Notes under the pieces: generated by a model
Seen by the model: the letters and a program-made list of their open reading frames with translations, nothing else
What the model was told of the DNA's origin: nothing
The model's database searches: none
Made by a program: the position numbers and the translations under genes
In this document: piece by piece, positions 1 to 64,000 of the stretch
Position numbering within the stretch: position 1 is the stretch's first letter
Layout of the letters: each line of letters begins with the position of its first letter
Source of the DNA: a virus
Length of the DNA stretch: 64,000 bases
Reading direction: 5' to 3' (one strand)
IMG/VR virus record: IMGVR_UViG_3300044796_000662
Location: 298,938 to 362,937 of that record

Positions 1-43
1 GGAGGAGTGTCTTCTCCTCCTCGGTCCAGAACGTGTAGGCCAT
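1..43 (-). CDS. Start of a small protein, cut by the window edge
   Basis: An ATG at 43 on the minus strand opens a frame that runs off the left edge and begins MAYTFWTEEEKTLL. The W-T-E-E-E-K-x-L-L pattern is like the first helix of a SANT/Myb-type or other helix-turn-helix DNA-binding domain, but only 14 residues are visible. No strong ribosome binding site precedes it. A hairpin (ggaggag/ctcctcc) lies inside the coding part at 1-20. It sits just downstream of the tRNA-Pro, in the same direction. Confidence 0.4.
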   Translation of the reverse strand, partial: MAYTFWTEEEKTLL

Positions 44-65
44 CGACTAGAAGCCGTACACCATG

Positions 66-320
66 TCACTCGTCGGGATGAGAGGATTCGAACCTCCGAC
101 CCCCTGGTCCCGAACCAGGTGCGCTACCAGACTGCGCTACATCCCGTTGCTTCAGCATCTTCGCGTACCGCTTCTCGCGGTCCCTCACCGTAACCTTGCC
201 AACCCCAAGCGCGTTGGCGATGAACCAGGTCTGCGAACCGTCCGCCCGCATCTGCGCCACCTGCTTGCAGAAGCGCTCCAGTTCCTCGTCCGACAGGTTG
301 CGGTTGTCAATCGACGCCAT
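66..320 (-). CDS. Small helix-turn-helix-like protein whose frame runs through tRNA-Pro
   Basis: 84 residues from an ATG preceded by an AGGGGG ribosome binding site. Residues 8-57 are mostly helical with a plausible helix-turn-helix (TWFIANALGVGKVTVRDREK), so DNA binding is inferred. From about residue 58 the frame enters the tRNA-Pro gene, so the last 26 residues are encoded by tRNA sequence and the protein may be translated across a processed tRNA. The functional part probably ends before that. No family is recognised. Confidence 0.5.
   Translation of the reverse strand: MASIDNRNLSDEELERFCKQVAQMRADGSQTWFIANALGVGKVTVRDREKRYAKMLKQRDVAQSGSAPGSGPGGRRFESSHPDE
73..146 (-). tRNA. tRNA-Pro(CGG)
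   Basis: Cloverleaf on the minus strand: acceptor CGGGATG/CATCCCG, D arm with GTCTGGTA, anticodon stem CCTGG/CCAGG around loop TTCGGGA (anticodon CGG) and T loop TTCGAAT. Discriminator A. No encoded CCA. The 5' end overlaps a small reading frame. Confidence 0.93.
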
Positions 321-342
321 GACCCCCTAGCCTATCACACAG

Positions 343-415
343 TGCGGCCTTCCGGAATCGAACCGGCATGGTCCGTGTTTCAAACGGATGCAATCACCAG
401 ACTTGCTCAGGCCGC
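343..415 (-). tRNA. tRNA-Phe(GAA)
   Basis: Acceptor GCGGCCT/AGGCCGC is perfect; anticodon stem TCCGT/ACGGA encloses TTGAAAC (anticodon GAA); T loop TTCGATT; discriminator A; no CCA. The first T-stem pair is a G-A mismatch. It is one of two GAA tRNAs in this array. Confidence 0.88.
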
Positions 416-417
416 GT

Positions 418-486
418 TGCGGGCCGGGGAGTCGCGCCCCGTCAGGCTGGCTTATGAGACCGACCCAGCATCTCCGCTTGCCCCGC
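418..486 (-). tRNA. tRNA-Met-like (CAT), atypical
   Basis: 69 nt squeezed between two good tRNAs. It has acceptor GCGGGGC/GCCCGC with one mismatch, an anticodon loop CTCATAA (CAT) in a context like bacterial tRNA-fMet, and a T stem CGGGG/CCCCG. The T loop is CGCGACT instead of TTCGANT, the D arm is short and the anticodon stem has a C-A mismatch. It is either a divergent tRNA-Met/Ile or a decaying copy. Confidence 0.5.
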
Positions 487-488
487 GG

Positions 489-561
489 TGGTCACGGAGG
501 GACTCGAACCCCCGACGCACTGCTCTTCAGGCAGTCGCTCTACCAACTGAGCTACGCGACC
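489..561 (-). tRNA. tRNA-Phe(GAA), second copy
   Basis: Acceptor GGTCGCG/CGTGACC, D arm GCTCAGTTGGTAGAGC, anticodon stem ACTGC/GCAGT with loop CTGAAGA (anticodon GAA, G37 instead of the usual A37), T loop TTCGAGT, discriminator A, no CCA. Its sequence differs strongly from the other tRNA-Phe at 343-415, so it is not a recent duplicate. Confidence 0.88.
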
Positions 562-577
562 ATGTTTTTCGTGAACG

Positions 578-1081
578 TCAGGTTGTCGGTGGCTCCTCGG
601 GAGGAGGCAACGACAGCGTGTGAACTTGCTCTACCGGAACCCCGAGCATCGCTGCGATCTGCTCTCGTTCGCTCTGACCCACGGCGGGCTCGGCCACCTT
701 GGGCGGCTCCTCTTCCTCCCACTTGATGTCCCCGGTCTCGTTGACCTTGACGATGCAGGCCCAGCATCCCCGCATGTCCTTGTCGAAGATGTAGCCGGGC
801 GCTTCAGTCGAGTGCGTGTGCAGCTTGCGCCAGGCTTCCCACTGCCCGCCCGCCTCAACCATCTCGTGGTGGTCGAAGCCGTCGATGCCCTTGAGCAGGA
901 AGCGGTTGTTCATGCCGAGGATACGGGCGAAGTCCCTGTTCTTCGCCTTGACGCGCACCGTACCAGCGCGGGGGTCAAGCCACCGTGCCTGCGTGTTGCC
1001 GCAGCGGCAGACCGTCCAACCGCACTCGGGGTCAAGGGCTCGGATGTCGAGGCACTTCGCGCAGAGCAGAGCTTTCGTCAT
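578..1081 (-). CDS. Zinc-ribbon protein of unknown function
   Basis: 167 residues. The N-terminus carries a short zinc-ribbon-like pair (C7-x2-C and CRC near residue 25), followed by a basic segment and a C-terminal acidic, proline-rich tail. The start ATG follows GCGAGGGC. A GC-rich hairpin (ACCCCGG/CCGGGGT) lies in the leader at about 1100-1130. The protein resembles the many small phage proteins with zinc ribbons elsewhere in this window; no family or function is recognised. Confidence 0.7.
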   Translation of the reverse strand: MTKALLCAKCLDIRALDPECGWTVCRCGNTQARWLDPRAGTVRVKAKNRDFARILGMNNRFLLKGIDGFDHHEMVEAGGQWEAWRKLHTHSTEAPGYIFDKDMRGCWACIVKVNETGDIKWEEEEPPKVAEPAVGQSEREQIAAMLGVPVEQVHTLSLPPPEEPPTT

Positions 1082-1207
1082 GCCCTCGCTCTACACCAAA
1101 AGCGGAACCCCGGAGAGTAGCCTTCCCCGGGGTCCCTTTGTGCGACTTGCGCCGCTCGTCTTTTTAGGGTGACCACTGGCGTTTAAGGTCGGCAGTGAGT
1201 CCTGAGC

Positions 1208-1303
1208 CTCTAGTGTCCTGTCGCTAGACGACCGCCCTGTAGGTGTTGCGTAGCTGCGCGAGGCAGCAGCAGGGTGGGCGGGATTCAAACCCGCGTCCTA
1301 GAG
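1208..1303 (-). tRNA. Candidate circularly permuted tRNA, Glu/Gln-like
   Basis: On the minus strand the 3' half comes first: anticodon-stem strand CTCTA (1303-1299), GGAC, T arm GCGGG-TTTGAAT-CCCGC, acceptor strand CCACCCT (1277-1271) and discriminator G1270. After a 31-nt linker comes the 5' half: acceptor AGGGCGG (1238-1232), TC, D arm GTCT-AGCGACA-GGAC, AC and TAGAG (1212-1208). Acceptor strands pair at 6 of 7 positions (one C-A), and TAGAG/CTCTA pair perfectly. The two halves total 65 nt, so a 7-nt loop gives 72 nt. The anticodon cannot be read. Joining is inferred, not shown. Confidence 0.5.
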
Positions 1304-1375
1304 AATTGTTGCCTTCCGTTCGATTGGCCTCCCGACGATGTTGCTGAGTCTGGAGTAGTAGTCTCAGGCTGAGCC

Positions 1376-1503
1376 GCGCTACGGGTTGCGTCTGCCAATT
1401 TCGCCACCCCCGTGTTGTCAGGTCCAGCCTTTACGGCCGGGCCTTGCACCCTGCGGTGCAGTACGGGGGGAAGGATTCGAACCTTCAGCTTTCGCCGTCG
1501 CGC
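1376..1503 (-). tRNA. Candidate circularly permuted class II tRNA, Leu-like
   Basis: The 3' half comes first on the minus strand: GCGCGAC (1503-1497), a short variable arm GGC-GAAA-GCT, T arm GAAGG-TTCGAAT-CCTTC, acceptor CCCCCGT (1469-1463), discriminator A1462. A 48-nt linker follows, holding a perfect tgcacc/ggtgca hairpin. Then the 5' half: acceptor ACGGGGG (1413-1407), TG, the tRNA-Leu-type D arm GCG-AAATTGGCAGA-CGC, AACCC and GTAGCGC. The acceptor is perfect at 7 of 7 and the linker of two nt to the D stem is canonical for Leu. The halves total 80 nt. The closing helix has one G-A mismatch and AACCC is an unexplained bulge. Confidence 0.45.
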
Positions 1504-1562
1504 TAGATGAGTCTGAATCTGAGTCTGAGCTTGAACTCCACTCTTGTCTTACACCGCCGAGG

Positions 1563-2315
1563 TCACGGCGCGAAGACGAAATCGAAGATGGGCTTGCCGG
1601 CGGACAGATCCTTCGGCACGTCGTGGCTGTTGGCGGTCTCCTTGGCCTGCTTGACCGCGTGCTGGAGCTTCTCGATCCGAGCGAGCAGGAGATCCTTCTG
1701 GTCCATCGGCATCGCCCCGGAATACTTGATGGTCTTCCAGGTGCCGGTGATCTTGTCCTCCGTAATGAGCTGGACCTGCGCCGGGTGCTCCTTCGAGCCC
1801 GGGTGCATCACGAGAGGCACCTGGAGCTTCTTCGTGCGGACCGTCTCGGTCGGCTGCGTCGCGTAGAGGCTCTGCTCCTTGTCGAGCGTCCACTTCTCGG
1901 CCGGGTCGAGCGTCGGCATCTTCTTGACCTCCGTGTAGAGGTCGTCGAGCTGGTGCCCGAGCCAGAGCAGGTACGTGACCGGGGCATCCTTCAGGATCGT
2001 CTTGCCCTCCACGACCACGTCCGCCTTCGCGGAGCAGTTCGTGACGTCGCGCTGGAAGGTCATGTCGAACAGCTCGGTCTGCTCCTTCTGAATGGTCTTC
2101 AGGAGGACGGCCGTGTTCTGCTGGACGTTCTGGCGCTCGTCCGGCAGCATCTCGTGCAGGTTCGACTCCGGGTTCGCGTCGCGAGCCGACCACGTCTTCA
2201 CGTGGCCGCTGAAAAGCGCCGGCTTCTGGAACGTGTGGTAGATGGCGGTCAGCTTCTCGGCCACCTTCGTCTTGAGGCCCGACTCGATGGCAAGAACGTG
2301 ATGCAGCTTCGACAT
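1563..2315 (-). CDS. DUF7873-like protein
   Basis: 250 residues starting MSKLHHVLAIESG. The start at 2315 is chosen because GGAGACC lies 3 nt upstream; a frame extension to 2369 lacks such a site. The opening pattern (short basic start, then HHVLAIE and a helical TKVAEKLTAIYHTFQKP segment) resembles, from memory, a family found in actinobacterial and phage genomes now called DUF7873. The rest is mixed alpha/beta with no catalytic motif seen. Function is unknown. It ends just upstream of the permuted tRNA locus. Confidence 0.8.
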   Translation of the reverse strand: MSKLHHVLAIESGLKTKVAEKLTAIYHTFQKPALFSGHVKTWSARDANPESNLHEMLPDERQNVQQNTAVLLKTIQKEQTELFDMTFQRDVTNCSAKADVVVEGKTILKDAPVTYLLWLGHQLDDLYTEVKKMPTLDPAEKWTLDKEQSLYATQPTETVRTKKLQVPLVMHPGSKEHPAQVQLITEDKITGTWKTIKYSGAMPMDQKDLLLARIEKLQHAVKQAKETANSHDVPKDLSAGKPIFDFVFAP

Positions 2316-2391
2316 GGTGGTCTCCGATCCGATTTGGGTCTGTGGGTCAGTAGTACACCGGACCCCCACCCCTTCAGGACCGTCAACGTGG

Positions 2392-2463
2392 TACCCCGTG
2401 CGAGAATCGAACTCGCGTTCCGAGATTGAAAGTCTCGTAGCCTGCCACTAGCGTGAACGGGGC
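2392..2463 (-). tRNA. tRNA-Glu(TTC)
   Basis: Acceptor GCCCCGT/ACGGGGT (one G-U), anticodon stem CGAGA/TCTCG with loop CTTTCAA (anticodon TTC), T arm GCGAG-TTCGATT-CTCGC, discriminator A. The D stem is weak. It lies between divergent genes, transcribed away from the sigma-like gene at 2512. Confidence 0.88.
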
Positions 2464-2511
2464 GAAAATAGCTGGCCTGAAGCGGTTGGGGTTCGGTGTT
2501 CAATAAGGGTA

Positions 2512-2910
2512 ATGTCCGTCCTGCTCCGGTTGCCCCTCTACATCGAGCCCGCCCTTGCACTCGTTCCCACGCCGACCCCCGAGCCGGCCGAGGAAGACCT
2601 CACGTGGCCCGAGGGTGAGGAACCCGTGCGGCCAAGGACCCGCGGCGAGTGCGAGGATGCCCCGCGCCCGTGCCCGTGGGTCTCGTGCAAGCAGCACCTC
2701 TTCTGGGAATACCTGAAGCACCATCCGGAGGCGACGGTCGAAACGATGAAGCACTCGTGCGTGCTGGACATCGCCGACGAGGGCGGCATGACCCTGGAAG
2801 ATGTCGGCGAGATCTTCGGGCTCACCCGAGAGCGCATCCGACAGCTCGAAACCGATGCCCTGCGGAAGCTCAAGAAGCGCCCGCAGTTGATGCAGTACCG
2901 GGCCGAGTAG
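2512..2910 (+). CDS. Sigma region 4-like DNA-binding protein
   Basis: 132 residues. Residues about 92-124 form a sigma-70 region 4.2 helix-turn-helix (TLEDVGEIFGLTRERIRQLE followed by LRKLKK), the part of sigma factors that contacts the -35 element. A CPWVSCKQHLFW motif and CVLDIADEGG precede it; this combination is typical, as I recall, of short sigma-like proteins in myxobacteria. No region 2 is present, so it is more likely a transcriptional regulator or host-mimic than a complete sigma factor. AAGGG precedes the ATG. It is the only plus-strand gene within the tRNA array and its stop abuts tRNA-Glu(CTC). Confidence 0.85.
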   Translation: MSVLLRLPLYIEPALALVPTPTPEPAEEDLTWPEGEEPVRPRTRGECEDAPRPCPWVSCKQHLFWEYLKHHPEATVETMKHSCVLDIADEGGMTLEDVGEIFGLTRERIRQLETDALRKLKKRPQLMQYRAE

Positions 2911-2984
2911 TGCTCTCACGGGGGGTCGAACCCGCGTTTTCCTGGTTGAGAACCAAGCGTCCTAGCCGGTAGACGATGAGAGCA
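2911..2984 (-). tRNA. tRNA-Glu(CTC)
   Basis: Acceptor TGCTCTC/GAGAGCA, a Glu-type D arm (CGTCTACCGGCTAGGACG), anticodon stem CTTGG/CCAGG with loop TTCTCAA (anticodon CTC) and T loop TTCGACC. It starts one base after the stop codon of the plus-strand sigma-like gene, so the two transcripts converge. Confidence 0.87.
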
Positions 2985-3005
2985 TGTGCACGGTTGTGAG
3001 CTTCA

Positions 3006-3113
3006 CACCGGGGGACGGACTCGAACCGCCCACCAGAAGCCCGTGCAACTCGGTCCCTAACGCCAGGGTCCTACTATGCACGGGGCGTTACCCTCTGGCG
3101 CCCAAGCCCCAGT
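3006..3113 (-). tRNA. tRNA with an enlarged, interrupted anticodon loop
   Basis: 108 nt. Acceptor ACTGGGG/CCCCGGT (7 pairs, one G-U), D arm GGGC...GCCC with GGGTAA in the loop, T arm GGCGG-TTCGAGT-CCGTC, discriminator G. The anticodon stem GTGCA/TGCAC encloses 29 nt instead of 7, and most of the excess is a hairpin GGACCCT-GGCGTT-AGGGACC. The amino acid cannot be assigned without knowing whether the insert is removed. An 11-12 nt variable arm suggests a class II or intermediate tRNA. Confidence 0.6.
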
Positions 3114-3133
3114 GGGAAGCCCACAACCGTCAG

Positions 3134-3205
3134 AGCCGGAGAAGGGAATCGAACCCTCTGCGACCTCCTTACGAAAGAGGTGCCCCGCCATGGGGCCTCA
3201 CCGGC
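3134..3205 (-). tRNA. tRNA-Thr(CGT)
   Basis: Acceptor GCCGGTG/CTCCGGC with one T-T mismatch, D arm GCCC-CATGGCG-GGGC, anticodon stem CCTCT/GGAGG with loop TTCGTAA (anticodon CGT), T loop TTCGATT. No CCA. Its 5' end overlaps the stop region of the small gene at 3198. Confidence 0.87.
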
Positions 3206-3323
3206 AGAAGCAGACCACCGTCGTCACAACGACGGCAAAGAGACCGACGACCAACCGCCAGTCCGGAGGGAGCGGCGCCTGATATGCGGCAGGCAAGAGA
3301 GCGAAGTTGAAGTCGAGGGTCAC
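3198..3323 (-). CDS. Small single-span membrane protein
   Basis: 41 residues from a GTG that overlaps the stop of the upstream gene (GTGA), which argues for coupled translation. Residues 24-39 (LVVGLFAVVVTTVVCF) form a membrane segment after a short polar, proline-rich N-terminus. Size and topology would fit a phage holin, spanin partner or other small membrane protein, but no family is recognised. Its last codons overlap the first 8 bases of tRNA-Thr. Confidence 0.5.
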   Translation of the reverse strand: MTLDFNFALLPAAYQAPLPPDWRLVVGLFAVVVTTVVCFCR

Positions 3324-3475
3324 GTTTCCACGTCCTTGCAGTTGCGGCCGTTCTCGGCCGTGATCTCGTCCCACTCCTCGTCGAGGGACTTGATCCAGTT
3401 CTTGATGGTCGTCCAGAGCTTGGCGAAGATGTTCATGCCCTGGGGCATCAACTGAAACGTCAAGATGACGACCAC
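3320..3475 (-). CDS. Small hypothetical protein
   Basis: Frame of 51 codons from GTG 3475, or 38 from an internal ATG at 3436, ending in the GTGA overlap with the next gene. The centre is amphipathic (FAKLWTTIKNWIKSLDEEW) followed by a polar tail. The short hydrophobic start (VVILTF) is present only with the upstream start. No ribosome binding site is convincing, so the start is uncertain. Real coding status rests mainly on the overlap with the membrane protein gene. Confidence 0.4.
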   Translation of the reverse strand: MVVILTFQLMPQGMNIFAKLWTTIKNWIKSLDEEWDEITAENGRNCKDVET

Positions 3476-3479
3476 GTAG

Positions 3480-3563
3480 CGTACGGGGCAGGATTCGAAC
3501 CTGCGATGGGTGTTACCCCGGTCGGTTAACGGCCGACTGCCTTGGCCTCTAGGCTACCCGCAC
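3480..3563 (-). tRNA. Class II tRNA with GTT in the anticodon position
   Basis: 84 nt: acceptor GTGCGGG/CCCGTAC (one G-U), D arm GCCTAGAGGCCAAGGC, anticodon stem GTCGG/CCGAC with loop CCGTTAA, a long variable arm (GGGT...ACCC) and T arm GCAGG-TTCGAAT-CCTGC. Discriminator G. The long variable arm and G73 are serine-type features, yet the triplet reads GTT (Asn), and position 33 is C instead of the near-universal T. Confidence 0.75.
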
Positions 3564-3567
3564 ATGG

Positions 3568-3639
3568 CTGCACCCGCAGGACTCGAACCTGCATCTTATC
3601 CGTTAACAGCGGAGCGCACGGCCATTGTGCTAGGGTGCA
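3568..3639 (-). tRNA. tRNA-Asn(GTT)
   Basis: Perfect acceptor TGCACCC/GGGTGCA, D arm GCACAATGGCCGTGC, anticodon loop CTGTTAA (anticodon GTT), T arm GCAGG-TTCGAGT-CCTGC, discriminator G. An ordinary class I tRNA-Asn lying 4 nt from the class II GTT tRNA. Confidence 0.92.
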
Positions 3640-3985
3640 AAAATGAGATGGGTGCGCCTCCCCTTGCGGTTTGGCGCACCCGTCCCCGAAACGACCAAGC
3701 CTTGACCCCGAAGGGCCTCAGCTCGCCCGTTTCCACGAAACGAACAGGAGCGGATGTCATGCCTGCGGATGCGGATTGGTGGTCCACACTCTTGAGCACC
3801 ACTTGACCCCACCTGTCTTATCGGTGGTAGAGAGCCAGTAAGGCGCCGCTTTTCCACGCATTAGGCTCAAAACTTCTGGGCCCAACCGTGGTGGAGATGA
3901 GGGGCTCTCGGTGCGAACCGGGGCCTTTCATCAGTCCCTGCTAAATTGTCAATGAACGGAGACGCCCCGAAGGGCGGCTCGTTAG
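3640..3985. other. Noncoding spacer in the tRNA array
   Basis: No convincing gene. It holds a perfect 9-bp hairpin (gggtgcgcc at 3650-3658 with ggcgcaccc at 3673-3681) just upstream of tRNA-Asn on the minus strand, and a cgccc-ttcg-gggcg-type tetraloop hairpin at about 3962-3979 downstream of tRNA-Gln. A stretch near 3895-3930 (ggtgcgaaccgg) faintly resembles a T arm, but no matching acceptor or anticodon arm was found. These may be processing signals or remnants of decayed tRNAs. Confidence 0.5.
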
Positions 3986-4057
3986 ATCCAGGAGGGGGAG
4001 TTGAACCCACCGTAGCGAGTTTCAGAGTCTCGCGTCCTACCGTTGGACGATCCTGGA
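3986..4057 (-). tRNA. tRNA-Gln(CTG)
   Basis: Perfect acceptor TCCAGGA/TCCTGGA, D arm GTCCAACGGTAGGAC, anticodon stem around CTCTGAA (anticodon CTG) with one A-A mismatch, T loop TTCAACT. The base after the acceptor is T, not the expected G. Confidence 0.85.
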
Positions 4058-4107
4058 ACAGCGATGCCGTCTTCTGATTCGATCTGATCTGGGTACTGCT
4101 TGACCTA

Positions 4108-4181
4108 GTGCGCCCGGAGGGACTTGAACCCTCACTTCAACGGGTAAGAGCCGCGTATGCTGCATTGACATCACAGGCGCA
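4108..4181 (-). tRNA. tRNA-Lys(CTT)
   Basis: Acceptor TGCGCCT/GGGCGCA, anticodon loop CTCTTAC (anticodon CTT) on a stem with one mismatch and one G-U pair, T arm GAGGG-TTCAAGT-CCCTC. Discriminator C. The D arm is less regular than in its neighbours. Confidence 0.8.
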
Positions 4182-4188
4182 TTGACTG

Positions 4189-4261
4189 TGGGAGGCACGG
4201 GAGTTGAACCCGCATCTTGGGACTTAAAAGGAACCTGCTCTACCGATTGAGCTAACCTCCC
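4189..4261 (-). tRNA. tRNA-Lys(TTT)
   Basis: Acceptor GGGAGGT/GCCTCCC, canonical D arm GCTCAATCGGTAGAGC, anticodon loop CTTTTAA (anticodon TTT) on a stem with two mismatches (GGTTC/GTCCC), T arm GCGGG-TTCAACT-CCCGT, discriminator A. The poor anticodon stem is unusual but everything else is canonical. Confidence 0.82.
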
Positions 4262-4312
4262 AGCGACGTGGTAGGGCAGGTCTGTTTGAGTTGAGTGTGC
4301 ATGGTCTTGTGT

Positions 4313-4399
4313 TGGTGGAGCCGTGCGGAATCGAACCGCCTAGCGCAGAGGCCCGACGTTTACAGCGTCAGTCGCCTTCCAAGGACGAACCCCGACTCC
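4313..4399 (-). tRNA. tRNA-Tyr(GTA) with encoded CCA
   Basis: Class II tRNA: acceptor GGAGTCG/CGGCTCC, anticodon stem TGACG/CGTCG with loop CTGTAAA (anticodon GTA), long variable arm, T loop TTCGATT, discriminator A followed by CCA. It is the first gene of the array in the direction of transcription and the only one here with a genomically encoded CCA end. Confidence 0.92.
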
Positions 4400-4546
4400 A
4401 GAGGGGATATGGAGGATCGGAGTTCTGATAGCTCTCTCGGTTCATCATCGGATACACGTCTCCTGTGATTCCAAGGAACACGCCGGGCAGATCCCGAGCG
4501 TCGGATTCCTCAGATTCGCGAATTTTTCGAGCCCTGAAACGACGAA

Positions 4547-4578
4547 GGCCGCCACCGGGGTTCCCGGGGCGGCCTTTT
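4547..4578 (+). terminator. GC-rich hairpin followed by TTTT
   Basis: Perfect stem ggccgcc/ggcggcc with a 14-nt loop, followed by four T on the plus strand. It reads as a weak intrinsic terminator for plus-strand transcription, though no plus-strand gene lies to its left; on the minus strand no T run follows. Confidence 0.45.
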
Positions 4579-4822
4579 GCACGAGCACTTGCTCGGCTTC
4601 GGACCGCCCCTTACTCTCCCACCTCCGGCTTGGCTTGATTCAAGGAGGTGGGATATGCGGGCGTGTGGAGAATCTGGGCGAACTGGAGGGTCTGATCGAC
4701 GCTACCGCGCAGAACGCAAGATCCCGCCATCGCCTTGAGCGATTTGGCAGACCTTGATTCGAGCGACCAGCGTGTAGACACAGCGTTCTCCGTTGCACCG
4801 TGATGGTGCGTTGACTCTTGCT

Positions 4823-4851
4823 TGTATACGGGCACCACGAAAAGCGCGCAA
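4823..4851 (-). promoter_or_regulatory. Possible sigma-70-type promoter for the tRNA array
   Basis: On the minus strand TTGCGC (4851-4846), a 17-nt spacer and TATACA (4828-4823). Each hexamer matches 4 of 6 consensus bases at the ideal spacing, about 420 nt upstream of tRNA-Tyr and pointing at the array. It does not match the TTGATT/TGTAGT motif found elsewhere in the window. Confidence 0.35.
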
Positions 4852-4890
4852 GGACTTTTCTTGACCCTCGCGCATTTTCTCCCGCACCTT

Positions 4891-5556
4891 TCACGCGGGG
4901 GTCGGGAAGACGGGCGCGACGGGCGACCCGGCCGCGAGCTGCACGATGGTGATCCCGGTCACGTTCGGGAACGGCGAGAGTGCGGCGAGGCTGATGCCCA
5001 CGCCGAGTTCGAGAGCCACTGGCAGGAACGGCGTCCACGCCGTGGTCGGGCTGGTGGTGAACGGCACGCTGGTTCCGTTGACCGTGAGCGACACGTACGG
5101 CTTCCGCGCGTCCCACGAGAACACAATGATCGCCGGGGTACCCGCGACGCCGGCGGCACCGCTCGGAACGGCCGCTGCGACCAAGTTGCCATAGATGTCC
5201 GTGATCTTCGCGCCGACGCGGTTCGAAGAGTCGAGGTAGATGCCGCAGTACCCGAGCGGCGTCGAGGCGTTGTCCACCGAGAACGCGAGCGAGTACGCCG
5301 TGCCCGCGGTCGGCAGAATGACCTGCGCGTTCATGATCCCGCAGACGCCACCGTAGGCTTGGGGGACATTGAGCGAGGTGAGGTCTGTCTCACCAAGACC
5401 TCGGCGGATCAGCGAACCGCCCATGTTCTTCTGAACCGGGGCCACGGTGTAGGGGGTGGCTGCCTGTCCAACACCGCGCAGAGTCGGACCTGCCGAAACC
5501 GTGGGCCAGTTGGGCAGCGCGAGGAACCCTGCCGGGGAGATGATGAAATCGGACAT
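4891..5556 (-). CDS. Probable virion surface (tail fibre-type) protein
   Basis: 221 residues starting MSDFIISPAGFLALP. The start at 5556 follows GAGGAGACC with good spacing; an upstream ATG at 5583 is less likely. Composition is that of extracellular phage structural proteins: rich in Gly, Ala, Thr, Val and Pro, almost no charged residues, with beta-strand runs (SLAFSVDN, CGIYLDSSNRVGAKITD). The middle resembles a concanavalin-like or LamG-like sandwich (AIIVFSWDARKPYVSLTVNG). No enzyme motif. Host contact is inferred. It is divergent from the HExxH gene and shares its start region. Confidence 0.7.
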   Translation of the reverse strand: MSDFIISPAGFLALPNWPTVSAGPTLRGVGQAATPYTVAPVQKNMGGSLIRRGLGETDLTSLNVPQAYGGVCGIMNAQVILPTAGTAYSLAFSVDNASTPLGYCGIYLDSSNRVGAKITDIYGNLVAAAVPSGAAGVAGTPAIIVFSWDARKPYVSLTVNGTSVPFTTSPTTAWTPFLPVALELGVGISLAALSPFPNVTGITIVQLAAGSPVAPVFPTPA

Positions 5557-6259
5557 GTCGGTCTCCTCTACCTGGGAGGACATAAGGTTCTTTTGCGGCG
5601 CACGAGGTGTGAACCCCTACGACGTTCCGGCGCCTGACTCGGTGGAGGAGGTGCGCAAGCTCCTCATCGAAGCCTCGCAACCCTCCTCCACCAAGACCGC
5701 CGCCGAAGCTCCGCGCTTCACGTGCCGCGTGTTCAACAGCCCGTGGGATCAGTTCGTCGAGCTGTGGGCTCCCCGCATCTACGCGTTCGTCGGCCACGCC
5801 CTCGGACCCTACGGCAAGACCCCCTTGCCCGAGATCAAGCGGATGCCCGACGCGGAGCACACCTCCGGCGCAACCGCCAGCTTCCAACCGGACACCGGCC
5901 AAGTCCGACTCTCAACCTCCGTTGAGGGCAAGGCAGGCCAAACGTTGGAGAAGCTCACCCACGAGTTCACGCACGGCTCCCTCGCCCTGTTCCCCGAGGG
6001 CGACGCCTTCTACGAGGAAGGCTTCGTGGACTACAGCGTGTGGGTCATGGCACACGCTCCCGCCTGGGAGCCCTACCGCGATCAGATGATCGAGGCCGCT
6101 GCCTTCAACATCACCATGCGCCGCGAGCGCGCGATGATGGACATGTCGGACTGGGATCGCAAGCGTTGGGCTGGCGGGCTCTACGCTAGCCTCTCGCGTG
6201 GCCCGCTCGTGATCGCGAGCCTCAAGCAGCGCAAGATGGAAGGCACGCTCTACTGGTAA
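5555..6259 (+). CDS. HExxH zinc-metallopeptidase-like protein
   Basis: Up to 234 residues. The motif LTHEFTHGSLALFPEGDAFYEEGFVDY (HEFTH at about residues 135-139, with a downstream E-E-G) is of the zincin type, where the two His and a later acidic residue bind zinc and the Glu activates water. Substrate is unknown; it could process virion or host proteins. The start is uncertain: ATG 5555 overlaps the divergent gene, and GTG 5609 is an in-frame alternative. No signal peptide is seen. Confidence 0.7.
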   Translation: MSVSSTWEDIRFFCGARGVNPYDVPAPDSVEEVRKLLIEASQPSSTKTAAEAPRFTCRVFNSPWDQFVELWAPRIYAFVGHALGPYGKTPLPEIKRMPDAEHTSGATASFQPDTGQVRLSTSVEGKAGQTLEKLTHEFTHGSLALFPEGDAFYEEGFVDYSVWVMAHAPAWEPYRDQMIEAAAFNITMRRERAMMDMSDWDRKRWAGGLYASLSRGPLVIASLKQRKMEGTLYW

Positions 6260-6333
6260 CCCTCACGGACGATCTCTGGCGTGAGATCGAAGCACACACC
6301 GCCGAGCGCGTCCTCGCGCACACGGGCTGGTGT

Positions 6334-6582
6334 GTGTATATACTGCACGGCGTCGAGAAGGACACCCTCTACACGGGGATCTCGAACCGTATCGCCTTCC
6401 GCGTGCGTGCTCACAACACCGGCAAGGGCGCGCGGTATACACGCACAGGCGGACCCTGGAAGGTCGTCTTCCTCCTGCCGGTCGCCTCGAAGAGCGAGGC
6501 ACTCAAGACCGAGTGGCGCATCAAGCAGATGCCCCGAACTGAGAAGCTCAGGATCATTCAGCAACGCGCCGTGGACGGGTGA
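6334..6582 (+). CDS. GIY-YIG endonuclease domain protein
   Basis: 82 residues from GTG 6334. It shows the short GIY-YIG fold: YILHGVEKDTLYTGISN (first strands), RVRAHNTGKGARYTR (catalytic Arg and the H-N-x-G-x-G-A-x-Y-T segment) and a C-terminal helix pair, like the stand-alone UPF0213/YhbQ type. Such domains are single-strand nickases or repair-type nucleases. Open frame continues upstream towards 6253 (LTDDLWREIEA...), so the true start may be earlier with a non-ATG codon overlapping the previous gene. Confidence 0.75.
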   Translation: MYILHGVEKDTLYTGISNRIAFRVRAHNTGKGARYTRTGGPWKVVFLLPVASKSEALKTEWRIKQMPRTEKLRIIQQRAVDG

Positions 6583-6583
6583 C

Positions 6584-9394
6584 CTACTCGGGCAGGTCGG
6601 CCATCTCGTCGAAGAGGTCCTTCTGACTGCGCTCTGCTTCGGCCTGCGCGTGCTTCGTCAATACACGCTTGGACGCGATGTCGTGGAAGTGCTCGTCCTT
6701 CTCGATGCCGACGAAGGACAGGCCCGCCTCGGTCGCAGCCGCGCACGTCGTCCCTGATCCGCAGTAAGGGTCGAGCACGATGCCATCCTTGGGGGTCACG
6801 AGGCGCACGAGAAAGCTCATGAGCGCAATGGGCTTGACCGTGGGATGGTCGTTGCCGCCCGCCATGTCGTCCACCTCGAAGTGCTCCCGCAGGCTCTCCG
6901 GGATGATCCGCTCGAAGATGGTCGCCTCCAAGCTCTCTGTCTCCGGGTCGAAGGAGCCGAGCACCTCCGTGACCGTCTCCTGGATGCGCATGGTGACGTC
7001 TGTATCGACGCCCTCCTTGATCTTGAAGTAGACGAGCTTGGGCTGGTTTTTGGACTTCGTCTTCGGCGGCTTGGGCTTCTCGAACGCGCTGTTGCGCTCC
7101 GACCTCGACGCCTTCGCCGAGTAGTAGAATGGTGCCTCCGGGACGAACTGACCGAAGAAGCGGCTCGCTCCGCCCGAGTCCCCGTAGTGGAACGGCAGGT
7201 GCTCGCCCTTCGACCAGGACGCACCCGCAGCGTCACTCGTGGCCCTCGGCTGTACATACGGACCGCGACCATCGACGCGACCGCTCTGCTCGTCCATCGC
7301 CTTGACCGGGCACCCCTCGACGCACTCGAAGACCGCGACCTCTTCGTTGCCCTCTGTGTCGCCCGTCTGCGTGCTCGTGAAAGGGTGGCGTGCGCCACCC
7401 CCGAACGGCTTCATACCGTCGTCGAAGCGGTTGATGACGGGCGCCGGGACCTTCTTCGTGCCGACCTTCTCGCAGCCCGCTGCGTGGACCATGACCACGT
7501 TCGCGGGCCAGCGGCCGCCTTCCTTGACGTCGTTGGCACCCGAGAGGTCGGACGAGTTCTTCCAGGAGTTGCCGAGCTTGCCGCCCTTGGCCTTGAGCGC
7601 GGCCACCATCGCCTTGTGGGCTTCGAGATCTGCGGCGTTGGCGTGCTTGATGCGCGTGCCGTCGATGTTCAGACCGCCCGTGCCGGTCGTGACCACCTGC
7701 TCCGCGATGGACGACTCCTCGACCGGCTTGCGGAAACAGAGGACAGGCTCCCATGCGGGCTTGAGGGCGGTGCCCCACCCGTCCCACTTCTTGGCCAGCT
7801 CCGCGATCTCTGCTCGACGGCGCTCCACCTCGTCTTCCGACAAGCCTTCCGCGATTTCGAGCTTCGCGATGGCCTTGCCGATGTTGAGGCTCTTGGGGAA
7901 GCCCTGCCCATGAACCCACTGGAGCACGCTGGGCCCGAACATCGTCGCCACCGTGTCGCGGTTCTCGAAGCCTGCGGCCCGGATGCCGATCGACATGATG
8001 TCCCATGTGCGGGTATTCCCACACCACACGGCCTTGCCGTTGCGTCGAACGTAGAGAGTATGGTGCCTCTCCAGCTCGACGCAGTAGACCGTCCGTCCCT
8101 GCCACTCTTCCGCCGGGACAAGGGTGCGAACGGGATTCTTCAAGCCGGATCGGTCATAAACCTCAGGCTGGTTCTGTACATGGTTAAACGTCACCGCGTA
8201 GGACGGTCGCCGCGCATGAATCTCGCGCCCGTTGATCTTCGGGACACGCTTCTTGGGCTTCGTAACCACCCAGTCGGCAGAGATCCCCATGTACATCGCA
8301 ACCTCTTGCCAATCGTCCCGAAGGCGACTGGAGGTTGTGTACCCCACACGGTGGTCGTGACCGTCACCGCGCATGTACCAATCCCACAGAACCTTCAGAC
8401 GAGAGGAAGGCAGGGTCTTGATCCAGTCGGGAATAAACTTCTCCCAAGACTTGCCGAACTGGCGCAAGTACAGGGTGAGCTGCTTGTCATTGATACGGAG
8501 CTTCCCGATGCTCTCGTAGACCTTCACGTCGAACCAGTCCGACAGACGACGCTGTACTTCTCGAAGATTCTCGGTGTCGAAGTGTGCGATCGAGACGTTG
8601 TACCCGAATCCCTGTTCGTGGCCATCTCGCGGCTTGTTCTTGACGATGCTGGCGCTTCCTTCGGCCAGATACAACCCAAAAAAAGGCAGCCAAGCGTCAA
8701 GTGGGATCACCTTCTCCGGTAGCTCGACTTGATGCCCGTGACTCGTCGTCTGCATGACGGCTGGCAGTTTGAAAGAGTCAGGGTTCTGGAGGTCCATCCG
8801 CCCCCGACTCGTCTTGGTCATCTTGATCGCTCGCCCATGTTCGTCTGCCCTGACGAGGCTGAACTTGGCAGGTGAGCCGAGCGTAGCGACAAACATGTTG
8901 TGGTTTGGCGTGACCAGCAGATCGACCTTGTTGGTCTTGTACCGCACCATCTCGCCAGGATTCGGCTGACGGACAACTTCCTTAGCCCGCTGCCAACCCA
9001 CCTTGTGGGTCTCCGGGTCTAGGGACGCAAACTCTTCGTCCCCGGTCACGTCAGGGAAGCGGACCCAGCCCTTGCGCGTGAGCACCTCCGTGTGCTCGTC
9101 GTAGCACCCCGCGAACGCCAAGAGGTGCCCACCTGGCTTCAGGATGCGGTAACACTCCTGCCAGACGGCGACGGGCGGGATCTCCCACTCCTTGCCCATG
9201 AAGTCACCCCCAGTGTCGAGGCGCTCGCCCTTGAGATAGTGCGCGATGTCTTCGCCCGTTGGCTCGCGATTGCCGATGCCATAGGGGGGATCCGTGACGA
9301 CGCTGTCCATACAGGCGTCCGGCATCGTCTTGAGGACTTCCAGGCAGTCGCCGTTGAGGATCCGATTCCGGAACGCCGCGTCGAGGGTCTTCAC
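6584..9394 (-). CDS. DNA N4-cytosine/N6-adenine methyltransferase interrupted by an intein
   Basis: 936 residues from a GTG preceded by AAGGGCGGGC. The N-extein (1-96) carries the catalytic motif TDPPYG (34-39). Residues 97-460 are an intein. The C-extein resumes with TRTWDIMSIGIRAAGFENRDT and ends with the S-adenosylmethionine-binding motif LDPYCGSGTT about 60 residues from the C-terminus. DPPY before the FxGxG-type motif is the order of the beta class of amino-methyltransferases. After splicing the enzyme would be about 572 residues. It may protect phage DNA from host restriction. A decayed paralogue lies immediately upstream. Confidence 0.9.
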   Translation of the reverse strand: MKTLDAAFRNRILNGDCLEVLKTMPDACMDSVVTDPPYGIGNREPTGEDIAHYLKGERLDTGGDFMGKEWEIPPVAVWQECYRILKPGGHLLAFAGCYDEHTEVLTRKGWVRFPDVTGDEEFASLDPETHKVGWQRAKEVVRQPNPGEMVRYKTNKVDLLVTPNHNMFVATLGSPAKFSLVRADEHGRAIKMTKTSRGRMDLQNPDSFKLPAVMQTTSHGHQVELPEKVIPLDAWLPFFGLYLAEGSASIVKNKPRDGHEQGFGYNVSIAHFDTENLREVQRRLSDWFDVKVYESIGKLRINDKQLTLYLRQFGKSWEKFIPDWIKTLPSSRLKVLWDWYMRGDGHDHRVGYTTSSRLRDDWQEVAMYMGISADWVVTKPKKRVPKINGREIHARRPSYAVTFNHVQNQPEVYDRSGLKNPVRTLVPAEEWQGRTVYCVELERHHTLYVRRNGKAVWCGNTRTWDIMSIGIRAAGFENRDTVATMFGPSVLQWVHGQGFPKSLNIGKAIAKLEIAEGLSEDEVERRRAEIAELAKKWDGWGTALKPAWEPVLCFRKPVEESSIAEQVVTTGTGGLNIDGTRIKHANAADLEAHKAMVAALKAKGGKLGNSWKNSSDLSGANDVKEGGRWPANVVMVHAAGCEKVGTKKVPAPVINRFDDGMKPFGGGARHPFTSTQTGDTEGNEEVAVFECVEGCPVKAMDEQSGRVDGRGPYVQPRATSDAAGASWSKGEHLPFHYGDSGGASRFFGQFVPEAPFYYSAKASRSERNSAFEKPKPPKTKSKNQPKLVYFKIKEGVDTDVTMRIQETVTEVLGSFDPETESLEATIFERIIPESLREHFEVDDMAGGNDHPTVKPIALMSFLVRLVTPKDGIVLDPYCGSGTTCAAATEAGLSFVGIEKDEHFHDIASKRVLTKHAQAEAERSQKDLFDEMADLPE
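8015..9106 (-). mobile_element. Intein with LAGLIDADG homing endonuclease
   Basis: Residues 97-460 of the methyltransferase (364 aa). It begins with Cys97 (CYDEHTEVLTRKGW, block A), has a block B-like TPNHNM at 162-167, and ends VYCVELERHHTLYVRRNG...VWCGN with the C-terminal Asn460 followed by Thr as the first C-extein residue. The residue before Asn is Gly, not the usual His. Two LAGLIDADG-type motifs are visible (FGLYLAEGS at 239-247 and DWYMRGDGHD at 338-347), so it probably encodes a homing endonuclease. It is inserted next to the methyltransferase active-site fold. Confidence 0.9.
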
Positions 9395-9402
9395 GCCCGC
9401 CC

Positions 9403-10164
9403 TTACACCGCCGATACGACCTCTGACCCGAGCAACCCGTTGGGCGCAAGGGGATCCAAAACTTTTCCTCCAAGGGGACTGACGAGCCGAAGAAGCCAGT
9501 CCACAAGCTCTGTCTCAGTCATGAACTGCGGGATGAATCTACCAGCCGCACCGTCATCCGCATGCAAGCCCCCCTCGACCCTGGAACCCATGACACCCGC
9601 TGCCTTGCTCTGACGCTCCAGGAAAGGCAAGGGGCACTCTGCCGTGCAGTCTATCACCGGGATCTCGACCCCGTGCTGCTTCTTCACACCACGGTGGACG
9701 CACCCTGCCGTATGCCGGATGAGCATGTTCGTGGGCCAACGGCCGAGTTGGTTGGGTGGGGGTGGGGCCACAAGCTTCGGAAGGTCCCCTTTCGTATCGA
9801 ACCGTCTATACTCTCGCACGGTAGTGGGTGCTGGGACGACGCCCTGGATGCGTACACGGTCGATGTTGTAGGCCCCGGTATCTGTAGCAAGAACCTGTTC
9901 GAGAGCGCTGGATCCCGACAGGGGCTTACGAAAGACAAGAATGGGCACCCACCGCAGGCCCCCATCGAAGTAAAGAATAGTGTCGCGGTTCTCGAACCCT
10001 GCTCCGCGCAGAGCTATGGACGTATCAACCCAGGAGCCGTCAGCGATAACGAGCACGGGCGAACCAGGCTTCAATACCCGCCAACTCGGCCCCGCATCAA
10101 ACGGACGGCCACACCTAGTGATGAGAGCGTGTGCACTCGTGGGGGGTAGACTGGCGATGCGCAC
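9403..10164 (-). CDS. Degenerate paralogue of the DNA methyltransferase
   Basis: 253 residues from GTG 10164. It shares with the downstream enzyme the blocks RxLKPG (WRVLKPGSPVLVIADGSW), RGAGFENRDT, GRWPTNMLIRHTAGC and VSPLGGKVLDP. It lacks the N-terminal DPPY segment, and the cofactor motif reads LDPLAPNGLLGSE instead of LDPYCGSGTT, so it should not bind S-adenosylmethionine normally or transfer methyl groups. It may be a pseudogene in progress or a regulatory subunit-like protein. No intein is present. Confidence 0.7.
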   Translation of the reverse strand: MRIASLPPTSAHALITRCGRPFDAGPSWRVLKPGSPVLVIADGSWVDTSIALRGAGFENRDTILYFDGGLRWVPILVFRKPLSGSSALEQVLATDTGAYNIDRVRIQGVVPAPTTVREYRRFDTKGDLPKLVAPPPPNQLGRWPTNMLIRHTAGCVHRGVKKQHGVEIPVIDCTAECPLPFLERQSKAAGVMGSRVEGGLHADDGAAGRFIPQFMTETELVDWLLRLVSPLGGKVLDPLAPNGLLGSEVVSAV

Positions 10165-10173
10165 AAGCGCTGA

Positions 10174-11100
10174 TTACACCGGGCCGTTCTTCTTGTACCA
10201 CTCCGGCCCCTTCTTGAGGACACCCTTCTCACCGCGGAGTCGCGGGGACATCTTCTCCGGATCCCCAAGATACTCCGGGGCATGCCGCTGGAAAACGCGC
10301 AGGATCTTTGGCAGAATTCTGTAACCCCAGAGCTGTGGGACGGCCTTGTAGTGCGGGAGCATGGACGGGAGATCCTTCCTGGGGTCCCCCAGGATCTCAT
10401 TCGACGTGTACCCTTGCATGAGCAGGTCCAACCACAACGGAGCATCAGGATGTGCGCCAGTCTCCAGTTCCCGTTTGATATGGGGGTCGTTCCAGATGTG
10501 CCCCCTTCCTTCAAGCATATGGCGAAGGGCCTTCGGGTCATCCGGAGTGAAGAGGGGTGTTCCCTCCTCGTCCGTCCTGTCAATACTGATGTCTCTGTGC
10601 TGGCGCTTGTCGCCACGAAGTTGGTTGATGGTGGCGTTCTCCAAGCTACGGAGCACGAAGCTACGTGCCTCCGTAAGAGAGATACCAGACCGCATCTGCT
10701 CCCACTTGTTATCCAGGATGAACGTGAAGAGCCACGCGCTAATCGCGCGGTCTACAGCATCATCATTGTGATACTTGCGGTGCAGAAGTTCCTGAAGGCT
10801 CTCGGCGAAACCTTCGAGGTAGTTCGGGGGCAGGAACCGCGAAGGATCCTTGCCCTCGGCTCGAAGCTGCTTGACGGGGAAGTCAAGGGCCGGACCCGCG
10901 TACTTACCCGAGGAGATGTCGGGGAGCCCGTGCACCTCCTTCTCGATGAAGACGACCCCCAACGTGCGGCCGAGAGACCGTACGTCGGTCCCGGCAAGGA
11001 TCGAAAACACGTACGCCAGGCGCACGCTTGGGGGTAGAGACGCAAAAAGCGCGCGACCAAGGAAGGCCGCGCGCTTCTGGAGTGCCGAGATCTTGACCAT
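10174..11100 (-). CDS. Divergent sigma factor-like protein
   Basis: 308 residues, mostly helical. The segment around residues 120-165 (AISAWLFTFILDNKWEQ...SFVLRSLENATINQLRGDKRQ) resembles sigma region 2 (core binding and -10 recognition), and LLMQGYTSNEILGDPRKD near residue 240 looks like a region 4-type helix-turn-helix. Similarity is weak and by eye only. It is followed upstream by a second protein of the same layout at 11128-12183, so the pair may give the phage its own promoter specificity. A basic tail ends the protein. Confidence 0.55.
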   Translation of the reverse strand: MVKISALQKRAAFLGRALFASLPPSVRLAYVFSILAGTDVRSLGRTLGVVFIEKEVHGLPDISSGKYAGPALDFPVKQLRAEGKDPSRFLPPNYLEGFAESLQELLHRKYHNDDAVDRAISAWLFTFILDNKWEQMRSGISLTEARSFVLRSLENATINQLRGDKRQHRDISIDRTDEEGTPLFTPDDPKALRHMLEGRGHIWNDPHIKRELETGAHPDAPLWLDLLMQGYTSNEILGDPRKDLPSMLPHYKAVPQLWGYRILPKILRVFQRHAPEYLGDPEKMSPRLRGEKGVLKKGPEWYKKNGPV

Positions 11101-11127
11101 CCTACGCAGGTGCGCAGGATGAATGGA

Positions 11128-12183
11128 TTAGGACGCCATGGCCTGTTGCAGGAGACGGCGGTTTCCGCAGACCTCACGCTTGGTTGCGCGCTTGGCCTCG
11201 GTCGCCAGGTCCAGCTTGTCGATGGCCTCCTCCATGGAGTAACCATCTTCGAGCAGCTCGAACAGCTCGTTCTTGAGCGGAGCTGCGGGGGTGCGGTCGA
11301 TACGGCGGATGAGGAGCCCAAGCTCGGCGTGCACTTCGGCCGAAGCAGAGGACACGTCCGGCAGGCGCGTCTCCCACGGCGTCGGATCGTCCACCGCGGG
11401 GCGAAGCTCGGCGAACGTGTCGTGGAGGCGCTCCTTGTGGTGCCGGTCCTCGGTGCGGCAGAAGTTGGCGAAGCGGTTGTGCACACACTTCGACAGGTAG
11501 TGTTGGAAGTGCTTGCGGGTCGGCTTGGGGATGATGTCGGCGTGGTCCTTGTGGCCCACCTTCTTGAAGTACTCCATCGCGTCGAGCTGCATGATCTCGG
11601 ACGTCTTGTAGATGGCCTTCTTGCTCTGGTAGCTGCCCTCGATCGGGAGGGGCATCCAGGCGGTCTTGCGGCGCTTAATGTCGGCTGGAGCGGCCTTGAC
11701 CATACCGCGCGCCCCGCTCGCCTTCTCGGGGTAGCCCTTGGCGAAGTGCCAGATGGCGACGCGGAACTGGTCCCACCCCACACCTAGCACGCGATGTGCT
11801 TGTTCCGCGGTGATGGTCTCCGGCATCGAGTCACGCGCCTGGTCGAAGAACTTCTCGATGAGGCGCGCCTCCATGAGCTGCTTGAACAACTCCTGGACGA
11901 TCTCGCGCGAATTGCGCGTGACTTTGTTGCGCTTTGACACGAGGTGGACCACGAACGGCCCGAACTGCTCGAAGAACGCCGAGTACACCTCGGCACGGTT
12001 CAGGGTCGTGATCCCGAACACGGCCTCGATGAACGAAGCGTAGAAATCATCAAACGTGTCCGGCACCTTTGGTGCCGCTGGTCCCGCGATCTCGACCGAC
12101 TTGCCCGCTACGATTTGACCTTCCGCCATCTGCCGCACCGCCCCTTCGATTTGATTGCGCGCTCCGATCAGCGCTCCGCACAT
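11128..12183 (-). CDS. Divergent sigma factor-like protein
   Basis: 351 residues. HFQHYLSKCVHNRFANFCRTEDRHHKE (about residues 218-245) matches the pattern of sigma region 2 in ECF and phage factors (helix with aromatic residues, then R-x-x-D-R-x-x-K), and NELFELLEDGYSMEEAIDKLDL near residue 310 looks like region 4 helix-turn-helix. Earlier residues hold another helical repeat of unknown role. The start could also be the internal ATG at 12129. Lies in tandem with a similar protein downstream. Recognition of the TTGATT/TGTAGT promoters is a guess. Confidence 0.55.
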   Translation of the reverse strand: MCGALIGARNQIEGAVRQMAEGQIVAGKSVEIAGPAAPKVPDTFDDFYASFIEAVFGITTLNRAEVYSAFFEQFGPFVVHLVSKRNKVTRNSREIVQELFKQLMEARLIEKFFDQARDSMPETITAEQAHRVLGVGWDQFRVAIWHFAKGYPEKASGARGMVKAAPADIKRRKTAWMPLPIEGSYQSKKAIYKTSEIMQLDAMEYFKKVGHKDHADIIPKPTRKHFQHYLSKCVHNRFANFCRTEDRHHKERLHDTFAELRPAVDDPTPWETRLPDVSSASAEVHAELGLLIRRIDRTPAAPLKNELFELLEDGYSMEEAIDKLDLATEAKRATKREVCGNRRLLQQAMAS

Positions 12184-12298
12184 TGGAAAAGTTACGTGAA
12201 ATCAGAGAGTTAGGTATGAATCTGAAAAGTGAAGCGTTCCTTCAGGGCTCACGGTGTAAGATTGATGGTAGACAAGGTCGATCCCTTCGGCCCAAACC

Positions 12299-12961
12299 GT
12301 GCATCGTGAGACCGCCGTGACCATCGACTCCATCCCCTCGTTGCGGGCCATGCCCGCAGTTCCCTCGACGAGTGAACTCGATAGCGCCATCGACGACTTC
12401 GACGAACGCCGTACCGTCGATGACATCGTCGCCGAGATGAACGCCCTCAACGCTGCGGGTCGCGCCGTTCGGAACCAGGAACGACCTGAAGAAGCAAAGC
12501 GTATGGTGGCTGAGGTCTTCACCGTTCGTCAAGACCTGCCGCCGTTCCTCGCCGAGGACTACGCCATCCACTGCGCCATGGCCAAGATCGTTGGAGCCGA
12601 CGTGACCCCCTTCCTCGTTCCTGCGGCCCCCGATGATGAGGCGACCTGGACCACGTTCACCGTCCGCACGGTGCTCAACGCATGGACGCTTTGGGCTGCC
12701 GGTTCCATCCCGGAAGCTCTGAGCAGCCTCCAGCGGTTCCGGGATCGGCAGTACAGGGAGGAGACCGTCACCACCCGCAAGGGCGGTGTCAACCTCATGT
12801 CGCTCTACTTCTGGGCTGGCGGCATCGAAGCGCTTGCTCGCGGAGAACGCAGCGAGGCCATGCGTCTGTGGAACCGCTCGCTCGAACTCGCGGCGACGCA
12901 CGGAACGAGCAGCAGTCCGCTCATTCAGTGGACGTTCGTGGCGAGCTTCTTCCCGGTCTGA
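12299..12961 (+). CDS. Hypothetical protein, helical repeat type
   Basis: Up to 220 residues. Residues about 30-200 are helical with a TPR-like tendency (AAGSIPEALSSLQRF; GGIEALARGERSEAMRLWNRSLELA). Protein-protein interaction is the best inference. The start is uncertain among GTG 12299, GTG 12317 and ATG 12350. It is divergent from the sigma-like gene, with about 115 nt between them. No family is recognised. Confidence 0.65.
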   Translation: MHRETAVTIDSIPSLRAMPAVPSTSELDSAIDDFDERRTVDDIVAEMNALNAAGRAVRNQERPEEAKRMVAEVFTVRQDLPPFLAEDYAIHCAMAKIVGADVTPFLVPAAPDDEATWTTFTVRTVLNAWTLWAAGSIPEALSSLQRFRDRQYREETVTTRKGGVNLMSLYFWAGGIEALARGERSEAMRLWNRSLELAATHGTSSSPLIQWTFVASFFPV

Positions 12962-13913
12962 CCGGCCGGTCTGAAGAAGGCTGTTCTTCTGTGCGAGGAG
13001 AATGGTCACGACGCTCCCTCACCACGGCCCCGAGTTCACCCTGCTAGTGAACTACAAGAGCCCGTAGTTGTTCCACGCTTTTTCGAGAGCCGCGTACTCT
13101 TTTTCAAGAAGCAGTTCGCGGTGTCCGTCTCTCGTTCGACCCGAGATCGAACGTCAGAGGCAGCTCTGACGAGTGTCATGGCTTTTAGCTCCGAAGTCTG
13201 GCAGGACGCAAGGCAAAAAGTCCCCACCGAGACATTTTTCCTCGTCTCACCCGAGGCGAGAAGGCACTCACAGGATCTCCACAAGCAGATCTCGGACCGG
13301 GGTCTACGAGAGACCCTGATCCTGAAGGTAAGGATTCCACCGTACCCAGCCTGCGTAGAACTACGCAGCGCGTCTAGTCGCGTGTCAAGTTTTCGGCTGC
13401 TGTTTTGGTTGTCGCTGTCACTGTCGTTCGCGTTGTCGTTGTTGCTCGCGTTCGCTTGGTTGCTAGTAGTTTTCGTCGTCGTTTTGTTCTTAGGATGATC
13501 GATGGGACCACACTATTCGGGTACTACTCCAGAGAGTATTTAACTCACAGAGCCGTTGGATGTTCTGAGCCATCCGCTAGTGCCCCTACTCCACTCCGCC
13601 ATGGCAGAAGCCGAAGCTCCCAGACTGCGTAGACGGATCTGCCGACCACCCGTGATCTCTCTCCGTGACGAGGTGAGTCGGTTCGAAAGGGATCGTCGGA
13701 ACGCCGACGCAACAGCCTCTCGCATGTGCTTTACGACTTTTCGAAGGGATCCTCGCCGGAGAGCGAGCCCTTGGCTCCTTTCGAAGCACGAAGCCTTTGA
13801 AACGAGGCGCCTGTTGAGCACCATGGCAGCGTCATACACCGCAGTGTCTCGGCGATAAGCGGGAAAGCGACGAAGGAAGCTTCGTTGCGATCTGCACGGT
13901 GTAGGACTGAGCG
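12962..13913. other. Long region without a convincing gene
   Basis: About 950 nt between plus-strand genes. Open frames exist on both strands (for example 13121-13498 and 13556-13858, plus strand) but they lack ribosome binding sites, are rich in Arg and Ser as expected of chance GC-rich frames, and match no family. It contains a gttcac/gtgaac hairpin at about 13034-13052 and a low-complexity tract at 13398-13495. It may hold structured RNA or regulatory sites. Confidence 0.5.
13398..13495. repeat. Low-complexity GTTGTCG/TTCG-rich tract
   Basis: On the plus strand the sequence is a near-repeat of gttgtcgtt, cgttcgcgtt and tagtagttttcgtcgtcg units; in one minus-strand frame it would read as an Asn/Asp/Ser/Thr-rich run, but that frame has no start codon. 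Strong purine asymmetry (few A or G-rich stretches on plus) marks it off from its neighbours. Confidence 0.6.
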
Positions 13914-14231
13914 ATGATGACGCTCCTCGAACTCTCCGACGTGGTCGGCAAGCCGAAGGTCAAGATGAACCTTCCTCTGTGCCAGCTCGGCCATCGGGTG
14001 CAACTTCACTTCTGCCTGCGTCGCAAGAACGCCGGCAGGGTCGAGACCCTCGATGTGCGCGGTCAGTTCCGAGTCATGGCTGTTGGCCTCGATGCTGCAA
14101 GCATGCCCCAGCGGCAAGTGCTTGCGGTCGAGGCCGTGGGCAAGACCCCCTCCTGGCAAGCCGTCAAGAAGGCCAGCGAGTGGAAACGTGTGCTGCCTCC
14201 CGCAATCGCACGGAGGACGGTGATCGAATGA
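13914..14231 (+). CDS. Hypothetical protein
   Basis: 105 residues starting MMTLLELSDVVGKPKVKMN. Mixed alpha/beta, basic C-terminal half. Its stop overlaps the ATG of the next gene (ATGA at 14228), so the two are co-translated. No motif or family is recognised. Confidence 0.7.
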   Translation: MMTLLELSDVVGKPKVKMNLPLCQLGHRVQLHFCLRRKNAGRVETLDVRGQFRVMAVGLDAASMPQRQVLAVEAVGKTPSWQAVKKASEWKRVLPPAIARRTVIE

Positions 14232-14527
14232 AGATGACACCCGTGACCCCTGAGGCTCTGAAACGCCTTCCTGGGGCAATCTGGATGCAGGGATCCAGGT
14301 CCATCTACCGGGGCTCCCCCGTCGAGATGGTCCGACAGATGGCCGCCGAGATGGGCGCCGACCTCTCTGTACATACAACCATCGACACGCTGCTCACGGC
14401 ACTGTACCTGAAGCGTGGGTTGCTCATCGCCATCCCGGAGGACGCGCCCGAGGACGTAGTGGCGGCTCTCTTCGTCCACGCCCTGCTCGACGCCAAGGTT
14501 TCCAAGCCTATCGTGGCCCTCGGATAG
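14228..14527 (+). CDS. Hypothetical protein
   Basis: 99 residues starting MKMTPVTPEALKRLPGAIW, with ATGA overlap to the upstream gene. The middle is helical (SPVEMVRQMAAEMGADLS; TLLTALYLKRG) and the C-terminus acidic then hydrophobic (EDVVAALFVHALLDAKVS). No catalytic motif is seen; the function is unknown. Confidence 0.72.
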   Translation: MKMTPVTPEALKRLPGAIWMQGSRSIYRGSPVEMVRQMAAEMGADLSVHTTIDTLLTALYLKRGLLIAIPEDAPEDVVAALFVHALLDAKVSKPIVALG

Positions 14528-14551
14528 CCTTCTTGTACATACGGTGGGGGT

Positions 14552-15247
14552 ATGGCCCTGCTGATAGCTGCCCGGGTTGCAGCCCGTCACCTGATGCGCG
14601 TCGCCTTCGGCCACGCCCTCGTGGCGTTCGGCATGAAGGATCTCGACCAGCTCTCGAAGATGGGTCGGTCCTTCGGGGTGCTCAGCGCCTACCGTTCGAA
14701 CCTGTCCAAGTCCGAGAACCAAAAGCGCCATGGCGAGCTGGTCGCTGACCTCCAGAAGCTCGGCTTCCCACACACGACCGCGCTCAAGTCGCAGTGGGAG
14801 GACATGGACTCGAAGGTCGTCAAGCACGAGAAGTCGATCCTCGTGCCCAACATCTCGTTCAAGGCCCTCCACGAGCTGGGCAAGAAGTACGAGCAGGACG
14901 CGGTGCTCTACAAGGACCCCTCCGGCTCGGTCGGTATTTACTTCAAAGACGGCACGGCCACGATGGCGTTCGACCCCAAGGGCGACGCCTCGCTCAGCAA
15001 GTCCGTCGATCCGAAGGGCGACTACTCGCGCGGCCGCGGGCTCTCGTTCGGGCTCAAGCTCGTCGAGGACCAGAAGTTCCACTACGACAACGGCCCCATC
15101 ACCCGCGACGATGTCATCAAGAAGCTCGCGCCGGCCGAAGAGTCCAAGGGCGGCGGCGAGTCCGAATGGTGGAAGGGCCAGTCCCCAGAGGCCAAGAAGC
15201 GGTACTGTGAAGACCACCCTGACTCCGGCTACTGCGCGGCGGCCTGA
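14552..15247 (+). CDS. DUF3293-like protein with an N-terminal RVAARH motif
   Basis: 231 residues from an ATG preceded by GGTGGGGG. Residues 45-75 (SAYRSNLSKSENQKRHGEL then ADLQKLGF) and 95-130 (KSILVPNISFKALHELGKKYEQDAVLYKDP) follow the layout I recall for DUF3293-type proteins; function is unknown. The N-terminus (IAARVAARHLMRVA) resembles basic amphipathic leaders of two other proteins in this window. The C-terminus is acidic and ends with a Cys-containing peptide. An upstream cttgtacatacgg could be part of a promoter. Confidence 0.72.
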   Translation: MALLIAARVAARHLMRVAFGHALVAFGMKDLDQLSKMGRSFGVLSAYRSNLSKSENQKRHGELVADLQKLGFPHTTALKSQWEDMDSKVVKHEKSILVPNISFKALHELGKKYEQDAVLYKDPSGSVGIYFKDGTATMAFDPKGDASLSKSVDPKGDYSRGRGLSFGLKLVEDQKFHYDNGPITRDDVIKKLAPAEESKGGGESEWWKGQSPEAKKRYCEDHPDSGYCAAA

Positions 15248-15249
15248 GT

Positions 15250-15606
15250 ATGTACACCTACGACAGGCGTACAGCCTCGGCCTGGGCGTATCACGGCACC
15301 CTCGCCAAACATCTCGCGAGTATACACAAGCACGGGCTCCAGCCCGGCTTCTACCCGAACTACAACGACGCCTACAGCGAGTATGACGACGGGCGTCACC
15401 TCTTCTTCGCTGACGATCCGGAGAACGTGCGGGGCCACTACGGGGACACGCTCGTTCGGTTCCCGTGGCCTGCGGACGCGAAGCCCGACCAGAACACCTT
15501 CGGGCGCATCCTACCGCACCAGTTCGTATCGAAGGGGAAGGTCGCCCCTGAGCACATCGAGGTGGAGCAGGACGGCCGTTGGGTCGGTCTGAGCGACCTG
15601 GTCTAG
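15250..15606 (+). CDS. ADP-ribosyltransferase-fold-like protein
   Basis: 118 residues. YHGTLAKHLASIHKHGLQPGFYP, then HLFFADDPENVRGHYGDTLVRF and a C-terminal FVSKGKVAPEHIEV follow the pattern of small ART-like folds (the H-G-T start strand, an S-I-x-x-x-G-L-x-P turn, a displayed beta strand and the final I-P-P-E-x-I segment), as in KptA/Tpt1-like and phage ART proteins. The NAD-binding His would be H16. Activity is inferred. It starts 2 nt after the previous stop and its end overlaps a convergent small gene. Confidence 0.6.
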   Translation: MYTYDRRTASAWAYHGTLAKHLASIHKHGLQPGFYPNYNDAYSEYDDGRHLFFADDPENVRGHYGDTLVRFPWPADAKPDQNTFGRILPHQFVSKGKVAPEHIEVEQDGRWVGLSDLV

Positions 15607-15773
15607 TTCTTGGGCTCGTCCTTCGTCCGGCGCACGATCTCGGCCTCGGTCTCCTCGACGAGTTCGGCGGGCGTGCTGGCCTTGACCACGATGCCGCTGG
15701 GGACGAACTCGATCTTCGTCTCCCGGTGCGTGAAGCTCCTCCAGCGAGCGAGGCGGTCCTTCGGTTCGGCCAT
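15603..15773 (-). CDS. Small basic/acidic hypothetical protein
   Basis: 56 residues, starting MAEPKDRLARWRSFTHRE and ending RTKDEPKN, with a helical C-terminal half rich in Glu and Lys. Its last codons overlap the end of the convergent plus-strand gene. It is the last gene of the minus-strand operon that starts at the promoter near 18130. No family is recognised. Confidence 0.6.
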   Translation of the reverse strand: MAEPKDRLARWRSFTHRETKIEFVPSGIVVKASTPAELVEETEAEIVRRTKDEPKN

Positions 15774-15788
15774 GGTCTTCACCCTACC

Positions 15789-16346
15789 CTAGTTCTGGTC
15801 TGCGGTCGATCCGTTGGCATCCCGGTGCTTGTCCACGGCGGACAGTGCCACGGCGCGGAACCAGCACCAGAGGTCCGTCATCTTGGCGTCGTCCTTGAAG
15901 ACCAGCTCGTTCGCAGTCTCCTCGACGAGGTTCCAGCGGCCGTCCACGACCCCCTGAACGATCTCCTCGGCGATGGCCACCTCGACCGGCCCCTTGTAGA
16001 CGTCGAGGATCTTCGCCAGCTCCGCGGACAGTGCCACGGTCGTGTCGAGGCGGAGCCGGCGCTCTTCGGGAGCGGTCCCGCGTTCGAGGTCGTCGATCTT
16101 GCGCTGGAGGCGCTGGACCCGGCGTGACCAGAACTCGGGGCCGAGTACCGAATCGGGATCGCCCTCGCGGTAGAGCATCTCCCACTCGATCACGATCATC
16201 ATCCACTTGTAGCCGACATCGGCGTTGATCGCGTCGCGCATGTCCTTGAGGAACTTGCGCCGATCGTCATTGAGCTTCGAGAGGTGATCGGCGTCGCCGT
16301 TGGCGAAACGCTCTTCGACGGTAGGGTACTTCTTGTCGTTGTTCAT
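15789..16346 (-). CDS. Hypothetical helical protein
   Basis: 185 residues starting MNNDKKYPTVEERFANGD. The start at 16346 is favoured because it forms an ATGA overlap with the upstream gene; an ATG 9 nt further upstream is possible. Long helices with Trp and aromatic residues (YKWMMIVIEWEMLYRE) and a coiled-coil tendency at residues 80-95 are seen. No motif is recognised. Part of a seven-gene minus-strand operon. Confidence 0.7.
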   Translation of the reverse strand: MNNDKKYPTVEERFANGDADHLSKLNDDRRKFLKDMRDAINADVGYKWMMIVIEWEMLYREGDPDSVLGPEFWSRRVQRLQRKIDDLERGTAPEERRLRLDTTVALSAELAKILDVYKGPVEVAIAEEIVQGVVDGRWNLVEETANELVFKDDAKMTDLWCWFRAVALSAVDKHRDANGSTADQN

Positions 16347-16756
16347 CGGCGCCATCCGCAGGCATGAAGCAGTTCGTTGTGGGCGTCACGCACCGCGTAC
16401 TCGTAGGGCGTGACCATGGACCTGTAGAGCTTCGTGTTCTTGTAACCGCCGCCGTAGGTTCCGAGGTTGACCCCCGCCTCTCGTGCGGCGTCGGCCCATC
16501 GTCGGTGCGCGGCTGCGTGCATCGTCACCGCGTCCGTGTACTTCTTGGCCGCCTGGTCGATCATGGAGGGGCGCACGGCCGCCAGCGCGGACTGGTCGTT
16601 GGTCTGGTAGACCACCAGAGAGGGATCGCTCGGAAGCTCGATGCCCTCGCCCGCGCGAAGCGCTGAGGTGGTCTCGGCCACCCTGCGCGCGAACATGTCG
16701 GGGGACACGTCCTCGTTGAGCAGGAAGGTCAGAGACAGCTTCAACTTGTGATTCAC
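16343..16756 (-). CDS. Hypothetical protein
   Basis: 137 residues starting at GTG 16756, chosen because AGGAG lies 8 nt upstream and the start overlaps the previous stop (GTGA). The N-terminus forms beta strands (KLKLSLTFLLNEDVSPDM), the rest is helical (YTDAVTMHAAAHRRWADAAREAG). It overlaps the next gene by ATGA. No family or function is recognised. Confidence 0.7.
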   Translation of the reverse strand: MNHKLKLSLTFLLNEDVSPDMFARRVAETTSALRAGEGIELPSDPSLVVYQTNDQSALAAVRPSMIDQAAKKYTDAVTMHAAAHRRWADAAREAGVNLGTYGGGYKNTKLYRSMVTPYEYAVRDAHNELLHACGWRR

Positions 16757-17106
16757 GGCTCGTACTCCTGTTCGGATCGGTTGAAGACACTCGCGGCGAA
16801 GAGCAGGTCCGCGATGACCTTGGACGAGAGCTTGCCCTTGCCCCGTGCTCCGAGCTGCTTGGCAGCGCGGACGATGATGTCCGAGACGTACGGGTGCCAG
16901 ATGAGGCGATGACCCTTCTGCTCGTAGAAGCCGCCGCGCCCCTGGTCCTTCTCGCCGCAGGTGTTGCAGGGGTACGTCTGCCGGATCTTCTTGAGGACGA
17001 CGGGGCAGTTGTCGTTGCCGTACTTGCACCCGTGCTTGTCGCAGCAATGCGTCCGGTGGACGCCGCCGTTCTCGATGGGGTGACTTCGAGCTTCCTTGGC
17101 GTTCAT
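16753..17106 (-). CDS. Zinc-binding hypothetical protein
   Basis: 117 residues starting MNAKEARSHPIENGG. Residues 18-52 carry many Cys and His (HRTHCCDKHGCKYGNDNCPV and CNTCGEK), fitting one or two zinc sites. The rest has a hydrophobic region (WHPYVSDIIVRAAKQLG) and ends acidic. Start and stop overlap the neighbouring genes by 4 nt, so translation is probably coupled. No enzyme motif is seen; nucleic-acid or protein binding is the likely role. Confidence 0.72.
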   Translation of the reverse strand: MNAKEARSHPIENGGVHRTHCCDKHGCKYGNDNCPVVLKKIRQTYPCNTCGEKDQGRGGFYEQKGHRLIWHPYVSDIIVRAAKQLGARGKGKLSSKVIADLLFAASVFNRSEQEYEP

Positions 17107-17318
17107 CGCACCCTCAACTTCTGGCGGCTGACTTCGGACACGCAGAAAGGGCAGAGGCGGGTCTCGGTGCTCGCTCCGGTGATGACCAGCACCTTGGCCG
17201 TCTTTCGATCCAGGTCCCGCTGACGGTTGCAGGCGGTGCAGCTCCCGGCGTCGGACACTGTTGACCAGCGGATCCGGGGCGCCGCGTCGAAGCGGTCCGT
17301 CTCTTCGCAGGTGCACAT
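17103..17318 (-). CDS. Small zinc-ribbon protein
   Basis: 71 residues with two Cys pairs (C27-TAC30 and C56-PFC59) forming a likely zinc ribbon, and a further CTC at the N-terminus. TTGGAGG precedes the ATG. It overlaps the next gene by ATGA. Similar small zinc-ribbon proteins recur in this window; the role is unknown. Confidence 0.75.
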   Translation of the reverse strand: MCTCEETDRFDAAPRIRWSTVSDAGSCTACNRQRDLDRKTAKVLVITGASTETRLCPFCVSEVSRQKLRVR

Positions 17319-17319
17319 G

Positions 17320-17700
17320 TCAGACCTCCAACTTGACGAAGCCGACGCGGTCGGTGACGAAGAAGCGGCCGTTGACCTCGAAGATGTCGCCGACCGACAT
17401 GCTCGTGTGTTCGAGCCCGAGCGAGTCGATGAACGCGCGAGCCTCGCCGTTGGGGCTCCAGATGCAGCCCTGCATCATGTGGAACGCGGCCTCGGGCGAC
17501 TCCGTGTCCAGCGCTCCGACGCAGATGTAGTTCTCGGCGATGGTGGCGGGCGTCGGCAAGGTTCCGTTGGCCTTCATCCACGCGACGCCCATGAAGCTCT
17601 CGCGGGAGAAGCGCGGCTTGGCGTACCAGACCTTGGCGCGGCCGGTGCCGTAGCGCTTGTCGAAGACGGATGCGGATGCGTCGCTCAGGTTCGTGTACAC
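17320..17700 (-). CDS. Hypothetical protein, YodL-like C-terminus
   Basis: 126 residues from GTG 17700 with GGGAGCC upstream. The C-terminal part (HTSMSVGDIFEVNGRFFVTDRVGFVKLEV) resembles the S-x-S-V-G-D-V motif of YodL-type domains in phage and plasmid proteins. That likeness is by eye. The centre has a short-strand region and an NGEAR turn. Function unknown; middle gene of the operon driven from about 18130. Confidence 0.68.
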   Translation of the reverse strand: MYTNLSDASASVFDKRYGTGRAKVWYAKPRFSRESFMGVAWMKANGTLPTPATIAENYICVGALDTESPEAAFHMMQGCIWSPNGEARAFIDSLGLEHTSMSVGDIFEVNGRFFVTDRVGFVKLEV

Positions 17701-17702
17701 GT

Positions 17703-18110
17703 TCAGGCTCCCTTGTTGGTGATGTGGCGGGTCTTCATGCTGTTGATGATGTCGTCGAGGAGCACGCGCTCCTTGCGCTCAGCGGTCACGGCCGCAAGGC
17801 GCTCGGCCTTGGTCGGCTTACGCCACGGGCGCGGGAAAGCTCTCGCGTTCGCGTGGTCGATGGCCCCTAAGACGGCCTTGTCCAGTGCATCCAAGAGCTG
17901 AAGCTCCTGCCGGAAGCACGCGATCTCCTCAGCGCGCTCGGCATTCTTGAGCTTCTTGTTCGCCTTGGCCTTCTCGATGGCGTCGTACGCGTGCAGCGCA
18001 GCGCTGGTGAAGATGTCGCGCAGGTCACGGTAGTCGAGCCCCGAGAGGGTCGCCCGTCCGCCCTTGTGGATCGTGACGCGGGGGATCGAATGGGGGTCAC
18101 GCCTGCTCAT
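17703..18110 (-). CDS. Hypothetical protein, predicted leaderless
   Basis: 135 residues starting MSRRDPHSIPRVTIHKGG. The ATG at 18110 is chosen because it lies exactly 6 nt after the TGTAGT of a promoter motif, so the mRNA probably starts at the start codon; an upstream ATG at 18128 would lie inside the promoter. The body is helical and rich in Lys, Arg and Glu. First gene of a seven-gene minus-strand operon reaching 15603. No family is recognised. Confidence 0.7.
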   Translation of the reverse strand: MSRRDPHSIPRVTIHKGGRATLSGLDYRDLRDIFTSAALHAYDAIEKAKANKKLKNAERAEEIACFRQELQLLDALDKAVLGAIDHANARAFPRPWRKPTKAERLAAVTAERKERVLLDDIINSMKTRHITNKGA

Positions 18111-18116
18111 ACAGGC

Positions 18117-18144
18117 ACTACAACCCAACCCCGGCCGGAATCAA
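18117..18144 (-). promoter_or_regulatory. TTGATT-N16-TGTAGT promoter motif
   Basis: Minus strand: TTGATT (18144-18139), 16-nt spacer ending GGTTGGGT, TGTAGT (18122-18117), then 6 nt to ATG 18110. One of eight copies in the window. Drives the operon 18110 to 15603. Confidence 0.8.
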
Positions 18145-18157
18145 CCGGCCGGCACGG

Positions 18158-18796
18158 CTACACGCGGAAAAGCCGCCGGAAAGCGGAGGCGACCGGCCCT
18201 TGGGCCAGGCCCCTCGTGTAGTTTCCTCTCTCACTGTAGAGCTTGCCCACCTCGCCACAGATGGTGTGGAAGCGCACCTGGCCGATGAGCATTCCCGGGT
18301 AGAGTCGGATCGCGTGGGTCGCGGTGACTTCCAGAGTGAACTGGCCGTCGAAGCCGGGGTCGCCGTAGCCCGCCGTCTGGTGGATCGCGACGAAGAGGCG
18401 GCCCACGGTGCTCTTGCCGTCGATGATGGGCACGAAGCTGGTCGTCTGGATGCGCTCGTGCGTGTGCATGAGGTACCCGATGCCGGGACGGATGACCCAC
18501 CCCACCTCGGGGTTGATCTTGAAGTGCCTGGCGAAGCCGGCGTTGTTCGGGTCGTCGTTCTTGGGGTCCAAGACCTGCCAGGAGGCCGCGGTGGGCGCCC
18601 AGTGGAAGCCGTCCTCGATCTCCTTGTCGTTGGGCACGCAGCGGACCCACTTGTCGTAGACGGTCAGCTCATCGCCCAGGGTCACGTCGTAGCTCGTAGG
18701 ATTGACGTGATCGTCACGGAACGGCTCGATCCGGATGCGACCATCTGCGACCGCCGCCCTGATCTCCGAGTCCGCAAGGATTCCTTCTTTCGCCAT
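18158..18796 (-). CDS. dcd: dCTP deaminase / dUTPase-family protein
   Basis: 212 residues starting MAKEGILADSEIRAAV. It follows the dCTP deaminase layout: ILADSEI start, NPTSYDVTLGDEL (residues about 35-47), the substrate-site region FVPIIDGKSTVGRLFVAIHQTAGYGDPGFDGQFTLE (S-x-x-G-R and G-x-x-D-P-G-F motifs) and a C-terminal Y..RGNYTRGLAQGP. The enzyme converts dCTP to dUTP (or, if bifunctional, to dUMP), feeding thymidylate synthesis. The catalytic Glu of the family should lie in the FTLE segment. The start at 18796 is preferred over longer frames that lack family similarity. Confidence 0.88.
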   Translation of the reverse strand: MAKEGILADSEIRAAVADGRIRIEPFRDDHVNPTSYDVTLGDELTVYDKWVRCVPNDKEIEDGFHWAPTAASWQVLDPKNDDPNNAGFARHFKINPEVGWVIRPGIGYLMHTHERIQTTSFVPIIDGKSTVGRLFVAIHQTAGYGDPGFDGQFTLEVTATHAIRLYPGMLIGQVRFHTICGEVGKLYSERGNYTRGLAQGPVASAFRRLFRV

Positions 18797-18812
18797 CCCT
18801 GGAGGTACACCG

Positions 18813-19025
18813 ATGCCGCAGCATCCGACCGACGTTCTGTCTTTCCCGGTGGTCCTTCCCTCGGATCCAATGGCCATCCGGTTCGTCAAGCGCCTCACGA
18901 CGGTGCTCCACTGCCCGTCCATGCGCGTAGAGAACGTCGTGTACGTCGTGATCCTCCGGGAACAGTTGAACATGCTACAGACTCTTGCGTCCGACCTCGA
19001 AGGCACCGTAGGGTACAAGGAATGA
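18813..19025 (+). CDS. Small hypothetical protein
   Basis: 70 residues starting MPQHPTDVLSFPVVLPSD, from an ATG with GGAGGT 6 nt upstream. It has a hydrophobic strand region (ENVVYVVILREQLNML). Its stop overlaps the start of the peptide deformylase gene (ATGATG), implying coupled translation. Divergent from dcd. No family is recognised. Confidence 0.72.
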   Translation: MPQHPTDVLSFPVVLPSDPMAIRFVKRLTTVLHCPSMRVENVVYVVILREQLNMLQTLASDLEGTVGYKE

Positions 19026-19528
19026 TGCGGCTGTATTACTGGCCTGACCCGATCCTGAAGACGCGCTGCGCGCCGGTCCCCGAGGTCACGGACGAGATCC
19101 GTGAGCTGGTCGCTGGGATGTTCGACGTCATGTACGCGAACGACGGGATCGGCATCGCGGCGCCGCAGGTCGGCCGCGCGCTCCGGCTCTTCGTGCTCGA
19201 CGTGTGGTGGCCGCAGACGGGCCAGTACGACCAGGGCAAGGTCTTCATCAACCCCGTGGTCACCCCGAGCAAGGCCGTGCAGCGCACGCGTGAGGGCTGC
19301 TTGTCACTGCCGGGGGTGCGTGAGTACGTCGAACGGAGCAGCACGTGCCACGTCGAGGCGCTCGACGAGCACGGTGAGAAGTTCTCCCTCGATGCTGAGG
19401 GTGTGCTCGCGGTCTGCATCCAGCACGAGAACGATCACCTGGATGGGCTGACGATGATCGACCGCGTGGGACCGATGACGCGGCGGCTCCTCAAGAAGGT
19501 GCTGCCCTCGAAGCCACCGCCCCGCTGA
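19022..19528 (+). CDS. def: Peptide deformylase
   Basis: 168 residues. All three family motifs are present: GIGIAAPQVG (motif 1), EGCLSLPG (motif 2, with the zinc/iron-binding Cys) and QHENDHLDG (motif 3, HExxH-type metal site). The enzyme removes the formyl group from the N-terminal methionine of new proteins. Phages carry short deformylases like this one, often lacking the long C-terminal helix; here a basic tail remains (RRLLKKVLPSKPPPR). Co-translated with the 70-residue gene upstream. Confidence 0.95.
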   Translation: MMRLYYWPDPILKTRCAPVPEVTDEIRELVAGMFDVMYANDGIGIAAPQVGRALRLFVLDVWWPQTGQYDQGKVFINPVVTPSKAVQRTREGCLSLPGVREYVERSSTCHVEALDEHGEKFSLDAEGVLAVCIQHENDHLDGLTMIDRVGPMTRRLLKKVLPSKPPPR

Positions 19529-19553
19529 CGGTCGGCAACACGCTCGGCAATGC

Positions 19554-19946
19554 TCATTTTTCGAACTTCACCAGCTCGACGGTGCGATCGTACCGTGTGC
19601 TGAGCGTCGTCACCTCGCCCCCGTCGTACTGCCAGTCGGAGTCGGTCTCAATCTGGACCGTCCCCCAATCCGTGAAGTCCCCGCCGCCGACGAAGTCGAT
19701 CTCCCCAGTCTCCGAGTGCACGTGCAGCTCTTGAGCCTTGAGATACTTCTGGAAGAAGGCCACCACATTCTTCTTCTCGTCGGGTGGCAGCTTCTTGAAC
19801 TTCTCCGTGGGCTCGAAGCGGATCGTGACCGTGGATTCCTCCCCGCGAACGATCTGCTCCGAGCGGTGAAGCTTCACCTTCATAGATGGGAGGCCCCCGG
19901 ATGCGGCAGCGGTCTTCCAACGTAGGTCGTTTGTCGAGACGGCCAT
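19554..19946 (-). CDS. Hypothetical protein
   Basis: 130 residues starting MAVSTNDLRWKTAAASGG. A TGATG overlap joins it to the upstream gene. The sequence alternates beta strands with a helical, Lys-rich segment (FKKLPPDEKKNVVAFFQKYLKA) and ends with a D-W-Q-Y-D-G-G turn. No motif or family is recognised. Second gene of the operon from the promoter near 21170. Confidence 0.7.
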   Translation of the reverse strand: MAVSTNDLRWKTAAASGGLPSMKVKLHRSEQIVRGEESTVTIRFEPTEKFKKLPPDEKKNVVAFFQKYLKAQELHVHSETGEIDFVGGGDFTDWGTVQIETDSDWQYDGGEVTTLSTRYDRTVELVKFEK

Positions 19947-21148
19947 CACGCCTTCTCCTTCTGCATCTCTTCCAGGAGCTTCCGGTTGACGTGGTGCGCA
20001 GCTTCCTCGAACCAGTCCTTCAAGGGGGTGCCTTCCTTCGGCAGGTCGCGCACCTTCCAGTTCTCCACGAGCCACTTGTAGACGTCGCGCTCGGCCTCGA
20101 TTCCCTTGATCTTGTACTGCGTCTCTTTGATGTGCCTCTGGAGGATGTGCTCCCAAAACGAGATCCCGTGCCGAGCGACGATCACTTCCTTCTTCTGGAT
20201 GTCGGGACTCGGGGAACTCCACCAGTAGTGGTCGTCGAACTGTTCGAGCGTCGGCGATGACAAGGACTTGAGGTACTTGTAGGCGTCCGCGACTCGCTGG
20301 TTGCCCTCGTCGAGCATCATCTTCGTGGCGGAGCAGCCCAACTCGTAGGGCTCGTGATCGCCGCCCCAGCACTTGCCGACGACGTACCCGAAGCCGGGAC
20401 GGTTGTACCCGTGCAGGGCCATGACCGTGTTGTCCTCGCTCTTGCGAACGAGTTTGATGTTGCGGAAGCAGGCGCCGCAGGTGCCGGTGTTGTCGCGCGA
20501 GCGCTTGGCGGACGGGACGTGCTCTTCCATCCCGAGCACTTCGTTGATCTGTGCGATGTAGCTCGTCTCTTTTTTGAGCCAGGCCATCGCATCGTAGATC
20601 AGGATCTTCTTGCGGTCGCGGCCACGGGGACCTTTCAGCTCACCCCGATTCGGGAGCAGCTCGAAGGTCTTGCCGTCCGGCGAGGTGATGCGCCAGCCCT
20701 GCGCGCCGGTCCACGACTTGTAGTCCGCGCCGTGGCCCTTGCCGGTCTTGCTGTACTGAAGCTCCCACGACTTGAAGGGCTTGAGGTCCATCACATACTC
20801 GCGACCCTCCTCGGGGTGCGAAGGCAGGGTCTTGACGACCTTCGCCTGGATCTCTTCGTACTTGCGCCGAGCGAAGTCCTCGTTTTCGTCGAACACACTA
20901 TCGCGGTGCTCTTTCGGCTCATCGTGGCCCGACTGGTACGTGTAGTGCGACGGGACGAGGCCGATGATCGGCTCCACTCGCCAGCCGCCGAGCAGCGCGA
21001 GCACCTTCCAGAGACCGCCCTGCGAGAGCGACGCATCCGCCCCCTTGCGCAGCTTGAGCAAGAGCGTCTTCATCTTCTCGTCGAGCTGCGCCGACGCGTA
21101 GCGTCCGGCGACCCGCGAGACCAAGTCCTGGTCGGTGGTCTTGCTCAT
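19946..21148 (-). CDS. Hypothetical protein with a zinc-binding centre and N-terminal RVAGRYASA motif
   Basis: 400 residues starting MSKTTDQDLVSRVAGRYASAQ. ATG 21148 lies exactly 6 nt after a TGTAGT promoter element, so a leaderless start is inferred. The centre (TGTCGACFRNIKL, then HGYNRPGFGYVVGKCWGGDHEPYELGC) holds Cys and His that could bind zinc, of the kind seen in phage proteins annotated only as hypothetical. The C-terminal third is helical and highly charged. The N-terminal motif recurs in the proteins at 34360 and 14552. Confidence 0.72.
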   Translation of the reverse strand: MSKTTDQDLVSRVAGRYASAQLDEKMKTLLLKLRKGADASLSQGGLWKVLALLGGWRVEPIIGLVPSHYTYQSGHDEPKEHRDSVFDENEDFARRKYEEIQAKVVKTLPSHPEEGREYVMDLKPFKSWELQYSKTGKGHGADYKSWTGAQGWRITSPDGKTFELLPNRGELKGPRGRDRKKILIYDAMAWLKKETSYIAQINEVLGMEEHVPSAKRSRDNTGTCGACFRNIKLVRKSEDNTVMALHGYNRPGFGYVVGKCWGGDHEPYELGCSATKMMLDEGNQRVADAYKYLKSLSSPTLEQFDDHYWWSSPSPDIQKKEVIVARHGISFWEHILQRHIKETQYKIKGIEAERDVYKWLVENWKVRDLPKEGTPLKDWFEEAAHHVNRKLLEEMQKEKA

Positions 21149-21154
21149 GGTGCG

Positions 21155-21182
21155 ACTACAACCCAAAGGGCTCCGGAATCAA
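21155..21182 (-). promoter_or_regulatory. TTGATT-N16-TGTAGT promoter motif
   Basis: Minus strand: TTGATT (21182-21177), spacer ending CCTTTGGGT, TGTAGT (21160-21155), then 6 nt to ATG 21148. Drives 19946-21148 and 19554-19946. Confidence 0.8.
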
Positions 21183-21339
21183 CCTCCTACCAGAAGATCC
21201 TGGCACCGTGTGGGATAATGGCCCACCTATCGTCGGGGACGGTTGATTCCCGGCCGGTTCGAGGTCAAGCAGGGCTCCGCGCTGCGCTCAGAGATCGAGG
21301 GGCTGGTCACCACGGTAGTTCGTAGCCTGGAGGCCGTCC

Positions 21340-21612
21340 ATGGCTGACAGCAAGCGCTGTGGGGGTTGTGGCGAGCGGACGACAGCGTCAGGGCCTTACT
21401 GCCGCACCTGCCAGAGCAAGCGGTTCCACGCCCGTCAGGACATCAAGGCCGGGAAATACATCCTGGACCAGGTGGGCGGCGCCTGGTGGGTCTGGACGGA
21501 CAAGGGCGAGGTGGTCGTCATCGGTAGGGAGACCAAGGAACTCGCCTTTCACTGCCTCGCACACGGCGATCCACTCCTGACGGAAACGGACGAATCGGAG
21601 GCAACCCCGTAA
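21340..21612 (+). CDS. Zinc-ribbon protein
   Basis: 90 residues starting MADSKRCGGCGERT. Two Cys pairs (C7-GGC10 and C21-RTC24) make an N-terminal zinc ribbon, followed by a beta-rich region (KYILDQVGGAWWVWTDKGEVVVIG) and an acidic tail. A short upstream frame ending at its ATG (TTG at about 21243, 34 codons) may be a translated leader. No family is recognised. Confidence 0.75.
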   Translation: MADSKRCGGCGERTTASGPYCRTCQSKRFHARQDIKAGKYILDQVGGAWWVWTDKGEVVVIGRETKELAFHCLAHGDPLLTETDESEATP

Positions 21613-21618
21613 CCTCGG

Positions 21619-21646
21619 TTGATTCTGACCGGGGTTGGGTTGTAGT
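21619..21646 (+). promoter_or_regulatory. TTGATT-N16-TGTAGT promoter motif
   Basis: TTGATT (21619-21624), 16-nt spacer ending GGTTGGGT, TGTAGT (21641-21646), then 6 nt to ATG 21653. Starts 7 nt after the stop of the zinc-ribbon gene. Drives 21653 and 22135. Confidence 0.82.
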
Positions 21647-21652
21647 TCACAC

Positions 21653-22138
21653 ATGAAGCCCACCTACTACCTGACCTGGACGCGCGGCTACGCCTTCTCG
21701 AAAGGGGTGCGCCTTCACAGCAAGGAAGGGCACTACTCGATCATCCCCGTCAAGGGCGGCAAGTTCCGGGTCGAGCGCTCGCACACCGCCGAACCTGGCG
21801 GCTCTTGGGTATCCGCCGAGGTGGACTCCGAGGAGCAGGCGAAGCACGTCGCCCTGGAGCACGACTGGACCTTCATCCGTCGCAACTTCCTTGTCACGAA
21901 GGCGCCCGGCGTCTTCGAGGCTGCGGACGGTCGCATCACCGTCAAGCGCCTCAAGGTGGACGAACTCCGTGCGGTGATGCCGCACGGGCACACCTCGACG
22001 AAGGCGGGCTACGCGATCTTCGTGGACGGCAAGTACCGCGACTGCGGGTACAGCCTCCGCAGCGTGCAGCACTCGATCTCGAACACGAAGCGCTTCGCCG
22101 ATGTTGGCGAGTCCGTGCAGACGGCGGTGGCGTCGTGA
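21653..22138 (+). CDS. Hypothetical protein, predicted leaderless
   Basis: 161 residues starting MKPTYYLTWTRGYAFSKG. ATG 21653 lies 6 nt after TGTAGT; no ribosome binding site is present. Beta-rich N-terminal half (HYSIIPVKGGKFRVERSH) and a basic, tyrosine-containing C-terminal half (KYRDCGYSLRSVQHSI). GTGA overlap with the next gene. No family is recognised. Confidence 0.75.
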   Translation: MKPTYYLTWTRGYAFSKGVRLHSKEGHYSIIPVKGGKFRVERSHTAEPGGSWVSAEVDSEEQAKHVALEHDWTFIRRNFLVTKAPGVFEAADGRITVKRLKVDELRAVMPHGHTSTKAGYAIFVDGKYRDCGYSLRSVQHSISNTKRFADVGESVQTAVAS

Positions 22139-22527
22139 CCCCCGACAACAGCGCGCTCAGGAAGCTCATGGAGCAGGTCGCCGCCGCGCTCGGGGAGAGC
22201 GTCGAGTACGTCTCTCTGACGTACGAGTGCATGGACGGGCAGTTTCTCTGGAACTGCACCGTGAAGCCGCGCTACCGCAAGCGCGGCACCGGCCGCGAGA
22301 TGGTTCGAGGATCCTTCTGCACGGTGCCGGAGAATGGTGAGGGCTCGCCGGCCGAGGTCGTGGCCGACATGCTGCACAAGATCGAGAACTACAAGAACCC
22401 GGCGGCGGCCGAGGCTGCGAAGAACCGCGAGTCTGTCCTTCAACTGTTGAGCGAGCTGCTTGACAGCGGGGAGCTGACCCTCGACCAGTACACGAGCGCC
22501 GTGGGGAAGCTCCCGGAGCTTCCGTAG
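22135..22527 (+). CDS. Hypothetical protein
   Basis: 130 residues from a GTG overlapping the previous stop (GTGA), so translation is coupled to the leaderless gene upstream. The first half carries beta strands (SVEYVSLTYECMDGQFLWNCTV), the second is helical (AEVVADMLHKIENYKN; LLSELLDSGELTLDQYTSAVGKL). No known motif. Confidence 0.73.
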   Translation: MTPDNSALRKLMEQVAAALGESVEYVSLTYECMDGQFLWNCTVKPRYRKRGTGREMVRGSFCTVPENGEGSPAEVVADMLHKIENYKNPAAAEAAKNRESVLQLLSELLDSGELTLDQYTSAVGKLPELP

Positions 22528-22564
22528 CCTGTCAGAAGTTGACGGCCCGTGCGTCTTGGTAGCC

Positions 22565-23155
22565 ATGGAGACCCAAATGCAAACGCTGAAGATCATCACC
22601 TCGGACATCTGCTCGGCCCTTGACACCCACACCATCGGGAGCAAGGTGACGCACCACGGGCCGTTCTTCGATGCCATGGAGGAGCGCGTCCGCCGCTTCG
22701 ACTTTGCGGGCGCACGCGTCCCCGGTCAGGGGTTCATCCTGTGCCCCGAGCTGGTCCCGTTCGTCTCGGCGGGCGTCGGTCCGCGCTCGAAGAACCCCGA
22801 GGACTACGTCTGCCGCGTCCACCGGGGAATCGTCAGCGCCTACTTGAAGCGCGAGTTCGCAGCCAAGGTGACCGGCTGCGCCCTCGTTGTGTACACGAAG
22901 GACGCCTACCTGGCGGATCCCGACACGATCCACGCCGGCCACGAGGCCGAGCACATCCGGGACATGGACCCGACGCATGTCCTCGTGGCGGTGCTTGCGT
23001 TCGCCGGCCCCGACTCCCCGCTGCCGCCCTACCGGCTGGTGTGGAACCTTGCCGGGGGCAACCGCGAAGCGGCCCTGTACACGGCGGACGAGATCCGGGC
23101 CAAGGCGAAGGCCGCCATTGACTACGACAACGCTTGGGCGACCGTCGCGGACTAG
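22565..23155 (+). CDS. Hypothetical phage protein
   Basis: 196 residues starting METQMQTLKIITSDICS. A conserved-looking core includes FDFAGARVPGQGFILCPELVPFVSAG, KNPEDYVCRVHRG and VVYTKDAYLADPDT, then a short HAGHEAEHI segment. I do not recognise the family. Its end overlaps by 4 nt the end of the convergent gene at 23152. Confidence 0.75.
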   Translation: METQMQTLKIITSDICSALDTHTIGSKVTHHGPFFDAMEERVRRFDFAGARVPGQGFILCPELVPFVSAGVGPRSKNPEDYVCRVHRGIVSAYLKREFAAKVTGCALVVYTKDAYLADPDTIHAGHEAEHIRDMDPTHVLVAVLAFAGPDSPLPPYRLVWNLAGGNREAALYTADEIRAKAKAAIDYDNAWATVAD

Positions 23156-23526
23156 CTGCGCGAGAGGAACACGGCCACGAACACGTTCTGTTCCGTGATG
23201 TAGAACTCGTGGCAGATCACGTTTTCGACGCGGGCGGCCGCCGTCTCCATCGCGGTCTCGAAGGTGGTCGGCCCGCCGTCGAGTGCCCCGAGGGTCACCG
23301 CGGTGACCTTCACCGGGTAACCGGGCTCGTCGTCGCGGTAGCCGAGGCTCAGGAACAGGCGCTTGTCGCTCTCCCTGAACTCGATGCCGAGGCTCTTGGG
23401 GGCGACGCGGCCGTCACGTGAGAACGCCTCGACCATGCCACTCAGACGGCGCATGGCCTCGTCGTGGGTGAGACCGGCCTCGGGGATGAAGAACTTGAAC
23501 TTGGAATGAACCTGTGCGGTGGACAT
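23152..23526 (-). CDS. Hypothetical protein
   Basis: 124 residues starting MSTAQVHSKFKFFIPEAG. The start at 23526 has TGGGGG 8 nt upstream; a longer frame to 23604 would overlap the divergent gene and is less likely. Alpha/beta with an amphipathic helix (DEAMRRLSGMVEAFSRDG) and a strand-rich end (VICHEFYITEQNVFVAVFL). No motif recognised. Confidence 0.7.
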   Translation of the reverse strand: MSTAQVHSKFKFFIPEAGLTHDEAMRRLSGMVEAFSRDGRVAPKSLGIEFRESDKRLFLSLGYRDDEPGYPVKVTAVTLGALDGGPTTFETAMETAAARVENVICHEFYITEQNVFVAVFLSRS

Positions 23527-23596
23527 GAGTAACCCCCATAAACCATCTGCGCGCGGGCGGCAAGCATAAGAACCGTTTGATAGTGTAAGCTGTGTC

Positions 23597-25420
23597 GTGG
23601 ACACGCAGCGCCTCGTTCTTCAGGTCGTCCAGCGCCATCTGAGCGCCCAAAGGGGGCCTCTCACCGCTGCCGAGATGCTTTCGAAGCCTTGGCTCATGGG
23701 CGTGCGGCGCGGCTGGCTGTCCCTCTTGAGTCCGACCGTGCACGGTTGGGACGACGTCTTCCGCGCGTTCGACCGACTCATCGCGTTCGTGGACAACCTC
23801 GAAGAGCAGGTCCGCTACGTGCGCCAGGCTCCCTCGCTCGTGCTGACGGACTTCCAGAAGGAAGACGCCGAAGAGATCAAGGGGCTCTTCAAGAAACTGC
23901 ACGACGAGCTGGTGGACAAGAGGCGCAGCGCCGAGCACTGGTTCAACGTCGCGCACGGCAACACACCCTCGGGCACCTTCAACAAGGAAGAGGGCGAGAC
24001 GATGCTCACCCTCTACGAGACGAAGTTCGGCGACCTGCTCGAAGTGCACGTCCCTACGAAGACCAACCCGTCGAAGGGCCAGTGGAACAAGACGCGGTCT
24101 GCGCATCTGACCGAGATCCTCGACAAGCTCCTCGCGCTGCTCCGCGCCCAGGCGCAGATCATCAACAAGGACAAGGATCTCACTCCGGAGGTGCAGGAGG
24201 ACACGGAGCGCCAGTGGGGTTCGCCGGCGTTCAAGGAATTCTCCTTCGGCCACATGAAGGTCGTGGTCACCGACCCCAAGTTCCACGGCAAGCTCATTGA
24301 GCGCTACATCCGTTGGGTCGATGCGGCCTACCAGCTCCTCGAAAACAAGGGGTTCCAGAAGCTCTGGTATGGGACCATGTTCATCGAGTCGGACTCCGTG
24401 GAGAAGCTGAGCGAGCAGGAGCAGGCCGGATACAAGGCGCTTGGCTACAAGGACATGCGCGCCCGTGCTGGCCGGTACCACGAAGGCGCGGATGTGTTCT
24501 ACCTCACGCAGCCGCCGGACGTGCACATCGCCTACTCGATCGTCCACGAGCTGGGACACCGCTACTGGTTCAAGTTCATGACCAGTGGCCAGCGTGCGAG
24601 ATTCGAGGCCCTGGTCAAGGTGCACCCCGAGGTCAAGGAAGAGAAATGGCGGCCGGCTCCCAACCCGCCCTTGGACCCGAGCGTGCTTCACGGTGTGCTA
24701 TCCGCGATCGACAAGCATGCGGGCGAGGTCGAGAAGGCCCTGCACAAGTTCGAGCGGTCGAAGGAAGGGTTCACCCGAGACCTCGACGCCTCGGGGTACC
24801 TCTACATGGCCGCCCACACCTTCGCGCAAGCCGTCCAGGATGAGCGCCAAAAGCTCTCCCCCTGGTCGTTGGGGGACGAGGAGACGCGTGCCTGGAAGGA
24901 CGTCCTCGAAGCTACCGAGCACCTCTACAAATTCCTGTTCAAGGTGGACACGGTCATCAAGGAGAGGATGAACGCGATGTCCGACTCCGAGGCCCTCAAG
25001 TACAAGTCCCCCAAGAACCCGGATCACCTCTGGCAGACCGTCTACGAGAAAAAGCTGCGCCCCGAGTGGCTGGCAGAGGCGCGCAGCGAGCTTGCTATCA
25101 CGGTCGAGAAGACCAAGGGATACATGACCTCGGTCTTCGACTGGTACAACGAGAAGGCCGAGAAGGCGAGGGCTGAGTACCAGAAGGAGATGGGGCCGGG
25201 AGTCGAGCTGGACGCCGAAGGCTTCGCCAAGGATGATCCCAGGGTCATCCTCCCGGTGACGGAGTACGGTCGGTCCCACATCCGTGAAGCCTTCGCGGAG
25301 GTCTTCACGCACTACGTCTACAACGCGGACATGGACAGGGACCAGCTTGAGAGCTTCCGGTCGGTCCTGTCCTCCAGCTCCGCAGACGACCTTTTCCAGG
25401 CTTTTCTGGCCCTGCTCTAG
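23597..25420 (+). CDS. Large HExxH metallopeptidase-like protein
   Basis: 607 residues from GTG 23597. Around residues 316-320 the sequence HIAYSIVHELGHRYWFKFM carries a zinc-metallopeptidase HExxH motif with a typical hydrophobic flank. The rest is helical and strongly charged, with coiled-coil tendency near 80-110 and 350-400, and a C-terminal segment (SHIREAFAEVFTHYVYNADMD) where E-A-F-A-E-x-F could supply the third zinc ligand, as in several gluzincins. It lies just before the tail-fibre cluster, so it may be a virion-associated protease. Substrate unknown. Confidence 0.8.
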   Translation: MDTQRLVLQVVQRHLSAQRGPLTAAEMLSKPWLMGVRRGWLSLLSPTVHGWDDVFRAFDRLIAFVDNLEEQVRYVRQAPSLVLTDFQKEDAEEIKGLFKKLHDELVDKRRSAEHWFNVAHGNTPSGTFNKEEGETMLTLYETKFGDLLEVHVPTKTNPSKGQWNKTRSAHLTEILDKLLALLRAQAQIINKDKDLTPEVQEDTERQWGSPAFKEFSFGHMKVVVTDPKFHGKLIERYIRWVDAAYQLLENKGFQKLWYGTMFIESDSVEKLSEQEQAGYKALGYKDMRARAGRYHEGADVFYLTQPPDVHIAYSIVHELGHRYWFKFMTSGQRARFEALVKVHPEVKEEKWRPAPNPPLDPSVLHGVLSAIDKHAGEVEKALHKFERSKEGFTRDLDASGYLYMAAHTFAQAVQDERQKLSPWSLGDEETRAWKDVLEATEHLYKFLFKVDTVIKERMNAMSDSEALKYKSPKNPDHLWQTVYEKKLRPEWLAEARSELAITVEKTKGYMTSVFDWYNEKAEKARAEYQKEMGPGVELDAEGFAKDDPRVILPVTEYGRSHIREAFAEVFTHYVYNADMDRDQLESFRSVLSSSSADDLFQAFLALL

Positions 25421-25476
25421 TTCTACTTATCGCCGGCCCTCATCGAGGCCCCGTGTGGGGTGCTCTGAGGTAGCCG

Positions 25477-28400
25477 ATGCCCGTCTCCCCGATTTGCCTC
25501 GTTGCCGATGGCGTTGGACCGTTCCTGCCGACCCTCAACGGGTTGAACATCGGTCCCGGCGACGTCACGTCCATTCAGCTCGCGAGCACCGCGGGTGTGA
25601 CGAACTGGTACCTCCAGATCACTGGAACGGACGAACTGGTCACCACGTTGCCCACGCTGACGGGTGTCGGCGGCGGTAACCTGGTCGCCACACCCTCTAC
25701 GACTGTCACCTTCACGTTCCCGCCTGCGGGGACGGCGCTGCTCTTCCAGAGCACGGTTGACGGCGTCGGAGGCCCCGTCACCACGACCTTCGGGCTCTTC
25801 TCGCTCACGACCGGCGGTCATCGCGTCGGCGCCAAGGGGATGATCCTGGAGGGCAGCACCTCGACGGCCGCTCTTGGGGGTGGTTGGACCACCATCGTCA
25901 ACCCGGCGATCCGCAACATCGGTGTGTCCGTTGGGGCCGTGACCTCCGTTTCCGGTTCGAGCCCCATCGCCTCCTCGGGCGGCACGACGCCGACCATCAG
26001 CCTCTCGGTCCCATCACAGGCGCAAGGCGACCTGCTCTACTTCAATGGGACCAACTGGGTACGCCTCCCGGCAGGATCCACAGGACAGTTCCTCAAGACC
26101 TTCGGCGCCGGTCAGAATCCCGCATGGGCCACGGTGAGCGGTGGCGGTGGCGGGGGTTTCTCGGACAACGCCACTGCGGAGCGCGTCCGTCAACTCCCTG
26201 CGTTGCGTGGGAACAACGTCAGGACACTTCCCTTCGATGACATTCCGAGGCTCACGGACAGCCCTGGATCACGTGCCGGCGCTGCCTTGGCCACTCTCGC
26301 GGACAAGGCTTTCATCGTCAATGGCAGCGGCATCATGTACGGGATGGACCTGCTCACGGGTGCGAACTGCGCGGGGGCAAACAACTCCTTGTTCAACTTG
26401 GGGGCCGGGCCGGTCGAGCTTCTTGGCGTGCGCGGGCAGAGCAGCTCCGGGTCACAGGACTATCTCTTTGCAGCGCTGCCTCCCCTACCCGTCGAGAACC
26501 CCTGGGATCTATCATTCAGCTCGGGAACGAATCGCGTCTGGGTTGTCCTCAACAACCAGAAGGGTCAGACGGTACTCTCCTTCGACGCCACCTCTCTGTC
26601 GTTGATTACGGCGACAGACGTGAGTTCTTTGCTCAACTACCCATCACGCGTCATCACGGACAACACCTACGCCTACGTGGCTGCGGGCTACTGGGGTGAT
26701 GGAGATCGCTACGCCGTCATCATCAACCAATCGACGGGCGCGCTAGTCGGTGCGATCGATGTCGGCAGCGGGTTTCAAGCCAACGACATGGCGCTCGATG
26801 GCGCTGGCAACCTGTACGTGACTGCATACGCCACTGGCCCCGGCGTGCAGACCAGCACCGTGCAGAAGTTCAGCATCGCTGCCGCCATCACAGCGGGGCC
26901 CCTGTCGCCCATCACTTACTCGGTCAAGACACCAGTCACACGTGCGTACTACTCCGTGGCATACGACACGGTGACGTCCTCGATCTTCGCCGGGACGATG
27001 GGAGCTACGGACGGAGCTGAGCACCTTGTTCAGCTCAATCCATCAACCCTCGTGGAGATCGCTCACTTGGACATTGTCCCAGACATGTCCACGTTCACAT
27101 TCCAGCACTTCGAGTTCTTGCTTCCTGCCTTCGGCTCCCTCTGGGTCAGTTCGTACGGGAAGTACCTTCTCCGCATCAACACGAGCACCTTCCCCACGGG
27201 GACACCGTTTACGGCACCGTTCCTGAGCAGCGGTTGCGTGACCGTGATCAACCTCTCCTCTGCGAGCAACCTGTTCGGGCTCAGCGCCGACACCACGGAC
27301 AACACCATCCTGATCGGCAACGAGAATGCGGCAGACATCTTCCGGGTCAGCTCCGCAAGCAACACCCAGGTCTCTACCATCTCCGGCGGCGGTGGGTTTA
27401 CGGCAGAAACAGCCGTCTTCACAACATCCGCGATCTGGACCACGTTCACTGTTGTCGTGCTCTACACGCCAGCGGTTGGGACCGAGACCATCATCCAAGA
27501 CGCGACGGCTGCGGAAGTAAGCCTCATGGGTGTTAGCGGTCAGTCTCCGAGCGTGGCTGTCTCTCCGATTTACGAGTCCATCTGTCCGGCCCCCGTGCGA
27601 GCATGCCTTGTGTCGAGCGGGGGAGCCCCGAAAGACCTCACCGCCGGCAACTCGCAGGTGTTCGCAGTCAGCACCACTACCGGAGAGATCGTCCTCATCG
27701 ATCCGTCTGGGGGCGTTCACAGTGCCTACAGCACGGGGGATACCCCAGGAGCGATGTTCGTTGACGACTCGGGGTTCCTGTGGGTCGCCTGCACGACCTC
27801 GAACAACATCCTGAAATTCTCGGTCAATCTGACGGCCTACACCTTGAGCCTCGTGCAAACGATCTCGGCCGGGGTCACTGCGCTGGACATGATTTCGGAC
27901 GGGCGTTTCGCACGGGTAGTCGCAAACATCGCGGGAACCCCCACGCTTTATTCCTGGGATCTGCAAACGGGCAACGCTGGCCCCGTGCTGCCTCTCACGG
28001 GCACGAACTTCGGTGGGTTCACGTTCACGTACCCCCGAGACTTCTACTACAACTCGGCGAAAGACTGGCTCTGGGTTACTGACCAAAGCAGCACCACAAC
28101 CACTGTCGTAGCTGTCAAGACAAGCAATCAGGCTGTAGAGCAAGTCCTGAGTGTTCCGAGTCTGCCGCTCAGCGGGCAACTGCCAAACACCTGGACTGGT
28201 GCTCGGAGAGTCATCGGAGACAGCACTAACGTGTACGTCACCGACGCGACCAACAGTTCTCCTTACGTAGCCATCATCAACCAGACAAGCGGCCTAGTCG
28301 TGGGGCTCATCTCTGTCGGCTCGAATCAAGCCAGAGACATGGCACTTGACGGGCTGGGGAACATCTTCGTCGTCAACCGTATCAGCTCGGTCACGAGCAG

Positions 28401-29151
28401 CACCATCAAGAAGTACAACATCGCTGCGGCCATTGCGGCGTACCCCTCGACGTACACCACCACAGCAGCCGTCACAGCCACCACTCGCGGCTATCACGTA
28501 TGCGCTTGGGACCCCGTGACCTCCAATCTCTGGGCAGGGACTCAGAACAACGGGAACTCACCGTACGCCACCGTGGAAACGATGGTGCAGCTAGACCCCT
28601 CGACGCTCAATGAGATCGCGCATCTCGATTTCACACAGTCGGGGGGCTACTTCCAGTACATGATCGCGGCGTTCGGTTCTCTCTGGTTCTCAAGCGCTTC
28701 CTCGGCACCGTTCACGGGATACTCGGGAAACCTTTTCCGCGTGAATCCTTCGACGTTCCCAGCCGGAGGCTCCGTCACCGCCATCACAACCTCCACCGTG
28801 AGCACGGACGCCATCTCGGCTGACACGACCAACAACACCATCTTGGTCGGCGACAACTACAGCGGCAACATCGTCTCTCGTGTCAGCGCTGGGAGCAACA
28901 CCCAGGTGTCCACTATCAGCCCGCCCACCAGCGGGAACAACATGGCATTTGCTACGCCCACGGCCATCTGGATCACCGCGGGGTCTCTATCGCCAGGTCT
29001 GTTCCTATACACGACCGGCGTTGGCACAGAGACAGAGATCAGCGAGTTCACGCAGGTTCCTTTGCCCGGCGCTGGGGCACGTCTCGCGTGGGATGGGGTG
29101 TCGATCTACCTCGCTGTGTCCCCGGGCCTCGGGGCAGGAAACGAAGGCTGA
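25477..29151 (+). CDS. Tail fibre-type protein with two beta-propeller-like halves
   Basis: 1224 residues. The first 240 residues are a phage fibre-like stalk (Gly/Thr/Ser-rich, ending with GSTGQFLKTFGAGQNPAW and a Gly run). Two long regions (about 250-700 and 720-1220) resemble each other: both contain YAYV/VYVT, IINQSTGALVG or IINQTSGLVVG, MALDGAGNLYV or MALDGLGNIFV, LNPSTLVEIAHLD or LDPSTLNEIAHLD, and SNTQVSTIS. These are NHL/beta-propeller-type repeats, a fold used for ligand binding. Role inferred: receptor-binding fibre. Only TGA and one codon separate it, in frame, from the next gene. Confidence 0.82.
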   Translation: MPVSPICLVADGVGPFLPTLNGLNIGPGDVTSIQLASTAGVTNWYLQITGTDELVTTLPTLTGVGGGNLVATPSTTVTFTFPPAGTALLFQSTVDGVGGPVTTTFGLFSLTTGGHRVGAKGMILEGSTSTAALGGGWTTIVNPAIRNIGVSVGAVTSVSGSSPIASSGGTTPTISLSVPSQAQGDLLYFNGTNWVRLPAGSTGQFLKTFGAGQNPAWATVSGGGGGGFSDNATAERVRQLPALRGNNVRTLPFDDIPRLTDSPGSRAGAALATLADKAFIVNGSGIMYGMDLLTGANCAGANNSLFNLGAGPVELLGVRGQSSSGSQDYLFAALPPLPVENPWDLSFSSGTNRVWVVLNNQKGQTVLSFDATSLSLITATDVSSLLNYPSRVITDNTYAYVAAGYWGDGDRYAVIINQSTGALVGAIDVGSGFQANDMALDGAGNLYVTAYATGPGVQTSTVQKFSIAAAITAGPLSPITYSVKTPVTRAYYSVAYDTVTSSIFAGTMGATDGAEHLVQLNPSTLVEIAHLDIVPDMSTFTFQHFEFLLPAFGSLWVSSYGKYLLRINTSTFPTGTPFTAPFLSSGCVTVINLSSASNLFGLSADTTDNTILIGNENAADIFRVSSASNTQVSTISGGGGFTAETAVFTTSAIWTTFTVVVLYTPAVGTETIIQDATAAEVSLMGVSGQSPSVAVSPIYESICPAPVRACLVSSGGAPKDLTAGNSQVFAVSTTTGEIVLIDPSGGVHSAYSTGDTPGAMFVDDSGFLWVACTTSNNILKFSVNLTAYTLSLVQTISAGVTALDMISDGRFARVVANIAGTPTLYSWDLQTGNAGPVLPLTGTNFGGFTFTYPRDFYYNSAKDWLWVTDQSSTTTTVVAVKTSNQAVEQVLSVPSLPLSGQLPNTWTGARRVIGDSTNVYVTDATNSSPYVAIINQTSGLVVGLISVGSNQARDMALDGLGNIFVVNRISSVTSSTIKKYNIAAAIAAYPSTYTTTAAVTATTRGYHVCAWDPVTSNLWAGTQNNGNSPYATVETMVQLDPSTLNEIAHLDFTQSGGYFQYMIAAFGSLWFSSASSAPFTGYSGNLFRVNPSTFPAGGSVTAITTSTVSTDAISADTTNNTILVGDNYSGNIVSRVSAGSNTQVSTISPPTSGNNMAFATPTAIWITAGSLSPGLFLYTTGVGTETEISEFTQVPLPGAGARLAWDGVSIYLAVSPGLGAGNEG

Positions 29152-29154
29152 GCC

Positions 29155-30327
29155 ATGTCCGGACCCTCTCCGACTGTTTGGCGGATCCACCCTGACACGG
29201 GTGAGATCCTGTCCGCTGTTGCCCCCCAATACCCGTACGCCAGAGCTATCGCGATCGATAGCTCTGGGACACTGGTCGTCTCGTCCTACAATCACAGTGG
29301 GTCCACGGGTGTTCACGGCCTTACCGCAGTCTCCGGTGCCTTCGAAGATCGCAGCTTCAACAGCATCCGTACCCTGACGCGTCCGCTCATCTTCAACAAC
29401 GGTGGCAACCCCTATCTGGGTGCCATCTATGGCTACGGCACTATCAACCTCACATGGACGTCGCAGACCGCGATGGTCCTGTCGAACATCACCTCCACCA
29501 CCGTCTACCTGCTCCCGCCATCTGGTGGACTGAATACGGTGCAAGCCAACTCGGTTGTGGTGGTTGTGGACGCGGGTGGAAACGCGGGTACCAACAACAT
29601 CACCGTCAACGGTAACGGGTTCAACGTCGAGAACCCTGCCTCGCCTGGAAGCTACGCCTCCTCTGTCTCGCTTACGACGAGCGGGCAAGTTGTCGCGTGG
29701 ATCTTTGACATAGACAACAGCCGCTACAAGTTCCTGTTCGCGAACGGGGGTGGTAGCGGTGGGGGCATCACCGTCGATCAAGGTGGCGCGGACATCGGCG
29801 GCAACCCTCACACGGTCCTGAACTTCACGACCAACATGACGGCGACCAACGCCGGCGGTGGGGTCGCAACGATCACGGCGGGCATCACCGTCCAATCTGC
29901 CGGCACGGGGCTCGCCAACAACCCCCACACGACGCTCAACTTCGCGGGCGGCGCTGTGGCGGTCGATTCAGGAAGCGGCGTCGCTACCATCAACGTCGCC
30001 CCAGGCCCTGGTGGGTACGTCCTGGTCGGGAACGCGAACCCCTCTACGGGAAACCTCAGCAACACCGTCCTTCAGGCCATCGTCGATTCGAGCGTGGCCA
30101 CGACCACCGTGAACGCACCGGACCTGGTCAGCGGCACCTTCATGCAGCAGACCTTCCGTGTGACTGACGATACGGGGCACGCAGCGACCAACCCCATCAC
30201 CATCACCAGCGGGCAGCCCCTCGAAGATCCGAACGTCCACGGGACGTACGCGACTTCGGTCCAGATCACCGTCAACAGCCAGTCGATCGACTGGCAGTGG
30301 ACTGGTTCGCACTACAAGATCGTCTGA
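29155..30327 (+). CDS. Tail fibre-type protein
   Basis: 390 residues. It opens with one propeller-like repeat (VWRIHPDTGEILSAVAPQ; AIAIDSSGTLVVSSYN), then a beta-helical or fibre-type region (NTVQANSVVVVVDAGGNAGTNNITVNG) and a Gly-rich hinge. Two near-copies of a short repeat follow (GGNPHTVLNF...GGGVATIT and ANNPHTTLNF...GSGVATIN). It is in the same frame as the preceding fibre gene, separated only by TGA-GCC, with GAAGG as a possible ribosome binding site. Likely a fibre subunit or the C-terminal part of its neighbour. Confidence 0.75.
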   Translation: MSGPSPTVWRIHPDTGEILSAVAPQYPYARAIAIDSSGTLVVSSYNHSGSTGVHGLTAVSGAFEDRSFNSIRTLTRPLIFNNGGNPYLGAIYGYGTINLTWTSQTAMVLSNITSTTVYLLPPSGGLNTVQANSVVVVVDAGGNAGTNNITVNGNGFNVENPASPGSYASSVSLTTSGQVVAWIFDIDNSRYKFLFANGGGSGGGITVDQGGADIGGNPHTVLNFTTNMTATNAGGGVATITAGITVQSAGTGLANNPHTTLNFAGGAVAVDSGSGVATINVAPGPGGYVLVGNANPSTGNLSNTVLQAIVDSSVATTTVNAPDLVSGTFMQQTFRVTDDTGHAATNPITITSGQPLEDPNVHGTYATSVQITVNSQSIDWQWTGSHYKIV

Positions 30328-30334
30328 GGCGAGG

Positions 30335-31369
30335 ATGAGTTTTCTCCCCCTCCCCGACATCACGCTATCAGGTACCACCACCGGAAGTGGTGCGGGGGAG
30401 ACTATTGAGCTTCTGCCGACCTTCACGTTGAAGGGCAACGTCTCCGCGACGATCGAAGTCCGGGTCATCGCCAATGGGACCACGTACCCTTATGCGCGGG
30501 TCGTTCAGTCCTTCATCCAAAGGGTCACTGTTCGACGGAACTTCGGGGTTACGTCCGTAGAGGCCGCCGATACCCCAGTCCAGTTTGGCGACTCGGGGGC
30601 CTCCTCCTGGGCGATCTCCGTAGCAGCGGCGTCGAGCCCGGACCGGCTCAAGATCACATTCTCGACAGGTACAACGCAGGCCATCGCCACGGCAACGGCC
30701 GACTTGTTCATCACGAAGACCGCCACTCCACCGCCGATCCCTACGGGGTACATTCAGTTCCTTCGAGGAGACCTCGGTCTGACCCTGAGCGGGTCCGATG
30801 TCCTGGCTTGGGCCGATCAGAGCACGTTCGGATACAACGAAACGTTGGAGGGTGGTTCGACGCCCATCACATCCGGAACGTCTGGATCGTTCAACGGCCA
30901 GAACGTGCTCACTGGCACCTCCGGTTCCTATCTGAGTGTACCCAGCCCGCCTTCAACCCCCGTGTCCGGGACTACGATGGCCCTGGTCTTTCAGGCCAGC
31001 ATTGGTGTTAGTAACCAGTTGAGTTGGTTCTACGGGAACAATGGGGCGCTGGCAGTTCAGGTTCAGCCGAACGGCCACGCACAGCTCGCCTACAACACGA
31101 CACTCTTCTCGACTACCTCTTCGACGAACGCGCAGGTTCTCCTGTTCACGATCGACACTGGCGCCAACGCCACGATGTACGTCAACAGCTACACAACAAC
31201 CTCGACGGGCAACATCGGGGCGCCCTGGAACACGCAGTTCCAGGGCACGTCCCAGAACATCGCCTATCCCTTCGCGGAACAAGTTGTGTGGCCGTTCGTC
31301 CTGAGCAGCACTAGCATCAAAGACTACATGCTGTACGCGAGCGCTCGCTACGGGATCACCCTGGTCTGA
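30335..31369 (+). CDS. Fibre-type protein, shared N-terminal module plus lectin-like domain
   Basis: 344 residues. Residues 1-128 form a module also found in the next two genes: LPLPDITLSGTT, GETIELLPTF, VQSFIQRVTVRR, QFGDSGASSWAISV and SSPDRLKITFSTG. The rest looks like a concanavalin/LamG-type sandwich (GYIQFLRGDLGLTLSGSDVLAWADQS; YLSVPSPPSTP; ALVFQAS; TMYVNSYTT). The shared part probably fixes the protein to the virion while the C-terminal domain binds a surface ligand. Both roles are inferred. Confidence 0.75.
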   Translation: MSFLPLPDITLSGTTTGSGAGETIELLPTFTLKGNVSATIEVRVIANGTTYPYARVVQSFIQRVTVRRNFGVTSVEAADTPVQFGDSGASSWAISVAAASSPDRLKITFSTGTTQAIATATADLFITKTATPPPIPTGYIQFLRGDLGLTLSGSDVLAWADQSTFGYNETLEGGSTPITSGTSGSFNGQNVLTGTSGSYLSVPSPPSTPVSGTTMALVFQASIGVSNQLSWFYGNNGALAVQVQPNGHAQLAYNTTLFSTTSSTNAQVLLFTIDTGANATMYVNSYTTTSTGNIGAPWNTQFQGTSQNIAYPFAEQVVWPFVLSSTSIKDYMLYASARYGITLV

Positions 31370-31371
31370 CC

Positions 31372-32574
31372 ATGAGCTACCTACCCCTCCCCTACACGAC
31401 TCTCAAGGGCACCACTCCGGGCTCCACGTCGGGGGAGTCGGTGGAGCTGACCCCCTTCTGGCCGACGCCTGGGCTCCTGAACAACAGGAGCGCCACACTC
31501 GAAATGCGGGTGGTCGCCGCCGGTTTCGCCTACGGCTCTGCAACCCTGACGCTTCAGTCATTCGTACAACGGTTCACGATCAAGCGCAGCTCCGGGGTCA
31601 CTACCATCACAGGCCAAGACACGCAGCACCAGTTCGGTGACTCGGGCGGGTCCTCCTGGACCGTGACCGCCTCCGTTGGCACCTCCCCGGACAGGTTCTC
31701 GATCGTGTTTACGACCGGGAGCACCACCTACTCGGTCAATGTGACAGCCGACGTGTACTTCACCTTCTCTGGGGCCACGGTCCCCGCCCCCACTCCGCTC
31801 GTCGAGTGGAGGACAGACCACGCGCTCTCTTTGGCGGCGGGAAACAACACCTGGAACTCACGCGTCCCATCCAACACCTACGAACTTCTGAGCATCGACT
31901 CGCACGACTTGACGTTGACGTCTTCGTGGCAGAACGGTCAGAACGGTGTTGGGTACCCCCACCACAACGCAGGGTATGCCGTTTCTGGTGGACGGGACTG
32001 CTTCTTGTCTCAGACCAACCCCCCACTCAGTGGCAACGACCTCACGGTTTACCTCGTGATGGACTTCCACACGTTCGGCAACCCGCCCGGCCCCGCGAGC
32101 ACAGGACCCATCTCGATCTTCCAGATCGGCGAGAGAAATCAACTGTCGGGCAACTGGCCTCAGTTCCAGATCGCGATCGACAACTCGTCCAGCTACATCT
32201 CTCTTTTCGACAGGGACACACCCGGTGTGGCGGGTGAGTACGCCCACGGGTTCAGCGTGCCAGCCATTGGCAACTCCCCGTATCTGATCGGGCCTACGCT
32301 CGTCGTCTGCCAGACGCAGCGCAACAGCGGTCACAACGTCATCTTCGGTGGGGTCCAGCTTTCCCCGATCGTCATCAACATCGCGGGAACCGTACCGGCC
32401 CTGACGACAGACGTCATGATGGTCTGCGGTGACGAGTATTACAACTCCGGGGGGACCAAGCTCACCGACGAGTGTGGGTGCACGCTCGGCAACATCCTCA
32501 TCTACAACGCCTACCACAACTCCACGACCATCTCGGCGGTATCGTCGGCCCTCAACACATACTGGGGGCTCTGA
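31372..32574 (+). CDS. Fibre-type protein, shared N-terminal module plus lectin-like domain
   Basis: 400 residues starting MSYLPLPYTTLKGTTPG. N-terminal 130 residues are homologous to the flanking two genes (GESVELTP, LQSFVQRFTIKRSSGVTTITGQ, QFGDSGGSSWTVTASVG, SPDRFSIVFTTG). The C-terminal region (WRTDHALSLAAGNNTWNSRVPS; LTVYLVMDFH; NISIFQIGER-like segments; ending LIYNAYHN) resembles a concanavalin-type lectin fold. Its stop overlaps the next ATG (TGATG). Confidence 0.75.
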   Translation: MSYLPLPYTTLKGTTPGSTSGESVELTPFWPTPGLLNNRSATLEMRVVAAGFAYGSATLTLQSFVQRFTIKRSSGVTTITGQDTQHQFGDSGGSSWTVTASVGTSPDRFSIVFTTGSTTYSVNVTADVYFTFSGATVPAPTPLVEWRTDHALSLAAGNNTWNSRVPSNTYELLSIDSHDLTLTSSWQNGQNGVGYPHHNAGYAVSGGRDCFLSQTNPPLSGNDLTVYLVMDFHTFGNPPGPASTGPISIFQIGERNQLSGNWPQFQIAIDNSSSYISLFDRDTPGVAGEYAHGFSVPAIGNSPYLIGPTLVVCQTQRNSGHNVIFGGVQLSPIVINIAGTVPALTTDVMMVCGDEYYNSGGTKLTDECGCTLGNILIYNAYHNSTTISAVSSALNTYWGL

Positions 32575-34115
32575 TGACCTACCTGTCTCTGCCACTCATC
32601 ACCCTCACGGGGTCCACTCCAGGAGCATCGTCGGGCGAATCCGTGGAGCTGGAGCCGAACCTCATCCTGAAAAACGGAGAGGCGTACACGGTCACCGTCC
32701 AGGGAATCGCAACGGGGACCATCGGTGCATCAACAGTCACGCAGGGATTCATCCAGCACTTCTCCGTGCGGAAGGACTCCTCGGTTTCGACGATCACCGG
32801 CCAGGACACGCAGGACCAGTTCGGTGACTCGGGAGCCTCTTCCTGGACACTTGCAGCATCGATCGCGAGCGGGCCTGATCGCTTCAAGGTGCTCTTCACG
32901 ACCGGCTCCACGACAGCGAACACTCAAGTGGCCGTGGACGTCTTCGTGACGCAAAATGTTACCCCTGCGGGCTACACGCAGACGCTCTTCAAGGACATCT
33001 CGGACCTGTACTACAACCCGTCCACGGACCTCGTGTGGGTTGCAGACTTGGAACAGACGTCCGCGGTCATCCCGGTGATTCATGCTACGGCCCGCACGAC
33101 AGCAGCCGTGGTCAATGTACCCTCAGGCGCAGGCTGGGGCACAGGCGGCAACAACGGAGCGGGCGGTTTCGCGGCCGACGCAACGTACGTCTACGCGTGC
33201 CCCTCAGGGTCGTTCAGCAACACAATCGTTGTGATCAACCAGTCCACGTTCACGGTCGTGGGCTACTTGAACCCCACCTGGGGGAGCATTTCCTACTATA
33301 CGGCAAATCAGCCAAACAGGATGGTTGCGGTAGGCGGCTTCCTCTATGTGGTCGCGCAATCGACGATCTCGGGAAGAGCCAACGTTCTCAAGTTCAACAT
33401 CGCTTCCGCTGTCTCTTCGTTTCCGACGCCCGTCACCCCCACCGCTGCGAACACGGACTCGCATCTTTGGCAGGGTACAACCTCCGCAGCGTTCAACGCC
33501 AGGAGCATCACCTACAACTCAACCTCAGGCAACCTATGGGTGGGTTCGACCAACAACCTCGGTGGGCCGGTTACTGATACTGAGGCACTGTTCGAGATCA
33601 ATACATCCCTCACGACCGTTTCGGCGACCGAATACAACAGCGCGAACCGAAACCCGTCCACCTACTGGCTGACATACGCGTTCAGTCACGTCCTTTGGTC
33701 CGTTGGCGGCAACACCGCTTCGCCGCACATCACATTCAACAGCTCCACGGCTCAGATCTTCGCGGATGGGTCCCCCTTCGTCACGTTGCCGACCTCGCCC
33801 TCTCCGTACACGAGCAACATGCAGGCGTACAACACAGTCTACGACGGGGTAGACTCCACAATCCTTGTGGCAACTCCCAACGCACCAATTGGCTTCGGGT
33901 CGCCAGAGATCGTGTCTAGGTACAACTCCTCGGCGACCCTTGTGTCTACCATCGACACAGGAGCCACGGGCACGGTGACCGCGATCACTGCTACAACGAC
34001 AACAGGCGGCATCTGGCTCGGTCTCTTCGACCAGACCGGCAATATCGCGCACATCGCGGTCTACTCGCACACGATCGGATCTGAAACGCAGATCGCCAAC
34101 ATCACGGGGTTCTAG
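32574..34115 (+). CDS. Fibre-type protein, shared N-terminal module plus beta-propeller
   Basis: 513 residues starting MTYLSLPLITLTGSTPG. The first 130 residues are the module shared with 30335 and 31372 (GESVELEPNL, TQGFIQHFSVRKDSSVSTITGQ, QFGDSGASSWTLAAS, GPDRFKVLFTTG). The remaining part is propeller-like and related to the 25477 gene (LYYNPSTDLVWVADL; YVYACPSGS; IVVINQSTFTVVGYL; SGNLWVGSTNN). So the same attachment module carries a different head. Overlaps the previous gene by TGATG. Confidence 0.76.
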   Translation: MTYLSLPLITLTGSTPGASSGESVELEPNLILKNGEAYTVTVQGIATGTIGASTVTQGFIQHFSVRKDSSVSTITGQDTQDQFGDSGASSWTLAASIASGPDRFKVLFTTGSTTANTQVAVDVFVTQNVTPAGYTQTLFKDISDLYYNPSTDLVWVADLEQTSAVIPVIHATARTTAAVVNVPSGAGWGTGGNNGAGGFAADATYVYACPSGSFSNTIVVINQSTFTVVGYLNPTWGSISYYTANQPNRMVAVGGFLYVVAQSTISGRANVLKFNIASAVSSFPTPVTPTAANTDSHLWQGTTSAAFNARSITYNSTSGNLWVGSTNNLGGPVTDTEALFEINTSLTTVSATEYNSANRNPSTYWLTYAFSHVLWSVGGNTASPHITFNSSTAQIFADGSPFVTLPTSPSPYTSNMQAYNTVYDGVDSTILVATPNAPIGFGSPEIVSRYNSSATLVSTIDTGATGTVTAITATTTTGGIWLGLFDQTGNIAHIAVYSHTIGSETQIANITGF

Positions 34116-34117
34116 TC

Positions 34118-34351
34118 ATGACGGGTACAGTGGTTTTCAGCGTCCCGCGAGGGGTCAACGTCAAGATGGACACCCCAGGCATAGTGCCCCCTGGCACCTA
34201 CCAGATCCTCAGTCAGAAGGATCAGAAGGTCATCGGCACGGTCACGCTCCTTCGACAGGGCGTCAACTGGTGCCGGTTCAACTGGAACCCGAAGACTGAT
34301 CCCATGCCCGTCGCCCAGCCTGGCGACCTGCTCCGTCCCGTTAGCGGATGA
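34118..34351 (+). CDS. Small hypothetical protein of the fibre operon
   Basis: 77 residues starting MTGTVVFSVPRGVNVKMD. Beta-rich with a GTYQILSQKDQKVIGTV segment and an end that reads PGDLLRPVSG. Tightly placed 2 nt after the last fibre gene, so it probably belongs to the virion module (for example a small fibre-associated or assembly protein), but no family is recognised. Confidence 0.7.
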   Translation: MTGTVVFSVPRGVNVKMDTPGIVPPGTYQILSQKDQKVIGTVTLLRQGVNWCRFNWNPKTDPMPVAQPGDLLRPVSG

Positions 34352-34359
34352 GGAAGACC

Positions 34360-34710
34360 ATGAACCCCAAGATCGCCGAACGCGTCGTCTCTCGTTTCCT
34401 CACGGCCAGCGAGAAAGTCATCGACAAGAAGAACACGGGCAACTACGTCGTGGAGCTGGTCTTCGACCCTCGCGACGCCTACGCCTTGAAGGTCCAGTTC
34501 ACGGGCGCCTGGGCGGGCGGTGACAAGGTCGAGATCTCCCTCGAAAGCAACGAATGGGAGCTGGACGAAGAGGCCGAGGACGACATGAAGAAGTGGTTCC
34601 ACTCCACGGTGCGTGGGGACCACGACGTGTCCGGACTCCTTGCTCACGCCGGCTTCGACGAGGCAGGAAACCCCCGCGGTCGCTCCAAGCCGGTCGAGGT
34701 AGACCTCTAG
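34360..34710 (+). CDS. Hypothetical protein with RVVSRFLTAS leader
   Basis: 116 residues from ATG 34360, preceded by GAGGAAG; an ATG at 34348 overlapping the previous stop is the alternative. It begins MNPKIAERVVSRFLTASEK, a basic amphipathic segment like those at the start of the 19946 and 14552 proteins. The core is alpha/beta with an acidic stretch (ELDEEAEDDMKKWFH). No family is recognised. Confidence 0.7.
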   Translation: MNPKIAERVVSRFLTASEKVIDKKNTGNYVVELVFDPRDAYALKVQFTGAWAGGDKVEISLESNEWELDEEAEDDMKKWFHSTVRGDHDVSGLLAHAGFDEAGNPRGRSKPVEVDL

Positions 34711-34877
34711 TTCGCGGTCGCGGTCTTGGGCCGGCGGCCCTTGGCCTCGTACTTCACGCCGCGTTCTGAGCCCTTGGCGAGGCTCTGGCAGTGGGAGCAG
34801 AGGGAAACCGTGCCCGAGCTAGGGGACGCGGGCCGCTCTCCACACGCAAGGCACATCTGGGGCTCTTTCTTGGCCAT
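34707..34877 (-). CDS. Small zinc-ribbon protein
   Basis: 56 residues: MAKKEPQMCLACGERP, then SLCSHCQSLAKG and a basic tail ending RRPKTATAN. Two CxxC pairs (C9/C12 and C27/C30) form a zinc ribbon. The last codons overlap the end of the convergent gene at 34360-34710. Similar to other small zinc proteins in this window. Confidence 0.65.
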   Translation of the reverse strand: MAKKEPQMCLACGERPASPSSGTVSLCSHCQSLAKGSERGVKYEAKGRRPKTATAN

Positions 34878-34903
34878 ACCTACCCAACCGTACTGAAAGA
34901 ACC

Positions 34904-36136
<1,233 letters not shown>

Positions 36137-36141
36137 GGGGG

Positions 36142-36351
36142 TCACTCCGAAACGGAGGGCAGCTTCTTGATCTCGCCCTTGGCGAGCTTCCACGCGCGCT
36201 GGACGACCCAAGAGAGCGAGCGATCGAGACGCTTGGCCTCCTCGGCGATCTCCTTGAGCATGTCCTCGGGGAAGTAGAGGGACTGCTTCCTCTTGTCCGT
36301 CTTCACGTTGTCGGCGGGCATCAACTTCTCCTGGTCTTCTTTGGTGCTCAT
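36142..36351 (-). CDS. Ribbon-helix-helix regulator, TIGR04563-like
   Basis: 69 residues. The core KRKQSLYFPEDMLKEIAEEAKRLDRSLSWVVQRAWKLAK is a ribbon-helix-helix DNA-binding domain: strand QSLYF, helix one, turn with DRSLSW, helix two. The wording matches, from memory, the TIGR04563 family reported from Myxococcales. It probably acts as a dimeric transcriptional regulator, and the intergenic region at 36352-36527 is a likely operator. Overlaps the sugar dehydrogenase gene by GTGA. Confidence 0.82.
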   Translation of the reverse strand: MSTKEDQEKLMPADNVKTDKRKQSLYFPEDMLKEIAEEAKRLDRSLSWVVQRAWKLAKGEIKKLPSVSE

Positions 36352-36527
36352 GGTAAACTCCGAGCCGTAACAAGAATGACGTCCACCTAAGGACGTCCCC
36401 GACCAAGGTAGTTGGCCGGGTTCCCGATAAGCAGATCGCTACAGAGGATCCTCAAGAAGATCCTCACGCTACAGCTTCTTCGAGTGAGCCGGTTTTGTCT
36501 GCCCTGGTCCGTGTAAAGGACAGACAA
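36352..36527. promoter_or_regulatory. Divergent intergenic region with hairpin
   Basis: Lies between the ribbon-helix-helix gene and the phosphatase gene. It includes an inverted repeat gaggatc/gatcctc at about 36437-36458 and a pyrimidine-rich run. It must hold the promoters of both divergent genes, but no TTGATT/TGTAGT copy is present. Operator function is inferred from the neighbouring regulator. Confidence 0.4.
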
Positions 36528-37295
36528 ATGCGTACTTTTGCGATCGGTGATGTGCACGGCTGCCTGGAGCTGCTCGAACGGCTCCTTGACAGCCTCAACT
36601 ACGAGCCGTCTTCGGACCAGCTTGTTTTCGTGGGGGACCTCATCGACCGAGGTCCGTCCCCAGCGTCAGTGGTTCGCCTCGTGCGGACCCTGCAACTGAG
36701 CGGGAAGGTCGTTGCCATCAAGGGCAACCACGAGGACAAGTGCAACCGCTGGTTCCAGCGGGTGGAGCGGGAGCGACTGACCGGGAAGAAGAACGGGATG
36801 TCTCCGCCAAATCCTGAGCGGCTCGCCGAATGGAACGAGCTGACAGTCGAGGAGCGACAGTGGATGGACAGCCTTCCCCTCATCGCTGAGGTGTCGGAAG
36901 GATGGCTGGCCGTTCACGCCGGCTTCGAGGCCGTTCCGATGGACCAACAAGAACCCGACAGGGTGATGCGGGTCCGTTGGGTGGATGAGAAGACGGGCAA
37001 GCACAAGGGAATCGACCGTGACTCGGACGACCCCTTCGCGATGCCTCCCGGTTGCGTTCCCTGGATGTCCCTCTGGAAGGGACCCAAGAACGTGGTCTAC
37101 GGTCACGCGGTCCATAGCAGACGAACCCCCCGCATCGATCGCCCGGCTCCGGGCGTCGAAGTGTGGGGGATCGATACAGGTGCGTGCTTCGGCGGGCACC
37201 TGACGGCCCTGTGCCTGGAGACCCGTGAAGTCATCCAGGTTGCAGACGGCAAGAGCTACGCAAAGCTCTTCGCCAAGTTGGCAGATGGTTCATGA
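36528..37295 (+). CDS. Metallophosphatase (ApaH/PrpE-like serine/threonine phosphatase)
   Basis: 255 residues starting MRTFAIGDVHGCLELLERL with AAAGGA upstream. The three calcineurin-type motifs are clear: GDVHGC, VFVGDLIDRGPSP and IKGNHEDK, plus late His residues (AVHAGFE; VVYGHAVHSRR). These bind two metal ions and hydrolyse phosphate esters, either phosphoproteins or dinucleoside polyphosphates. Size and order match the phage lambda phosphatase and ApaH group. It is followed by a strong 13-bp hairpin. Confidence 0.92.
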   Translation: MRTFAIGDVHGCLELLERLLDSLNYEPSSDQLVFVGDLIDRGPSPASVVRLVRTLQLSGKVVAIKGNHEDKCNRWFQRVERERLTGKKNGMSPPNPERLAEWNELTVEERQWMDSLPLIAEVSEGWLAVHAGFEAVPMDQQEPDRVMRVRWVDEKTGKHKGIDRDSDDPFAMPPGCVPWMSLWKGPKNVVYGHAVHSRRTPRIDRPAPGVEVWGIDTGACFGGHLTALCLETREVIQVADGKSYAKLFAKLADGS

Positions 37296-37328
37296 CAGTG
37301 TCCCCAGAGTAGCGTTCTGGGGACACTG
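37296..37328 (+). terminator. Perfect 13-bp hairpin after the phosphatase gene
   Basis: Stem cagtgtccccaga/tctggggacactg with a 7-nt loop, starting at the phosphatase stop codon. No T run follows on either strand, so it may be a processing or stabilising element more than an intrinsic terminator. Confidence 0.55.
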
Positions 37329-37376
37329 CCAGTCTGAGTAGCGCGCTGGTACTTCATCGTTTACTCTGTATGTACG

Positions 37377-37601
37377 ATGGCCCGCCGACGCCGAGTCACG
37401 CAGGACACGCGCTGCCCCCGTGGCAAGTGCGAGCGCTGCCACGACATCGGGCGCGAGTCCAAGCGGACGTGCGTCGCCATCCCGGGACCGAAGAACAAGG
37501 CCAAGCACAAGTTCCACGTCTGCGACACGTGCGGGCGGGACATCATCCGCCAGTGGGACTACATCCTCTGGCGCATCATCGACGGCGGCGCCTCGGTGTA
37601 A
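37377..37601 (+). CDS. Small zinc-finger protein
   Basis: 74 residues starting MARRRRVTQDTRCPRGKCERCHD. Cys residues C13, C18, C21, C32, C49 and C52 (the last pair in VCDTCGRD) suggest a two-site zinc fold with a strongly basic N-terminus, suitable for nucleic-acid binding. An upstream gtttactctgtatgtacg may be part of a promoter; the spacing from it to ATG is short. No family is recognised. Confidence 0.7.
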   Translation: MARRRRVTQDTRCPRGKCERCHDIGRESKRTCVAIPGPKNKAKHKFHVCDTCGRDIIRQWDYILWRIIDGGASV

Positions 37602-37610
37602 CTGAGGGCA

Positions 37611-37837
37611 TGGCCCGCCCGACGCTCCCGTACGTGGACTACGCCTCGATCGAGCTGCGGATCGCCGCTCTCAAGTTGGAGTACGAGGAACGCAAGCGTG
37701 CTGGTCTGGCCGTGTGTGAGAAGCCGAGCCGTCAGCATGCGCAAACGGTCAACTTCGCCATCCTCTACGGCACTTCCGACCACGTGGAAGACACGCTCCG
37801 CAAGATAGTGGGTCTCCCACCTACCGATTTTCGCTGA
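37611..37837 (+). CDS. Miniature remnant of a family A DNA polymerase
   Basis: 75 residues. D10-YASIELRIAA matches polymerase motif A (DYSQIELRVLA in Pol I), including the metal-binding Asp, and S40-RQHAQTVNFAILYG matches motif B, the O helix (RRAAKTINFGVLYG in Taq). The motif B Lys that contacts the incoming nucleotide is Gln here. Only about 30 residues separate the motifs instead of about 48, motif C (HDE) is absent, and there is no exonuclease or thumb. Polymerase activity is very unlikely. It looks like an internal-deletion product, or a small protein re-using the palm/finger fragment. It follows the zinc-finger gene by 9 nt. Confidence 0.75.
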
Positions 37838-37909
37838 CCCCTGAGACGCCCGACACAGCTAGGCGAGGGCGGCGATGCAACGCCTCCCGTCTACCAGGTG
37901 GAGGCGAAC

Positions 37910-38137
37910 ATGGGTTGGATCAGCAAGCGCAAGATGGAGACCGGGGGCAGCATCGGCCCGGGAGGACTGAGCGAACGCAAGAAGGGCGCTCCGCTCCGGA
38001 AGGTCGTGGGCACGGTCGCGTATCACGGCAACCTCTTTCAGGCCGACCGCGTGCTGCTCGAATGCGGACACGAGGCCGAGAGTTGGGGAGGCGTCCGCGC
38101 CCGCTGCGTCAAGTGCAAGGAGGCGGCGTCCCGGTAA
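37910..38137 (+). CDS. Small basic protein with a zinc knuckle
   Basis: 75 residues from ATG 37910 with GGAGGCGAAC upstream (GTG 37898 is possible). The N-terminus is basic and Gly-rich (RKMETGGSIGPGGLSERKKG), and the end has C-G-H and CVKCK, a possible zinc site. No family is recognised. Confidence 0.65.
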   Translation: MGWISKRKMETGGSIGPGGLSERKKGAPLRKVVGTVAYHGNLFQADRVLLECGHEAESWGGVRARCVKCKEAASR

Positions 38138-38180
38138 CCTTCTTCAGGTTTTCACCCCTTGTTTTGTAGCAGATCGTAGC

Positions 38181-38215
38181 GGACGGCCGTTTCGACCTTC
38201 AGGTTGCGGCCGTCC
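38181..38215 (+). terminator. Hairpin upstream of the ABC-importer operon
   Basis: Perfect 9-bp stem ggacggccg/cggccgtcc with a 17-nt loop, about 45 nt after the small basic protein gene. No clear T run. It may end transcription from 37377-38137 or structure the leader of the next operon. Confidence 0.4.
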
Positions 38216-38331
38216 ATTCCTTGGAAGCCCCGTGTTCCTGCGGGTCTTTCCCCATGGGGCGATTTCACTCCTGAAGAACACGCCAGCGGTGTAGGTACCA
38301 TAGGTGAGTGAACTGACCCGAGAGGATACCC

Positions 38332-40707
38332 ATGACGACGCCGAGTAGCCACAAGATCTCCAAGGACATGTATCTCGTGCGGCAGCCGATCAGCAAAGCC
38401 GCGCCCGCGGTGGCGAAGGCTGTCGAAGTCCCCACGGACCACATCTACGTCATCGACTGCTCCGGCAGCATGACCTACGACCTGCCGAAGGTCGCCAACC
38501 AGGTGAAGCGGAAGCTGCCGAAGTCGCTCAAGGAGAGCGACACGCTGACCGTCATCTGGTTCTCGGGTCGCGGGCAGTGCGGCGTGCTCCTCGAAGCCGA
38601 GCCGGTCGCCACGCTCAAGGACTTGAAGAAGGTCGAGGATGCGGTCGATCGCTGGATCCGCCCGATCGGGATGACGGGCTTCAAGGAGCCCCTCGTTCTC
38701 GCCAAGGAAGTGGCCGAGCGCCTGACCAAGGGCAACAAGGGTCGCGCGACCTCGCTCTACTTCATGAGCGACGGCTGCGACAACCAGTGGAGCCGTGGCG
38801 AGATCCTCAAGGTGATCGAGGACGTGGGCACGAAGGTCCAGTCGGTCACGATCGTGGAGTACGGCTACTACGCCGACCGTCCGCTGCTCACGTCGATGGC
38901 CGAGAAGGCGGGCGGTACGTTCATCTTCGCCGAGACCTTCGATCGGTACGAGCCGCTCATCGAGGCGGCGATCCACAAGAAGGTCACGACGGCCAAGCGC
39001 ATCGAGGTCGAGGTGAAGGGCGACCAGATCGGCGGCTTCGCGTATGCTCTCTCGGGCGGTGACCTCGTCACGTTCGGAATCGAGGGCGGCAAGATCGCTG
39101 TGCCGGAAGACCTGTCCGAGGTCTACTACCTCTCGCCCTCCGTGATCGGCAAGGGCGATGGCGACGTGGACTACAAGGACTCGGCGCAGGCCGCCGCGCT
39201 CTACGCTGCGGTCAGTCTCTTCGCGGTCCGCATGAAGCCCGACGTCGTCTACCCGCTGCTCAAGGTGCTCGGCGACGTGCAGTACATCGAGCAGTTCAGC
39301 GTGTGCTTCGGCAAGCAGAAGTACAGCGAGTTCATGGACGTCGCGAAGCAGGCGGCGTTCGAGCCGAAGCTGCGGCTCGTCAAGGGCTACGATCCGAAGC
39401 GCGTGCCCCGTGAGGACGCCTTCACCGTGCTCGACGTGCTGAACCTCCTCCAGCAAGACGACCTGGCGACCGTGCTGCTCGACGCTCCGGAGTTCAAGTA
39501 CAGCAAGATCGGCCGTGGGCGCGTCGATGCGTCCGACCAGCTCGACTCGGACGAGCAGGCCGAGATCGAGCGTCTGACCGCCGAGATGAAGGGCGTGAAG
39601 GACTCGAAGAAGATCAAGGAGCTGACCGACAAGATCGCCGAGCTGGCGAACAAGCCCGAGGCTCTCAAGCCCGTGCGCGTCAAGCAGCCGGGCGGCTACC
39701 CGATCCTCGATCTCACCTTCAACGAGGACCGTCCGAACGTCTCGATGAGGGTCAAGCACCAGGTCACCATCGATCTGACCAAGCGCCTCAAGACGGCCCC
39801 CAAGGGGACGGAGAAGGTGCCTGCGAACTTCGAGTGCTTCCAGTTCCGCAACTACGCGGTCATCAAGGATGGCCTCATCAACATCGAGACGCTGCCGGCG
39901 CGCATCTCGACGGGCACCTTCGAGAAGCTTCTCGCTGAAGGGGTCATCGACAAGAACGGGGTCAAGTCGATGGTTCACGGCACGTGGGATGTCCTGCTCG
40001 ACCTCCGCAAGCTGCCGGTCATCAACCGGCAGATGGTCAAGACCCTCAGCGCCAAGGACTTCTTCCAGCGCAGCTACGACCTGACGAAGGCTCAGGCCGC
40101 GCAGAAGGTCTTCAAGGACTACGCCAAGTCCCTGCTCCCTGCGAAGGAAAGCAAGGGCTACGTGGACCAGTACGGCGCGGATGCTGCCACCTGGCTCAAG
40201 GAGCAGGGCATCACGGACTACAACGGCTACCAGCCGCCCAAGACCACGCAGGCCCCGACGACGGACGTCTACGTTGGCAAGGAGCTGAAGGTCAGCCTCA
40301 AGGGGTTGTCGTCGCTCCCCAAGGTCGCCGACGTTCAGGCCAAGATCATGAAGAAGGCCGCTGACGGCACGGTCGAATGGCTGAAGAACCCCAAGCTCAA
40401 CGCCCCGGGCGCCCTCATGGCCGACGCCGTGAAGGAAGTCGAGACGTTCCTGGCCAGCCCTGCGTACACGAAGGCCAAGGACCAGGGAGAGACCCTGAAG
40501 AACTGGCTCGAAGTCCAGAAGAAGGCATCGATCGAGAAGGCCCGCCAGCTCATCTTCGAGGTCGCGCAGGCGACGTTCGTGACGGTCGTGGGCCAGGTCT
40601 GGTTCCAGGAGTTCGCGTCGATCGACGAGAACACCATGAACATCAAGGTCGATGGCAACGAGATCGAGTGCAAGGTCGAGATGAAGGAAGTCGAGATCCG
40701 CATCTGA
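38332..40707 (+). CDS. Von Willebrand factor A domain protein
   Basis: 791 residues from an ATG with GAGAGGA upstream. Residues about 37-220 are a vWA domain: HIYVIDCSGSMTYDL (MIDAS DxSxS), GMTGFKEPL (Thr of MIDAS) and YFMSDGCDNQW (Asp). Such domains bind a metal ion and partner proteins. The rest is a long alpha/beta region with coiled-coil (EQAEIERLTAEMKGVKDSKKIKELTDK, about 405-435), and the C-terminus is acidic. No membrane segment. It heads the operon with membrane, binding-protein and ABC genes, so a role in assembling or regulating that complex is inferred. Confidence 0.85.
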   Translation: MTTPSSHKISKDMYLVRQPISKAAPAVAKAVEVPTDHIYVIDCSGSMTYDLPKVANQVKRKLPKSLKESDTLTVIWFSGRGQCGVLLEAEPVATLKDLKKVEDAVDRWIRPIGMTGFKEPLVLAKEVAERLTKGNKGRATSLYFMSDGCDNQWSRGEILKVIEDVGTKVQSVTIVEYGYYADRPLLTSMAEKAGGTFIFAETFDRYEPLIEAAIHKKVTTAKRIEVEVKGDQIGGFAYALSGGDLVTFGIEGGKIAVPEDLSEVYYLSPSVIGKGDGDVDYKDSAQAAALYAAVSLFAVRMKPDVVYPLLKVLGDVQYIEQFSVCFGKQKYSEFMDVAKQAAFEPKLRLVKGYDPKRVPREDAFTVLDVLNLLQQDDLATVLLDAPEFKYSKIGRGRVDASDQLDSDEQAEIERLTAEMKGVKDSKKIKELTDKIAELANKPEALKPVRVKQPGGYPILDLTFNEDRPNVSMRVKHQVTIDLTKRLKTAPKGTEKVPANFECFQFRNYAVIKDGLINIETLPARISTGTFEKLLAEGVIDKNGVKSMVHGTWDVLLDLRKLPVINRQMVKTLSAKDFFQRSYDLTKAQAAQKVFKDYAKSLLPAKESKGYVDQYGADAATWLKEQGITDYNGYQPPKTTQAPTTDVYVGKELKVSLKGLSSLPKVADVQAKIMKKAADGTVEWLKNPKLNAPGALMADAVKEVETFLASPAYTKAKDQGETLKNWLEVQKKASIEKARQLIFEVAQATFVTVVGQVWFQEFASIDENTMNIKVDGNEIECKVEMKEVEIRI

Positions 40708-40750
40708 CTCACTTCGTGGTCGGTCGGTACACCCGATCGGTGTAGTACCA

Positions 40751-40784
40751 GAGGGCGACGGGATGTTTTCCCGCCGCCCTCTTT
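40751..40784 (+). terminator. Hairpin with short T run after the vWA gene
   Basis: Stem gagggcg-a-cggga/tcccg-c-cgccctc followed by TTTC. It could attenuate transcription between the vWA gene and the downstream genes. Confidence 0.5.
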
Positions 40785-40820
40785 CATGTAGAGGGACGAC
40801 TCCAAGAAAGGCAGGGCAGC

Positions 40821-41513
40821 GTGTCGGACAAGGGAAAGGGACTCTTCGGCGGCTTGAAGGGGATGTTCGTGGAGGAGACTCCCGAGCCCACGCACGCCGC
40901 ACAACCGGCTCCGGCCGCCGCTCCGCCGCCTCCTGCGCGGAACACCCCCGTGCCGGTTATGTCGTCGTTCTCGACGCTTCCCCGCACGCCTGCGGCGCCC
41001 CCTCCCGTCCAGGCGGATGAGGGCTCGCTCAAGTATCTGCGTGGTGAGCTGGCCAAGGCCATCTCGCCGGCCTACGCGGGCTTCATGGCGCAGTACGACG
41101 CTCTCGCGGAAGTCATCCCGGGCGAGGACATGCGCTTCAAGGCCGCCCTGAAGGCGAGCAAGACCACGGTGGCGGATCTCGCGAACGCCCTGGACGGTCT
41201 GACGGCCACGCTGACGGCCACGCACGACAAGTTCAGCGCCACCTACGAGGCGAGCAAGAAGAAGGCGATGGACGCCGCGAACGCGCAGGTCGAGGCCACG
41301 CAGCGCCTCATCGAGACCCGCACGCAACAGCTCGCTGCCATCCAGGCGGAGATCCAGTCCCTCCAGGGCAAGCTTCAGACGGACACGGAAGCTGCACAGA
41401 ACGAAGAGCGGCGCATCGAAGGGACCCGGGCGGGCTTCGAGGCGGCGTACGCACAAGTCGCCGGGGAACTCAACGCACAGAAGGCGCACGTCGGTGCGCA
41501 GCCGAGGAACTGA
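40821..41513 (+). CDS. Coiled-coil protein of the ABC-importer operon
   Basis: 230 residues. A short Lys/Gly start (MSDKGKGLFGGLKGMF) is followed by a Pro/Ala-rich linker (about 20-65) and then a long helical, coiled-coil region (about 130-215, EATQRLIETRTQQLAAIQAEIQSLQGKL). No membrane segment. It may bridge the soluble vWA protein and the membrane protein encoded next. No family is recognised. Confidence 0.75.
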   Translation: MSDKGKGLFGGLKGMFVEETPEPTHAAQPAPAAAPPPPARNTPVPVMSSFSTLPRTPAAPPPVQADEGSLKYLRGELAKAISPAYAGFMAQYDALAEVIPGEDMRFKAALKASKTTVADLANALDGLTATLTATHDKFSATYEASKKKAMDAANAQVEATQRLIETRTQQLAAIQAEIQSLQGKLQTDTEAAQNEERRIEGTRAGFEAAYAQVAGELNAQKAHVGAQPRN

Positions 41514-41516
41514 CCA

Positions 41517-42566
41517 ATGCCCGAGACATCGAAGCCCTGGACCTCACGTCCTGAGGGCAAGTTCGGAACCGCCGTGCTCTTCGCGGCGATCATCGCGGGC
41601 GGCGGAGCCCTGCTCTACTTCTGGGGTCTCATCCTGCCGTTCCTCATCGGCGTGGTGACCAACACCATCGAGCTGGCTGCGCTCTGCGGCGTTCTCGCCC
41701 TCATGGCTGTCGTGGTCTTCGACCCGCGGTGGAGGAACCTGGCCGTCTACGGGTACAAGTCGCTCATGCGTGCCATCACCGGCATGTTCATCGAGATCGA
41801 TCCCATCGGCATCCTCAAGACCTACGTCGTGAGCCTGCGCAAGCGCCTGGACGAGATGGACCAGTCGATCTCCAACCTCTCGGGCCAGATCCGCAAGCTC
41901 AAGGAGCAGATCAGCTCCAACGAGCAGAAGCGCGTGCACAGCCTGCAAGTCATGCAACAGGCCCAACAGCGCGTGAAGGACGATGCGACGGCCACGGGCA
42001 TGAAGAACGTCTTCACGCTCCAGGCTCGCCAGGCCGGGCGCCTGGAGAAGTCGAACCTGACCCTGCAAGGTCTCCTCGACAAGATGGAGGGGATGCTCAA
42101 GGTGCTCCGCAAGTACCGTGAGGCGTCTGCGCTCCTCATCGAGGACATCAACGGCGAAGTCGAGGTCAAGAGCGCCGAGCGCGCCGCGCTGCTCGCCGGG
42201 TACAACGCGTTCTCCAAGGCCAAGAAGATCATGGCCGGTGGTGGCGACGAGAAGGAACTCTTCGACATGACCATGGAGAAGCTGGCCGACGACTACGGCA
42301 TGAAGATGGGCGAGATCGAGAACTTCATGGACATGTCCAAGGGGTTCATCGACGGCGTGGACCTCGACAAGGGCGTCTTCGAGGCGCAGGGTCTCGCGCA
42401 GCTCGAAGCATGGGAGAAGAAGAGCGACAGTCTTCTCCTGCACGGCAGCAACGGCAACGGGAACAACGTCCGCATCGACGTCGCCCCGTCGTACGAAGCG
42501 GCTGCCCCTTTGGATGACGATGCTGCCCCCAACAGCATCTCGGAACTCTTCAACAAGCACAACTGA
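41517..42566 (+). CDS. Membrane protein with cytoplasmic-type coiled coil
   Basis: 349 residues. Two membrane segments at about 17-45 ([20 protein letters not shown] then LPFLIGVV) and 51-70 ([18 protein letters not shown]) are followed by a long helical region with coiled-coil (105-165) resembling PspA-like membrane-stress proteins in layout only. The C-terminus has a Ser/Gly/Asn run and an acidic tail. Starts 3 nt after the previous stop. Likely a structural partner of the importer complex. Confidence 0.78.
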
Positions 42567-42589
42567 CAAGGACGAAGGACGACAACCCC

Positions 42590-44398
42590 ATGGCTACTCG
42601 ACTCAAGCCCCTCCCGAAGGTCCTCATCGGCCTCGCCGGATTCGGGCTCCTGTTCGGACTGTTCAAGTACCTCGTGAGCACGGGCGTCATCGCGATGCCC
42701 GGCCATGCTGCCGAGGTGCCCAAGGCCGCAGCCCTGCCGGACGCCCCGGCGGCCGCCGCAACGACGGCGAACGCTTCGGTTGCCGCTGTCCCCCTGCCCG
42801 GGTCCACGGCCGTCCACAAGGGCACGGACGTGCGCGTCAGCATGTGGGCGTGGAACGCGCAGATGGGCTTCATGTTCGCCAACGGCGGTCCGGACACCAC
42901 GGACGGCTCGCTCATGTCGCAGCACAACGTGAACGTCCACATCACCCGTGAGGACGACACGACCAAGATGCAGGGCATGCTCCTCGCGATGGCGAAGGCG
43001 TACCAGTCGAACCCCAACACGACCGAGGGCGTGCACTTCATCACCCTCATGGGCGACGGTACCGCCGCGTTCTTCGCCGGGATCAATCCGCTCCTCACGA
43101 AGATCTGCAAGGACTGCACGGCCGAAGTCGTCGGCGTGCTCGGCTACTCGCGCGGCGAGGACAAGCTCATGGGGCCGCCCGCCTGGAAGCAGAGCCCCAA
43201 GGCGGCCGTCACAGGCGACGGAGCCCTCATCGCGGGCGTGCTCCGCGATGGCGACTGGAACGTGGCCATGAAGTGGGCAGCGGACAACAACCTGCCCAAC
43301 AACCCGGACGAGACGACGTTCGACCCCGACGCGCTCAACTGGCTCAACGCCAATGACTACATCGAGGCGGGGACCAAGTACATCACGGGCACCTGCGAAG
43401 ATCGCCCCGTCGTCCACCAGGGCAAGCGCACCGGCCAGACGAAGCACGTCTGCGTCAACGGCGTCGTGACCTGGACCCCCGGTGACGTGAACGTCGCGCA
43501 GAAGAAGGGCGGGCTCGTCTCCATCGTCTCGACCAAGGAGTACCGCGCTCAGATGCCCTGCGCCCTCATCGGCATCCACAAGTGGGACGCCGCTCACCCG
43601 GACGCGGTCAAGGGCATGCTCCAGGCCGCGTTCGACGGCGCCGACCAGGTGCGCTCGTACCCGGCTGCTCTCTCGAAGGCGGCTGCGATCAGCGCTGCGG
43701 TCTACCACGGTTCGACCGAGGAGAACGCCGCCTACTGGGAGAAGTATTACAAGGGGGTCACGGAAGCTGACGCGACCGGCCTCCAGGTGCAGCTCGGCGG
43801 GTCGTCGGTCTCGAACCTCGCCGACGACATGCAGATCTTCGGGCTCGCTCCCGGCGCGGCCAACCTGTTCGACGCGACCTACAGCGTCTTCGGAGACATC
43901 GTCGTTCAACAGTACCCGAAGCTCGTACCGAACTACCCGCCGACGAGCGCCATCCTCGACACGTCCTACGTGAAGGCGCTGGCCGCCACTTCGACGGCCA
44001 CGACCACGGCGGACCTGCCCAAGTATGACCAGAACGAGGGCATCACGCAGCTCGTCTCCAAGAAGGCGTGGGCCATCAACTTCGACACGGGCAAGGCCAC
44101 CTTCACGCCCGATGCGAACACGGCGCTCAGCCAGATCACGAAGAACACGGAGATCACCGACCTGCTCATCGAGATCGACGGCTACACGGACAACACCGGG
44201 GACCCGGGGTTCAACAAGACCCTGTCGCAGCAGAGGGCTGACGCCGTGCGCCAGTACCTCATGAAGCAGTCCGCCTCGAACTTCCCGCCCACGCGCTTCA
44301 CCGTGCATGGGTACGGGCAGGACAAGCCGATCGCCAGCAACGAGACCGAGGCTGGCAAGGCGAAGAACCGGCGCGTCGAAATCCTCATGGGGAACTAG
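42590..44398 (+). CDS. ABC-type solute-binding protein fused to an OmpA-like domain
   Basis: 602 residues. Residues 8-29 are a signal anchor, then an Ala/Pro linker to about 75. Residues about 80-450 look like a periplasmic binding protein of the SsuA/TauA/NMT1 type ([20 protein letters not shown], then [52 protein letters not shown]). Residues about 485-602 are an OmpA/MotB-like peptidoglycan-binding domain ([73 protein letters not shown]). So a substrate-capture domain is tethered to inner membrane and cell wall. Permease and ATPase genes follow directly. Confidence 0.85.
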
Positions 44399-45249
44399 TG
44401 GCCAACTCCATCCCCACCGCACCCGCGAGTCCGGCGGCGATTCAAAGTCGCCGGGCTTCGCCCCTCTGGGGCTTCCAGGAAGCCTGGAGGCCAAACGGGC
44501 ACCCGCCCGCCTCCGTGCAGCGGGGCATGGTCATCGTCACGGTTCTCCTCTTCCTCGGGGCTTGGGCCATGAACTCGGGAGGAGTCCTCCCGAGCCCCGG
44601 GGAGGTTCTCGACGCCTTCCCCGCCCTCTTCCAGCAAGGGCTCGTCTTCCAGCTCTACGTGAGCCTTGCGACGAACCTCCAGGCCATCGCCCTCTCGTGC
44701 CTGCTCACGGTTCCTCTCGCGTACCTGACCGTCCTGCCCGCGCTGCGCCCCCTCGTGCACGCGTTCTGCAAGGCACGGTTCCTCAGCCTCACCGGGTTCG
44801 TCATCCTCTTCACGATCACGTTCGGCGGCGGGCACGGCCTCAAGGTCGCGCTCCTTGTCTTCGGGATGAGCACCTTCCTCATCACGAGTCTCAACGAAGT
44901 CGTCGAGAGCATCCCCCGGGAGGAATTCGATCACGCCCGCACGCTCCGCATGGGACCGTGGGGCTCAGTTTGGGAGGTCGTCGTCATCGGCCGCTTCGAT
45001 GCCGTGCTCGACACCATCCGCCAGAACGCAGCCATGGGATTGCTCATGCTGACGATGGTGGAAGGGCTCGTGCGCTTCGAAGGCGGCCTCGGAGCGATGA
45101 TGCTCGCCGAGGACAAGCACCTCAAGCTCGCGGCCGTTGCCGCTGTCCAGCTCATCGTGCTCGGCATCGGCTTCTGTCAGGACTGGTTGATCCTGCTCTT
45201 GCGTCGTGTGATCTGCCCGTACGCCAGCCTGACCCTGGAGCGCCGATGA
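44398..45249 (+). CDS. ABC transporter permease
   Basis: 283 residues from GTG 44398 overlapping the previous stop (TAGTG). About six membrane segments are visible (MVIVTVLLFLGAWAM; FVILFTITFGGGHGLKVALLVFGM; LAAVAAVQLIVLGIGF among them). The cytoplasmic coupling (EAA-type) loop is REEFDHARTLRMGPWGSVWEVVV, which contacts the ATPase. It matches the SsuC/TauC-type importer permease family. The substrate cannot be read from sequence. Overlaps the next gene by ATGA. Confidence 0.88.
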   Translation: MANSIPTAPASPAAIQSRRASPLWGFQEAWRPNGHPPASVQRGMVIVTVLLFLGAWAMNSGGVLPSPGEVLDAFPALFQQGLVFQLYVSLATNLQAIALSCLLTVPLAYLTVLPALRPLVHAFCKARFLSLTGFVILFTITFGGGHGLKVALLVFGMSTFLITSLNEVVESIPREEFDHARTLRMGPWGSVWEVVVIGRFDAVLDTIRQNAAMGLLMLTMVEGLVRFEGGLGAMMLAEDKHLKLAAVAAVQLIVLGIGFCQDWLILLLRRVICPYASLTLERR

Positions 45250-45542
45250 GTAGCAGCGCCAACTTCGTCTACCTGACCGGCTTCGCAGCCGTATGCATCG
45301 TGGGCATCATCGCCGCAGTCGCCGCCGCCGACGATCCAACGGCCGCAACCCACACCCTCGAAACGGAAGGGTGGTCCGACATCCACGTCTACGACTCGGG
45401 GGTTGCGACCGGCTTCGAGGGTTGCTCCGACGACGACGGGATCTACTACCGGGCCACCGGCAAGAACCCCGCGGGCAAGGAAGCGAAGGCCCTCGTGTGC
45501 TGCGGGGCCATTCTCAAGGCGTGCACGGTGAGGATCGAATGA
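45246..45542 (+). CDS. Small membrane-anchored protein
   Basis: 98 residues starting MSSSANFVYLTGFAAVCIVGIIAAVAAADD: an N-terminal membrane segment (8-27), then a small external domain with six Cys-poor strands but a C-terminal CC pair and two further Cys (CSDDDG, VCCGAILKACT) that could form disulfides. ATGA overlaps on both sides link it to the permease and the ATPase. Probably an accessory subunit; it looks like the small phage proteins carrying a YjfA-like secreted fold, but no family is recognised. Confidence 0.75.
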   Translation: MSSSANFVYLTGFAAVCIVGIIAAVAAADDPTAATHTLETEGWSDIHVYDSGVATGFEGCSDDDGIYYRATGKNPAGKEAKALVCCGAILKACTVRIE

Positions 45543-46363
45543 CAATGCAACCGTACGAGCTGCGCGACGTGCTGCTAAGCGTCCGCAACGTCTCGTTGTC
45601 CTACGACGGCAAGCCCGTGCTCACGAACGTCAACGCGGACGTGAGGGACATCGTGCGCCCCAACTGCGTGACGGGGCAGATCGTCGGCATCCTCGGTCCG
45701 AGCGGCGTCGGTAAGACGCAACTCTCGCGCATCATGGCGGGCCTCCAGGAACCGACCTCGGGGCAGGTGACGGTGACGTCCAAGGCCACCCCCGTCAGGG
45801 CGGGGCTCGTCGGGTACGTGCCGCAGAACTACCCACTGCTTCGCCACCGGACCGTGTCCGGCAACCTCATCGTCGCTGCCAAGATGGCCGGGGCGGATGA
45901 TGCGACCGCTCGCGCAAAGGCCCTCGACTACCTCCAGAAGTTCGAACTCGAAGACAAGTGGGACGTGTACCCGGCGCAGCTCTCGGGCGGCCAGCGGCAG
46001 CGCGTCGCCATCGCGCAACAGCTTCTCTGCTCCGAGCACTACCTGATCCTCGACGAGCCGACGACCGGCCTCGACCCGATCATGAAGGATGTCGTCTGCA
46101 ACTTCATCCGTCAGGTCGCGGCCCTCAACGAGGAGAACACCATCCTCGTCGTCACGCACGACATCCCCGCTGTGCTGACCATGGCCGACACGCTCTGGCT
46201 CGTCGGCCGTCAGCGCGACGCCGAGGGCAAGTCCATTGGCGCCAGCATCGCCCAGACCTACAACCTGATCGAGCGTGAGATCACCTGGGAACCGAACGTC
46301 GCCTCGACGGTGGCCTTCCAGGAACTCGCCCGCGAGATCCGAGCACGCTTCGAGACCCTATGA
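45539..46363 (+). CDS. ABC transporter ATP-binding protein
   Basis: 274 residues starting MTMQPYELRDVLLSVRNVSLSYDG. All nucleotide-binding motifs are intact: Walker A GPSGVGKTQ, Q loop (GYVPQNYPLL), signature LSGGQRQRVAIAQQL, Walker B YLILDEPTTGLDP and switch His (VVTHDIPAV). It energises the permease encoded just upstream. Starts by ATGA overlap and ends by ATGA overlap with the exported protein gene. A complete importer set in a phage genome is unusual. Confidence 0.95.
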   Translation: MTMQPYELRDVLLSVRNVSLSYDGKPVLTNVNADVRDIVRPNCVTGQIVGILGPSGVGKTQLSRIMAGLQEPTSGQVTVTSKATPVRAGLVGYVPQNYPLLRHRTVSGNLIVAAKMAGADDATARAKALDYLQKFELEDKWDVYPAQLSGGQRQRVAIAQQLLCSEHYLILDEPTTGLDPIMKDVVCNFIRQVAALNEENTILVVTHDIPAVLTMADTLWLVGRQRDAEGKSIGASIAQTYNLIEREITWEPNVASTVAFQELAREIRARFETL

Positions 46364-47163
46364 ATCTTAAACTGAATCGGAGTGCAGTCCGTCTATACCT
46401 GCAACTCACTATCGCCCTCGCTCTCCTGCCATCGACCGCGTGGGCGTACCCCTCGGCTGTCGTCTTTTCCCCCAACGGCGAGGCGCACGTGCTCGGCAGC
46501 GTGGGCCTGCTCGCGTACACGTCTACGAACTTCTCCCCCGGCCACGTCACGCCAGGGGCCTCGTGGTTCGGGATCGAGACCGGCCTCCTGCCGCGTTGGG
46601 CGTACGGAGATTCCGGCGTGTCCTTCGGAGGTCTTGAGGTCGGCTTCGACGTCATCACCCCGTACGCCCTCGACACGGTCAAGCCCGTGTTCAACGCGAA
46701 GCTCGGCCTCGTGACCGAGGGCACCTACTCGCCGAGCGTGGCCGTGGGCGTCATGGAGGTCTCCCCGGCCTTCCCCGCGATGAACTTCCTGTTCGTCTCG
46801 GCCACGAAGACCCTCGGTCCCGCCGGCAGGCTGACGCTCGGGTTCGGGGACAACACCGGCTCCAGCTCCGTCTTCTACGGCAGCTTCCCGTTCACGACCG
46901 GGGCGAAGCAGGCGGTCATGGCCGCGTACGAGTCACCGCTCCTGTTCGACCGCATCGGCTTCGTCGCCGACTACTTCGGCGGTGTAAGCGAGGTGAGTGA
47001 CCTCTACACAGGCGTGACGCTGTCCCTCTCCGCCAACACCACCGTTGCCCTCGGAGCCTTCTTCGACAACGACCGCACCGCCGCTACGGGCAAGTACGAC
47101 GGGATGTTCGCGTACCTCACGAAGAACTTCGACGCTACCAAGCTCTTCGACAAGCAGCCATGA
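46360..47163 (+). CDS. Exported outer-membrane barrel-like protein
   Basis: 267 residues. An N-terminal signal peptide (basic MNLKLNRSAVRLYLQ, hydrophobic LTIALALLPSTAWA, cleavage after AWA) precedes a beta-rich mature part with alternating strands (VLGSVGLLAYTST; LEVGFDVITPYALD; LTLGFGDNTG; VTLSLSANTTVALGAFF) ending in F-aromatic segments. This resembles small porin-like outer-membrane barrels, which fits a Gram-negative host. Co-translated with the ATPase; likely the outer-membrane part of the same uptake system. Confidence 0.8.
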   Translation: MNLKLNRSAVRLYLQLTIALALLPSTAWAYPSAVVFSPNGEAHVLGSVGLLAYTSTNFSPGHVTPGASWFGIETGLLPRWAYGDSGVSFGGLEVGFDVITPYALDTVKPVFNAKLGLVTEGTYSPSVAVGVMEVSPAFPAMNFLFVSATKTLGPAGRLTLGFGDNTGSSSVFYGSFPFTTGAKQAVMAAYESPLLFDRIGFVADYFGGVSEVSDLYTGVTLSLSANTTVALGAFFDNDRTAATGKYDGMFAYLTKNFDATKLFDKQP

Positions 47164-47543
47164 CCAAGGACTCCTCCGACGAATCCGACGCCCCCGTGAT
47201 CCAGGCGGGAGTCGTCTACGTCGGAGAGGAGGAGTTCATCGGGGCGATGCCCGTCCGGACCGATCTGCCCATCGAGCCCCAAGACCCGAAGGACAGCATC
47301 GGCGCCAAGGAGTGGGCGCAGTACGGCAACTGCATCGTATACGTCCCCAATGGCGGTCCGCTCAACGCAGACTGGACCTTGGCCGAGGGCGGTACGGTGC
47401 TCATTCGCTCGACCAAAGGCGGATGGTGCATGACCGAGATGCGCAAGGACTCGAAGAGCTGGTTCGTCATCTGCGACAACAAGAGGGTGCCCATCGTCTG
47501 GAACAACGAGCGCGCCTGCTGGGTATCCACCGTAGAGGTCTGA
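47160..47543 (+). CDS. Hypothetical protein at the end of the importer operon
   Basis: 127 residues starting MTKDSSDESDAPVIQAGV. Acidic N-terminus then a beta-rich domain with many Trp and Cys (NADWTLAEGGTVLIRS; WFVICDNKRVPIVWN; ERACWVSTVEV). No signal peptide. Overlaps the barrel gene by ATGA. Function unknown. Confidence 0.72.
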   Translation: MTKDSSDESDAPVIQAGVVYVGEEEFIGAMPVRTDLPIEPQDPKDSIGAKEWAQYGNCIVYVPNGGPLNADWTLAEGGTVLIRSTKGGWCMTEMRKDSKSWFVICDNKRVPIVWNNERACWVSTVEV

Positions 47544-47544
47544 C

Positions 47545-48072
47545 ATGAACAAGATCGCCGTTTACGCAGGCTCGTTCGATCCCATCACAACCGGCCACGA
47601 GAACATCATTCACAGGGCGGTGCCGCTCTTCGACAAGTTCATCATCGCCATCGGTCGCAACGCTTCGAAGAAGGGCGTCCTCTTCGACATTCAAGAGAGG
47701 ATCGACCTGATCAAGCACGCGTGCGGCCCCCTCATTTCAGCGAGGGAGATCGAGGTCACGAGCTTCGACGGCCTGCTCGTGAACTTCTGCCGAGACCGGG
47801 GTGCCAACATCATCGTCCGCGGCCTTCGCGCCGCGATGGACTTCGAGTACGAGTTGACCATCGCCCTCGCGAACAAGACACAGGCCAGCGACATCGAGAC
47901 GGTCTTCCTGCCCGCCGAGCCGAACGTGAGCTTCGTCTCGTCGAGCATCATCAAGGAGATCGCCTCACACGGAGGGAACGTCCGTGCCTTCTGCTCCCCC
48001 TACGTCGAGCAGAAGCTCTGGGCCAAGTTCGGCTACGGGGGCAAGAGTGGGCAAGCCGAACCCACACGCTAA
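47545..48072 (+). CDS. coaD: Phosphopantetheine adenylyltransferase
   Basis: 175 residues starting MNKIAVYAGSFDPITTGHENII. It has the nucleotidyltransferase T-x-G-H motif (PITTGH), the RGLRAAMDFEYE block, and the SSSIIKEIA (ISST-like) motif that binds ATP. The enzyme makes dephospho-CoA from 4'-phosphopantetheine and ATP. Length (about 160-170) and all motifs match functional bacterial CoaD. Presence in a phage suggests boosting of CoA synthesis during infection. It starts right after the importer operon. Confidence 0.95.
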   Translation: MNKIAVYAGSFDPITTGHENIIHRAVPLFDKFIIAIGRNASKKGVLFDIQERIDLIKHACGPLISAREIEVTSFDGLLVNFCRDRGANIIVRGLRAAMDFEYELTIALANKTQASDIETVFLPAEPNVSFVSSSIIKEIASHGGNVRAFCSPYVEQKLWAKFGYGGKSGQAEPTR

Positions 48073-48364
48073 CCGGGGCGTCCCTCGGAACAAGAAGCCC
48101 CTCCAGAACATCCTCTACAAATTCGAGGAGCGCGGCGGCAAGTTCTTCATGCTGTGGGCCTACGAGCGGCATCACAACACCACAGGAGGGGCCTGGAACT
48201 TCCACGGCTCCGTGACCGAGGAGGAGATCAAGGCTCGCCTCACGGTCAACCAGTGGTCCAAGTTCCGCCAGGGCGTACGGACCTTCGTCCATCAGCGCCG
48301 CATCGGCGGACGCAACGTCCCTATCCCTTCGAAGCAGAAGCCCGAGGGTGCTGCGAGCACGTGA
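48047..48364 (+). CDS. Small basic hypothetical protein
   Basis: 105 residues from GTG 48047, preceded by GGGGG, overlapping the end of coaD by 26 nt. Basic (MGKPNPHANRGVPRNKKPLQNIL) with an aromatic segment FFMLWAYERHHN and a helix with W-x-x-F-R-Q-G-V-R. The end overlaps the convergent zinc protein gene. DNA binding is plausible, but there is no family match. Confidence 0.62.
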   Translation: MGKPNPHANRGVPRNKKPLQNILYKFEERGGKFFMLWAYERHHNTTGGAWNFHGSVTEEEIKARLTVNQWSKFRQGVRTFVHQRRIGGRNVPIPSKQKPEGAAST

Positions 48365-48542
48365 AGTCGTGCCCCTGCGTTGCCCGGCACTCTGGGCAGG
48401 CGTTTGGGTCGCAACGGTCGCACAGATGAGCGTCACGCGCGAGCCCGCACGCGATGCCCATGTAGGGGCACGACCAGTCCTCGCGCCGGCACTTGGAGCA
48501 CGGAGCCCCGCACTCGGTATCGTGCTCGTAGGCGGTGTTCAC
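48321..48542 (-). CDS. Cysteine-rich zinc protein
   Basis: 73 residues starting at GTG 48542 (GTGA overlap with the upstream stop). It contains CGAPCSKCRRE, CPYMG, CGLARDAHLCDRCDPNACPECRATQ and a final CSQH: enough Cys for two or three zinc sites. It overlaps the convergent gene by 44 nt at its end. No family is recognised. Confidence 0.65.
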   Translation of the reverse strand: MNTAYEHDTECGAPCSKCRREDWSCPYMGIACGLARDAHLCDRCDPNACPECRATQGHDFTCSQHPRASASKG

Positions 48543-48775
48543 GGCTGACCCGAGGTGTGCCCGAAGTCGCACGCGGGGCACTTGCTGCTTGGACCTCGTT
48601 CGGTCCATTCGTGCCCCTGCGAACAGGAGTACCTGGAGTTCTTATGGTTTGGGTTGTGCACGTGCTCTTTACCTTCCTCGTCCCAGTAGTGCTGCATGGC
48701 CGCCGCTGTCGTGTACGACACACCCGGGTAGACCATGCTCTTGAGACCCGCGTCCTGACATTGCTTGCAGATCAT
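48539..48775 (-). CDS. Zinc-ribbon protein
   Basis: 78 residues starting MICKQCQDAGLKSMVYPG. CKQC at the start and CSQGHEW...SSKCPACDF near the end form two metal sites, like rubredoxin/zinc-ribbon proteins. ATG 48775 abuts the divergent CYTH gene region. GTGA overlap with the next gene. Confidence 0.68.
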   Translation of the reverse strand: MICKQCQDAGLKSMVYPGVSYTTAAAMQHYWDEEGKEHVHNPNHKNSRYSCSQGHEWTERGPSSKCPACDFGHTSGQP

Positions 48776-48812
48776 GCTCTGGATCTACACCGCACTGGTG
48801 TTAGGCACCGGA

Positions 48813-49295
48813 ATGGGAGTCGAGATCGAACGCCGGTTCTTGGTCAATCGCGCCTTGTTGCACGTAGAGAGCGCCGACTACACGGAGATCGTGCAAGGGT
48901 ACCTCACGAAGGACCCGTGGGTTCGCGTGCGAATCAAGACGCACGGGAACGTGCGGGCCGCCGAGCTGACCATCAAAGGCAAGGGCACTCTTGTCCGGTC
49001 GGAGTTCAACTACAAGATCCCGGTAGATGAGGCGGAAGGGCTACTCTGCCTCGTACGGTTCGGCGTCATCCACAAGAAGCGGTATCAGGCGCACCGCTGG
49101 GAGATCGACGAGTTCCTGGACGGAGACTTCAACGGCCTCTGGCTTGCTGAGATCGAGCTACACCGTGAAGACGAGCCGCTTCCCTCGACTCCAGATTGGC
49201 TAGGCCAAGAGGTCACAGATGACCCGCGGTACTCGAACGCGTACATGGCCGAGCACGGACCGCCCGGTGTAGAGGTTGCCCATGGGACCGAATGA
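48813..49295 (+). CDS. CYTH-domain phosphohydrolase
   Basis: 160 residues starting MGVEIERRFLVNRALL. The N-terminal ExExK-type signature (here EIERRF), followed by IVQGYLTKDPWVRVRIK (R-x-R), ELTIKGKG and a later RWEIDEFL and LAEIEL, matches the triphosphate tunnel of CYTH enzymes, usually inorganic triphosphatase or thiamine triphosphatase. The last Lys of ExExK is Arg here. Two upstream ATGs are possible starts but the family begins with this motif. Confidence 0.87.
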   Translation: MGVEIERRFLVNRALLHVESADYTEIVQGYLTKDPWVRVRIKTHGNVRAAELTIKGKGTLVRSEFNYKIPVDEAEGLLCLVRFGVIHKKRYQAHRWEIDEFLDGDFNGLWLAEIELHREDEPLPSTPDWLGQEVTDDPRYSNAYMAEHGPPGVEVAHGTE

Positions 49296-49896
49296 CCAAC
49301 TCGCGCTTGTCGATCTAGACTCGACCATCGCCGACTATGACGCGGCCATGAAGGCAGCCATGCGGACGTTGCAAGCGCCAGAAGAGAAGAGCTATGCGGG
49401 TCGCTTCGAAGAGGGGGTGGAGCCGCCGTACCTCGAAGCTCGGCGCAAGCTGATCCAGAATCAGCCTGGCTTCTGGCGCAACCTGCACTTGCTGCCCACG
49501 GGGTTCGAGGTCGTGGACGAACTGCGCACGGTGGGCTTCCGTCTGCACGTGCTCACGAAGGGGCCGACCTCGACGCCGAGCGCGTGGACCGAGAAGGCCG
49601 AGTGGTGCCACAAGAACCTGCCCGACGCGCTGGTGACGGTCTCGGGAGACAAGTCCCTCGTGTACGGCCGCGTGCTCGTGGACGACTACCCGCCGTACTT
49701 CACGAAGTGGCTCGCGGTGCGCCCGAGAGGTCTCGTGGTCTGTGTGGCGCAGCTCTGGAACGCCGGCTACGCCCGAGGCGGGGTTCTGGAGCACCCGAAT
49801 GTCTTCCGGTACGACGGCACGAACCGGGCGGAGCTGCGGGCCGTTCTCCAGCGGGCTTTCGACAGAAGCCCTGGCGCGCCCCTCAACGCAGGGTGA
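49282..49896 (+). CDS. HAD-superfamily 5'-nucleotidase-like protein
   Basis: 204 residues starting MGPNDQLALVDLDSTIADYD. The D-L-D-S-T motif (residues about 11-15, nucleophile Asp) is HAD motif I; VLTKGPTS is a motif II-like Thr/Lys pair, and VLVDDYPPYF the acidic motif. This layout matches 5'(3')-deoxyribonucleotidases and related phage nucleotide phosphatases. It overlaps the CYTH gene by 14 nt and the convergent phosphatase gene at its end. Confidence 0.8.
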   Translation: MGPNDQLALVDLDSTIADYDAAMKAAMRTLQAPEEKSYAGRFEEGVEPPYLEARRKLIQNQPGFWRNLHLLPTGFEVVDELRTVGFRLHVLTKGPTSTPSAWTEKAEWCHKNLPDALVTVSGDKSLVYGRVLVDDYPPYFTKWLAVRPRGLVVCVAQLWNAGYARGGVLEHPNVFRYDGTNRAELRAVLQRAFDRSPGAPLNAG

Positions 49897-50389
49897 ACCG
49901 GCGACTGGCCTGGAGGACCGTCTTCTCTTGGGGGTTCGGGACCCTTGCGGGGATCTTGCAGATCACTTCCACGAAGTAGCGGTTGCAGAGTGCCGCCTCT
50001 CGCTTCGCCTGGACGTGGTCAACGCACATGGTGCCCGCCCATCCGGTCAGCATGTGGAGCGCAAGCGCGTTGACGAGGCCCGAGCGGTTCAAGCCGGCCA
50101 TACACGTGACGAGCACCTTCTTGCCCGCCAGGACCCTCTTGACGACCTGCTTCGCGGCCTTCACCGCGATGTCCAGCTCCTCGCGCGTAGGCGGGCGCAC
50201 CGGGTTGTCGTCGTTGGGGGCGTGGATGACGTCGATGCCCTCGAACTTCCAAGCAGGCGGTTGGCTCTCGTCGGCGCAGAGAACGACGGCTGAGAAACCC
50301 ATCTCACGGAGAATGGGTCCCTGAGGCGGAACCGAACCTTGGAACAGAAGCGGAAAGATCTCGTTCGCGTCGAGCGGGTACAGGATCAT
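49883..50389 (-). CDS. Dual-specificity phosphatase-like protein
   Basis: 168 residues. VLVTCMAGLNRSGLV contains the C-x5-R phosphatase P loop (CMAGLNRS), with the catalytic Cys and Arg, and an upstream HAPNDDNPVRPP segment where an Asp could be the general acid. This is the tyrosine/dual-specificity phosphatase fold. It may act on phosphoproteins or RNA 5' ends. Its stop lies inside the end of the convergent HAD gene. Confidence 0.85.
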   Translation of the reverse strand: MILYPLDANEIFPLLFQGSVPPQGPILREMGFSAVVLCADESQPPAWKFEGIDVIHAPNDDNPVRPPTREELDIAVKAAKQVVKRVLAGKKVLVTCMAGLNRSGLVNALALHMLTGWAGTMCVDHVQAKREAALCNRYFVEVICKIPARVPNPQEKTVLQASRRFTLR

Positions 50390-50592
50390 CTATCTGCTTC
50401 AACACCGAGAAGCGGCGGGATCTCGGCGAGAAGTGCGTGCAGGCGCTCCGTGGAGTGGTGATGCCCGTTGGCCTTCCCGTTGGTCCCCTTGTGGCTCAGG
50501 TGCTCGTGGAGCTTCCGGGCGATCTCCTCGGTCTCCCTGGACTCATCGACCAGGGCGTTGATGGACTCGCGTTCTTCAGGGGTGATCGCCAT
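50386..50592 (-). CDS. Small helical protein
   Basis: 68 residues starting MAITPEERESINALVDES, almost entirely helical with a central KGTNGKANGHHHS linker. ATGA overlap with the phosphatase gene. No family is recognised; possibly a partner of the phosphatase. Confidence 0.65.
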   Translation of the reverse strand: MAITPEERESINALVDESRETEEIARKLHEHLSHKGTNGKANGHHHSTERLHALLAEIPPLLGVEADR

Positions 50593-50601
50593 GGCTAGGG
50601 C

Positions 50602-51267
50602 TCACTTCTTCTTGAGGGGTGGAGGTGTGAACGGCCTGATCGGCGTCTGCGGGCGCGGAACAGGTGCTTGTCGCGGAACGGGACGGATCTCTGGGTTCGT
50701 GTCGCCCGTCTTGGGCGGCTCCGGATCGATGTACCCAAGAGCCGCCAGCACCCCTCGCAGGAACGAGTTGGTGGACTTGAGGTTCTCTTGGATCTTGCGG
50801 ATCTCCAGAGCGCGGCGCTTGGAGTCCTCTTCGTACTCCTCGCGGCTGACGAACGCCTTGAACTCCGGGCTGCTCTTCTCGATCTCGTCGTGGAGCTTGT
50901 CCTCACGGCGGTCGAGGTCCTCCTCAACGCGCTTGAGACGCTGGAAGATGCGATCCTCGAACTCGTGGAGCATCTCGTTGCTCGTCGAGCTGCGGCTCGC
51001 GCGCTGCGCGATACGCATGAGCCAGTCCGGGGGCGAGTCTCGCCAAGACTCGATCTCGTTCCTGAGCGCCCTCAGGGACTTGGAGAGCTGGTCTACCGTG
51101 CCGTGGAGACCCGTGGGGGGCTCGGAGTCGTTGTCCCCCAAGCCCTTCTCAAGGTCGGCTATCCGCTTCTTGATGTCCTTGAAGACGGCAAGGAAGGTCG
51201 TTCCCGCCGACGCGCCACCCGTCAGCAGACCAGAAGCGACCCCCTGGAGAATCGTCGGCAGATCCAT
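50602..51267 (-). CDS. Coiled-coil protein with hydrophobic N-terminus
   Basis: 221 residues. Residues 1-30 (MDLPTILQGVASGLLTGGASAGTTFLAVF) form a likely membrane or amphipathic segment, followed by a long charged coiled coil (about 33-165, DLEKGLGDNDSE; RIFQRLKRVEEDLDRREDKLHDEI) and a Pro-rich tail ending PPPLKKK. Topology resembles phage membrane-associated lysis or partition accessories, but no family match is clear. Confidence 0.7.
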   Translation of the reverse strand: MDLPTILQGVASGLLTGGASAGTTFLAVFKDIKKRIADLEKGLGDNDSEPPTGLHGTVDQLSKSLRALRNEIESWRDSPPDWLMRIAQRASRSSTSNEMLHEFEDRIFQRLKRVEEDLDRREDKLHDEIEKSSPEFKAFVSREEYEEDSKRRALEIRKIQENLKSTNSFLRGVLAALGYIDPEPPKTGDTNPEIRPVPRQAPVPRPQTPIRPFTPPPLKKK

Positions 51268-51320
51268 GCGTCCCTACCCCATCTGGGCCTAATAGATTCT
51301 TCTTTTGGGGGCGAGCAGGT

Positions 51321-51746
51321 ATGGACATCGTCTCACGTGTGTGGAGAAGGTACGCCATCAAGGTCTTGGCGCTCACGACCAACCCGAAGAAGGTTGAAGG
51401 GCAATTCAAGGTACTTGAGGACGCCCTTCACGCCCTGGCCGCAGGCGCCGCCTCGGGTGACGACCTCATGCAGGGGGAGATGTTCCAGCACTTCTCGCTG
51501 GCGATCGACGCCTACCGGGAGATCCTGTACTTCATCCGAAAGGTGGGCACGCAGACCGGGACGGAGTTGGAGGAGGGCCGATTCCACAACCTGGCGCTCA
51601 TGTCCAAGCACCCCTTCGCTGCGGACGAAGTCCTTCAACATGGGGGTCCGCATGTGTTCGTGCGTGCCCTCGGGGAAGCGCACGTGCTCCGTCAGATGTT
51701 CGACGCCGCCAAGGGCGCGATGGTGGGAACGAGCGCCACGATCTGA
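51321..51746 (+). CDS. Hypothetical helical protein
   Basis: 141 residues starting MDIVSRVWRRYAIKVLALTT. Helical throughout, with a basic start and conserved-looking aromatic residues (MFQHFSLAIDAYREILYFIRK). GGGGGCGAGCAGGT precedes the ATG. Divergent from the coiled-coil gene and 2 nt from the convergent tRNA. No family is recognised. Confidence 0.68.
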   Translation: MDIVSRVWRRYAIKVLALTTNPKKVEGQFKVLEDALHALAAGAASGDDLMQGEMFQHFSLAIDAYREILYFIRKVGTQTGTELEEGRFHNLALMSKHPFAADEVLQHGGPHVFVRALGEAHVLRQMFDAAKGAMVGTSATI

Positions 51747-51747
51747 G

Positions 51748-51859
51748 AGCGGCTGGGACGAGTCGAACGTCCGACCACCCCGGTTAAGTACCGGGTGCTC
51801 TTCCATCGGCCCTACTCACCCGGCGCCGGGCTTTGGAAACCTCGCTGAGCTACAGCCGC
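51748..51859 (-). tRNA. tRNA-Lys(CTT)-like gene with an insertion in the D loop
   Basis: 112 nt. Perfect acceptor GCGGCTG/CAGCCGC, TA, D stem GCTC/GAGC, anticodon stem CCCGG/CCGGG with loop TACTTAA (CTT), T arm GGACG-TTCGACT-CGTCC. The D loop holds about 35 extra bases between AGC and GATGGAA, including the palindrome CCCGGCGCCGGG. Position 33 is A instead of T. Without the insert the gene would be about 76 nt, a normal tRNA length. It lies far from the main array, between two plus-strand genes. Confidence 0.65.
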
Positions 51860-51916
51860 CTTCCTCTGTACACCGGCTAGTCCTCTTGTTGGCGGTCCTC
51901 CCTCAAGGAGACTGCC

Positions 51917-52699
51917 ATGCAACCCAGGAAGATTCAGCGCTACGGCTGGAAGCCCGACCTCCCGGACCACCGGGACCACCTTTATGCCGCTCCGCCGGCC
52001 GTTCTCGTGTCCCTTCCCGAGTCCGTGGATCTGCGCCCGCACTGCCCCGCGGTCTACGACCAGGGACAGCTCGGCTCGTGCACCGCGAACGCGATCGGTG
52101 CGGCCTTCGAGTTCGACCAGATCAAGGAGAAGGTCGCGCACGTGTGGCGCCCGAGCCGTCTCTTCATCTACTACAACGAGCGCGTCATGGAGGGCGACGT
52201 CTCCCAAGACGCCGGCGCTCAGATCCGTGACGGCATCAAGAGCGTCGCGACGCAGGGCGCGTGCTCTGAGGATCTCTGGACCTACGACATCACGAAGTTC
52301 GCAGACCAGCCGCCGCAGAACTGCTACGCGAACGCTGCCAAGCACCTCGCGACGAGCTACCAGAGCGTCGCGCAGTCGCTCTCGCAGATCCAGGGCTGCC
52401 TCGCAAGCGGTTACCCGGTTGTCTTCGGCTTCACCGTCTACGACAGCTTCGAGAGCGCGCAGGTCGCCTCAACGGGCGTCCTGAACATGCCCGCATCGAG
52501 CGAGTCGGTCCTCGGCGGCCATGCAGTCCTCTGCGTGGGCTACGACAACGCTTCGCAGCGCTTCATCGTTCGCAACTCGTGGGGCGACGCTTGGGGCCAG
52601 AAGGGCTACTTCACGATGCCGTACACGTACCTGCTCGACTCGAACCTCGCGAGCGACCTCTGGACGATTCGGTTCGTACAGAGCACTCCGACCTCCTGA
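51917..52699 (+). CDS. Papain-family cysteine peptidase
   Basis: 260 residues from an ATG preceded by AAGGAG. The C1 catalytic set is complete: DQGQLGSCTANA (oxyanion Gln and nucleophile Cys), GGHAVLCVGYD (His) and VRNSWGDAWGQKGYF (Asn). There is no signal peptide and only a short N-terminal extension, so it is probably active on its own in the cytoplasm or carried in the virion. It could process phage or host proteins. Followed by a good terminator. Confidence 0.93.
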   Translation: MQPRKIQRYGWKPDLPDHRDHLYAAPPAVLVSLPESVDLRPHCPAVYDQGQLGSCTANAIGAAFEFDQIKEKVAHVWRPSRLFIYYNERVMEGDVSQDAGAQIRDGIKSVATQGACSEDLWTYDITKFADQPPQNCYANAAKHLATSYQSVAQSLSQIQGCLASGYPVVFGFTVYDSFESAQVASTGVLNMPASSESVLGGHAVLCVGYDNASQRFIVRNSWGDAWGQKGYFTMPYTYLLDSNLASDLWTIRFVQSTPTS

Positions 52700-52795
52700 C
52701 CGCGCGCAGAAGAATTCATTTGACAGCCTGGACGGGTTAGAGCAACCTCCCGTCCCACGAGCCCCAGGTCATCCCCCCCTGACCCTGGGTTCCAG

Positions 52796-52825
52796 AAGGC
52801 CGCCGAAAGGCGGCCTTCATTTTTT
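52796..52825 (+). terminator. Intrinsic terminator
   Basis: Stem aaggccgcc/ggcggcctt with a GAAA tetraloop, followed by CA and six T on the plus strand. Ends the peptidase transcript. A second near-perfect hairpin (cccaggtca/tgaccctggg) precedes it at about 52763-52790. Confidence 0.9.
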
Positions 52826-53234
52826 AAGCCGTCTTCAACTCACCGCCGCCGACGAGGTGGACATGCGGGACGTGCATCTCCAGATCGGCGAGTAGACCTG
52901 CTCCGTCCTCGCCGAGAGGCACGCCCCGGTCTTCAAGGGTGGTGAGGATGCGGTAGGCGCGACCGAGCATATCCCACTCGCTTGGCTTGCGCGTCGCGTG
53001 CAGACGCAGCCAGTCCTTCAAGAACCGCGTCTCTTCGTAGCGTTGGGCGAGGGTGTGCTTGAGTTTCTGACGGAAGTCGTTGCGCTCGCGTCGATCGGTG
53101 ATGATGCGTCCGTCTTCGGCGGTCGGGGACTCGTCCTTGAGCAAAGCCTGCACGCGAACGACGTCGTCAGCGATCAGTCGTTTGCGCTGGAGCGCCTCTT
53201 CAACGCTCCGTGGCTGTGGAAAAGTCGTCATCAT
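52824..53234 (-). CDS. Hypothetical helical protein
   Basis: 136 residues starting MMTTFPQPRSVEEALQRKR. Helical and charged (DFRQKLKHTLAQRYEETRFLKDW). Last gene of the minus-strand operon starting at the promoter near 54305; its end reaches into the terminator of the convergent peptidase gene. No family is recognised. Confidence 0.68.
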   Translation of the reverse strand: MMTTFPQPRSVEEALQRKRLIADDVVRVQALLKDESPTAEDGRIITDRRERNDFRQKLKHTLAQRYEETRFLKDWLRLHATRKPSEWDMLGRAYRILTTLEDRGVPLGEDGAGLLADLEMHVPHVHLVGGGELKTA

Positions 53235-53289
53235 GTCCCTCTCTTACACCACGCGTCAGACGTTCTGTCTGCGCGCAGTGCAAGAGAGG

Positions 53290-53751
53290 TCACGGCTTCC
53301 GCGTCACCTGCGAGAGCTTGTGGATCACGTCTAGGCGAGTCTGGAACTGACCCCTGACGTACGCGAGAGATGACGGCCCGAAGCTCGGGTCGCCCTTCTC
53401 GACGAGCCTCAGGATGGTCATGTGCTTCTCGACCTCCTGAGCGAGGCGCTCCAGCTCCAGCACATAGTTCGTGAAGCGGTTGCGCAGACCGTCGAAGTCG
53501 GCGATCTGGTACATCTTGGACTCGGGCTCCACCTCCACGATGGGGACCGGAGGAGTGCCCTGCGCCGCAAGAGGAGTGCGCGCACCGCCCTCGTCCACGA
53601 GGGCGGTGGGAACAGCATCATCCGGAGACAGACAGGCGCCCTTGGGCGCCGTGTTGACGCCCACGAAGTGGGTCAGGGGCTCCGCGGTCCCGTCCGCGTC
53701 CAGACGGGCGCGTGCGGGCTTCTTGGGGCGGTTGCGCAGGTTGCTGGCCAT
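53290..53751 (-). CDS. Hypothetical protein
   Basis: 153 residues starting MASNLRNRPKKPARARLDAD. Disordered, basic/Pro-rich first half (to about 85) and a helical second half (FTNYVLELERLAQEVEKHMTIL). Its first base lies 2 nt from the preceding gene. No family is recognised. Confidence 0.68.
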   Translation of the reverse strand: MASNLRNRPKKPARARLDADGTAEPLTHFVGVNTAPKGACLSPDDAVPTALVDEGGARTPLAAQGTPPVPIVEVEPESKMYQIADFDGLRNRFTNYVLELERLAQEVEKHMTILRLVEKGDPSFGPSSLAYVRGQFQTRLDVIHKLSQVTRKP

Positions 53752-53752
53752 G

Positions 53753-54037
53753 TCAGTGCTCCGTCACGTTGTTTGGATCTTCGGCCCACGCCTCATCGGC
53801 AGACTTCGACTGGCGCAGCAACTCCCCCTCATCTTCGCGAGGGAAGAGTTCATGTAGGGTCGCGCCGATGACCGTGATCTTGCCAACGCCGTCACCGCTG
53901 ACGGCGTAGCCGGTACCGATCTCAGGATGCGCACCGACCCAATGCTGAGCGAAGCGCTGCGCCCCCTTGAGGGTCTTGTACGTCTTCGTTTGCGTGAAGC
54001 GGTCGATCGACTGGTACGACACTCGGATGGTGGCCAT
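53753..54037 (-). CDS. Hypothetical protein
   Basis: 94 residues starting MATIRVSYQSIDRFTQTKTY. Small beta/alpha domain (KTYKTLKGAQRFAQHWVG; YAVSGDGVGKITVIGATLHELFP) and an acidic tail. Such short domains with a Q-R-F-A-Q-x-x-V-G helix are common in phage early regions; no function known. Begins 2 nt after the leaderless gene. Confidence 0.7.
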   Translation of the reverse strand: MATIRVSYQSIDRFTQTKTYKTLKGAQRFAQHWVGAHPEIGTGYAVSGDGVGKITVIGATLHELFPREDEGELLRQSKSADEAWAEDPNNVTEH

Positions 54038-54039
54038 GT

Positions 54040-54285
54040 TCAGCTCCGCACCTTGAGGGTTCCGGTCAGGTTGAGGCTCTTGAGCACCTTCGCCACGTCG
54101 GCGACGGCTTCCTTGGCGGTGTCGCCTTCTCCGGTGATGTGGTCGAAGCCGCCCGAGCCCGTGAAGGCGCGGAGGCCGCACTTCGCGTACGACTCCTCGG
54201 CCAGCTCCGCATGAAAGTGCGGGCGGTCGTCGTCGCTGCGATCGGTCACGTCCACGAACAGGGTGCCAACGGTGCGGGTGCTCAT
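54040..54285 (-). CDS. Hypothetical protein, predicted leaderless
   Basis: 81 residues starting MSTRTVGTLFVDVTDRSDDD. ATG 54285 begins 6 nt after TGTAGT. Alpha/beta (TLFVDVTDRS; HFHAELAEESYAK; KEAVADVAKVLKSL) resembling small dodecin-like or DUF-type phage proteins. First gene of an operon of four (54285 to 52824). Confidence 0.72.
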   Translation of the reverse strand: MSTRTVGTLFVDVTDRSDDDRPHFHAELAEESYAKCGLRAFTGSGGFDHITGEGDTAKEAVADVAKVLKSLNLTGTLKVRS

Positions 54286-54291
54286 ACCCCT

Positions 54292-54319
54292 ACTACAACC
54301 CGAGACCGGCCAGAATCAA
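54292..54319 (-). promoter_or_regulatory. TTGATT-N16-TGTAGT promoter motif
   Basis: Minus strand: TTGATT (54319-54314), spacer CTGGCCGGTCTCGGGT, TGTAGT (54297-54292), then 6 nt to ATG 54285. A 16-bp sequence repeated at 60351 lies 16 nt upstream. Confidence 0.82.
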
Positions 54320-54335
54320 CCTGTCCCGGGGGTTC

Positions 54336-54351
54336 CTGTAAGTGCTCGGAT
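54336..54351 (-). repeat. 16-bp repeat upstream of a leaderless promoter, copy 1
   Basis: ctgtaagtgctcggat on the plus strand, identical to 60351-60366. It lies 16 nt upstream of the TTGATT element on the minus strand and overlaps the stop codon of the 54351 gene. A possible activator site. Confidence 0.7.
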
Positions 54352-54686
54352 TACCGCCTGATCTTGCCGTGGATGACCAGGTGGTAGATCAACTCTTCCA
54401 CGGCCTGCTTGCGCGAGCCATACCGGAGACGAGCCGAGTTGAGCCCTGGGGCCTCGTAGCGCCAGCGCGGGCTGCGCATCTCGCGCTCTCCGTACCGGAG
54501 CCGCCCCGCCTTGCGGAACGTCACCTCGGTCGTGCGCTCGACCGTTCCGATGACCCTTCCCCGAAGCTGGACGCGGTAGCTCTTGAACTCGGGGTGCGCG
54601 GTGTTCCAGTGCGGTTGCTCTTCGAGCGTGGCGAGGTCCACGAGCTTGGCCACCAGCTCACGCTGCCGAAGTTCGCGATCGGTCAC
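54351..54686 (-). CDS. Hypothetical protein
   Basis: 111 residues from a GTG overlapping the stop of the methyltransferase-helicase gene (GTGA). Helical start, then basic beta-rich segments (YRVQLRGRVIGTVERTTEVTF; GRLRYGEREMRSPRWRYEAPG). Possibly a small subunit working with the upstream enzyme, judging from coupling alone. Confidence 0.7.
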   Translation of the reverse strand: MTDRELRQRELVAKLVDLATLEEQPHWNTAHPEFKSYRVQLRGRVIGTVERTTEVTFRKAGRLRYGEREMRSPRWRYEAPGLNSARLRYGSRKQAVEELIYHLVIHGKIRR

Positions 54687-57600
54687 GTCCCGACCTTCGC
54701 GGTGGGCGACGCCTTACGGCGCCGAGAGTCCAAAGGGACGACTTCGCCCATGCCGCCGATCATCGACCAGAGCTGCTTGCCGATCGACAGACCCGCAAGG
54801 TACTCGTCCTCTCCGAGCCCCGCCGCCTGGAGCGCGGACTCGGGGTCAAGGCCGTCCGTCGAGACCGAGACGGCAACCTTCTTCATGAGAAGGTCGTAGA
54901 GCGCCACCTGGAGAGTGCCCTTGTAGACCGGGACGTGGATCTCCGTGTCCCGAGTCTGCCCGATGCGATCAACGCGGCCGATGGCCTGACGGAACGTGAT
55001 CGCGTTGCAGCCAGGATTCTCCATCCAGATCTCGGCCGAGAAATGCACCAGGTTGTTCAAGCCGGTCTGAATCGCGACAGGGTTCGTGACCAGGATGCGG
55101 CGCCCCTTCTTGAGGATCTCGCGGTTGATCCAGTCCTGGCGCTTGCCCGTCGCAACCTTGTCCGCGTAGAGGATCGGCGCTTTCTCGCCCGTGCGCTTCT
55201 CGATGAGCCGCGCGAGCCGAGGCAGAAGCGCGACGTGCCAGGAGAAGACCATCACATTGCGGCCCTGCTCCAGCTTGCGCTCGATGAGATCGAGCATCCA
55301 CTCTTCCTTCGGAAGAAGCGTGTCCGAAGAGAACCCAGGCTGGCTGACGATGAGCTTACCCTCATCGACCGTCTCGGGGTAACGGATCTCGAAGTCGCCC
55401 GACTCGACGTTGCCCACGTCCGACGTCGCCCGGTCCAGGTAGCTCGGCAGCTCGGCAAGCTGGCCGAAGAGCTTTCCGGCCTTGCCATCGGTCGAGAACT
55501 GGTCAGCGCGGATCTGCGTGACGAGCTTGGTCTTGAGCGCCTCGAAGCGCGACAGAAGCTCGCGGCTCGGCTCAACCTCATGGCGATGCTGCGTGCATGC
55601 CGGGAGATCGATCGCGAGGTCAGCCTTGTGCAGCGTGACCGCGATCGGGAGCAGATGGCGCAGAAGGAAGAGCGGCAGCACCCCGGGGGCGCTCCCGATG
55701 ATGCGCTCCGAGCGGATCGTGACCCGGTCCGAATTCGAACCGAACTCCACGACCTTGCCCTCCAGATCCTTTTCCTGGACGGCGCGCTTCCGGTAGCCGT
55801 AGCGATCCACGAAGCGCTGGCGCTCCTCCCGACCGAACTCGGACCGGAAGTCGGCCGAGAGCGCCCACATGTTCATGAACAGCGACTCGGCGTAGCCGTT
55901 CATGATCGTGCCAGTCATCAGGATCGTCGGGAGGCCAAGGGTCGTCAGACGATGAGCCGAACGCTCCTGCGCGGACCCGTCCGTCGCGTACTCGTGCCCC
56001 TCGTCCAGGATCAGGAAATCGAAGAGATCGCGGTGGTAGCGGACGATGTGCTTCGCAAGCGCGACACGACGCGGCTCGGGGGACGCCCCGAACAGCTCCT
56101 CGCCGCACTCACGCGACCATCCGAACTGGCCGACGTGAGCCAGCGTCTCCAGCGCACGAACCGCCGCGTGAAGGCTGTAGCGCCCGTAGCCGTTCACGGT
56201 CACCACACCGCGATCGGTCCACTGGTACTTGATGTCAGAATCGTAGATCTTGACTTCCTTGAGGGCACGAAGATCGCCCTGCTCCCGCTGGAACGTCGAG
56301 AACGTGTAGTCGTACCCGCCCCGAGAAGGGTTGGCGGTGTTGAACGTCTCGACGGCCGCCTCGCCGTCCGGCCCGAGCAGGTGAAGGATCTGGCGAGAGA
56401 AGCTCTCCATGTGGCCCGTGAAAAGCTTCGACGCCACCTCCACGATCTTCGCATCGGAGCCCGCCGCGAGCAGTGAGAACACGATCGCCCGCTGGACGGC
56501 CGCCGAGAGCCCGAGTTCATCGTCCGACTTCAAGACACGGTCGGTGATGTTGTCGATTACGCGGTCGAGAGTGCCGAGCCCGAGACCCTTGAAGGTCCGC
56601 TTGACCCCAGACTCCGCGTAGTGCTTGGCGCGACGCGCATCGAAGCGGCCGTGCAGGATAGAACCCACGGTGCCCGAGGGCTCGAACGGCAGGAGCTTGA
56701 CGGCCAGCTCACGCGCCTCACGAGCCACCAGATCCTTGGCGATCAGCCGACGATGGGAGCAGCGGACGCGCTTCTTCGCGAGGGTATCCGCCTCGCCGAG
56801 CGTAGGAGCCCCGCACTTGGGGCACGAGCCCGCGGCGCCCTCCCACGAGTGCGAGAGCTTGGCAGCCTCGCGCGACATGATGCAGATCACGGTCCGGTCG
56901 CCCTTGATCTTCGCGACCCGCTCCAGATCTTCCACGTCAGCCAGGACATGAACCTCTGCGTCGGGAACGACAGCCGAGATCTGTTCCTTCCAGCCTTCGA
57001 GAAGATGCGGCGGGCACATGATGAGCGGACGATGAGCGCCGACCGTCCGCGCCGCCATGAGAGACACCGTGGACTTGCCCGAACCGATCTCGCCAAGCAG
57101 GATCGCGCTGCGGCCGCGACGGACCCTCTTGGGGGCGTTCGCACCGCCGAAGATCTTCACGAGCGCCTTGGTAACGTGGGTCTGCGCCGTGAAGAGCTTG
57201 CGGGGCGACGAGGCGAGAGTGATCGAGTCCCCGTCGCGGCGCGGATCGTAGAGCACCGGGCACTGGCGCTTCATTACGTCCATGAGGCTGTCGCCGTAGT
57301 GCGCCAGGAGATCCGCGACGTTCATCGAGGCAACGTCCTTCGAGCCCGTTGCTTCCGTGCCCGACGATAGCACGTGGTACTTGTGGGTCTCCAGATCCAG
57401 GACCGTGACGACGAGCTTGGGCTGCTGAACCTGAATGACGGTAGTGATCTCGCCGTCCTTGTTCTGCTTCTCCTCGATTGTCTTGTACTCCCGGTCGAAG
57501 ACGCCCTTGACGAGCAGCGCAGGGAGCACACCTTCGTCCGCGTCGATGCGAGCACCGTTGAACAGACCAGACGCGATACCGGCCGCGATGTGCGCAGGGC

Positions 57601-58567
57601 GCGGGGGGACCGCCAGCGGATACGTCCGAAGCATGAGTTCCTGGACAGGCACGTCCGGAAGCACACCGGGAATCGGAAGGGTCACGCCCGTCCGCGTCGA
57701 ATAGGACCACGGGCGCACCTTCGCGAGAATACCCGTGAGGTCCACCGGACGGATCTCCCACTCGTTGAGGCCGCCGTAGTGGCGCTTGGCGATGGGGATA
57801 GAGTAGAGCGGCTCGGAGCCTTCCGGGGGAAGCTCGGGCAACGTAGACGCATCGGCCGCCCACTCCTGGACTTGCGCGAGCACTTGAGGATCAGGTACGA
57901 GGAGAGGCTCACGCTTGCTGGCGATGAGCACCACCTGACGGTAGATGTCGAAGTCGGTACCCGGGAAACGGAAGCACCGCACGTCGCGGTACTCCTGCGC
58001 AAGGGTTTCGGCCGATGCCTTGAGCGCGTAGAAGGGCACGACGAAGAGCAGCACGCCGCCCATTGTCAGCGCCCGCGTGAAGCGCTCCAGGAACCGTTGC
58101 TCCAGCCGACCGTGCACCGGGTCAGTGTCGTAGGGAGGGTTCAGGTAGAGGAGCCCAACGCCGGTCTTGTTCGCGGTGCGCTCGAACATCGCGCGGAACG
58201 CGTCGCCCACCAGGGTGTCCTTCGCAATCGCGTAGGTGATGGACTCCAGGCTCTTCTTGAGCACGTCCGCCCGAGTCTTCTCCATCTCGCACGTGAAGAC
58301 GCGGATCTGATCAGCGGTTGCTCGGATCTCCTCGTCCGGACCGTAGAGCCGACGAATGAGCGCAAGAAGCGCGGCGCCCTCGCCCGCACAGGGGTCCATG
58401 AACGAGATCTCGCCCTTGGACGAGTCCTCCACGTACGTGTACGTGCCCGACGTGTGCATGACCGGAACAGGCATCCGGACCTTCGCGACGAGATCCGCGA
58501 TCCGCGATACGAGGTGCGGGGGCGTCGGGTAGTACCCACCCACCGCGACGCTTTCGAGCCTGGCCAT
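54683..58567 (-). CDS. DNA methyltransferase-helicase fusion protein
   Basis: 1294 residues. N-terminal methyltransferase: YYPTPPHL start, cofactor motif FMDPCAGEGAAL (about 57-67) and catalytic YLNPPYDTD (about 142-150), N6-adenine type. A linker follows, then an SF2/SNF2-like helicase: Walker A-like LLGEIGSGKST (about 489-499), IMCPPHLLEGW, a zinc finger (CPKCGAP then CSHRR), motif II FLILDEGHEYA (about 850-860), LMTGTIMNGY, then the second lobe with ILYADKVATGKRQ, VTNPVAIQTGLN and the arginine-finger region FRQAIGRVDRIGQT. The layout recalls phage anti-restriction proteins such as DarB and Type ISP-like enzymes. Promoter with a 19-nt leader and GAGGGAGA upstream of ATG. Confidence 0.9.
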   Translation of the reverse strand: MARLESVAVGGYYPTPPHLVSRIADLVAKVRMPVPVMHTSGTYTYVEDSSKGEISFMDPCAGEGAALLALIRRLYGPDEEIRATADQIRVFTCEMEKTRADVLKKSLESITYAIAKDTLVGDAFRAMFERTANKTGVGLLYLNPPYDTDPVHGRLEQRFLERFTRALTMGGVLLFVVPFYALKASAETLAQEYRDVRCFRFPGTDFDIYRQVVLIASKREPLLVPDPQVLAQVQEWAADASTLPELPPEGSEPLYSIPIAKRHYGGLNEWEIRPVDLTGILAKVRPWSYSTRTGVTLPIPGVLPDVPVQELMLRTYPLAVPPRPAHIAAGIASGLFNGARIDADEGVLPALLVKGVFDREYKTIEEKQNKDGEITTVIQVQQPKLVVTVLDLETHKYHVLSSGTEATGSKDVASMNVADLLAHYGDSLMDVMKRQCPVLYDPRRDGDSITLASSPRKLFTAQTHVTKALVKIFGGANAPKRVRRGRSAILLGEIGSGKSTVSLMAARTVGAHRPLIMCPPHLLEGWKEQISAVVPDAEVHVLADVEDLERVAKIKGDRTVICIMSREAAKLSHSWEGAAGSCPKCGAPTLGEADTLAKKRVRCSHRRLIAKDLVAREARELAVKLLPFEPSGTVGSILHGRFDARRAKHYAESGVKRTFKGLGLGTLDRVIDNITDRVLKSDDELGLSAAVQRAIVFSLLAAGSDAKIVEVASKLFTGHMESFSRQILHLLGPDGEAAVETFNTANPSRGGYDYTFSTFQREQGDLRALKEVKIYDSDIKYQWTDRGVVTVNGYGRYSLHAAVRALETLAHVGQFGWSRECGEELFGASPEPRRVALAKHIVRYHRDLFDFLILDEGHEYATDGSAQERSAHRLTTLGLPTILMTGTIMNGYAESLFMNMWALSADFRSEFGREERQRFVDRYGYRKRAVQEKDLEGKVVEFGSNSDRVTIRSERIIGSAPGVLPLFLLRHLLPIAVTLHKADLAIDLPACTQHRHEVEPSRELLSRFEALKTKLVTQIRADQFSTDGKAGKLFGQLAELPSYLDRATSDVGNVESGDFEIRYPETVDEGKLIVSQPGFSSDTLLPKEEWMLDLIERKLEQGRNVMVFSWHVALLPRLARLIEKRTGEKAPILYADKVATGKRQDWINREILKKGRRILVTNPVAIQTGLNNLVHFSAEIWMENPGCNAITFRQAIGRVDRIGQTRDTEIHVPVYKGTLQVALYDLLMKKVAVSVSTDGLDPESALQAAGLGEDEYLAGLSIGKQLWSMIGGMGEVVPLDSRRRKASPTAKVGT

Positions 58568-58586
58568 CGGAATCTCCCTCGAAGGA

Positions 58587-58614
58587 ACTACAACTCAAAG
58601 CCTACGGGAATCAA
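58587..58614 (-). promoter_or_regulatory. TTGATT-N16-TGTAGT promoter motif with leader
   Basis: Minus strand: TTGATT (58614-58609), 16-nt spacer, TGTAGT (58592-58587). ATG 58567 follows 19 nt later with GAGGGAGA as ribosome binding site, so this copy gives a leadered mRNA. The TGA inside TTGATT is the stop codon of the upstream gene. Confidence 0.8.
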
Positions 58615-59417
58615 CGGGTCGCCAGGAAAAAACGATCCACCTCTTCCGAGAGCAACTCTTCGATCCTCGCGTGTTCAGCCTTGAACACAAGCCCGCGTGC
58701 GAGCCCGACCCTGTCGGTGTTGTACACATGGAATCGCAGCGACTGGTGGACGCCGAACTCCCTGTCCTGCCACGAACGGTGGGGTTCAGACGGCCAGGAA
58801 GCCAGCCCCTTGGACAGGCACGCCAACATGACCTGGAGGTAGAACCGACCGTCATGGTAGAGCGGCGCCCTCGTGCGTCGGTCCAGGGTGGCGCAGAACA
58901 GGAACGCCATGGGCACAAGCGCTTCGAGGTCGGCTGCCGAGACAGGGAACCCGAGCTTGACCGAGTGCTCGACGATCTCTTTCACGCCATCGATCTTCTG
59001 GCTCGCCAGGTAGCGCTTGTCCGGCATGAGCACGAAGGTTGCTCCCTTGGGGTCCACCATCCCGGGGTCGAATCGGAACAGATCCGCCATGCGGGCCGTC
59101 AAGATCGCGCCCTCAGTCTCGCGCTGCCACGTGTACTCGTAGCCGGCTGTCTTGAGCAGGACCAGCTTGTCAGAGCGCGACGCGGAGCGGAACCCGTGCG
59201 TCTCGCCGCCGTAGAGCACCTTGTGACCCAAGACCAGGTTGGCGTGGAACGGGCGCATTTCGGCATCGCTGGCCGAGAACATCGCGAAGATGGGCCGTTC
59301 GTCGTCCGTGTCCGTCTGCCCACCCTCCCACAGGGTGTCCGCTTCCGCGGAGGCAAGCAACGTCGCGAAGAACGTGCGTCCCTTGCCTTCCTTTGGTTCG
59401 ATTCGAACGTCACGCAT
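58611..59417 (-). CDS. Hypothetical protein
   Basis: 268 residues starting MRDVRIEPKEGKGRTFFATL. Alpha/beta, with DERPIFAMFSASDAEMRPFHANLV, a central KATFVLMPDKRYLASQK and a C-terminal helical part. No motif recognised. Leadered, with GAGGGCACC before the ATG. Stop codon lies within the next promoter, so expression of the two transcription units is tightly packed. Confidence 0.74.
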   Translation of the reverse strand: MRDVRIEPKEGKGRTFFATLLASAEADTLWEGGQTDTDDERPIFAMFSASDAEMRPFHANLVLGHKVLYGGETHGFRSASRSDKLVLLKTAGYEYTWQRETEGAILTARMADLFRFDPGMVDPKGATFVLMPDKRYLASQKIDGVKEIVEHSVKLGFPVSAADLEALVPMAFLFCATLDRRTRAPLYHDGRFYLQVMLACLSKGLASWPSEPHRSWQDREFGVHQSLRFHVYNTDRVGLARGLVFKAEHARIEELLSEEVDRFFLATR

Positions 59418-59435
59418 GGTGCCCTCTGAAGCGGT

Positions 59436-59463
59436 ACTACAACCCGAAGTCGGCCAGAATCAA
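59436..59463 (-). promoter_or_regulatory. TTGATT-N16-TGTAGT promoter motif with leader
   Basis: Minus strand: TTGATT (59463-59458), spacer CTGGCCGACTTCGGGT, TGTAGT (59441-59436), then 18 nt with GAGGG before ATG 59417. The TGA in TTGATT is the stop codon of the gene at 59460. Confidence 0.82.
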
Positions 59464-59699
59464 CTTGTGGTCGTACGGAGGGCTTCCTCGACACGATGAC
59501 ACCGGGCGGAATGCGCGGCATCCGCGAGGTTGAAGCGGCGGCAGTTGTGGAGCCCGGTGGCGATGATGCTTTCGAGGCGCTGGATCTCGTGCTTGGACGC
59601 CCTCTTCAGGCTCTTCATGTGCTCCGCGGTCGCCATGGTGCACTCGACCATGTAGCAGAGCGCTTCGCCCGCGTTCGGGAACACCTTGATGTCGTCCAT
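59460..59699 (-). CDS. Small hypothetical protein
   Basis: 79 residues starting MDDIKVFPNAGEALCYMVEC. Helical (AEHMKSLKRASKHEIQRLESII) with a His/Cys-rich end (CRRFNLADAAHSARCHRVEE). Last gene of the operon from the promoter at 60317-60344; its stop lies within the next promoter. No family is recognised. Confidence 0.68.
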   Translation of the reverse strand: MDDIKVFPNAGEALCYMVECTMATAEHMKSLKRASKHEIQRLESIIATGLHNCRRFNLADAAHSARCHRVEEALRTTTS

Positions 59700-59724
59700 T
59701 GTCTTTTCCTTACACCGTTGGGGG

Positions 59725-60069
59725 TTAGCGGCGGAGCAGTTCCGCCATGAGCTTGGTGATGGTGATCCGCAGGGCCAGTGAGGTGCCCTCGGGCCAGTCG
59801 CCCTCGAAGTGTTCCCCGCCGAGGGACGAGTAGACGATCTGCGCCTCGTCGAACGTCAGCCGGCCGCCCGCGAACGCCCGCGACTGCGTCTGCTGGTAGA
59901 CGAAGAACTCGTCGGACGTCAGCGAGGCGGTCTTCTTGAGCGACTCCAGCTTGTCGGCAGGCAGCGTCGCCAGTCGCCCCTCGATCAGGGCGACGGCCGC
60001 CTCGATGCGGTTCGGCTTCGCACCCAAGAGAGTGTTAAGGGACATGGGGGTGACGGTCTTGGTGGCCAT
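59725..60069 (-). CDS. Hypothetical protein
   Basis: 114 residues starting MATKTVTPMSLNTLLGAKPN. Helical with a KLESLKKTASLTSDEFFVYQQ segment and a short beta region near EGTSLALRITITK. Middle gene of a three-gene operon. No family is recognised. Confidence 0.7.
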   Translation of the reverse strand: MATKTVTPMSLNTLLGAKPNRIEAAVALIEGRLATLPADKLESLKKTASLTSDEFFVYQQTQSRAFAGGRLTFDEAQIVYSSLGGEHFEGDWPEGTSLALRITITKLMAELLRR

Positions 60070-60073
60070 GGGA

Positions 60074-60310
60074 TTACCTCAGCTCCAGTGCGTAGTAGGG
60101 CGTGGACCGTCCCTCCGCGAAGACGCGGAAGATGCGCTCCGCACCTTCGGTCAGAAGGCCCGGCAGGGAGGACCAGCGTTCCACGAGCTTCAACTCAGCG
60201 TGTCCCGGGAAGACCCCCAGGAACCCGTCCAGCGCCGCTCGTGTGCTCTGAACGCCGACGAACTCTGTCTGCTCGAACTTCTCGTGCCGGACGATGACGA
60301 ATGCGGCCAT
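60074..60310 (-). CDS. Hypothetical protein, predicted leaderless
   Basis: 78 residues starting MAAFVIVRHEKFEQTEFVGV. ATG 60310 begins 6 nt after TGTAGT. Beta/alpha with FVIVRHEKFEQ and an ERIFRVFAEGRSTPYYALEL end. First gene of an operon of three. No family is recognised. Confidence 0.72.
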   Translation of the reverse strand: MAAFVIVRHEKFEQTEFVGVQSTRAALDGFLGVFPGHAELKLVERWSSLPGLLTEGAERIFRVFAEGRSTPYYALELR

Positions 60311-60316
60311 GAGGGT

Positions 60317-60344
60317 ACTACAACCCGAAGTGCGCCGGAATCAA
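60317..60344 (-). promoter_or_regulatory. TTGATT-N16-TGTAGT promoter motif
   Basis: Minus strand: TTGATT (60344-60339), spacer ending CACTTCGGGT, TGTAGT (60322-60317), 6 nt to ATG 60310. The 16-bp repeat lies 6 nt upstream. Diverges from the copy at 60399-60426. Confidence 0.83.
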
Positions 60345-60350
60345 CCCGTT

Positions 60351-60366
60351 CTGTAAGTGCTCGGAT
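60351..60366 (-). repeat. 16-bp repeat upstream of a leaderless promoter, copy 2
   Basis: ctgtaagtgctcggat, identical to 54336-54351, 6 nt upstream of the minus-strand TTGATT. The two copies differ by exactly 10 nt in distance to TTGATT, one helical turn. Confidence 0.7.
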
Positions 60367-60398
60367 CCGCAGCCGTTTCATGTTTTTTATCGGGCCGG

Positions 60399-60426
60399 TT
60401 GATTCCCGCCCGGCTCGGGTTGTAGT
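60399..60426 (+). promoter_or_regulatory. TTGATT-N16-TGTAGT promoter motif
   Basis: Plus strand: TTGATT (60399-60404), spacer CCCGCCCGGCTCGGGT, TGTAGT (60421-60426), 6 nt to ATG 60433. Divergent partner of the copy at 60317-60344. Confidence 0.83.
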
Positions 60427-60432
60427 GCATGC

Positions 60433-60819
60433 ATGGACGCCAACCAGTTTCGCAACGCGATCGACTTCGACCGTAGCCTGGCCGTGGGTCAGGTGGTGGA
60501 AGCCCGCTGGACCGCGAACCACTGCGAGCACGCGGTGCGCGCTGAGATCGTGAAGCTCAATGAGAAGAGCCTTCGCGTGAAGCTCCTCGAAGAGGTCTCG
60601 ACCGTGGGCGGTTTCAAGTACCCCGTGGGCCATTCGATCTCGCTGCCGCGCCTCCTCGCGTTCGACAAGGTCTCGATCAAGAACTGTGCTGCGGCTCTGC
60701 CCAAGTTCAAGCGCGGCGAGATCATCGAGGGCCGGGGCAAGGTCGTGGAGGTCTGGTTCACCACCTACAGCCACGAGTACCGCTGCGAGGGTGAGAAGGT
60801 TCCTTCATCCGCTATCTGA
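60433..60819 (+). CDS. Hypothetical protein, predicted leaderless
   Basis: 128 residues starting MDANQFRNAIDFDRSLAVGQ. ATG 60433 lies 6 nt after TGTAGT and no ribosome binding site precedes it. Beta-rich centre (VVEARWTANHCEHAVRAEIV) followed by KGEIIEGRGKVVEVWFTTYSHEYRCEG. It shares a divergent control region with the 60310 operon. No family is recognised. Confidence 0.74.
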   Translation: MDANQFRNAIDFDRSLAVGQVVEARWTANHCEHAVRAEIVKLNEKSLRVKLLEEVSTVGGFKYPVGHSISLPRLLAFDKVSIKNCAAALPKFKRGEIIEGRGKVVEVWFTTYSHEYRCEGEKVPSSAI

Positions 60820-60859
60820 GTTCACCTAGTTGGGGTACAATCACCGCCACGAGGACATC

Positions 60860-62338
60860 ATGGGTTGGTACGAAGCAAGTAAGAAGGGCCTGGAGAAGAT
60901 CGCGCGTCGTCGGGGGCTCACGTACGTCCTCTTCGAGCTGGTCCAGAACGCGTGGGACACCGGAGCCAAGGAGGTCAAGGTGACCTTCACTCCCGTCGAT
61001 GGTCGCCCGCTTGTGGATGTCGTCGTCGAGGACGACGATCCGGACGGGTTCAAGAACCTCACGCACGCGTGGACGCTCTTCGCCGAGTCGGAGAAGAAGG
61101 GTGACCCCGAGAAGCGCGGCAAGTTCAATCTTGGCGAGAAGCTTGTCCTCGCGGTCTGCGAGAGCGCCGAGATCGTCTCGACCACTGGCAACGTGCGCTT
61201 CGACGAAGACGGCGAGGGCCGCCACGTCGGCCGCAAGCGTACCGAGAAGGGCTCGGTCTTCCAGGGTCGCGTCAAGATGACCCGCGAGGAGCTGATGGAC
61301 GTCCTCGCGGCCGCACGTCGCCTCATCCCGCCGCCCGGCGTCTCGACCACCATCAACGGGGAGCCCCTGCACACGAGGCCGCGCATCAAGGCCATCGAGT
61401 GCACGCTCGCGACGGAGATCGCCAACGAGGAAGGCTTCCTCGTTCCGCGCCAGCGCAAGACTACGGTCAACGTCTACGCGCCCGCCATCCAGACCGAGGG
61501 CTGGCTCTACGAGATGGGGATCCCCGTCTGCCAGACCGGCGATCAGTGGGACGTGGACATCATGCAGAAGGTCCCCGTCAACCTGGAGCGTAACAGCGTC
61601 AGCGAGGCGTACCTGCGCACCGTGCGCGTCTTCCTCCTGAACGAGTTGTTCGATCAGCTTCGCCCCGAAGACGCGGCCACGCCCGCCGTACAGGCCGCGC
61701 TGACCGACGAACGTGTGAAGCCGGAAGCCGTCGAGGTCGTGCTCACGCACCAGTACGGGGAGAAGCGCGCCATCTTCGATCCGAGCGATCAAGAGGCCAA
61801 CCGCCGTCTCGTCGCCGATGGGTACGCCCTCATCCCGCCCCGCGCCTTCACGAAGGACGCGTGGAAGAACATCCGGTCGAGCGGGGCCGCGCTTCCGAGC
61901 GGCCAGATCCGCCCGACCCCGAACCCATACGAGGGCGGTCCCGGCTCGCCGTCCGCGGAGTTCATCCCCGAGGACGAGTGGACGCCCGAGCTGCGGGGGA
62001 TGGCGGAATACTGCACGGACCTCGCGTGGAAGCTGATCCGCCGCTCGATCAAGGTCCGCTTCGAGAAGAAGCGCATGACCGATTCGTGGGGCGCGAACTA
62101 CGGCTCGTGCACGCTGACGTTCAACTACGACCGGCTCGGCAAGAACTGGTTCAACGAGCCGCGCGAGGATGTCAACGGTCTGATCATCCACGAGCTGGCG
62201 CACCAGTTCGAGAGCAACCACCTCTCGACGGAGTTCTACCACGCGATCCAACGCCTCGGCGCGAAGCTTGGGGACTTCATGTACGTCGAGCCCGAGTTCT
62301 TCAAGCGCCACGGCTACAAGCCGACGCACCACGGTTGA
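60860..62338 (+). CDS. GHKL ATPase fused to an HExxH metallopeptidase-like domain
   Basis: 492 residues from ATG 60860 with GAGGACATC upstream. The N-terminal domain is GHKL-type: helix ending FELVQNAWDTGA (N box, N30), VVVEDDDPDGFKNL (D box region) and KRGKFNLGEKLVLA (glycine lid). The C-terminal region (about 400-492) has LIIHELAHQFESNHLS (HELAH at about 443-447), a zinc-metallopeptidase motif, with HGYKPTHHG at the end. ATP binding and proteolysis in one chain is an unusual pairing and suggests a regulated protease or defence/counter-defence effector. Homology to MORC/HSP90-like ATPases is by motif only. Confidence 0.82.
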   Translation: MGWYEASKKGLEKIARRRGLTYVLFELVQNAWDTGAKEVKVTFTPVDGRPLVDVVVEDDDPDGFKNLTHAWTLFAESEKKGDPEKRGKFNLGEKLVLAVCESAEIVSTTGNVRFDEDGEGRHVGRKRTEKGSVFQGRVKMTREELMDVLAAARRLIPPPGVSTTINGEPLHTRPRIKAIECTLATEIANEEGFLVPRQRKTTVNVYAPAIQTEGWLYEMGIPVCQTGDQWDVDIMQKVPVNLERNSVSEAYLRTVRVFLLNELFDQLRPEDAATPAVQAALTDERVKPEAVEVVLTHQYGEKRAIFDPSDQEANRRLVADGYALIPPRAFTKDAWKNIRSSGAALPSGQIRPTPNPYEGGPGSPSAEFIPEDEWTPELRGMAEYCTDLAWKLIRRSIKVRFEKKRMTDSWGANYGSCTLTFNYDRLGKNWFNEPREDVNGLIIHELAHQFESNHLSTEFYHAIQRLGAKLGDFMYVEPEFFKRHGYKPTHHG

Positions 62339-62349
62339 GGAGAAGTACC

Positions 62350-62643
62350 ATGCCCGACTCACAGCACCGCGACCCCAAGGCCCTCGCTCTCCTGCCCGAG
62401 GGCATGCACGACAGCATCGTTGCGTACATCGAGCACGGCATCCCGCTCGGGCACTTCCTCTACGCCCTGCTCACGAACGACTTCATGGGCGCTGTCAGGC
62501 GTGCCGACGAAGAGAACCTGCCAGCCCTCGGCAACTGGGGGACGTACCTCTACAACTACGCACCCTCCCGCTGCTTCGGCTCGGTCGAGCGTGTGCACGT
62601 GTGGCAAGACAAGGGCGGCCTTCTCGGGAAGTCGAGGCAGTGA
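62350..62643 (+). CDS. Hypothetical protein
   Basis: 97 residues starting MPDSQHRDPKALALLPEGMH. The centre (IEHGIPLGHFLYALLTNDFMGAVRRAD) recalls small phage proteins with an H-G-I-P-L-G-H-F-L motif seen in many genomes, function unknown. The end is Trp/Tyr-rich. Overlaps the next gene by TGATG. Confidence 0.78.
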   Translation: MPDSQHRDPKALALLPEGMHDSIVAYIEHGIPLGHFLYALLTNDFMGAVRRADEENLPALGNWGTYLYNYAPSRCFGSVERVHVWQDKGGLLGKSRQ

Positions 62644-62831
62644 TGTTCAACCTCTCGAACAAGCAGAAGTTTTACTTCGAGGCGAGCTTCTTCACGTTCA
62701 TGCTCGTCTACCTGATGATCGGGTGGGATCAGATCAGCATGGCATGGCGCGGATTCTCGGTTGCCTTCATCACGTACCTGCTCCTGAACACTGTCAGCGC
62801 TTGGCGCCAGTGGACCAAGGAGAAGCCGTGA
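62643..62831 (+). CDS. Small two-span membrane protein
   Basis: 62 residues starting MFNLSNKQKFYFEASFF. Two hydrophobic segments (SFFTFMLVYLMIGWDQI and FSVAFITYLLLNTVSAW) with a basic end. Coupled by overlaps to both neighbours. Possibly a holin-like or membrane-interaction protein; no family match. Confidence 0.7.
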   Translation: MFNLSNKQKFYFEASFFTFMLVYLMIGWDQISMAWRGFSVAFITYLLLNTVSAWRQWTKEKP

Positions 62832-64000
62832 AAGTCGATCCCGCCGTCATCCTGGCGAAGCTTCGGGCCGAGGAGCGCCCACTGGTCAACATCCACACGG
62901 GTCCCCTGGAGGAGATGCGGGAACTCCGTCCCGGAGGGATGAAGGCCAACGAGTACGTCGAGGAGTGGCTCTCACAGCCTGGCCACGAGGCCCCCACGGG
63001 CGAGACCCCGGAACAGCTCGAACGCTACTACGTGGACACCGCCGAGTTGGCGTACGGGATGTCCTGGAAGTACACGAGCAACGACTTCGAAGCGTTCGAA
63101 CTCATGCGACAGGTCGTCTACGCGCGAGCCGTCGTAGGGGACAAGGACGCCAAGCAGTTCCTTCCGCACGTCATGACGACGGACGCCTTCAACGCCTTCG
63201 GCTGGCACGGCAAGTGGTACCACTACGGCTGCCAGTCCCTCGACATCGACGACAAGTACGCGGCCTCCCTCTGCGCGACGAAGATCTCTCCGAGCGAACT
63301 CGAACACGTCGAGCTGCCGTGGCCGTGCTTCCTCGTGCGCATCCCGAAGTTCCTCCGAGGGCTCGTGATCAACGGTGAGGAGGTGCGTCACATTCTGGTC
63401 AACCACGTGCGCTACCAAGGACGCGTCTCCCTGAGCAGTGCACCGGAGCAGGACAACCTCACGACCGACCATGAGGAGTACAGGCTGCACCTGCTCACGC
63501 CGAACAAGTACCGCATCCTGCCGGCCAGGACGCTCGCGCAGTGGGCCGAGCCGAACCCCATGAAGTCGTACGACGAGTTCCGTCTCGTCGAGGTCGAGTA
63601 CGGAGAGATCGATCGCCGGCAGCTCGAAGTGCTCGGGCGGCTCGTGCTCGGGGCGGTCATCGCGATGAACGACCCCAAGGTCCACAAGCGCTACGGTCCC
63701 ATCCTGCCGGGGCACGAACCTTCGATCGGGAGCCCACGCTACGGCACCGACAACAAGGTGGTGCTCCACAAGTTCGGGCGGCCCGTCAAGATCGACGCAC
63801 GGGAGACCATCGACGCGTACGTGAGCGGCAAGGCCGGGCGGGTCACGAACGTTCGCACCCTCGTCGCCGGCCACTGGAAGTGGCAGCCGCATGGGACCAG
63901 GAGTGCACTGCGCAAGTGGAAGCACATCGAATGCTACTGGCGCGGAGACGAGGACGCCCCGCGGATCATCCGCCCGCATGTTCTGACAGGAGAGGGCTAG
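62828..64000 (+). CDS. Hypothetical protein, complete to the window edge
   Basis: 390 residues from GTG 62828 overlapping the previous stop (GTGA); the stop codon is the last three bases of the window. It begins MKVDPAVILAKLRAEERPLV and has a C-terminal region (AGHWKWQPHGTRSALRKWKHIECYWRGDEDAPRIIRPHVL) that recurs, as I recall, in other uncharacterised phage proteins. The middle contains FLVRIPKFL and several aromatic strands. No enzymatic motif is recognised. Confidence 0.78.
   Translation: MKVDPAVILAKLRAEERPLVNIHTGPLEEMRELRPGGMKANEYVEEWLSQPGHEAPTGETPEQLERYYVDTAELAYGMSWKYTSNDFEAFELMRQVVYARAVVGDKDAKQFLPHVMTTDAFNAFGWHGKWYHYGCQSLDIDDKYAASLCATKISPSELEHVELPWPCFLVRIPKFLRGLVINGEEVRHILVNHVRYQGRVSLSSAPEQDNLTTDHEEYRLHLLTPNKYRILPARTLAQWAEPNPMKSYDEFRLVEVEYGEIDRRQLEVLGRLVLGAVIAMNDPKVHKRYGPILPGHEPSIGSPRYGTDNKVVLHKFGRPVKIDARETIDAYVSGKAGRVTNVRTLVAGHWKWQPHGTRSALRKWKHIECYWRGDEDAPRIIRPHVLTGEG

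Follow-up and report, generated by a model that had tools for sequence, protein, structure and literature searches.

Two circularly permuted tRNA genes behind a DUF7873 gene in a phage genome, and their relatives in other phages

Can a phage carry a tRNA gene whose 3′ half stands in front of its 5′ half? This question is raised by positions 1208-1303 of a 64,000-nucleotide window (positions 298938-362937 of a 362,937-base IMG/VR virus record), where a phage version of a circularly permuted Glu/Gln-like tRNA gene had been predicted. Permuted tRNA genes are known from Cyanidioschyzon merolae, other algae and Thermofilum pendens (PMC3978253; for archaea, PMC3218864). An earlier count listed 34 such genes, spread over six algae and a single archaeon, which use the archaeal/eukaryal splicing machinery, and a circular intermediate has been shown in algae (PMC3978253). 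Our search of the open-access literature, with subscription papers and preprints outside its scope, found such genes in algae and archaea only and none in phages.

The locus lies on the minus strand, where the 3′ half (1303-1270) precedes the 5′ half (1238-1208), and the two halves together form a cloverleaf with tertiary pairs (Table 1). As predicted, the acceptor strands pair at six of seven positions, C5.A68 being the sole mismatch, and the outer ends pair as an anticodon stem across the break, at five of five positions plus a G-C pair at 32-38, which gives the 6-bp helix CTAGAG/CTCTAG. To these features we add a G-C pair at 15-48 and an exchange between the D loop (G18-A19) and the T loop (U56), in which A19-U56 replaces G19-C56; none of 180 ordinary phage tRNAs has U56. 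The anticodon is unreadable because the break falls within the anticodon loop: read from the loop ends, several registers fit and give inconsistent answers. The Glu identity is a guess from the D arm alone.

Table 1. Features of the permuted tRNA locus, in window coordinates.
Feature	Position	Strand	Remarks
DUF7873 (PF25283) gene, 250 aa	1563..2315	-	directly upstream of both permuted tRNAs
tRNA a, 3′-half flank	1487..1562	-	pairs with 1386-1310; outer helix CTCGGCGGTGT / ACATCGTCGGG
tRNA a, T arm (1486-1470) and acceptor 3′ strand CCCCCGT (1469-1463)	1463..1486	-	
tRNA a, A73 and linker, 49 nt	1414..1462	-	
tRNA a, acceptor 5′ strand ACGGGGG and Leu-type D arm TGGCGAAATTGGCAGACGC	1388..1413	-	acceptor 7/7; 15-48 A-U
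tRNA a, 5′-half flank (GCTCAGCCTGAGACTACTACTCCAGACTCAGCAAC..)	1320..1387	-	
tRNA b, 3′-half flank: ATC.A motif AATCGAAC, then helix P′ strand GGAAGGCA	1310..1325	-	alignment A4
tRNA b, anticodon stem, 3′ strand CTCTAG	1298..1303	-	6/6 pairs with 1213-1208
tRNA b, variable region GAC	1297-1295	-	
tRNA b, T arm GCGGG-TTTGAAT-CCCGC	1278..1294	-	stem 5/5; U56 compensated by A19
tRNA b, acceptor 3′ strand CCACCCT (1277-1271) and G73 (1270)	1270..1277	-	6/7 with 1238-1232
tRNA b, linker between the two acceptor ends	1239..1269	-	31 nt after G73
tRNA b, acceptor 5′ strand AGGGCGG	1232..1238	-	
tRNA b, positions 8-9 (TC) and D arm GTCT-AGCGACA-GGAC, Glu-like	1215..1231	-	
tRNA b, A26	1214	-	
tRNA b, anticodon stem, 5′ strand CTAGAG	1208..1213	-	
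tRNA b, 5′-half flank: helix P strand TGCCGACC, then TTAAACG	1180..1194	-	helix covaries

Neither ARAGORN nor the Rfam tRNA model RF00005 (cmscan, to E 5) gave a match to an ordinary tRNA at 1208-1303, so that by these two methods the site holds no complete Glu/Gln tRNA in the usual order. We also considered normal-order partners for either half and rejected them, since none fits. A covariance-model search allowing permuted halves had been named in the original prediction as a check. For such a model we took 34 ordinary phage tRNAs, cut each of them and put the pieces together again in permuted order. With a score of 31.4 bits (E 4.5e-8), it matched 1302-1209 over its full length. The only higher-scoring match in the window fell where two Asn tRNAs adjoin. 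Because the permuted model also scores such junctions of neighbouring tRNA genes, we used a second null of 2972 non-cognate half pairs, the two halves of a pair being taken from separate genes of the same phage. At least six Watson-Crick acceptor pairs were present in 2% of these and a perfect anticodon stem in 0.4%, and no pair had both; 70 of 152 true permuted genes passed the acceptor and anticodon-stem tests and also had the 15-48 pair.

The surroundings of the locus, which the original prediction did not describe, hold an adjoining DUF7873 gene, a second permuted tRNA gene and conserved flanks. The second gene, which we call ‘a’, is Leu-like and lies at 1486-1388 on the minus strand, just upstream of the first, ‘b’. 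Its flanks form a duplex whose energy was equalled by 1 of 200 shuffles, and CCGT/ACGG is the only candidate for its anticodon stem. Both genes belong to a minus-strand tRNA array at 269-303 kb of the record, with 51 ARAGORN genes in 265001-305000 and many orphan T arms outside ordinary genes. A phage ribosomal protein bL12 (Pfam Ribosomal_L12, 3.6e-26) is also encoded within the array (L003:6599-7012, minus strand, about 271.6-272.0 kb of the record).

Next, we analyzed the DUF7873 protein. It matches Pfam with an E-value of 1.2e-83 over profile positions 3-242 of 244, and its structure was predicted with a pLDDT of 94. The predicted fold had no match in the PDB (best E 0.12) and nothing convincing among viral models, and an open-access search found no literature on the family; its tie to permuted tRNAs is proposed here. 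The family also occurs in the bacterial genome of Deinobacterium chartae, which served as a control genome.

To what extent is this arrangement shared by other phages? BLAST found no DNA match to the window locus among phages, and a tblastn search found DUF7873 in 73 INPHARED phage records. We analyzed 12 cultured loci (GodonK, Racecar, Keelan, NiceHouse, Pam2, RHph_TM30, D505, RHph_Y1_11, FBKp24, PA-SR01, Ziko and K479); the hosts of the cultured-phage set are Gordonia, Arthrobacter, Rhodococcus, Pseudanabaena, Rhizobium, Vibrio and Klebsiella, and GodonK was isolated on Gordonia terrae 3612. All 12 loci carry one or two permuted tRNAs downstream of DUF7873 on the same strand, 17 genes altogether. 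When the two genes of the window are included, positions 15 and 48 are complementary in 19 of 19, and the acceptor stem is fully paired, with G-U allowed, in 18 of 19, the exception being b itself with its six of seven pairs.

We also searched IMG/VR, where a single DUF7873 sequence found nothing and an alignment of the family found 311 relatives, from which 80 loci were kept; these include near-duplicates, one being GodonK itself, and the independent cases are fewer. A permuted tRNA was present within 900 nt downstream of DUF7873 at 70 of the 80 loci, with two such genes at 49, and only two further matches occurred elsewhere in all the flanks. At 10 of the 80 no permuted tRNA was matched, two of these being cut by contig ends. 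This first scan required the 15-48 pair. We therefore refer also to a selection-free recount, in which 5′ halves were chosen by the D arm alone: among orphan T arms at most 900 nt after DUF7873 with a D arm just downstream, 77 of 91 had at least six Watson-Crick acceptor pairs, as against 1 of 19 elsewhere on the same strand, and 74 of those 77 had complementary positions 15 and 48. The link of permuted tRNA genes to DUF7873 is well supported, and the strongest check on tRNA b is that other phages have kept this arrangement.

The relatives of b share the layout ATC.A, P′, anticodon strand, T arm, acceptor strand, linker, acceptor strand, D arm, anticodon strand, P and TTAAACG. In alignment A4 of 28 b-type sequences, 97.4% of cells were paired with 228 double changes, 24 of 25 pairs had changed on both sides, and 0 of 500 shuffles reached the observed pairing, which was also far above that of slid controls. 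Rows were chosen by the acceptor, the 15-48 pair, both motifs and likeness to T and D arms; helix P and the 19-56 pair were not among the criteria. Helix P, which joins the flanks, showed changes on both sides at all seven of its pairs, and the acceptor and the 19-56 pair also covaried. U56 is present in three rows (the window, L218 and L222), and each of them has A19. In the window itself, helix P has six of eight pairs, with two mismatches. The ATC.A motif of the window is common to 27 relatives, themselves picked partly by the motif, and of 119 relatives, 42 have TTAAAC/TAAACG after the 5′ half, a motif by which the rows of A4 were chosen.

These results bear on the simplest alternative, that the halves are rearrangement debris from decayed neighbouring tRNA genes. 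The site does lie among other tRNA genes, in an array with 51 of them or more. However, the covariation across phages of unrelated hosts and the synteny with DUF7873 make debris scarcely credible here, and for the family as a whole this reading is already excluded by the covariation. We conclude that 1178-1325 is, with good support, a true circularly permuted tRNA gene and the second of two behind the DUF7873 gene, so that the predicted phage version of such a gene is upheld by a cassette that is conserved in cultured phages.

If this is the case, then how might such a gene yield a tRNA? The explanation that we consider probable, judging from sequence, is that the permuted precursor folds, its flanks are cut and its ends are joined into a circular pre-tRNA that gives a normal tRNA, with DUF7873 taking part. 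The precursor would run from flank through 3′ half, linker and 5′ half to flank, and it would fold as an ordinary tRNA with the linker bridging the acceptor ends. Helix P would clamp the anticodon-side ends beside the ATC.A and TTAAACG motifs; the flanks would be trimmed away and the ends on the anticodon side joined to each other, and RNase P and 3′ processing would then take out the linker to leave a tRNA in normal order for use in translation. Maturation of b through a circular or bridged precursor, as the original prediction had it, would be of this kind. The linkers of 108 relatives are 4-78 nt long, counting the discriminator. In 49 of the 108 permuted genes the discriminator is directly followed by CCA, compared with 59 of 259 ordinary tRNAs from these loci, and the next base is a C in 94 of the 108. 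Because CCA often stands there, the beginning of the linker looks like the 3′ end or trailer of a tRNA, which fits cutting at that point to form the 3′ end.

The motifs next to a covarying helix, and a flank order like that of permuted intron-exon designs, could also suggest self-splicing, with the flanks acting as a small ribozyme to make the tRNA circular. However, they are just about 20-40 nt long, Rfam gave no match to a ribozyme, a group I intron or any other known intron at the window site or its flanks, and a linked protein suggests protein help, so that we regard self-splicing as very unlikely. A two-piece tRNA would need no ligation at all: the linker would be cut and the halves held by the acceptor stem, the anticodon stem and helix P. 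Two-piece tmRNA of some bacteria has such a permuted gene order, with its ends held by pairing. It resembles the phage genes in the permuted order in bacteria and the paired ends, but it lacks an anticodon arm and remains two separate pieces, whereas in b the anticodon stem spans the break. The clamping of the ends by helix P in the b-type relatives and the inconsistent presence of ligase genes are in keeping with two pieces, as is a second permuted type (see below) that breaks in the variable region, where two pieces could still decode. In b, on the other hand, the break between the anticodon-stem strands would leave an unjoined product without a continuous anticodon loop, and the pairing of that stem is nevertheless kept across the break; a two-piece product is therefore unlikely.

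The tight linkage to one protein family and the unidentifiable anticodon raise the further possibility that the RNA is tRNA-like but has no part in translation, whether it belongs to a DUF7873 RNP, serves as a decoy against defences that cut tRNAs, or is a structured 3′ portion of the transcript of DUF7873. Since the tertiary pairs specific to tRNAs are preserved and the discriminator is so often followed by CCA, neither of which a one-arm mimic needs, we consider a role of this kind rather unlikely.

Returning to a circular pre-tRNA, which proteins might act on it? We searched for the archaeal-type tRNA splicing endonuclease domain PF01974, which was absent from 18 phages including that of the window and present in control archaea; this search of phage genomes bears on the algal/archaeal pathway and not on gene order. 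Joining may be carried out by an RNA ligase of the host or the phage, for example the RtcB that this phage encodes at the edge of its tRNA array (record 267060-268319, minus strand). RtcB also lies near a tRNA array in G001 (123416-124681). It was found in 11 of the 24 phages searched first (one partial), mostly those with permuted or insert tRNAs, against 532 of 50,697 phage records by tblastn, a rough contrast only, given that methods and genome sizes differ. Among 25 DUF7873 records, RtcB occurred in four and T4 Rnl1 in three; because both are found in so few, the ligase is not fixed, and we rejected RtcB as an obligatory partner. DUF7873 is the one constant partner of the permuted tRNAs and therefore a candidate factor, the likeliest dedicated one, as binder, nuclease or ligase. 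We tentatively suggest as a possibility that this protein, with a new fold, carries out or guides a bacterial route of tRNA assembly that is as yet undescribed, recognising the flank helix and ATC.A/TTAAACG, cutting the flanks and circularising the adjoining pre-tRNAs independently of BHB motif and endonuclease. Against catalysis by DUF7873, it has no fold match that would point that way.

Permuted tRNAs of a second type occur in other huge phages. They are opened in the variable region, with helices P1/P2 and the motifs CTC / ACANGC, and most of the phages that carry them are without DUF7873; positions 15 and 48 are complementary in 21 of 23, which was not a selection criterion. The type is also present in the phage of the window, at about 297089 (L004/L005) and 291757 of the record, and at L013, L016, L046, L065, L100 and others. 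Some of its linkers have just 2-4 nt (TTCG, GAAA), so that the acceptor stem resembles a capped hairpin. A normal-order version with this same insert exists. We considered this insert type (CTC...ACANGC) for the flanks in the window, found a partial match only, and dropped it given the DUF7873 relatives.

Several other unusual RNAs were seen. Normal-order tRNA-like genes with a structured insert of 50-60 nt between the anticodon and T stems (record 290.8-291.8 kb, L016:9200-10150, L013:4100-5300) have unusual D arms (GGGCACGGCGCCC), often lack U33 and are missed by ARAGORN. Whole tRNAs with a GCAAA/TTTGC-type acceptor lie inside flanks of the variable-region type (L016:9855-9922, L013:4614-4681, L046:7802-7874). 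A further permuted type, with an outer helix followed by CAGCAA, occurs at L079, L082, L118, L087, L123, L040 and L146, and one phage of this type encodes T4 RNA ligase 1. Rfam also matched a bacterial small SRP RNA beside permuted tRNAs in a 497-kb phage record (L046:8566-8658) and a group I intron (76.6 bits) just upstream of an orphan T arm (L016:8050-8280).

The algal and archaeal permuted tRNA genes are like those of the phages in having the 3′ half first, a linker between the acceptor ends and a cloverleaf. However, they depend on the BHB motif and the tRNA splicing endonuclease, a domain that the searched phages lack; the b-type genes have instead a covarying helix with ATC.A / TTAAACG and the linkage to DUF7873. 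RtcB and T4 Rnl1 of jumbo phages have been described as repairing cleaved tRNAs (PMC7824862); the phage of the window shares RtcB at its tRNA array, but these ligases accompany DUF7873 inconsistently. Thus, it seems that phages assemble tRNAs in a way of their own, apparently one not yet described. The conservation of permuted tRNA genes in phages of several bacterial phyla, cultured ones included, beside an uncharacterised protein points to another way of using the trick known from algae and archaea. Ordinary gene finders miss whole genes in phage tRNA counts, and the cultured phages with the cassette offer a tractable system.

Follow-up and report, generated by a model that had tools for sequence, protein, structure and literature searches.

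Results

A five-gene envelope module at the end of a huge-phage genome

In the 64,000-nucleotide stretch of DNA analysed here (the window), a phage carries a copy of an envelope module of five genes known from bacteria, and we put the probability at roughly 0.55 that it serves upkeep or remodelling of the inner membrane, coupled to an ABC importer. The window lies at the end of a virus genome of about 363 kb (362,937 bp). Genes for TerL (674 aa), a portal, a head-protease-like protein, a UvsX-like recombinase, a DNA polymerase, a helicase and a DNA ligase identify the record as a tailed phage. The terminase family PF03237 missed the TerL of this lineage, which was recovered with the terminase model phrog_2 and by direct reading.

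An earlier note on this DNA had described nine ORFs as a single operon. All nine are there, at about the coordinates it gave, and the four-nucleotide overlaps linking the permease, 98-aa, ATPase, barrel and 127-aa genes are exact (Table 1). The SBP-OmpA and permease ORFs share 1 nt. Past position 47543, the gene run goes on with a coaD-like gene from 47545. A scan for sigma-70 promoters gave no match.

Table 1. Features of the module and its surroundings, with positions counted in the window
Feature	Position	Strand	Length	Description	Match or score
vWA protein	38332..40707	+		Independent phage gene, mere neighbour of the module	phrog_2426, E 8e-181
Hairpin (inverted repeat I7)	40750..40782	+		Terminator-like, between vWA and module, then UUUC	-25.5 kcal/mol, z -5.5
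CC1	40821..41513	+	230 aa	Soluble coiled-coil protein, opens the conserved module
memCC	41517..42566	+	349 aa	Two N-terminal TM helices, then a predicted PspA/Vipp1/ESCRT-III-like helical domain
SBP-OmpA	42590..44398	+	602 aa	N-terminal TM anchor, NitT/TauT (NrtA/CmpA/TauA-like) binding domain, C-terminal OmpA-like peptidoglycan-binding domain	PF00691, 2.3e-19
Permease	44398..45249	+	283 aa	NitT/TauT (CmpB/NrtB) type
98-aa protein	45246..45542	+	98 aa	Small, exported, Cys-rich; local insertion between permease and ATPase, outside the conserved module	phrog_902, E 2.4e-5
ABC ATPase	45539..46363	+	274 aa	ATPase of the importer	PF00005, 2.3e-27
Exported protein ('barrel')	46360..47163	+	267 aa	Beta-rich with a signal peptide, both by eye; outside the conserved module
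127-aa protein	47160..47543	+	127 aa	Known only from the window; outside the conserved module

Five genes (40821-46363) instead of nine make up the functional unit, and their recurring order is CC1 - memCC - SBP/OmpA - permease - ATPase. This five-gene set was recovered in phages and in bacteria; the vWA gene and the local 98-aa, barrel and 127-aa genes were not part of it. We rejected the nine-gene unit because the hairpin parts the vWA gene from the rest, because the vWA gene lies far from the module in relatives, and because the 98-aa, barrel and 127-aa proteins have no homologues in the compared module loci. The distance from vWA to the module is about 45 kb in relative G003, 64 kb in G004 and 100 kb in G002. 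The two adjoin only in the window and in G001, where an opposite-strand ORF intervenes. The vWA family occurs in 500 phage records, mostly of Ackermannviridae, and the module is missing in those examined; one family member is annotated as 'confirmed structural protein' in LIMEstone1. For the exported 267-aa protein we found neither a Pfam family nor a phage relative, and for the 127-aa protein no family above the cut-off.

The same note had also assigned outer-membrane parts to the importer. We find no conserved outer-membrane part: the OmpA-like domain belongs to the type that binds peptidoglycan, the SBP-OmpA protein has an inner-membrane anchor helix, and the 267-aa exported protein is not conserved. 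An importer reaching the outer membrane was rejected on these grounds.

The module recurs in huge phages and in bacterial chromosomes

The binding domain is encoded by 84 IMG/VR contigs and 311 bacterial stretches. Some 70 viral contigs share the module order, and so do complete Lak megaphages, phage LR756501 (735 kb) and chromosomes of Acidobacteriota and Bacteroidota. In all 128 loci that have SBP, permease and ATPase (73 viral, 55 cellular), the three stand in identical order, and memCC or its diverged viral form lies upstream of SBP in 84 of the 84 loci where it was recognised. The complete circular Lak-A1 genome (541 kb, TAG = Q) and LR756501 both carry all five genes in order. The 462-kb LR756500 holds a diverged form, with a memCC recognised weakly by single-sequence search and an upstream coiled-coil gene that falls in a separate cluster. 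The search of 50,697 GenBank phage records brought up relatives of memCC in 15 Lak records (540-552 kb) and two 735-kb records only, with the diverged form in LR756500.

A terminase or gp23 capsid match was obtained for 19 of the 36 viral records tested, the rest being fragments or undetected, and a few small contigs of the viral set may be host DNA. The bacterial copies are chromosomal, as in the complete Minicystis rosea chromosome, and each of ten bacterial genomes examined has one full-length copy of the module.

The module is under purifying selection: between viral pairs, SBP, permease, ATPase and the diverged form of memCC have median dN/dS values of 0.16-0.17. Divergence is correlated among the genes of the module (Mantel r 0.955-0.974, n=68), which demonstrates that they are inherited together and not that their products interact physically. 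In the SBP tree, the window copy clusters with five viral contigs (support 98). Another 40 viral copies cluster by a weak joint branch around a well-supported core of 38 rows, and the SBPs of Lak and of the 735-kb phage pair up as a third, deep group. The tree requires a minimum of four switches between viral and cellular carriers. The copies from Acidobacteria gp2 are nested among the viral ones; the root is unsettled and the branches are long, hence the nesting gives no direction of transfer.

A recently captured host segment with no function in the phage, such as a pickup by one strain, had close bacterial relatives in its favour (63% identity in Acidobacteriota); we rejected it as very improbable on the SBP tree and the purifying selection, given the many diverged phage lineages and the place of the window copy among viral contigs.

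The importer is complete and predicted to be tied to the cell wall

The AlphaFold model of SBP-OmpA (pLDDT 88) matches NrtA (1.6e-10), CmpA (3.2e-10) and TauA (7e-10) in the PDB, as well as OmpA-like peptidoglycan-binding domains. By this model and fold search, the SBP domain is a type-2 periplasmic binding protein of the NrtA/TauA fold, and the homologues from Lak and the 735-kb phage exceed the Pfam thresholds for NMT1_2 and OmpA. The N-terminal helix spans residues 7-30 in the model and, by eye, carries no lipobox. Because of this helix without a lipobox and the peptidoglycan type of the OmpA-like domain, SBP-OmpA is predicted to tie the inner membrane to the cell wall. In the SBP, 42 positions are the same in all phage and bacterial copies compared and no residue tells the two classes apart, which suggests that phage and bacterial SBPs bind the same ligand.

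The best solved relatives of the permease profile in the PDB are CmpB (1.5e-5) and a nitrate permease (0.0063). The permease of the 735-kb phage passes the PF00528 cut-off, whereas the window permease alone falls below it. Profile matches and the 735-kb homologue thus assign a BPD_transp_1 permease of the CmpB/NrtB type. Membership in SaoP (NCBIfam NF040733) was rejected, since the score of 40.5 bits falls short of the cut-off, 295.

The ATPase has intact Walker A, Q-loop, LSGGQ, Walker B and H-loop motifs, which 72-76 of the 76 viral relatives retain. This survey, together with the median dN/dS of about 0.16, bears out the earlier claim that the catalytic motifs are intact and kept by selection. 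The phage does encode a complete type I ABC importer (binding protein, permease and ATPase) with a cell-wall attachment, also as claimed. The binding domain and the permease both indicate a NitT/TauT-type importer, and solute transport is predicted from them.

Importers of the NitT/TauT type (NrtABCD, CmpABCD, TauABC) resemble the module in binding-domain fold, permease type and single ATPase. They differ in that the binding domain of the module is TM-anchored, fused to a peptidoglycan-binding domain and only about 10% identical to NrtA. NitT/TauT substrates include nitrate, bicarbonate, taurine and other sulfonates, and thiamine precursors. The module could be a plain nutrient importer, in which a small anion or vitamin precursor feeds replication and the PspA-like and coiled-coil proteins only shield the membrane from the extra transporter. 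We hold this to be rather unlikely. The importer is complete with its motifs intact, its binding domain is closest to NrtA, CmpA and TauA, and its motifs of ligand-site type are invariant. However, ordinary NitT/TauT binding proteins are not tethered to peptidoglycan, almost every viral locus pairs the transporter with the PspA-like protein, and no metabolic gene of a single pathway lies alongside. The conserved catalytic motifs of the transporter fit nutrient uptake as well as they fit membrane remodelling, which weakens the case for the latter.

The membrane coiled-coil protein is PspA/Vipp1/ESCRT-III-like

The second gene of the module had been noted before as a membrane coiled-coil protein. 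Such a protein exists; its ESCRT-III/PspA-like identity, and with it the key partner of the importer, had been missed. On sequence profiles and a structural model, memCC is PspA/Vipp1/ESCRT-III-like. PF04012 (PspA_IM30) matches 7 of 29 memCC homologues (best 1.7e-9), and the top PDB match of the memCC profile is Vipp1 (E 0.0013). The top seven PDB fold matches of its AlphaFold model are all Vipp1 or PspA, with Foldseek E-values of only 0.005-0.06. The model has the ESCRT-III helical hairpin fold at these modest E-values (6zvs, TMt 0.85 across 139 columns). In the operons of Acidobacteria, a Pfam-positive PspA stands in for memCC at the same place (hhalign 86%), and memCC aligns to its own diverged viral form at 98.6% by hhalign. 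These homologue matches, the Vipp1 profile match, the fold search and the PspA at the equivalent operon position support the link to PspA.

Like PspA and Vipp1 (IM30) of the ESCRT-III superfamily, memCC has a helical hairpin fold and aligns over the amphipathic-helix and alpha1 region. Unlike them, it has two N-terminal TM helices, and the window copy lies below Pfam detection, so it is not a PspA/IM30 protein sensu stricto by PF04012. No Vps4-kind AAA+ ATPase goes with the phage version, and a classical AAA+ ATPase is absent beside the window module; one is present at the Acidobacteria locus L096. The lack of a Pfam match, the weak Foldseek values and the missing ATPase all weigh against a remodelling role.

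CC1 occupies the equivalent place in the majority of viral loci, as it does in operons of Acidobacteria gp2, Chitinophaga and Hymenobacter. It has relatives in Lak-A1 (E 3e-27) and in the 735-kb phage (E 1.1e-31), and it matches no Pfam family above the cut-off. Comparing profiles, we obtained a moderate match (96%) between the CC1 family and its Armatimonadota counterpart, the meaning of which is weakened by the coiled coils.

Discussion

Relation to known systems

A similar operon was predicted in bacteria by Ravi et al. 2024 (PMC11237479), with the layout PspA / TM-Snf7 - ABC ATPase - permease - PBPB-OmpA (e.g. OGG56892.1). In section 18 of that paper, the authors use data of their own to predict a link of membrane remodelling with solute transport, in which the OmpA domain is set on peptidoglycan. 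The phage module shares with it an ESCRT-III/PspA-family protein with or without TM helices, an ABC ATPase, a permease and a solute-binding domain fused to an OmpA domain; thus an ESCRT-III-family protein, ABC ATPase, permease and PBP-OmpA protein stand in a joint operon here too. The predicted operon has a double AAA+ ATPase; phages, like some bacteria, have a version without it but with an extra coiled-coil gene.

We found no mention of phage carriers in the main text of Ravi et al. 2024. Likewise, text searches of the main texts of a 2026 jumbo-phage review, the 2020 huge-phage paper and the 2021 overview (PMC7824862) did not turn up the module, although an annotation in their supplements is possible. 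The only transporter named in the Lak paper is one for magnesium. The assertion that this is not a known phage module therefore holds in so far as the literature searched gave no phage report, and fails in so far as the bacterial operon had already been predicted. The phage module agrees with that prediction and extends the carriers to huge phages.

Proposed role

Families, gene order, conservation and selection were computed; from these we infer a physical complex, its coupling and a benefit to the phage. The NitT/TauT-type permease and ATPase would be seated in the inner membrane, and the binding protein would be held between this membrane, by its N-terminal TM helix, and the peptidoglycan, by its OmpA-like domain. 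The ESCRT-III/PspA-like memCC, with CC1 as a soluble partner, would coat and reshape the inner membrane from the cytoplasmic side. The wall-tethered receptor may read solute binding or the state of the envelope, and the ABC transporter, which would use or sense a small solute, may relay this to the assembly of the PspA-like coat. The outcome would be an infected cell whose inner membrane stays sealed and energised during a huge-phage infection.

An extension of this proposal, which we offer tentatively, is that the largest phages share an ESCRT-III-like remodelling machine of their own, driven or gated by the wall-anchored ABC importer, which seals the host inner membrane or shapes an infection-specific membrane. 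It would then be a hallmark of huge phages across several separately diverged lineages.

The location of the module in the envelope, the site of DNA entry, also fits superinfection exclusion or defence, where the wall-tethered receptor and the membrane coat would stop the DNA entry of competing phages, akin to the Ter-type systems of jumbo phages. Iyer et al. 2021 (PMC7824862) put the Ter-type systems of huge phages under pseudolysogeny and anti-superinfection adaptations. Such systems and the pspA-like genes of huge phages (PMC7824862, PMC12363816) are alike in being genes of the envelope-stress type; unlike the module, they are described there without an ABC importer or an OmpA-fused binding protein. 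The single full-length copy in every bacterial genome examined, including the complete Minicystis chromosome, and the conservation in bacteria without obvious defence neighbours, as judged by gene cluster only, make exclusion improbable.

An envelope operon of bacteria, so far known from genome predictions alone, recurs in the genomes of huge phages, the largest being LR756501 at 735 kb. Several unannotated gene families thereby gain a testable function, and cultured bacteria with the same operon (e.g. Hymenobacter, Chitinophaga) are open to testing. The module suggests that giant phages need to maintain or remodel membranes, and that they may bring their own kit for the membrane of the infected cell.

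Genes around the operon and elsewhere in the phage

The 127-aa gene, a local gene outside the conserved module, is followed by a coaD-like cytidylyltransferase gene, whose carriage by a phage is unusual, and then by CYTH, NT5C-nucleotidase and papain-like protease genes. In the N6/N4 DNA methyltransferase, a long insertion, probably an intein, separates the two enzyme parts (residues ~11-97 and ~727-920). The tRNA set holds a Phe pair and an Asn pair, each sharing one anticodon, while Lys and Glu are each represented by two anticodons. In the relative G002, one of the two vWA pieces contains an in-frame TGA.

Location of features in the window and in related loci
Feature	Location	Strand	Remark
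tRNA genes	window 72-4399	-	n = 12 within 4.3 kb
N6/N4 DNA methyltransferase	window 6584-9394	-	
coaD-like cytidylyltransferase	window 47545-48072	+	starts one base past the 127-aa gene
vWA gene of G002 (529-kb relative)	G002:C1:112664-115593		two pieces
Membrane coiled-coil gene + AAA+ ATPase	L096:14105-15823		addition to Acidobacteria operon
L018	IMGVR 3300044957_000763		viral contig, 479 kb

Bacterial operons and possible exchange with viruses

The Acidobacteria operons (L093, L096, L103) carry two additions beyond the ABC ATPase, one gene for a membrane coiled-coil protein and one for an AAA+ ATPase, and in this resemble the published bacterial operon (Ravi et al. 2024, PMC11237479). By eye, the genes 3′ of the Hymenobacter operon (L164, L166, L171) look like those of a response regulator of the sigma-54 type and of a sensor kinase, which suggests expression under stress regulation.

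The module of the viral contig L018 is arranged as in Armatimonadota: its genes for the membrane coiled-coil and CC1-like proteins lie downstream. L018 also clusters with Armatimonadota in the binding-protein tree; because of this arrangement and grouping, we infer a separate acquisition. The binding-protein copies of Acidobacteria gp2 (L114, L115, L117, L119, L121) fall within a viral clade, and by this placement the gene may have passed from phage to bacterium.
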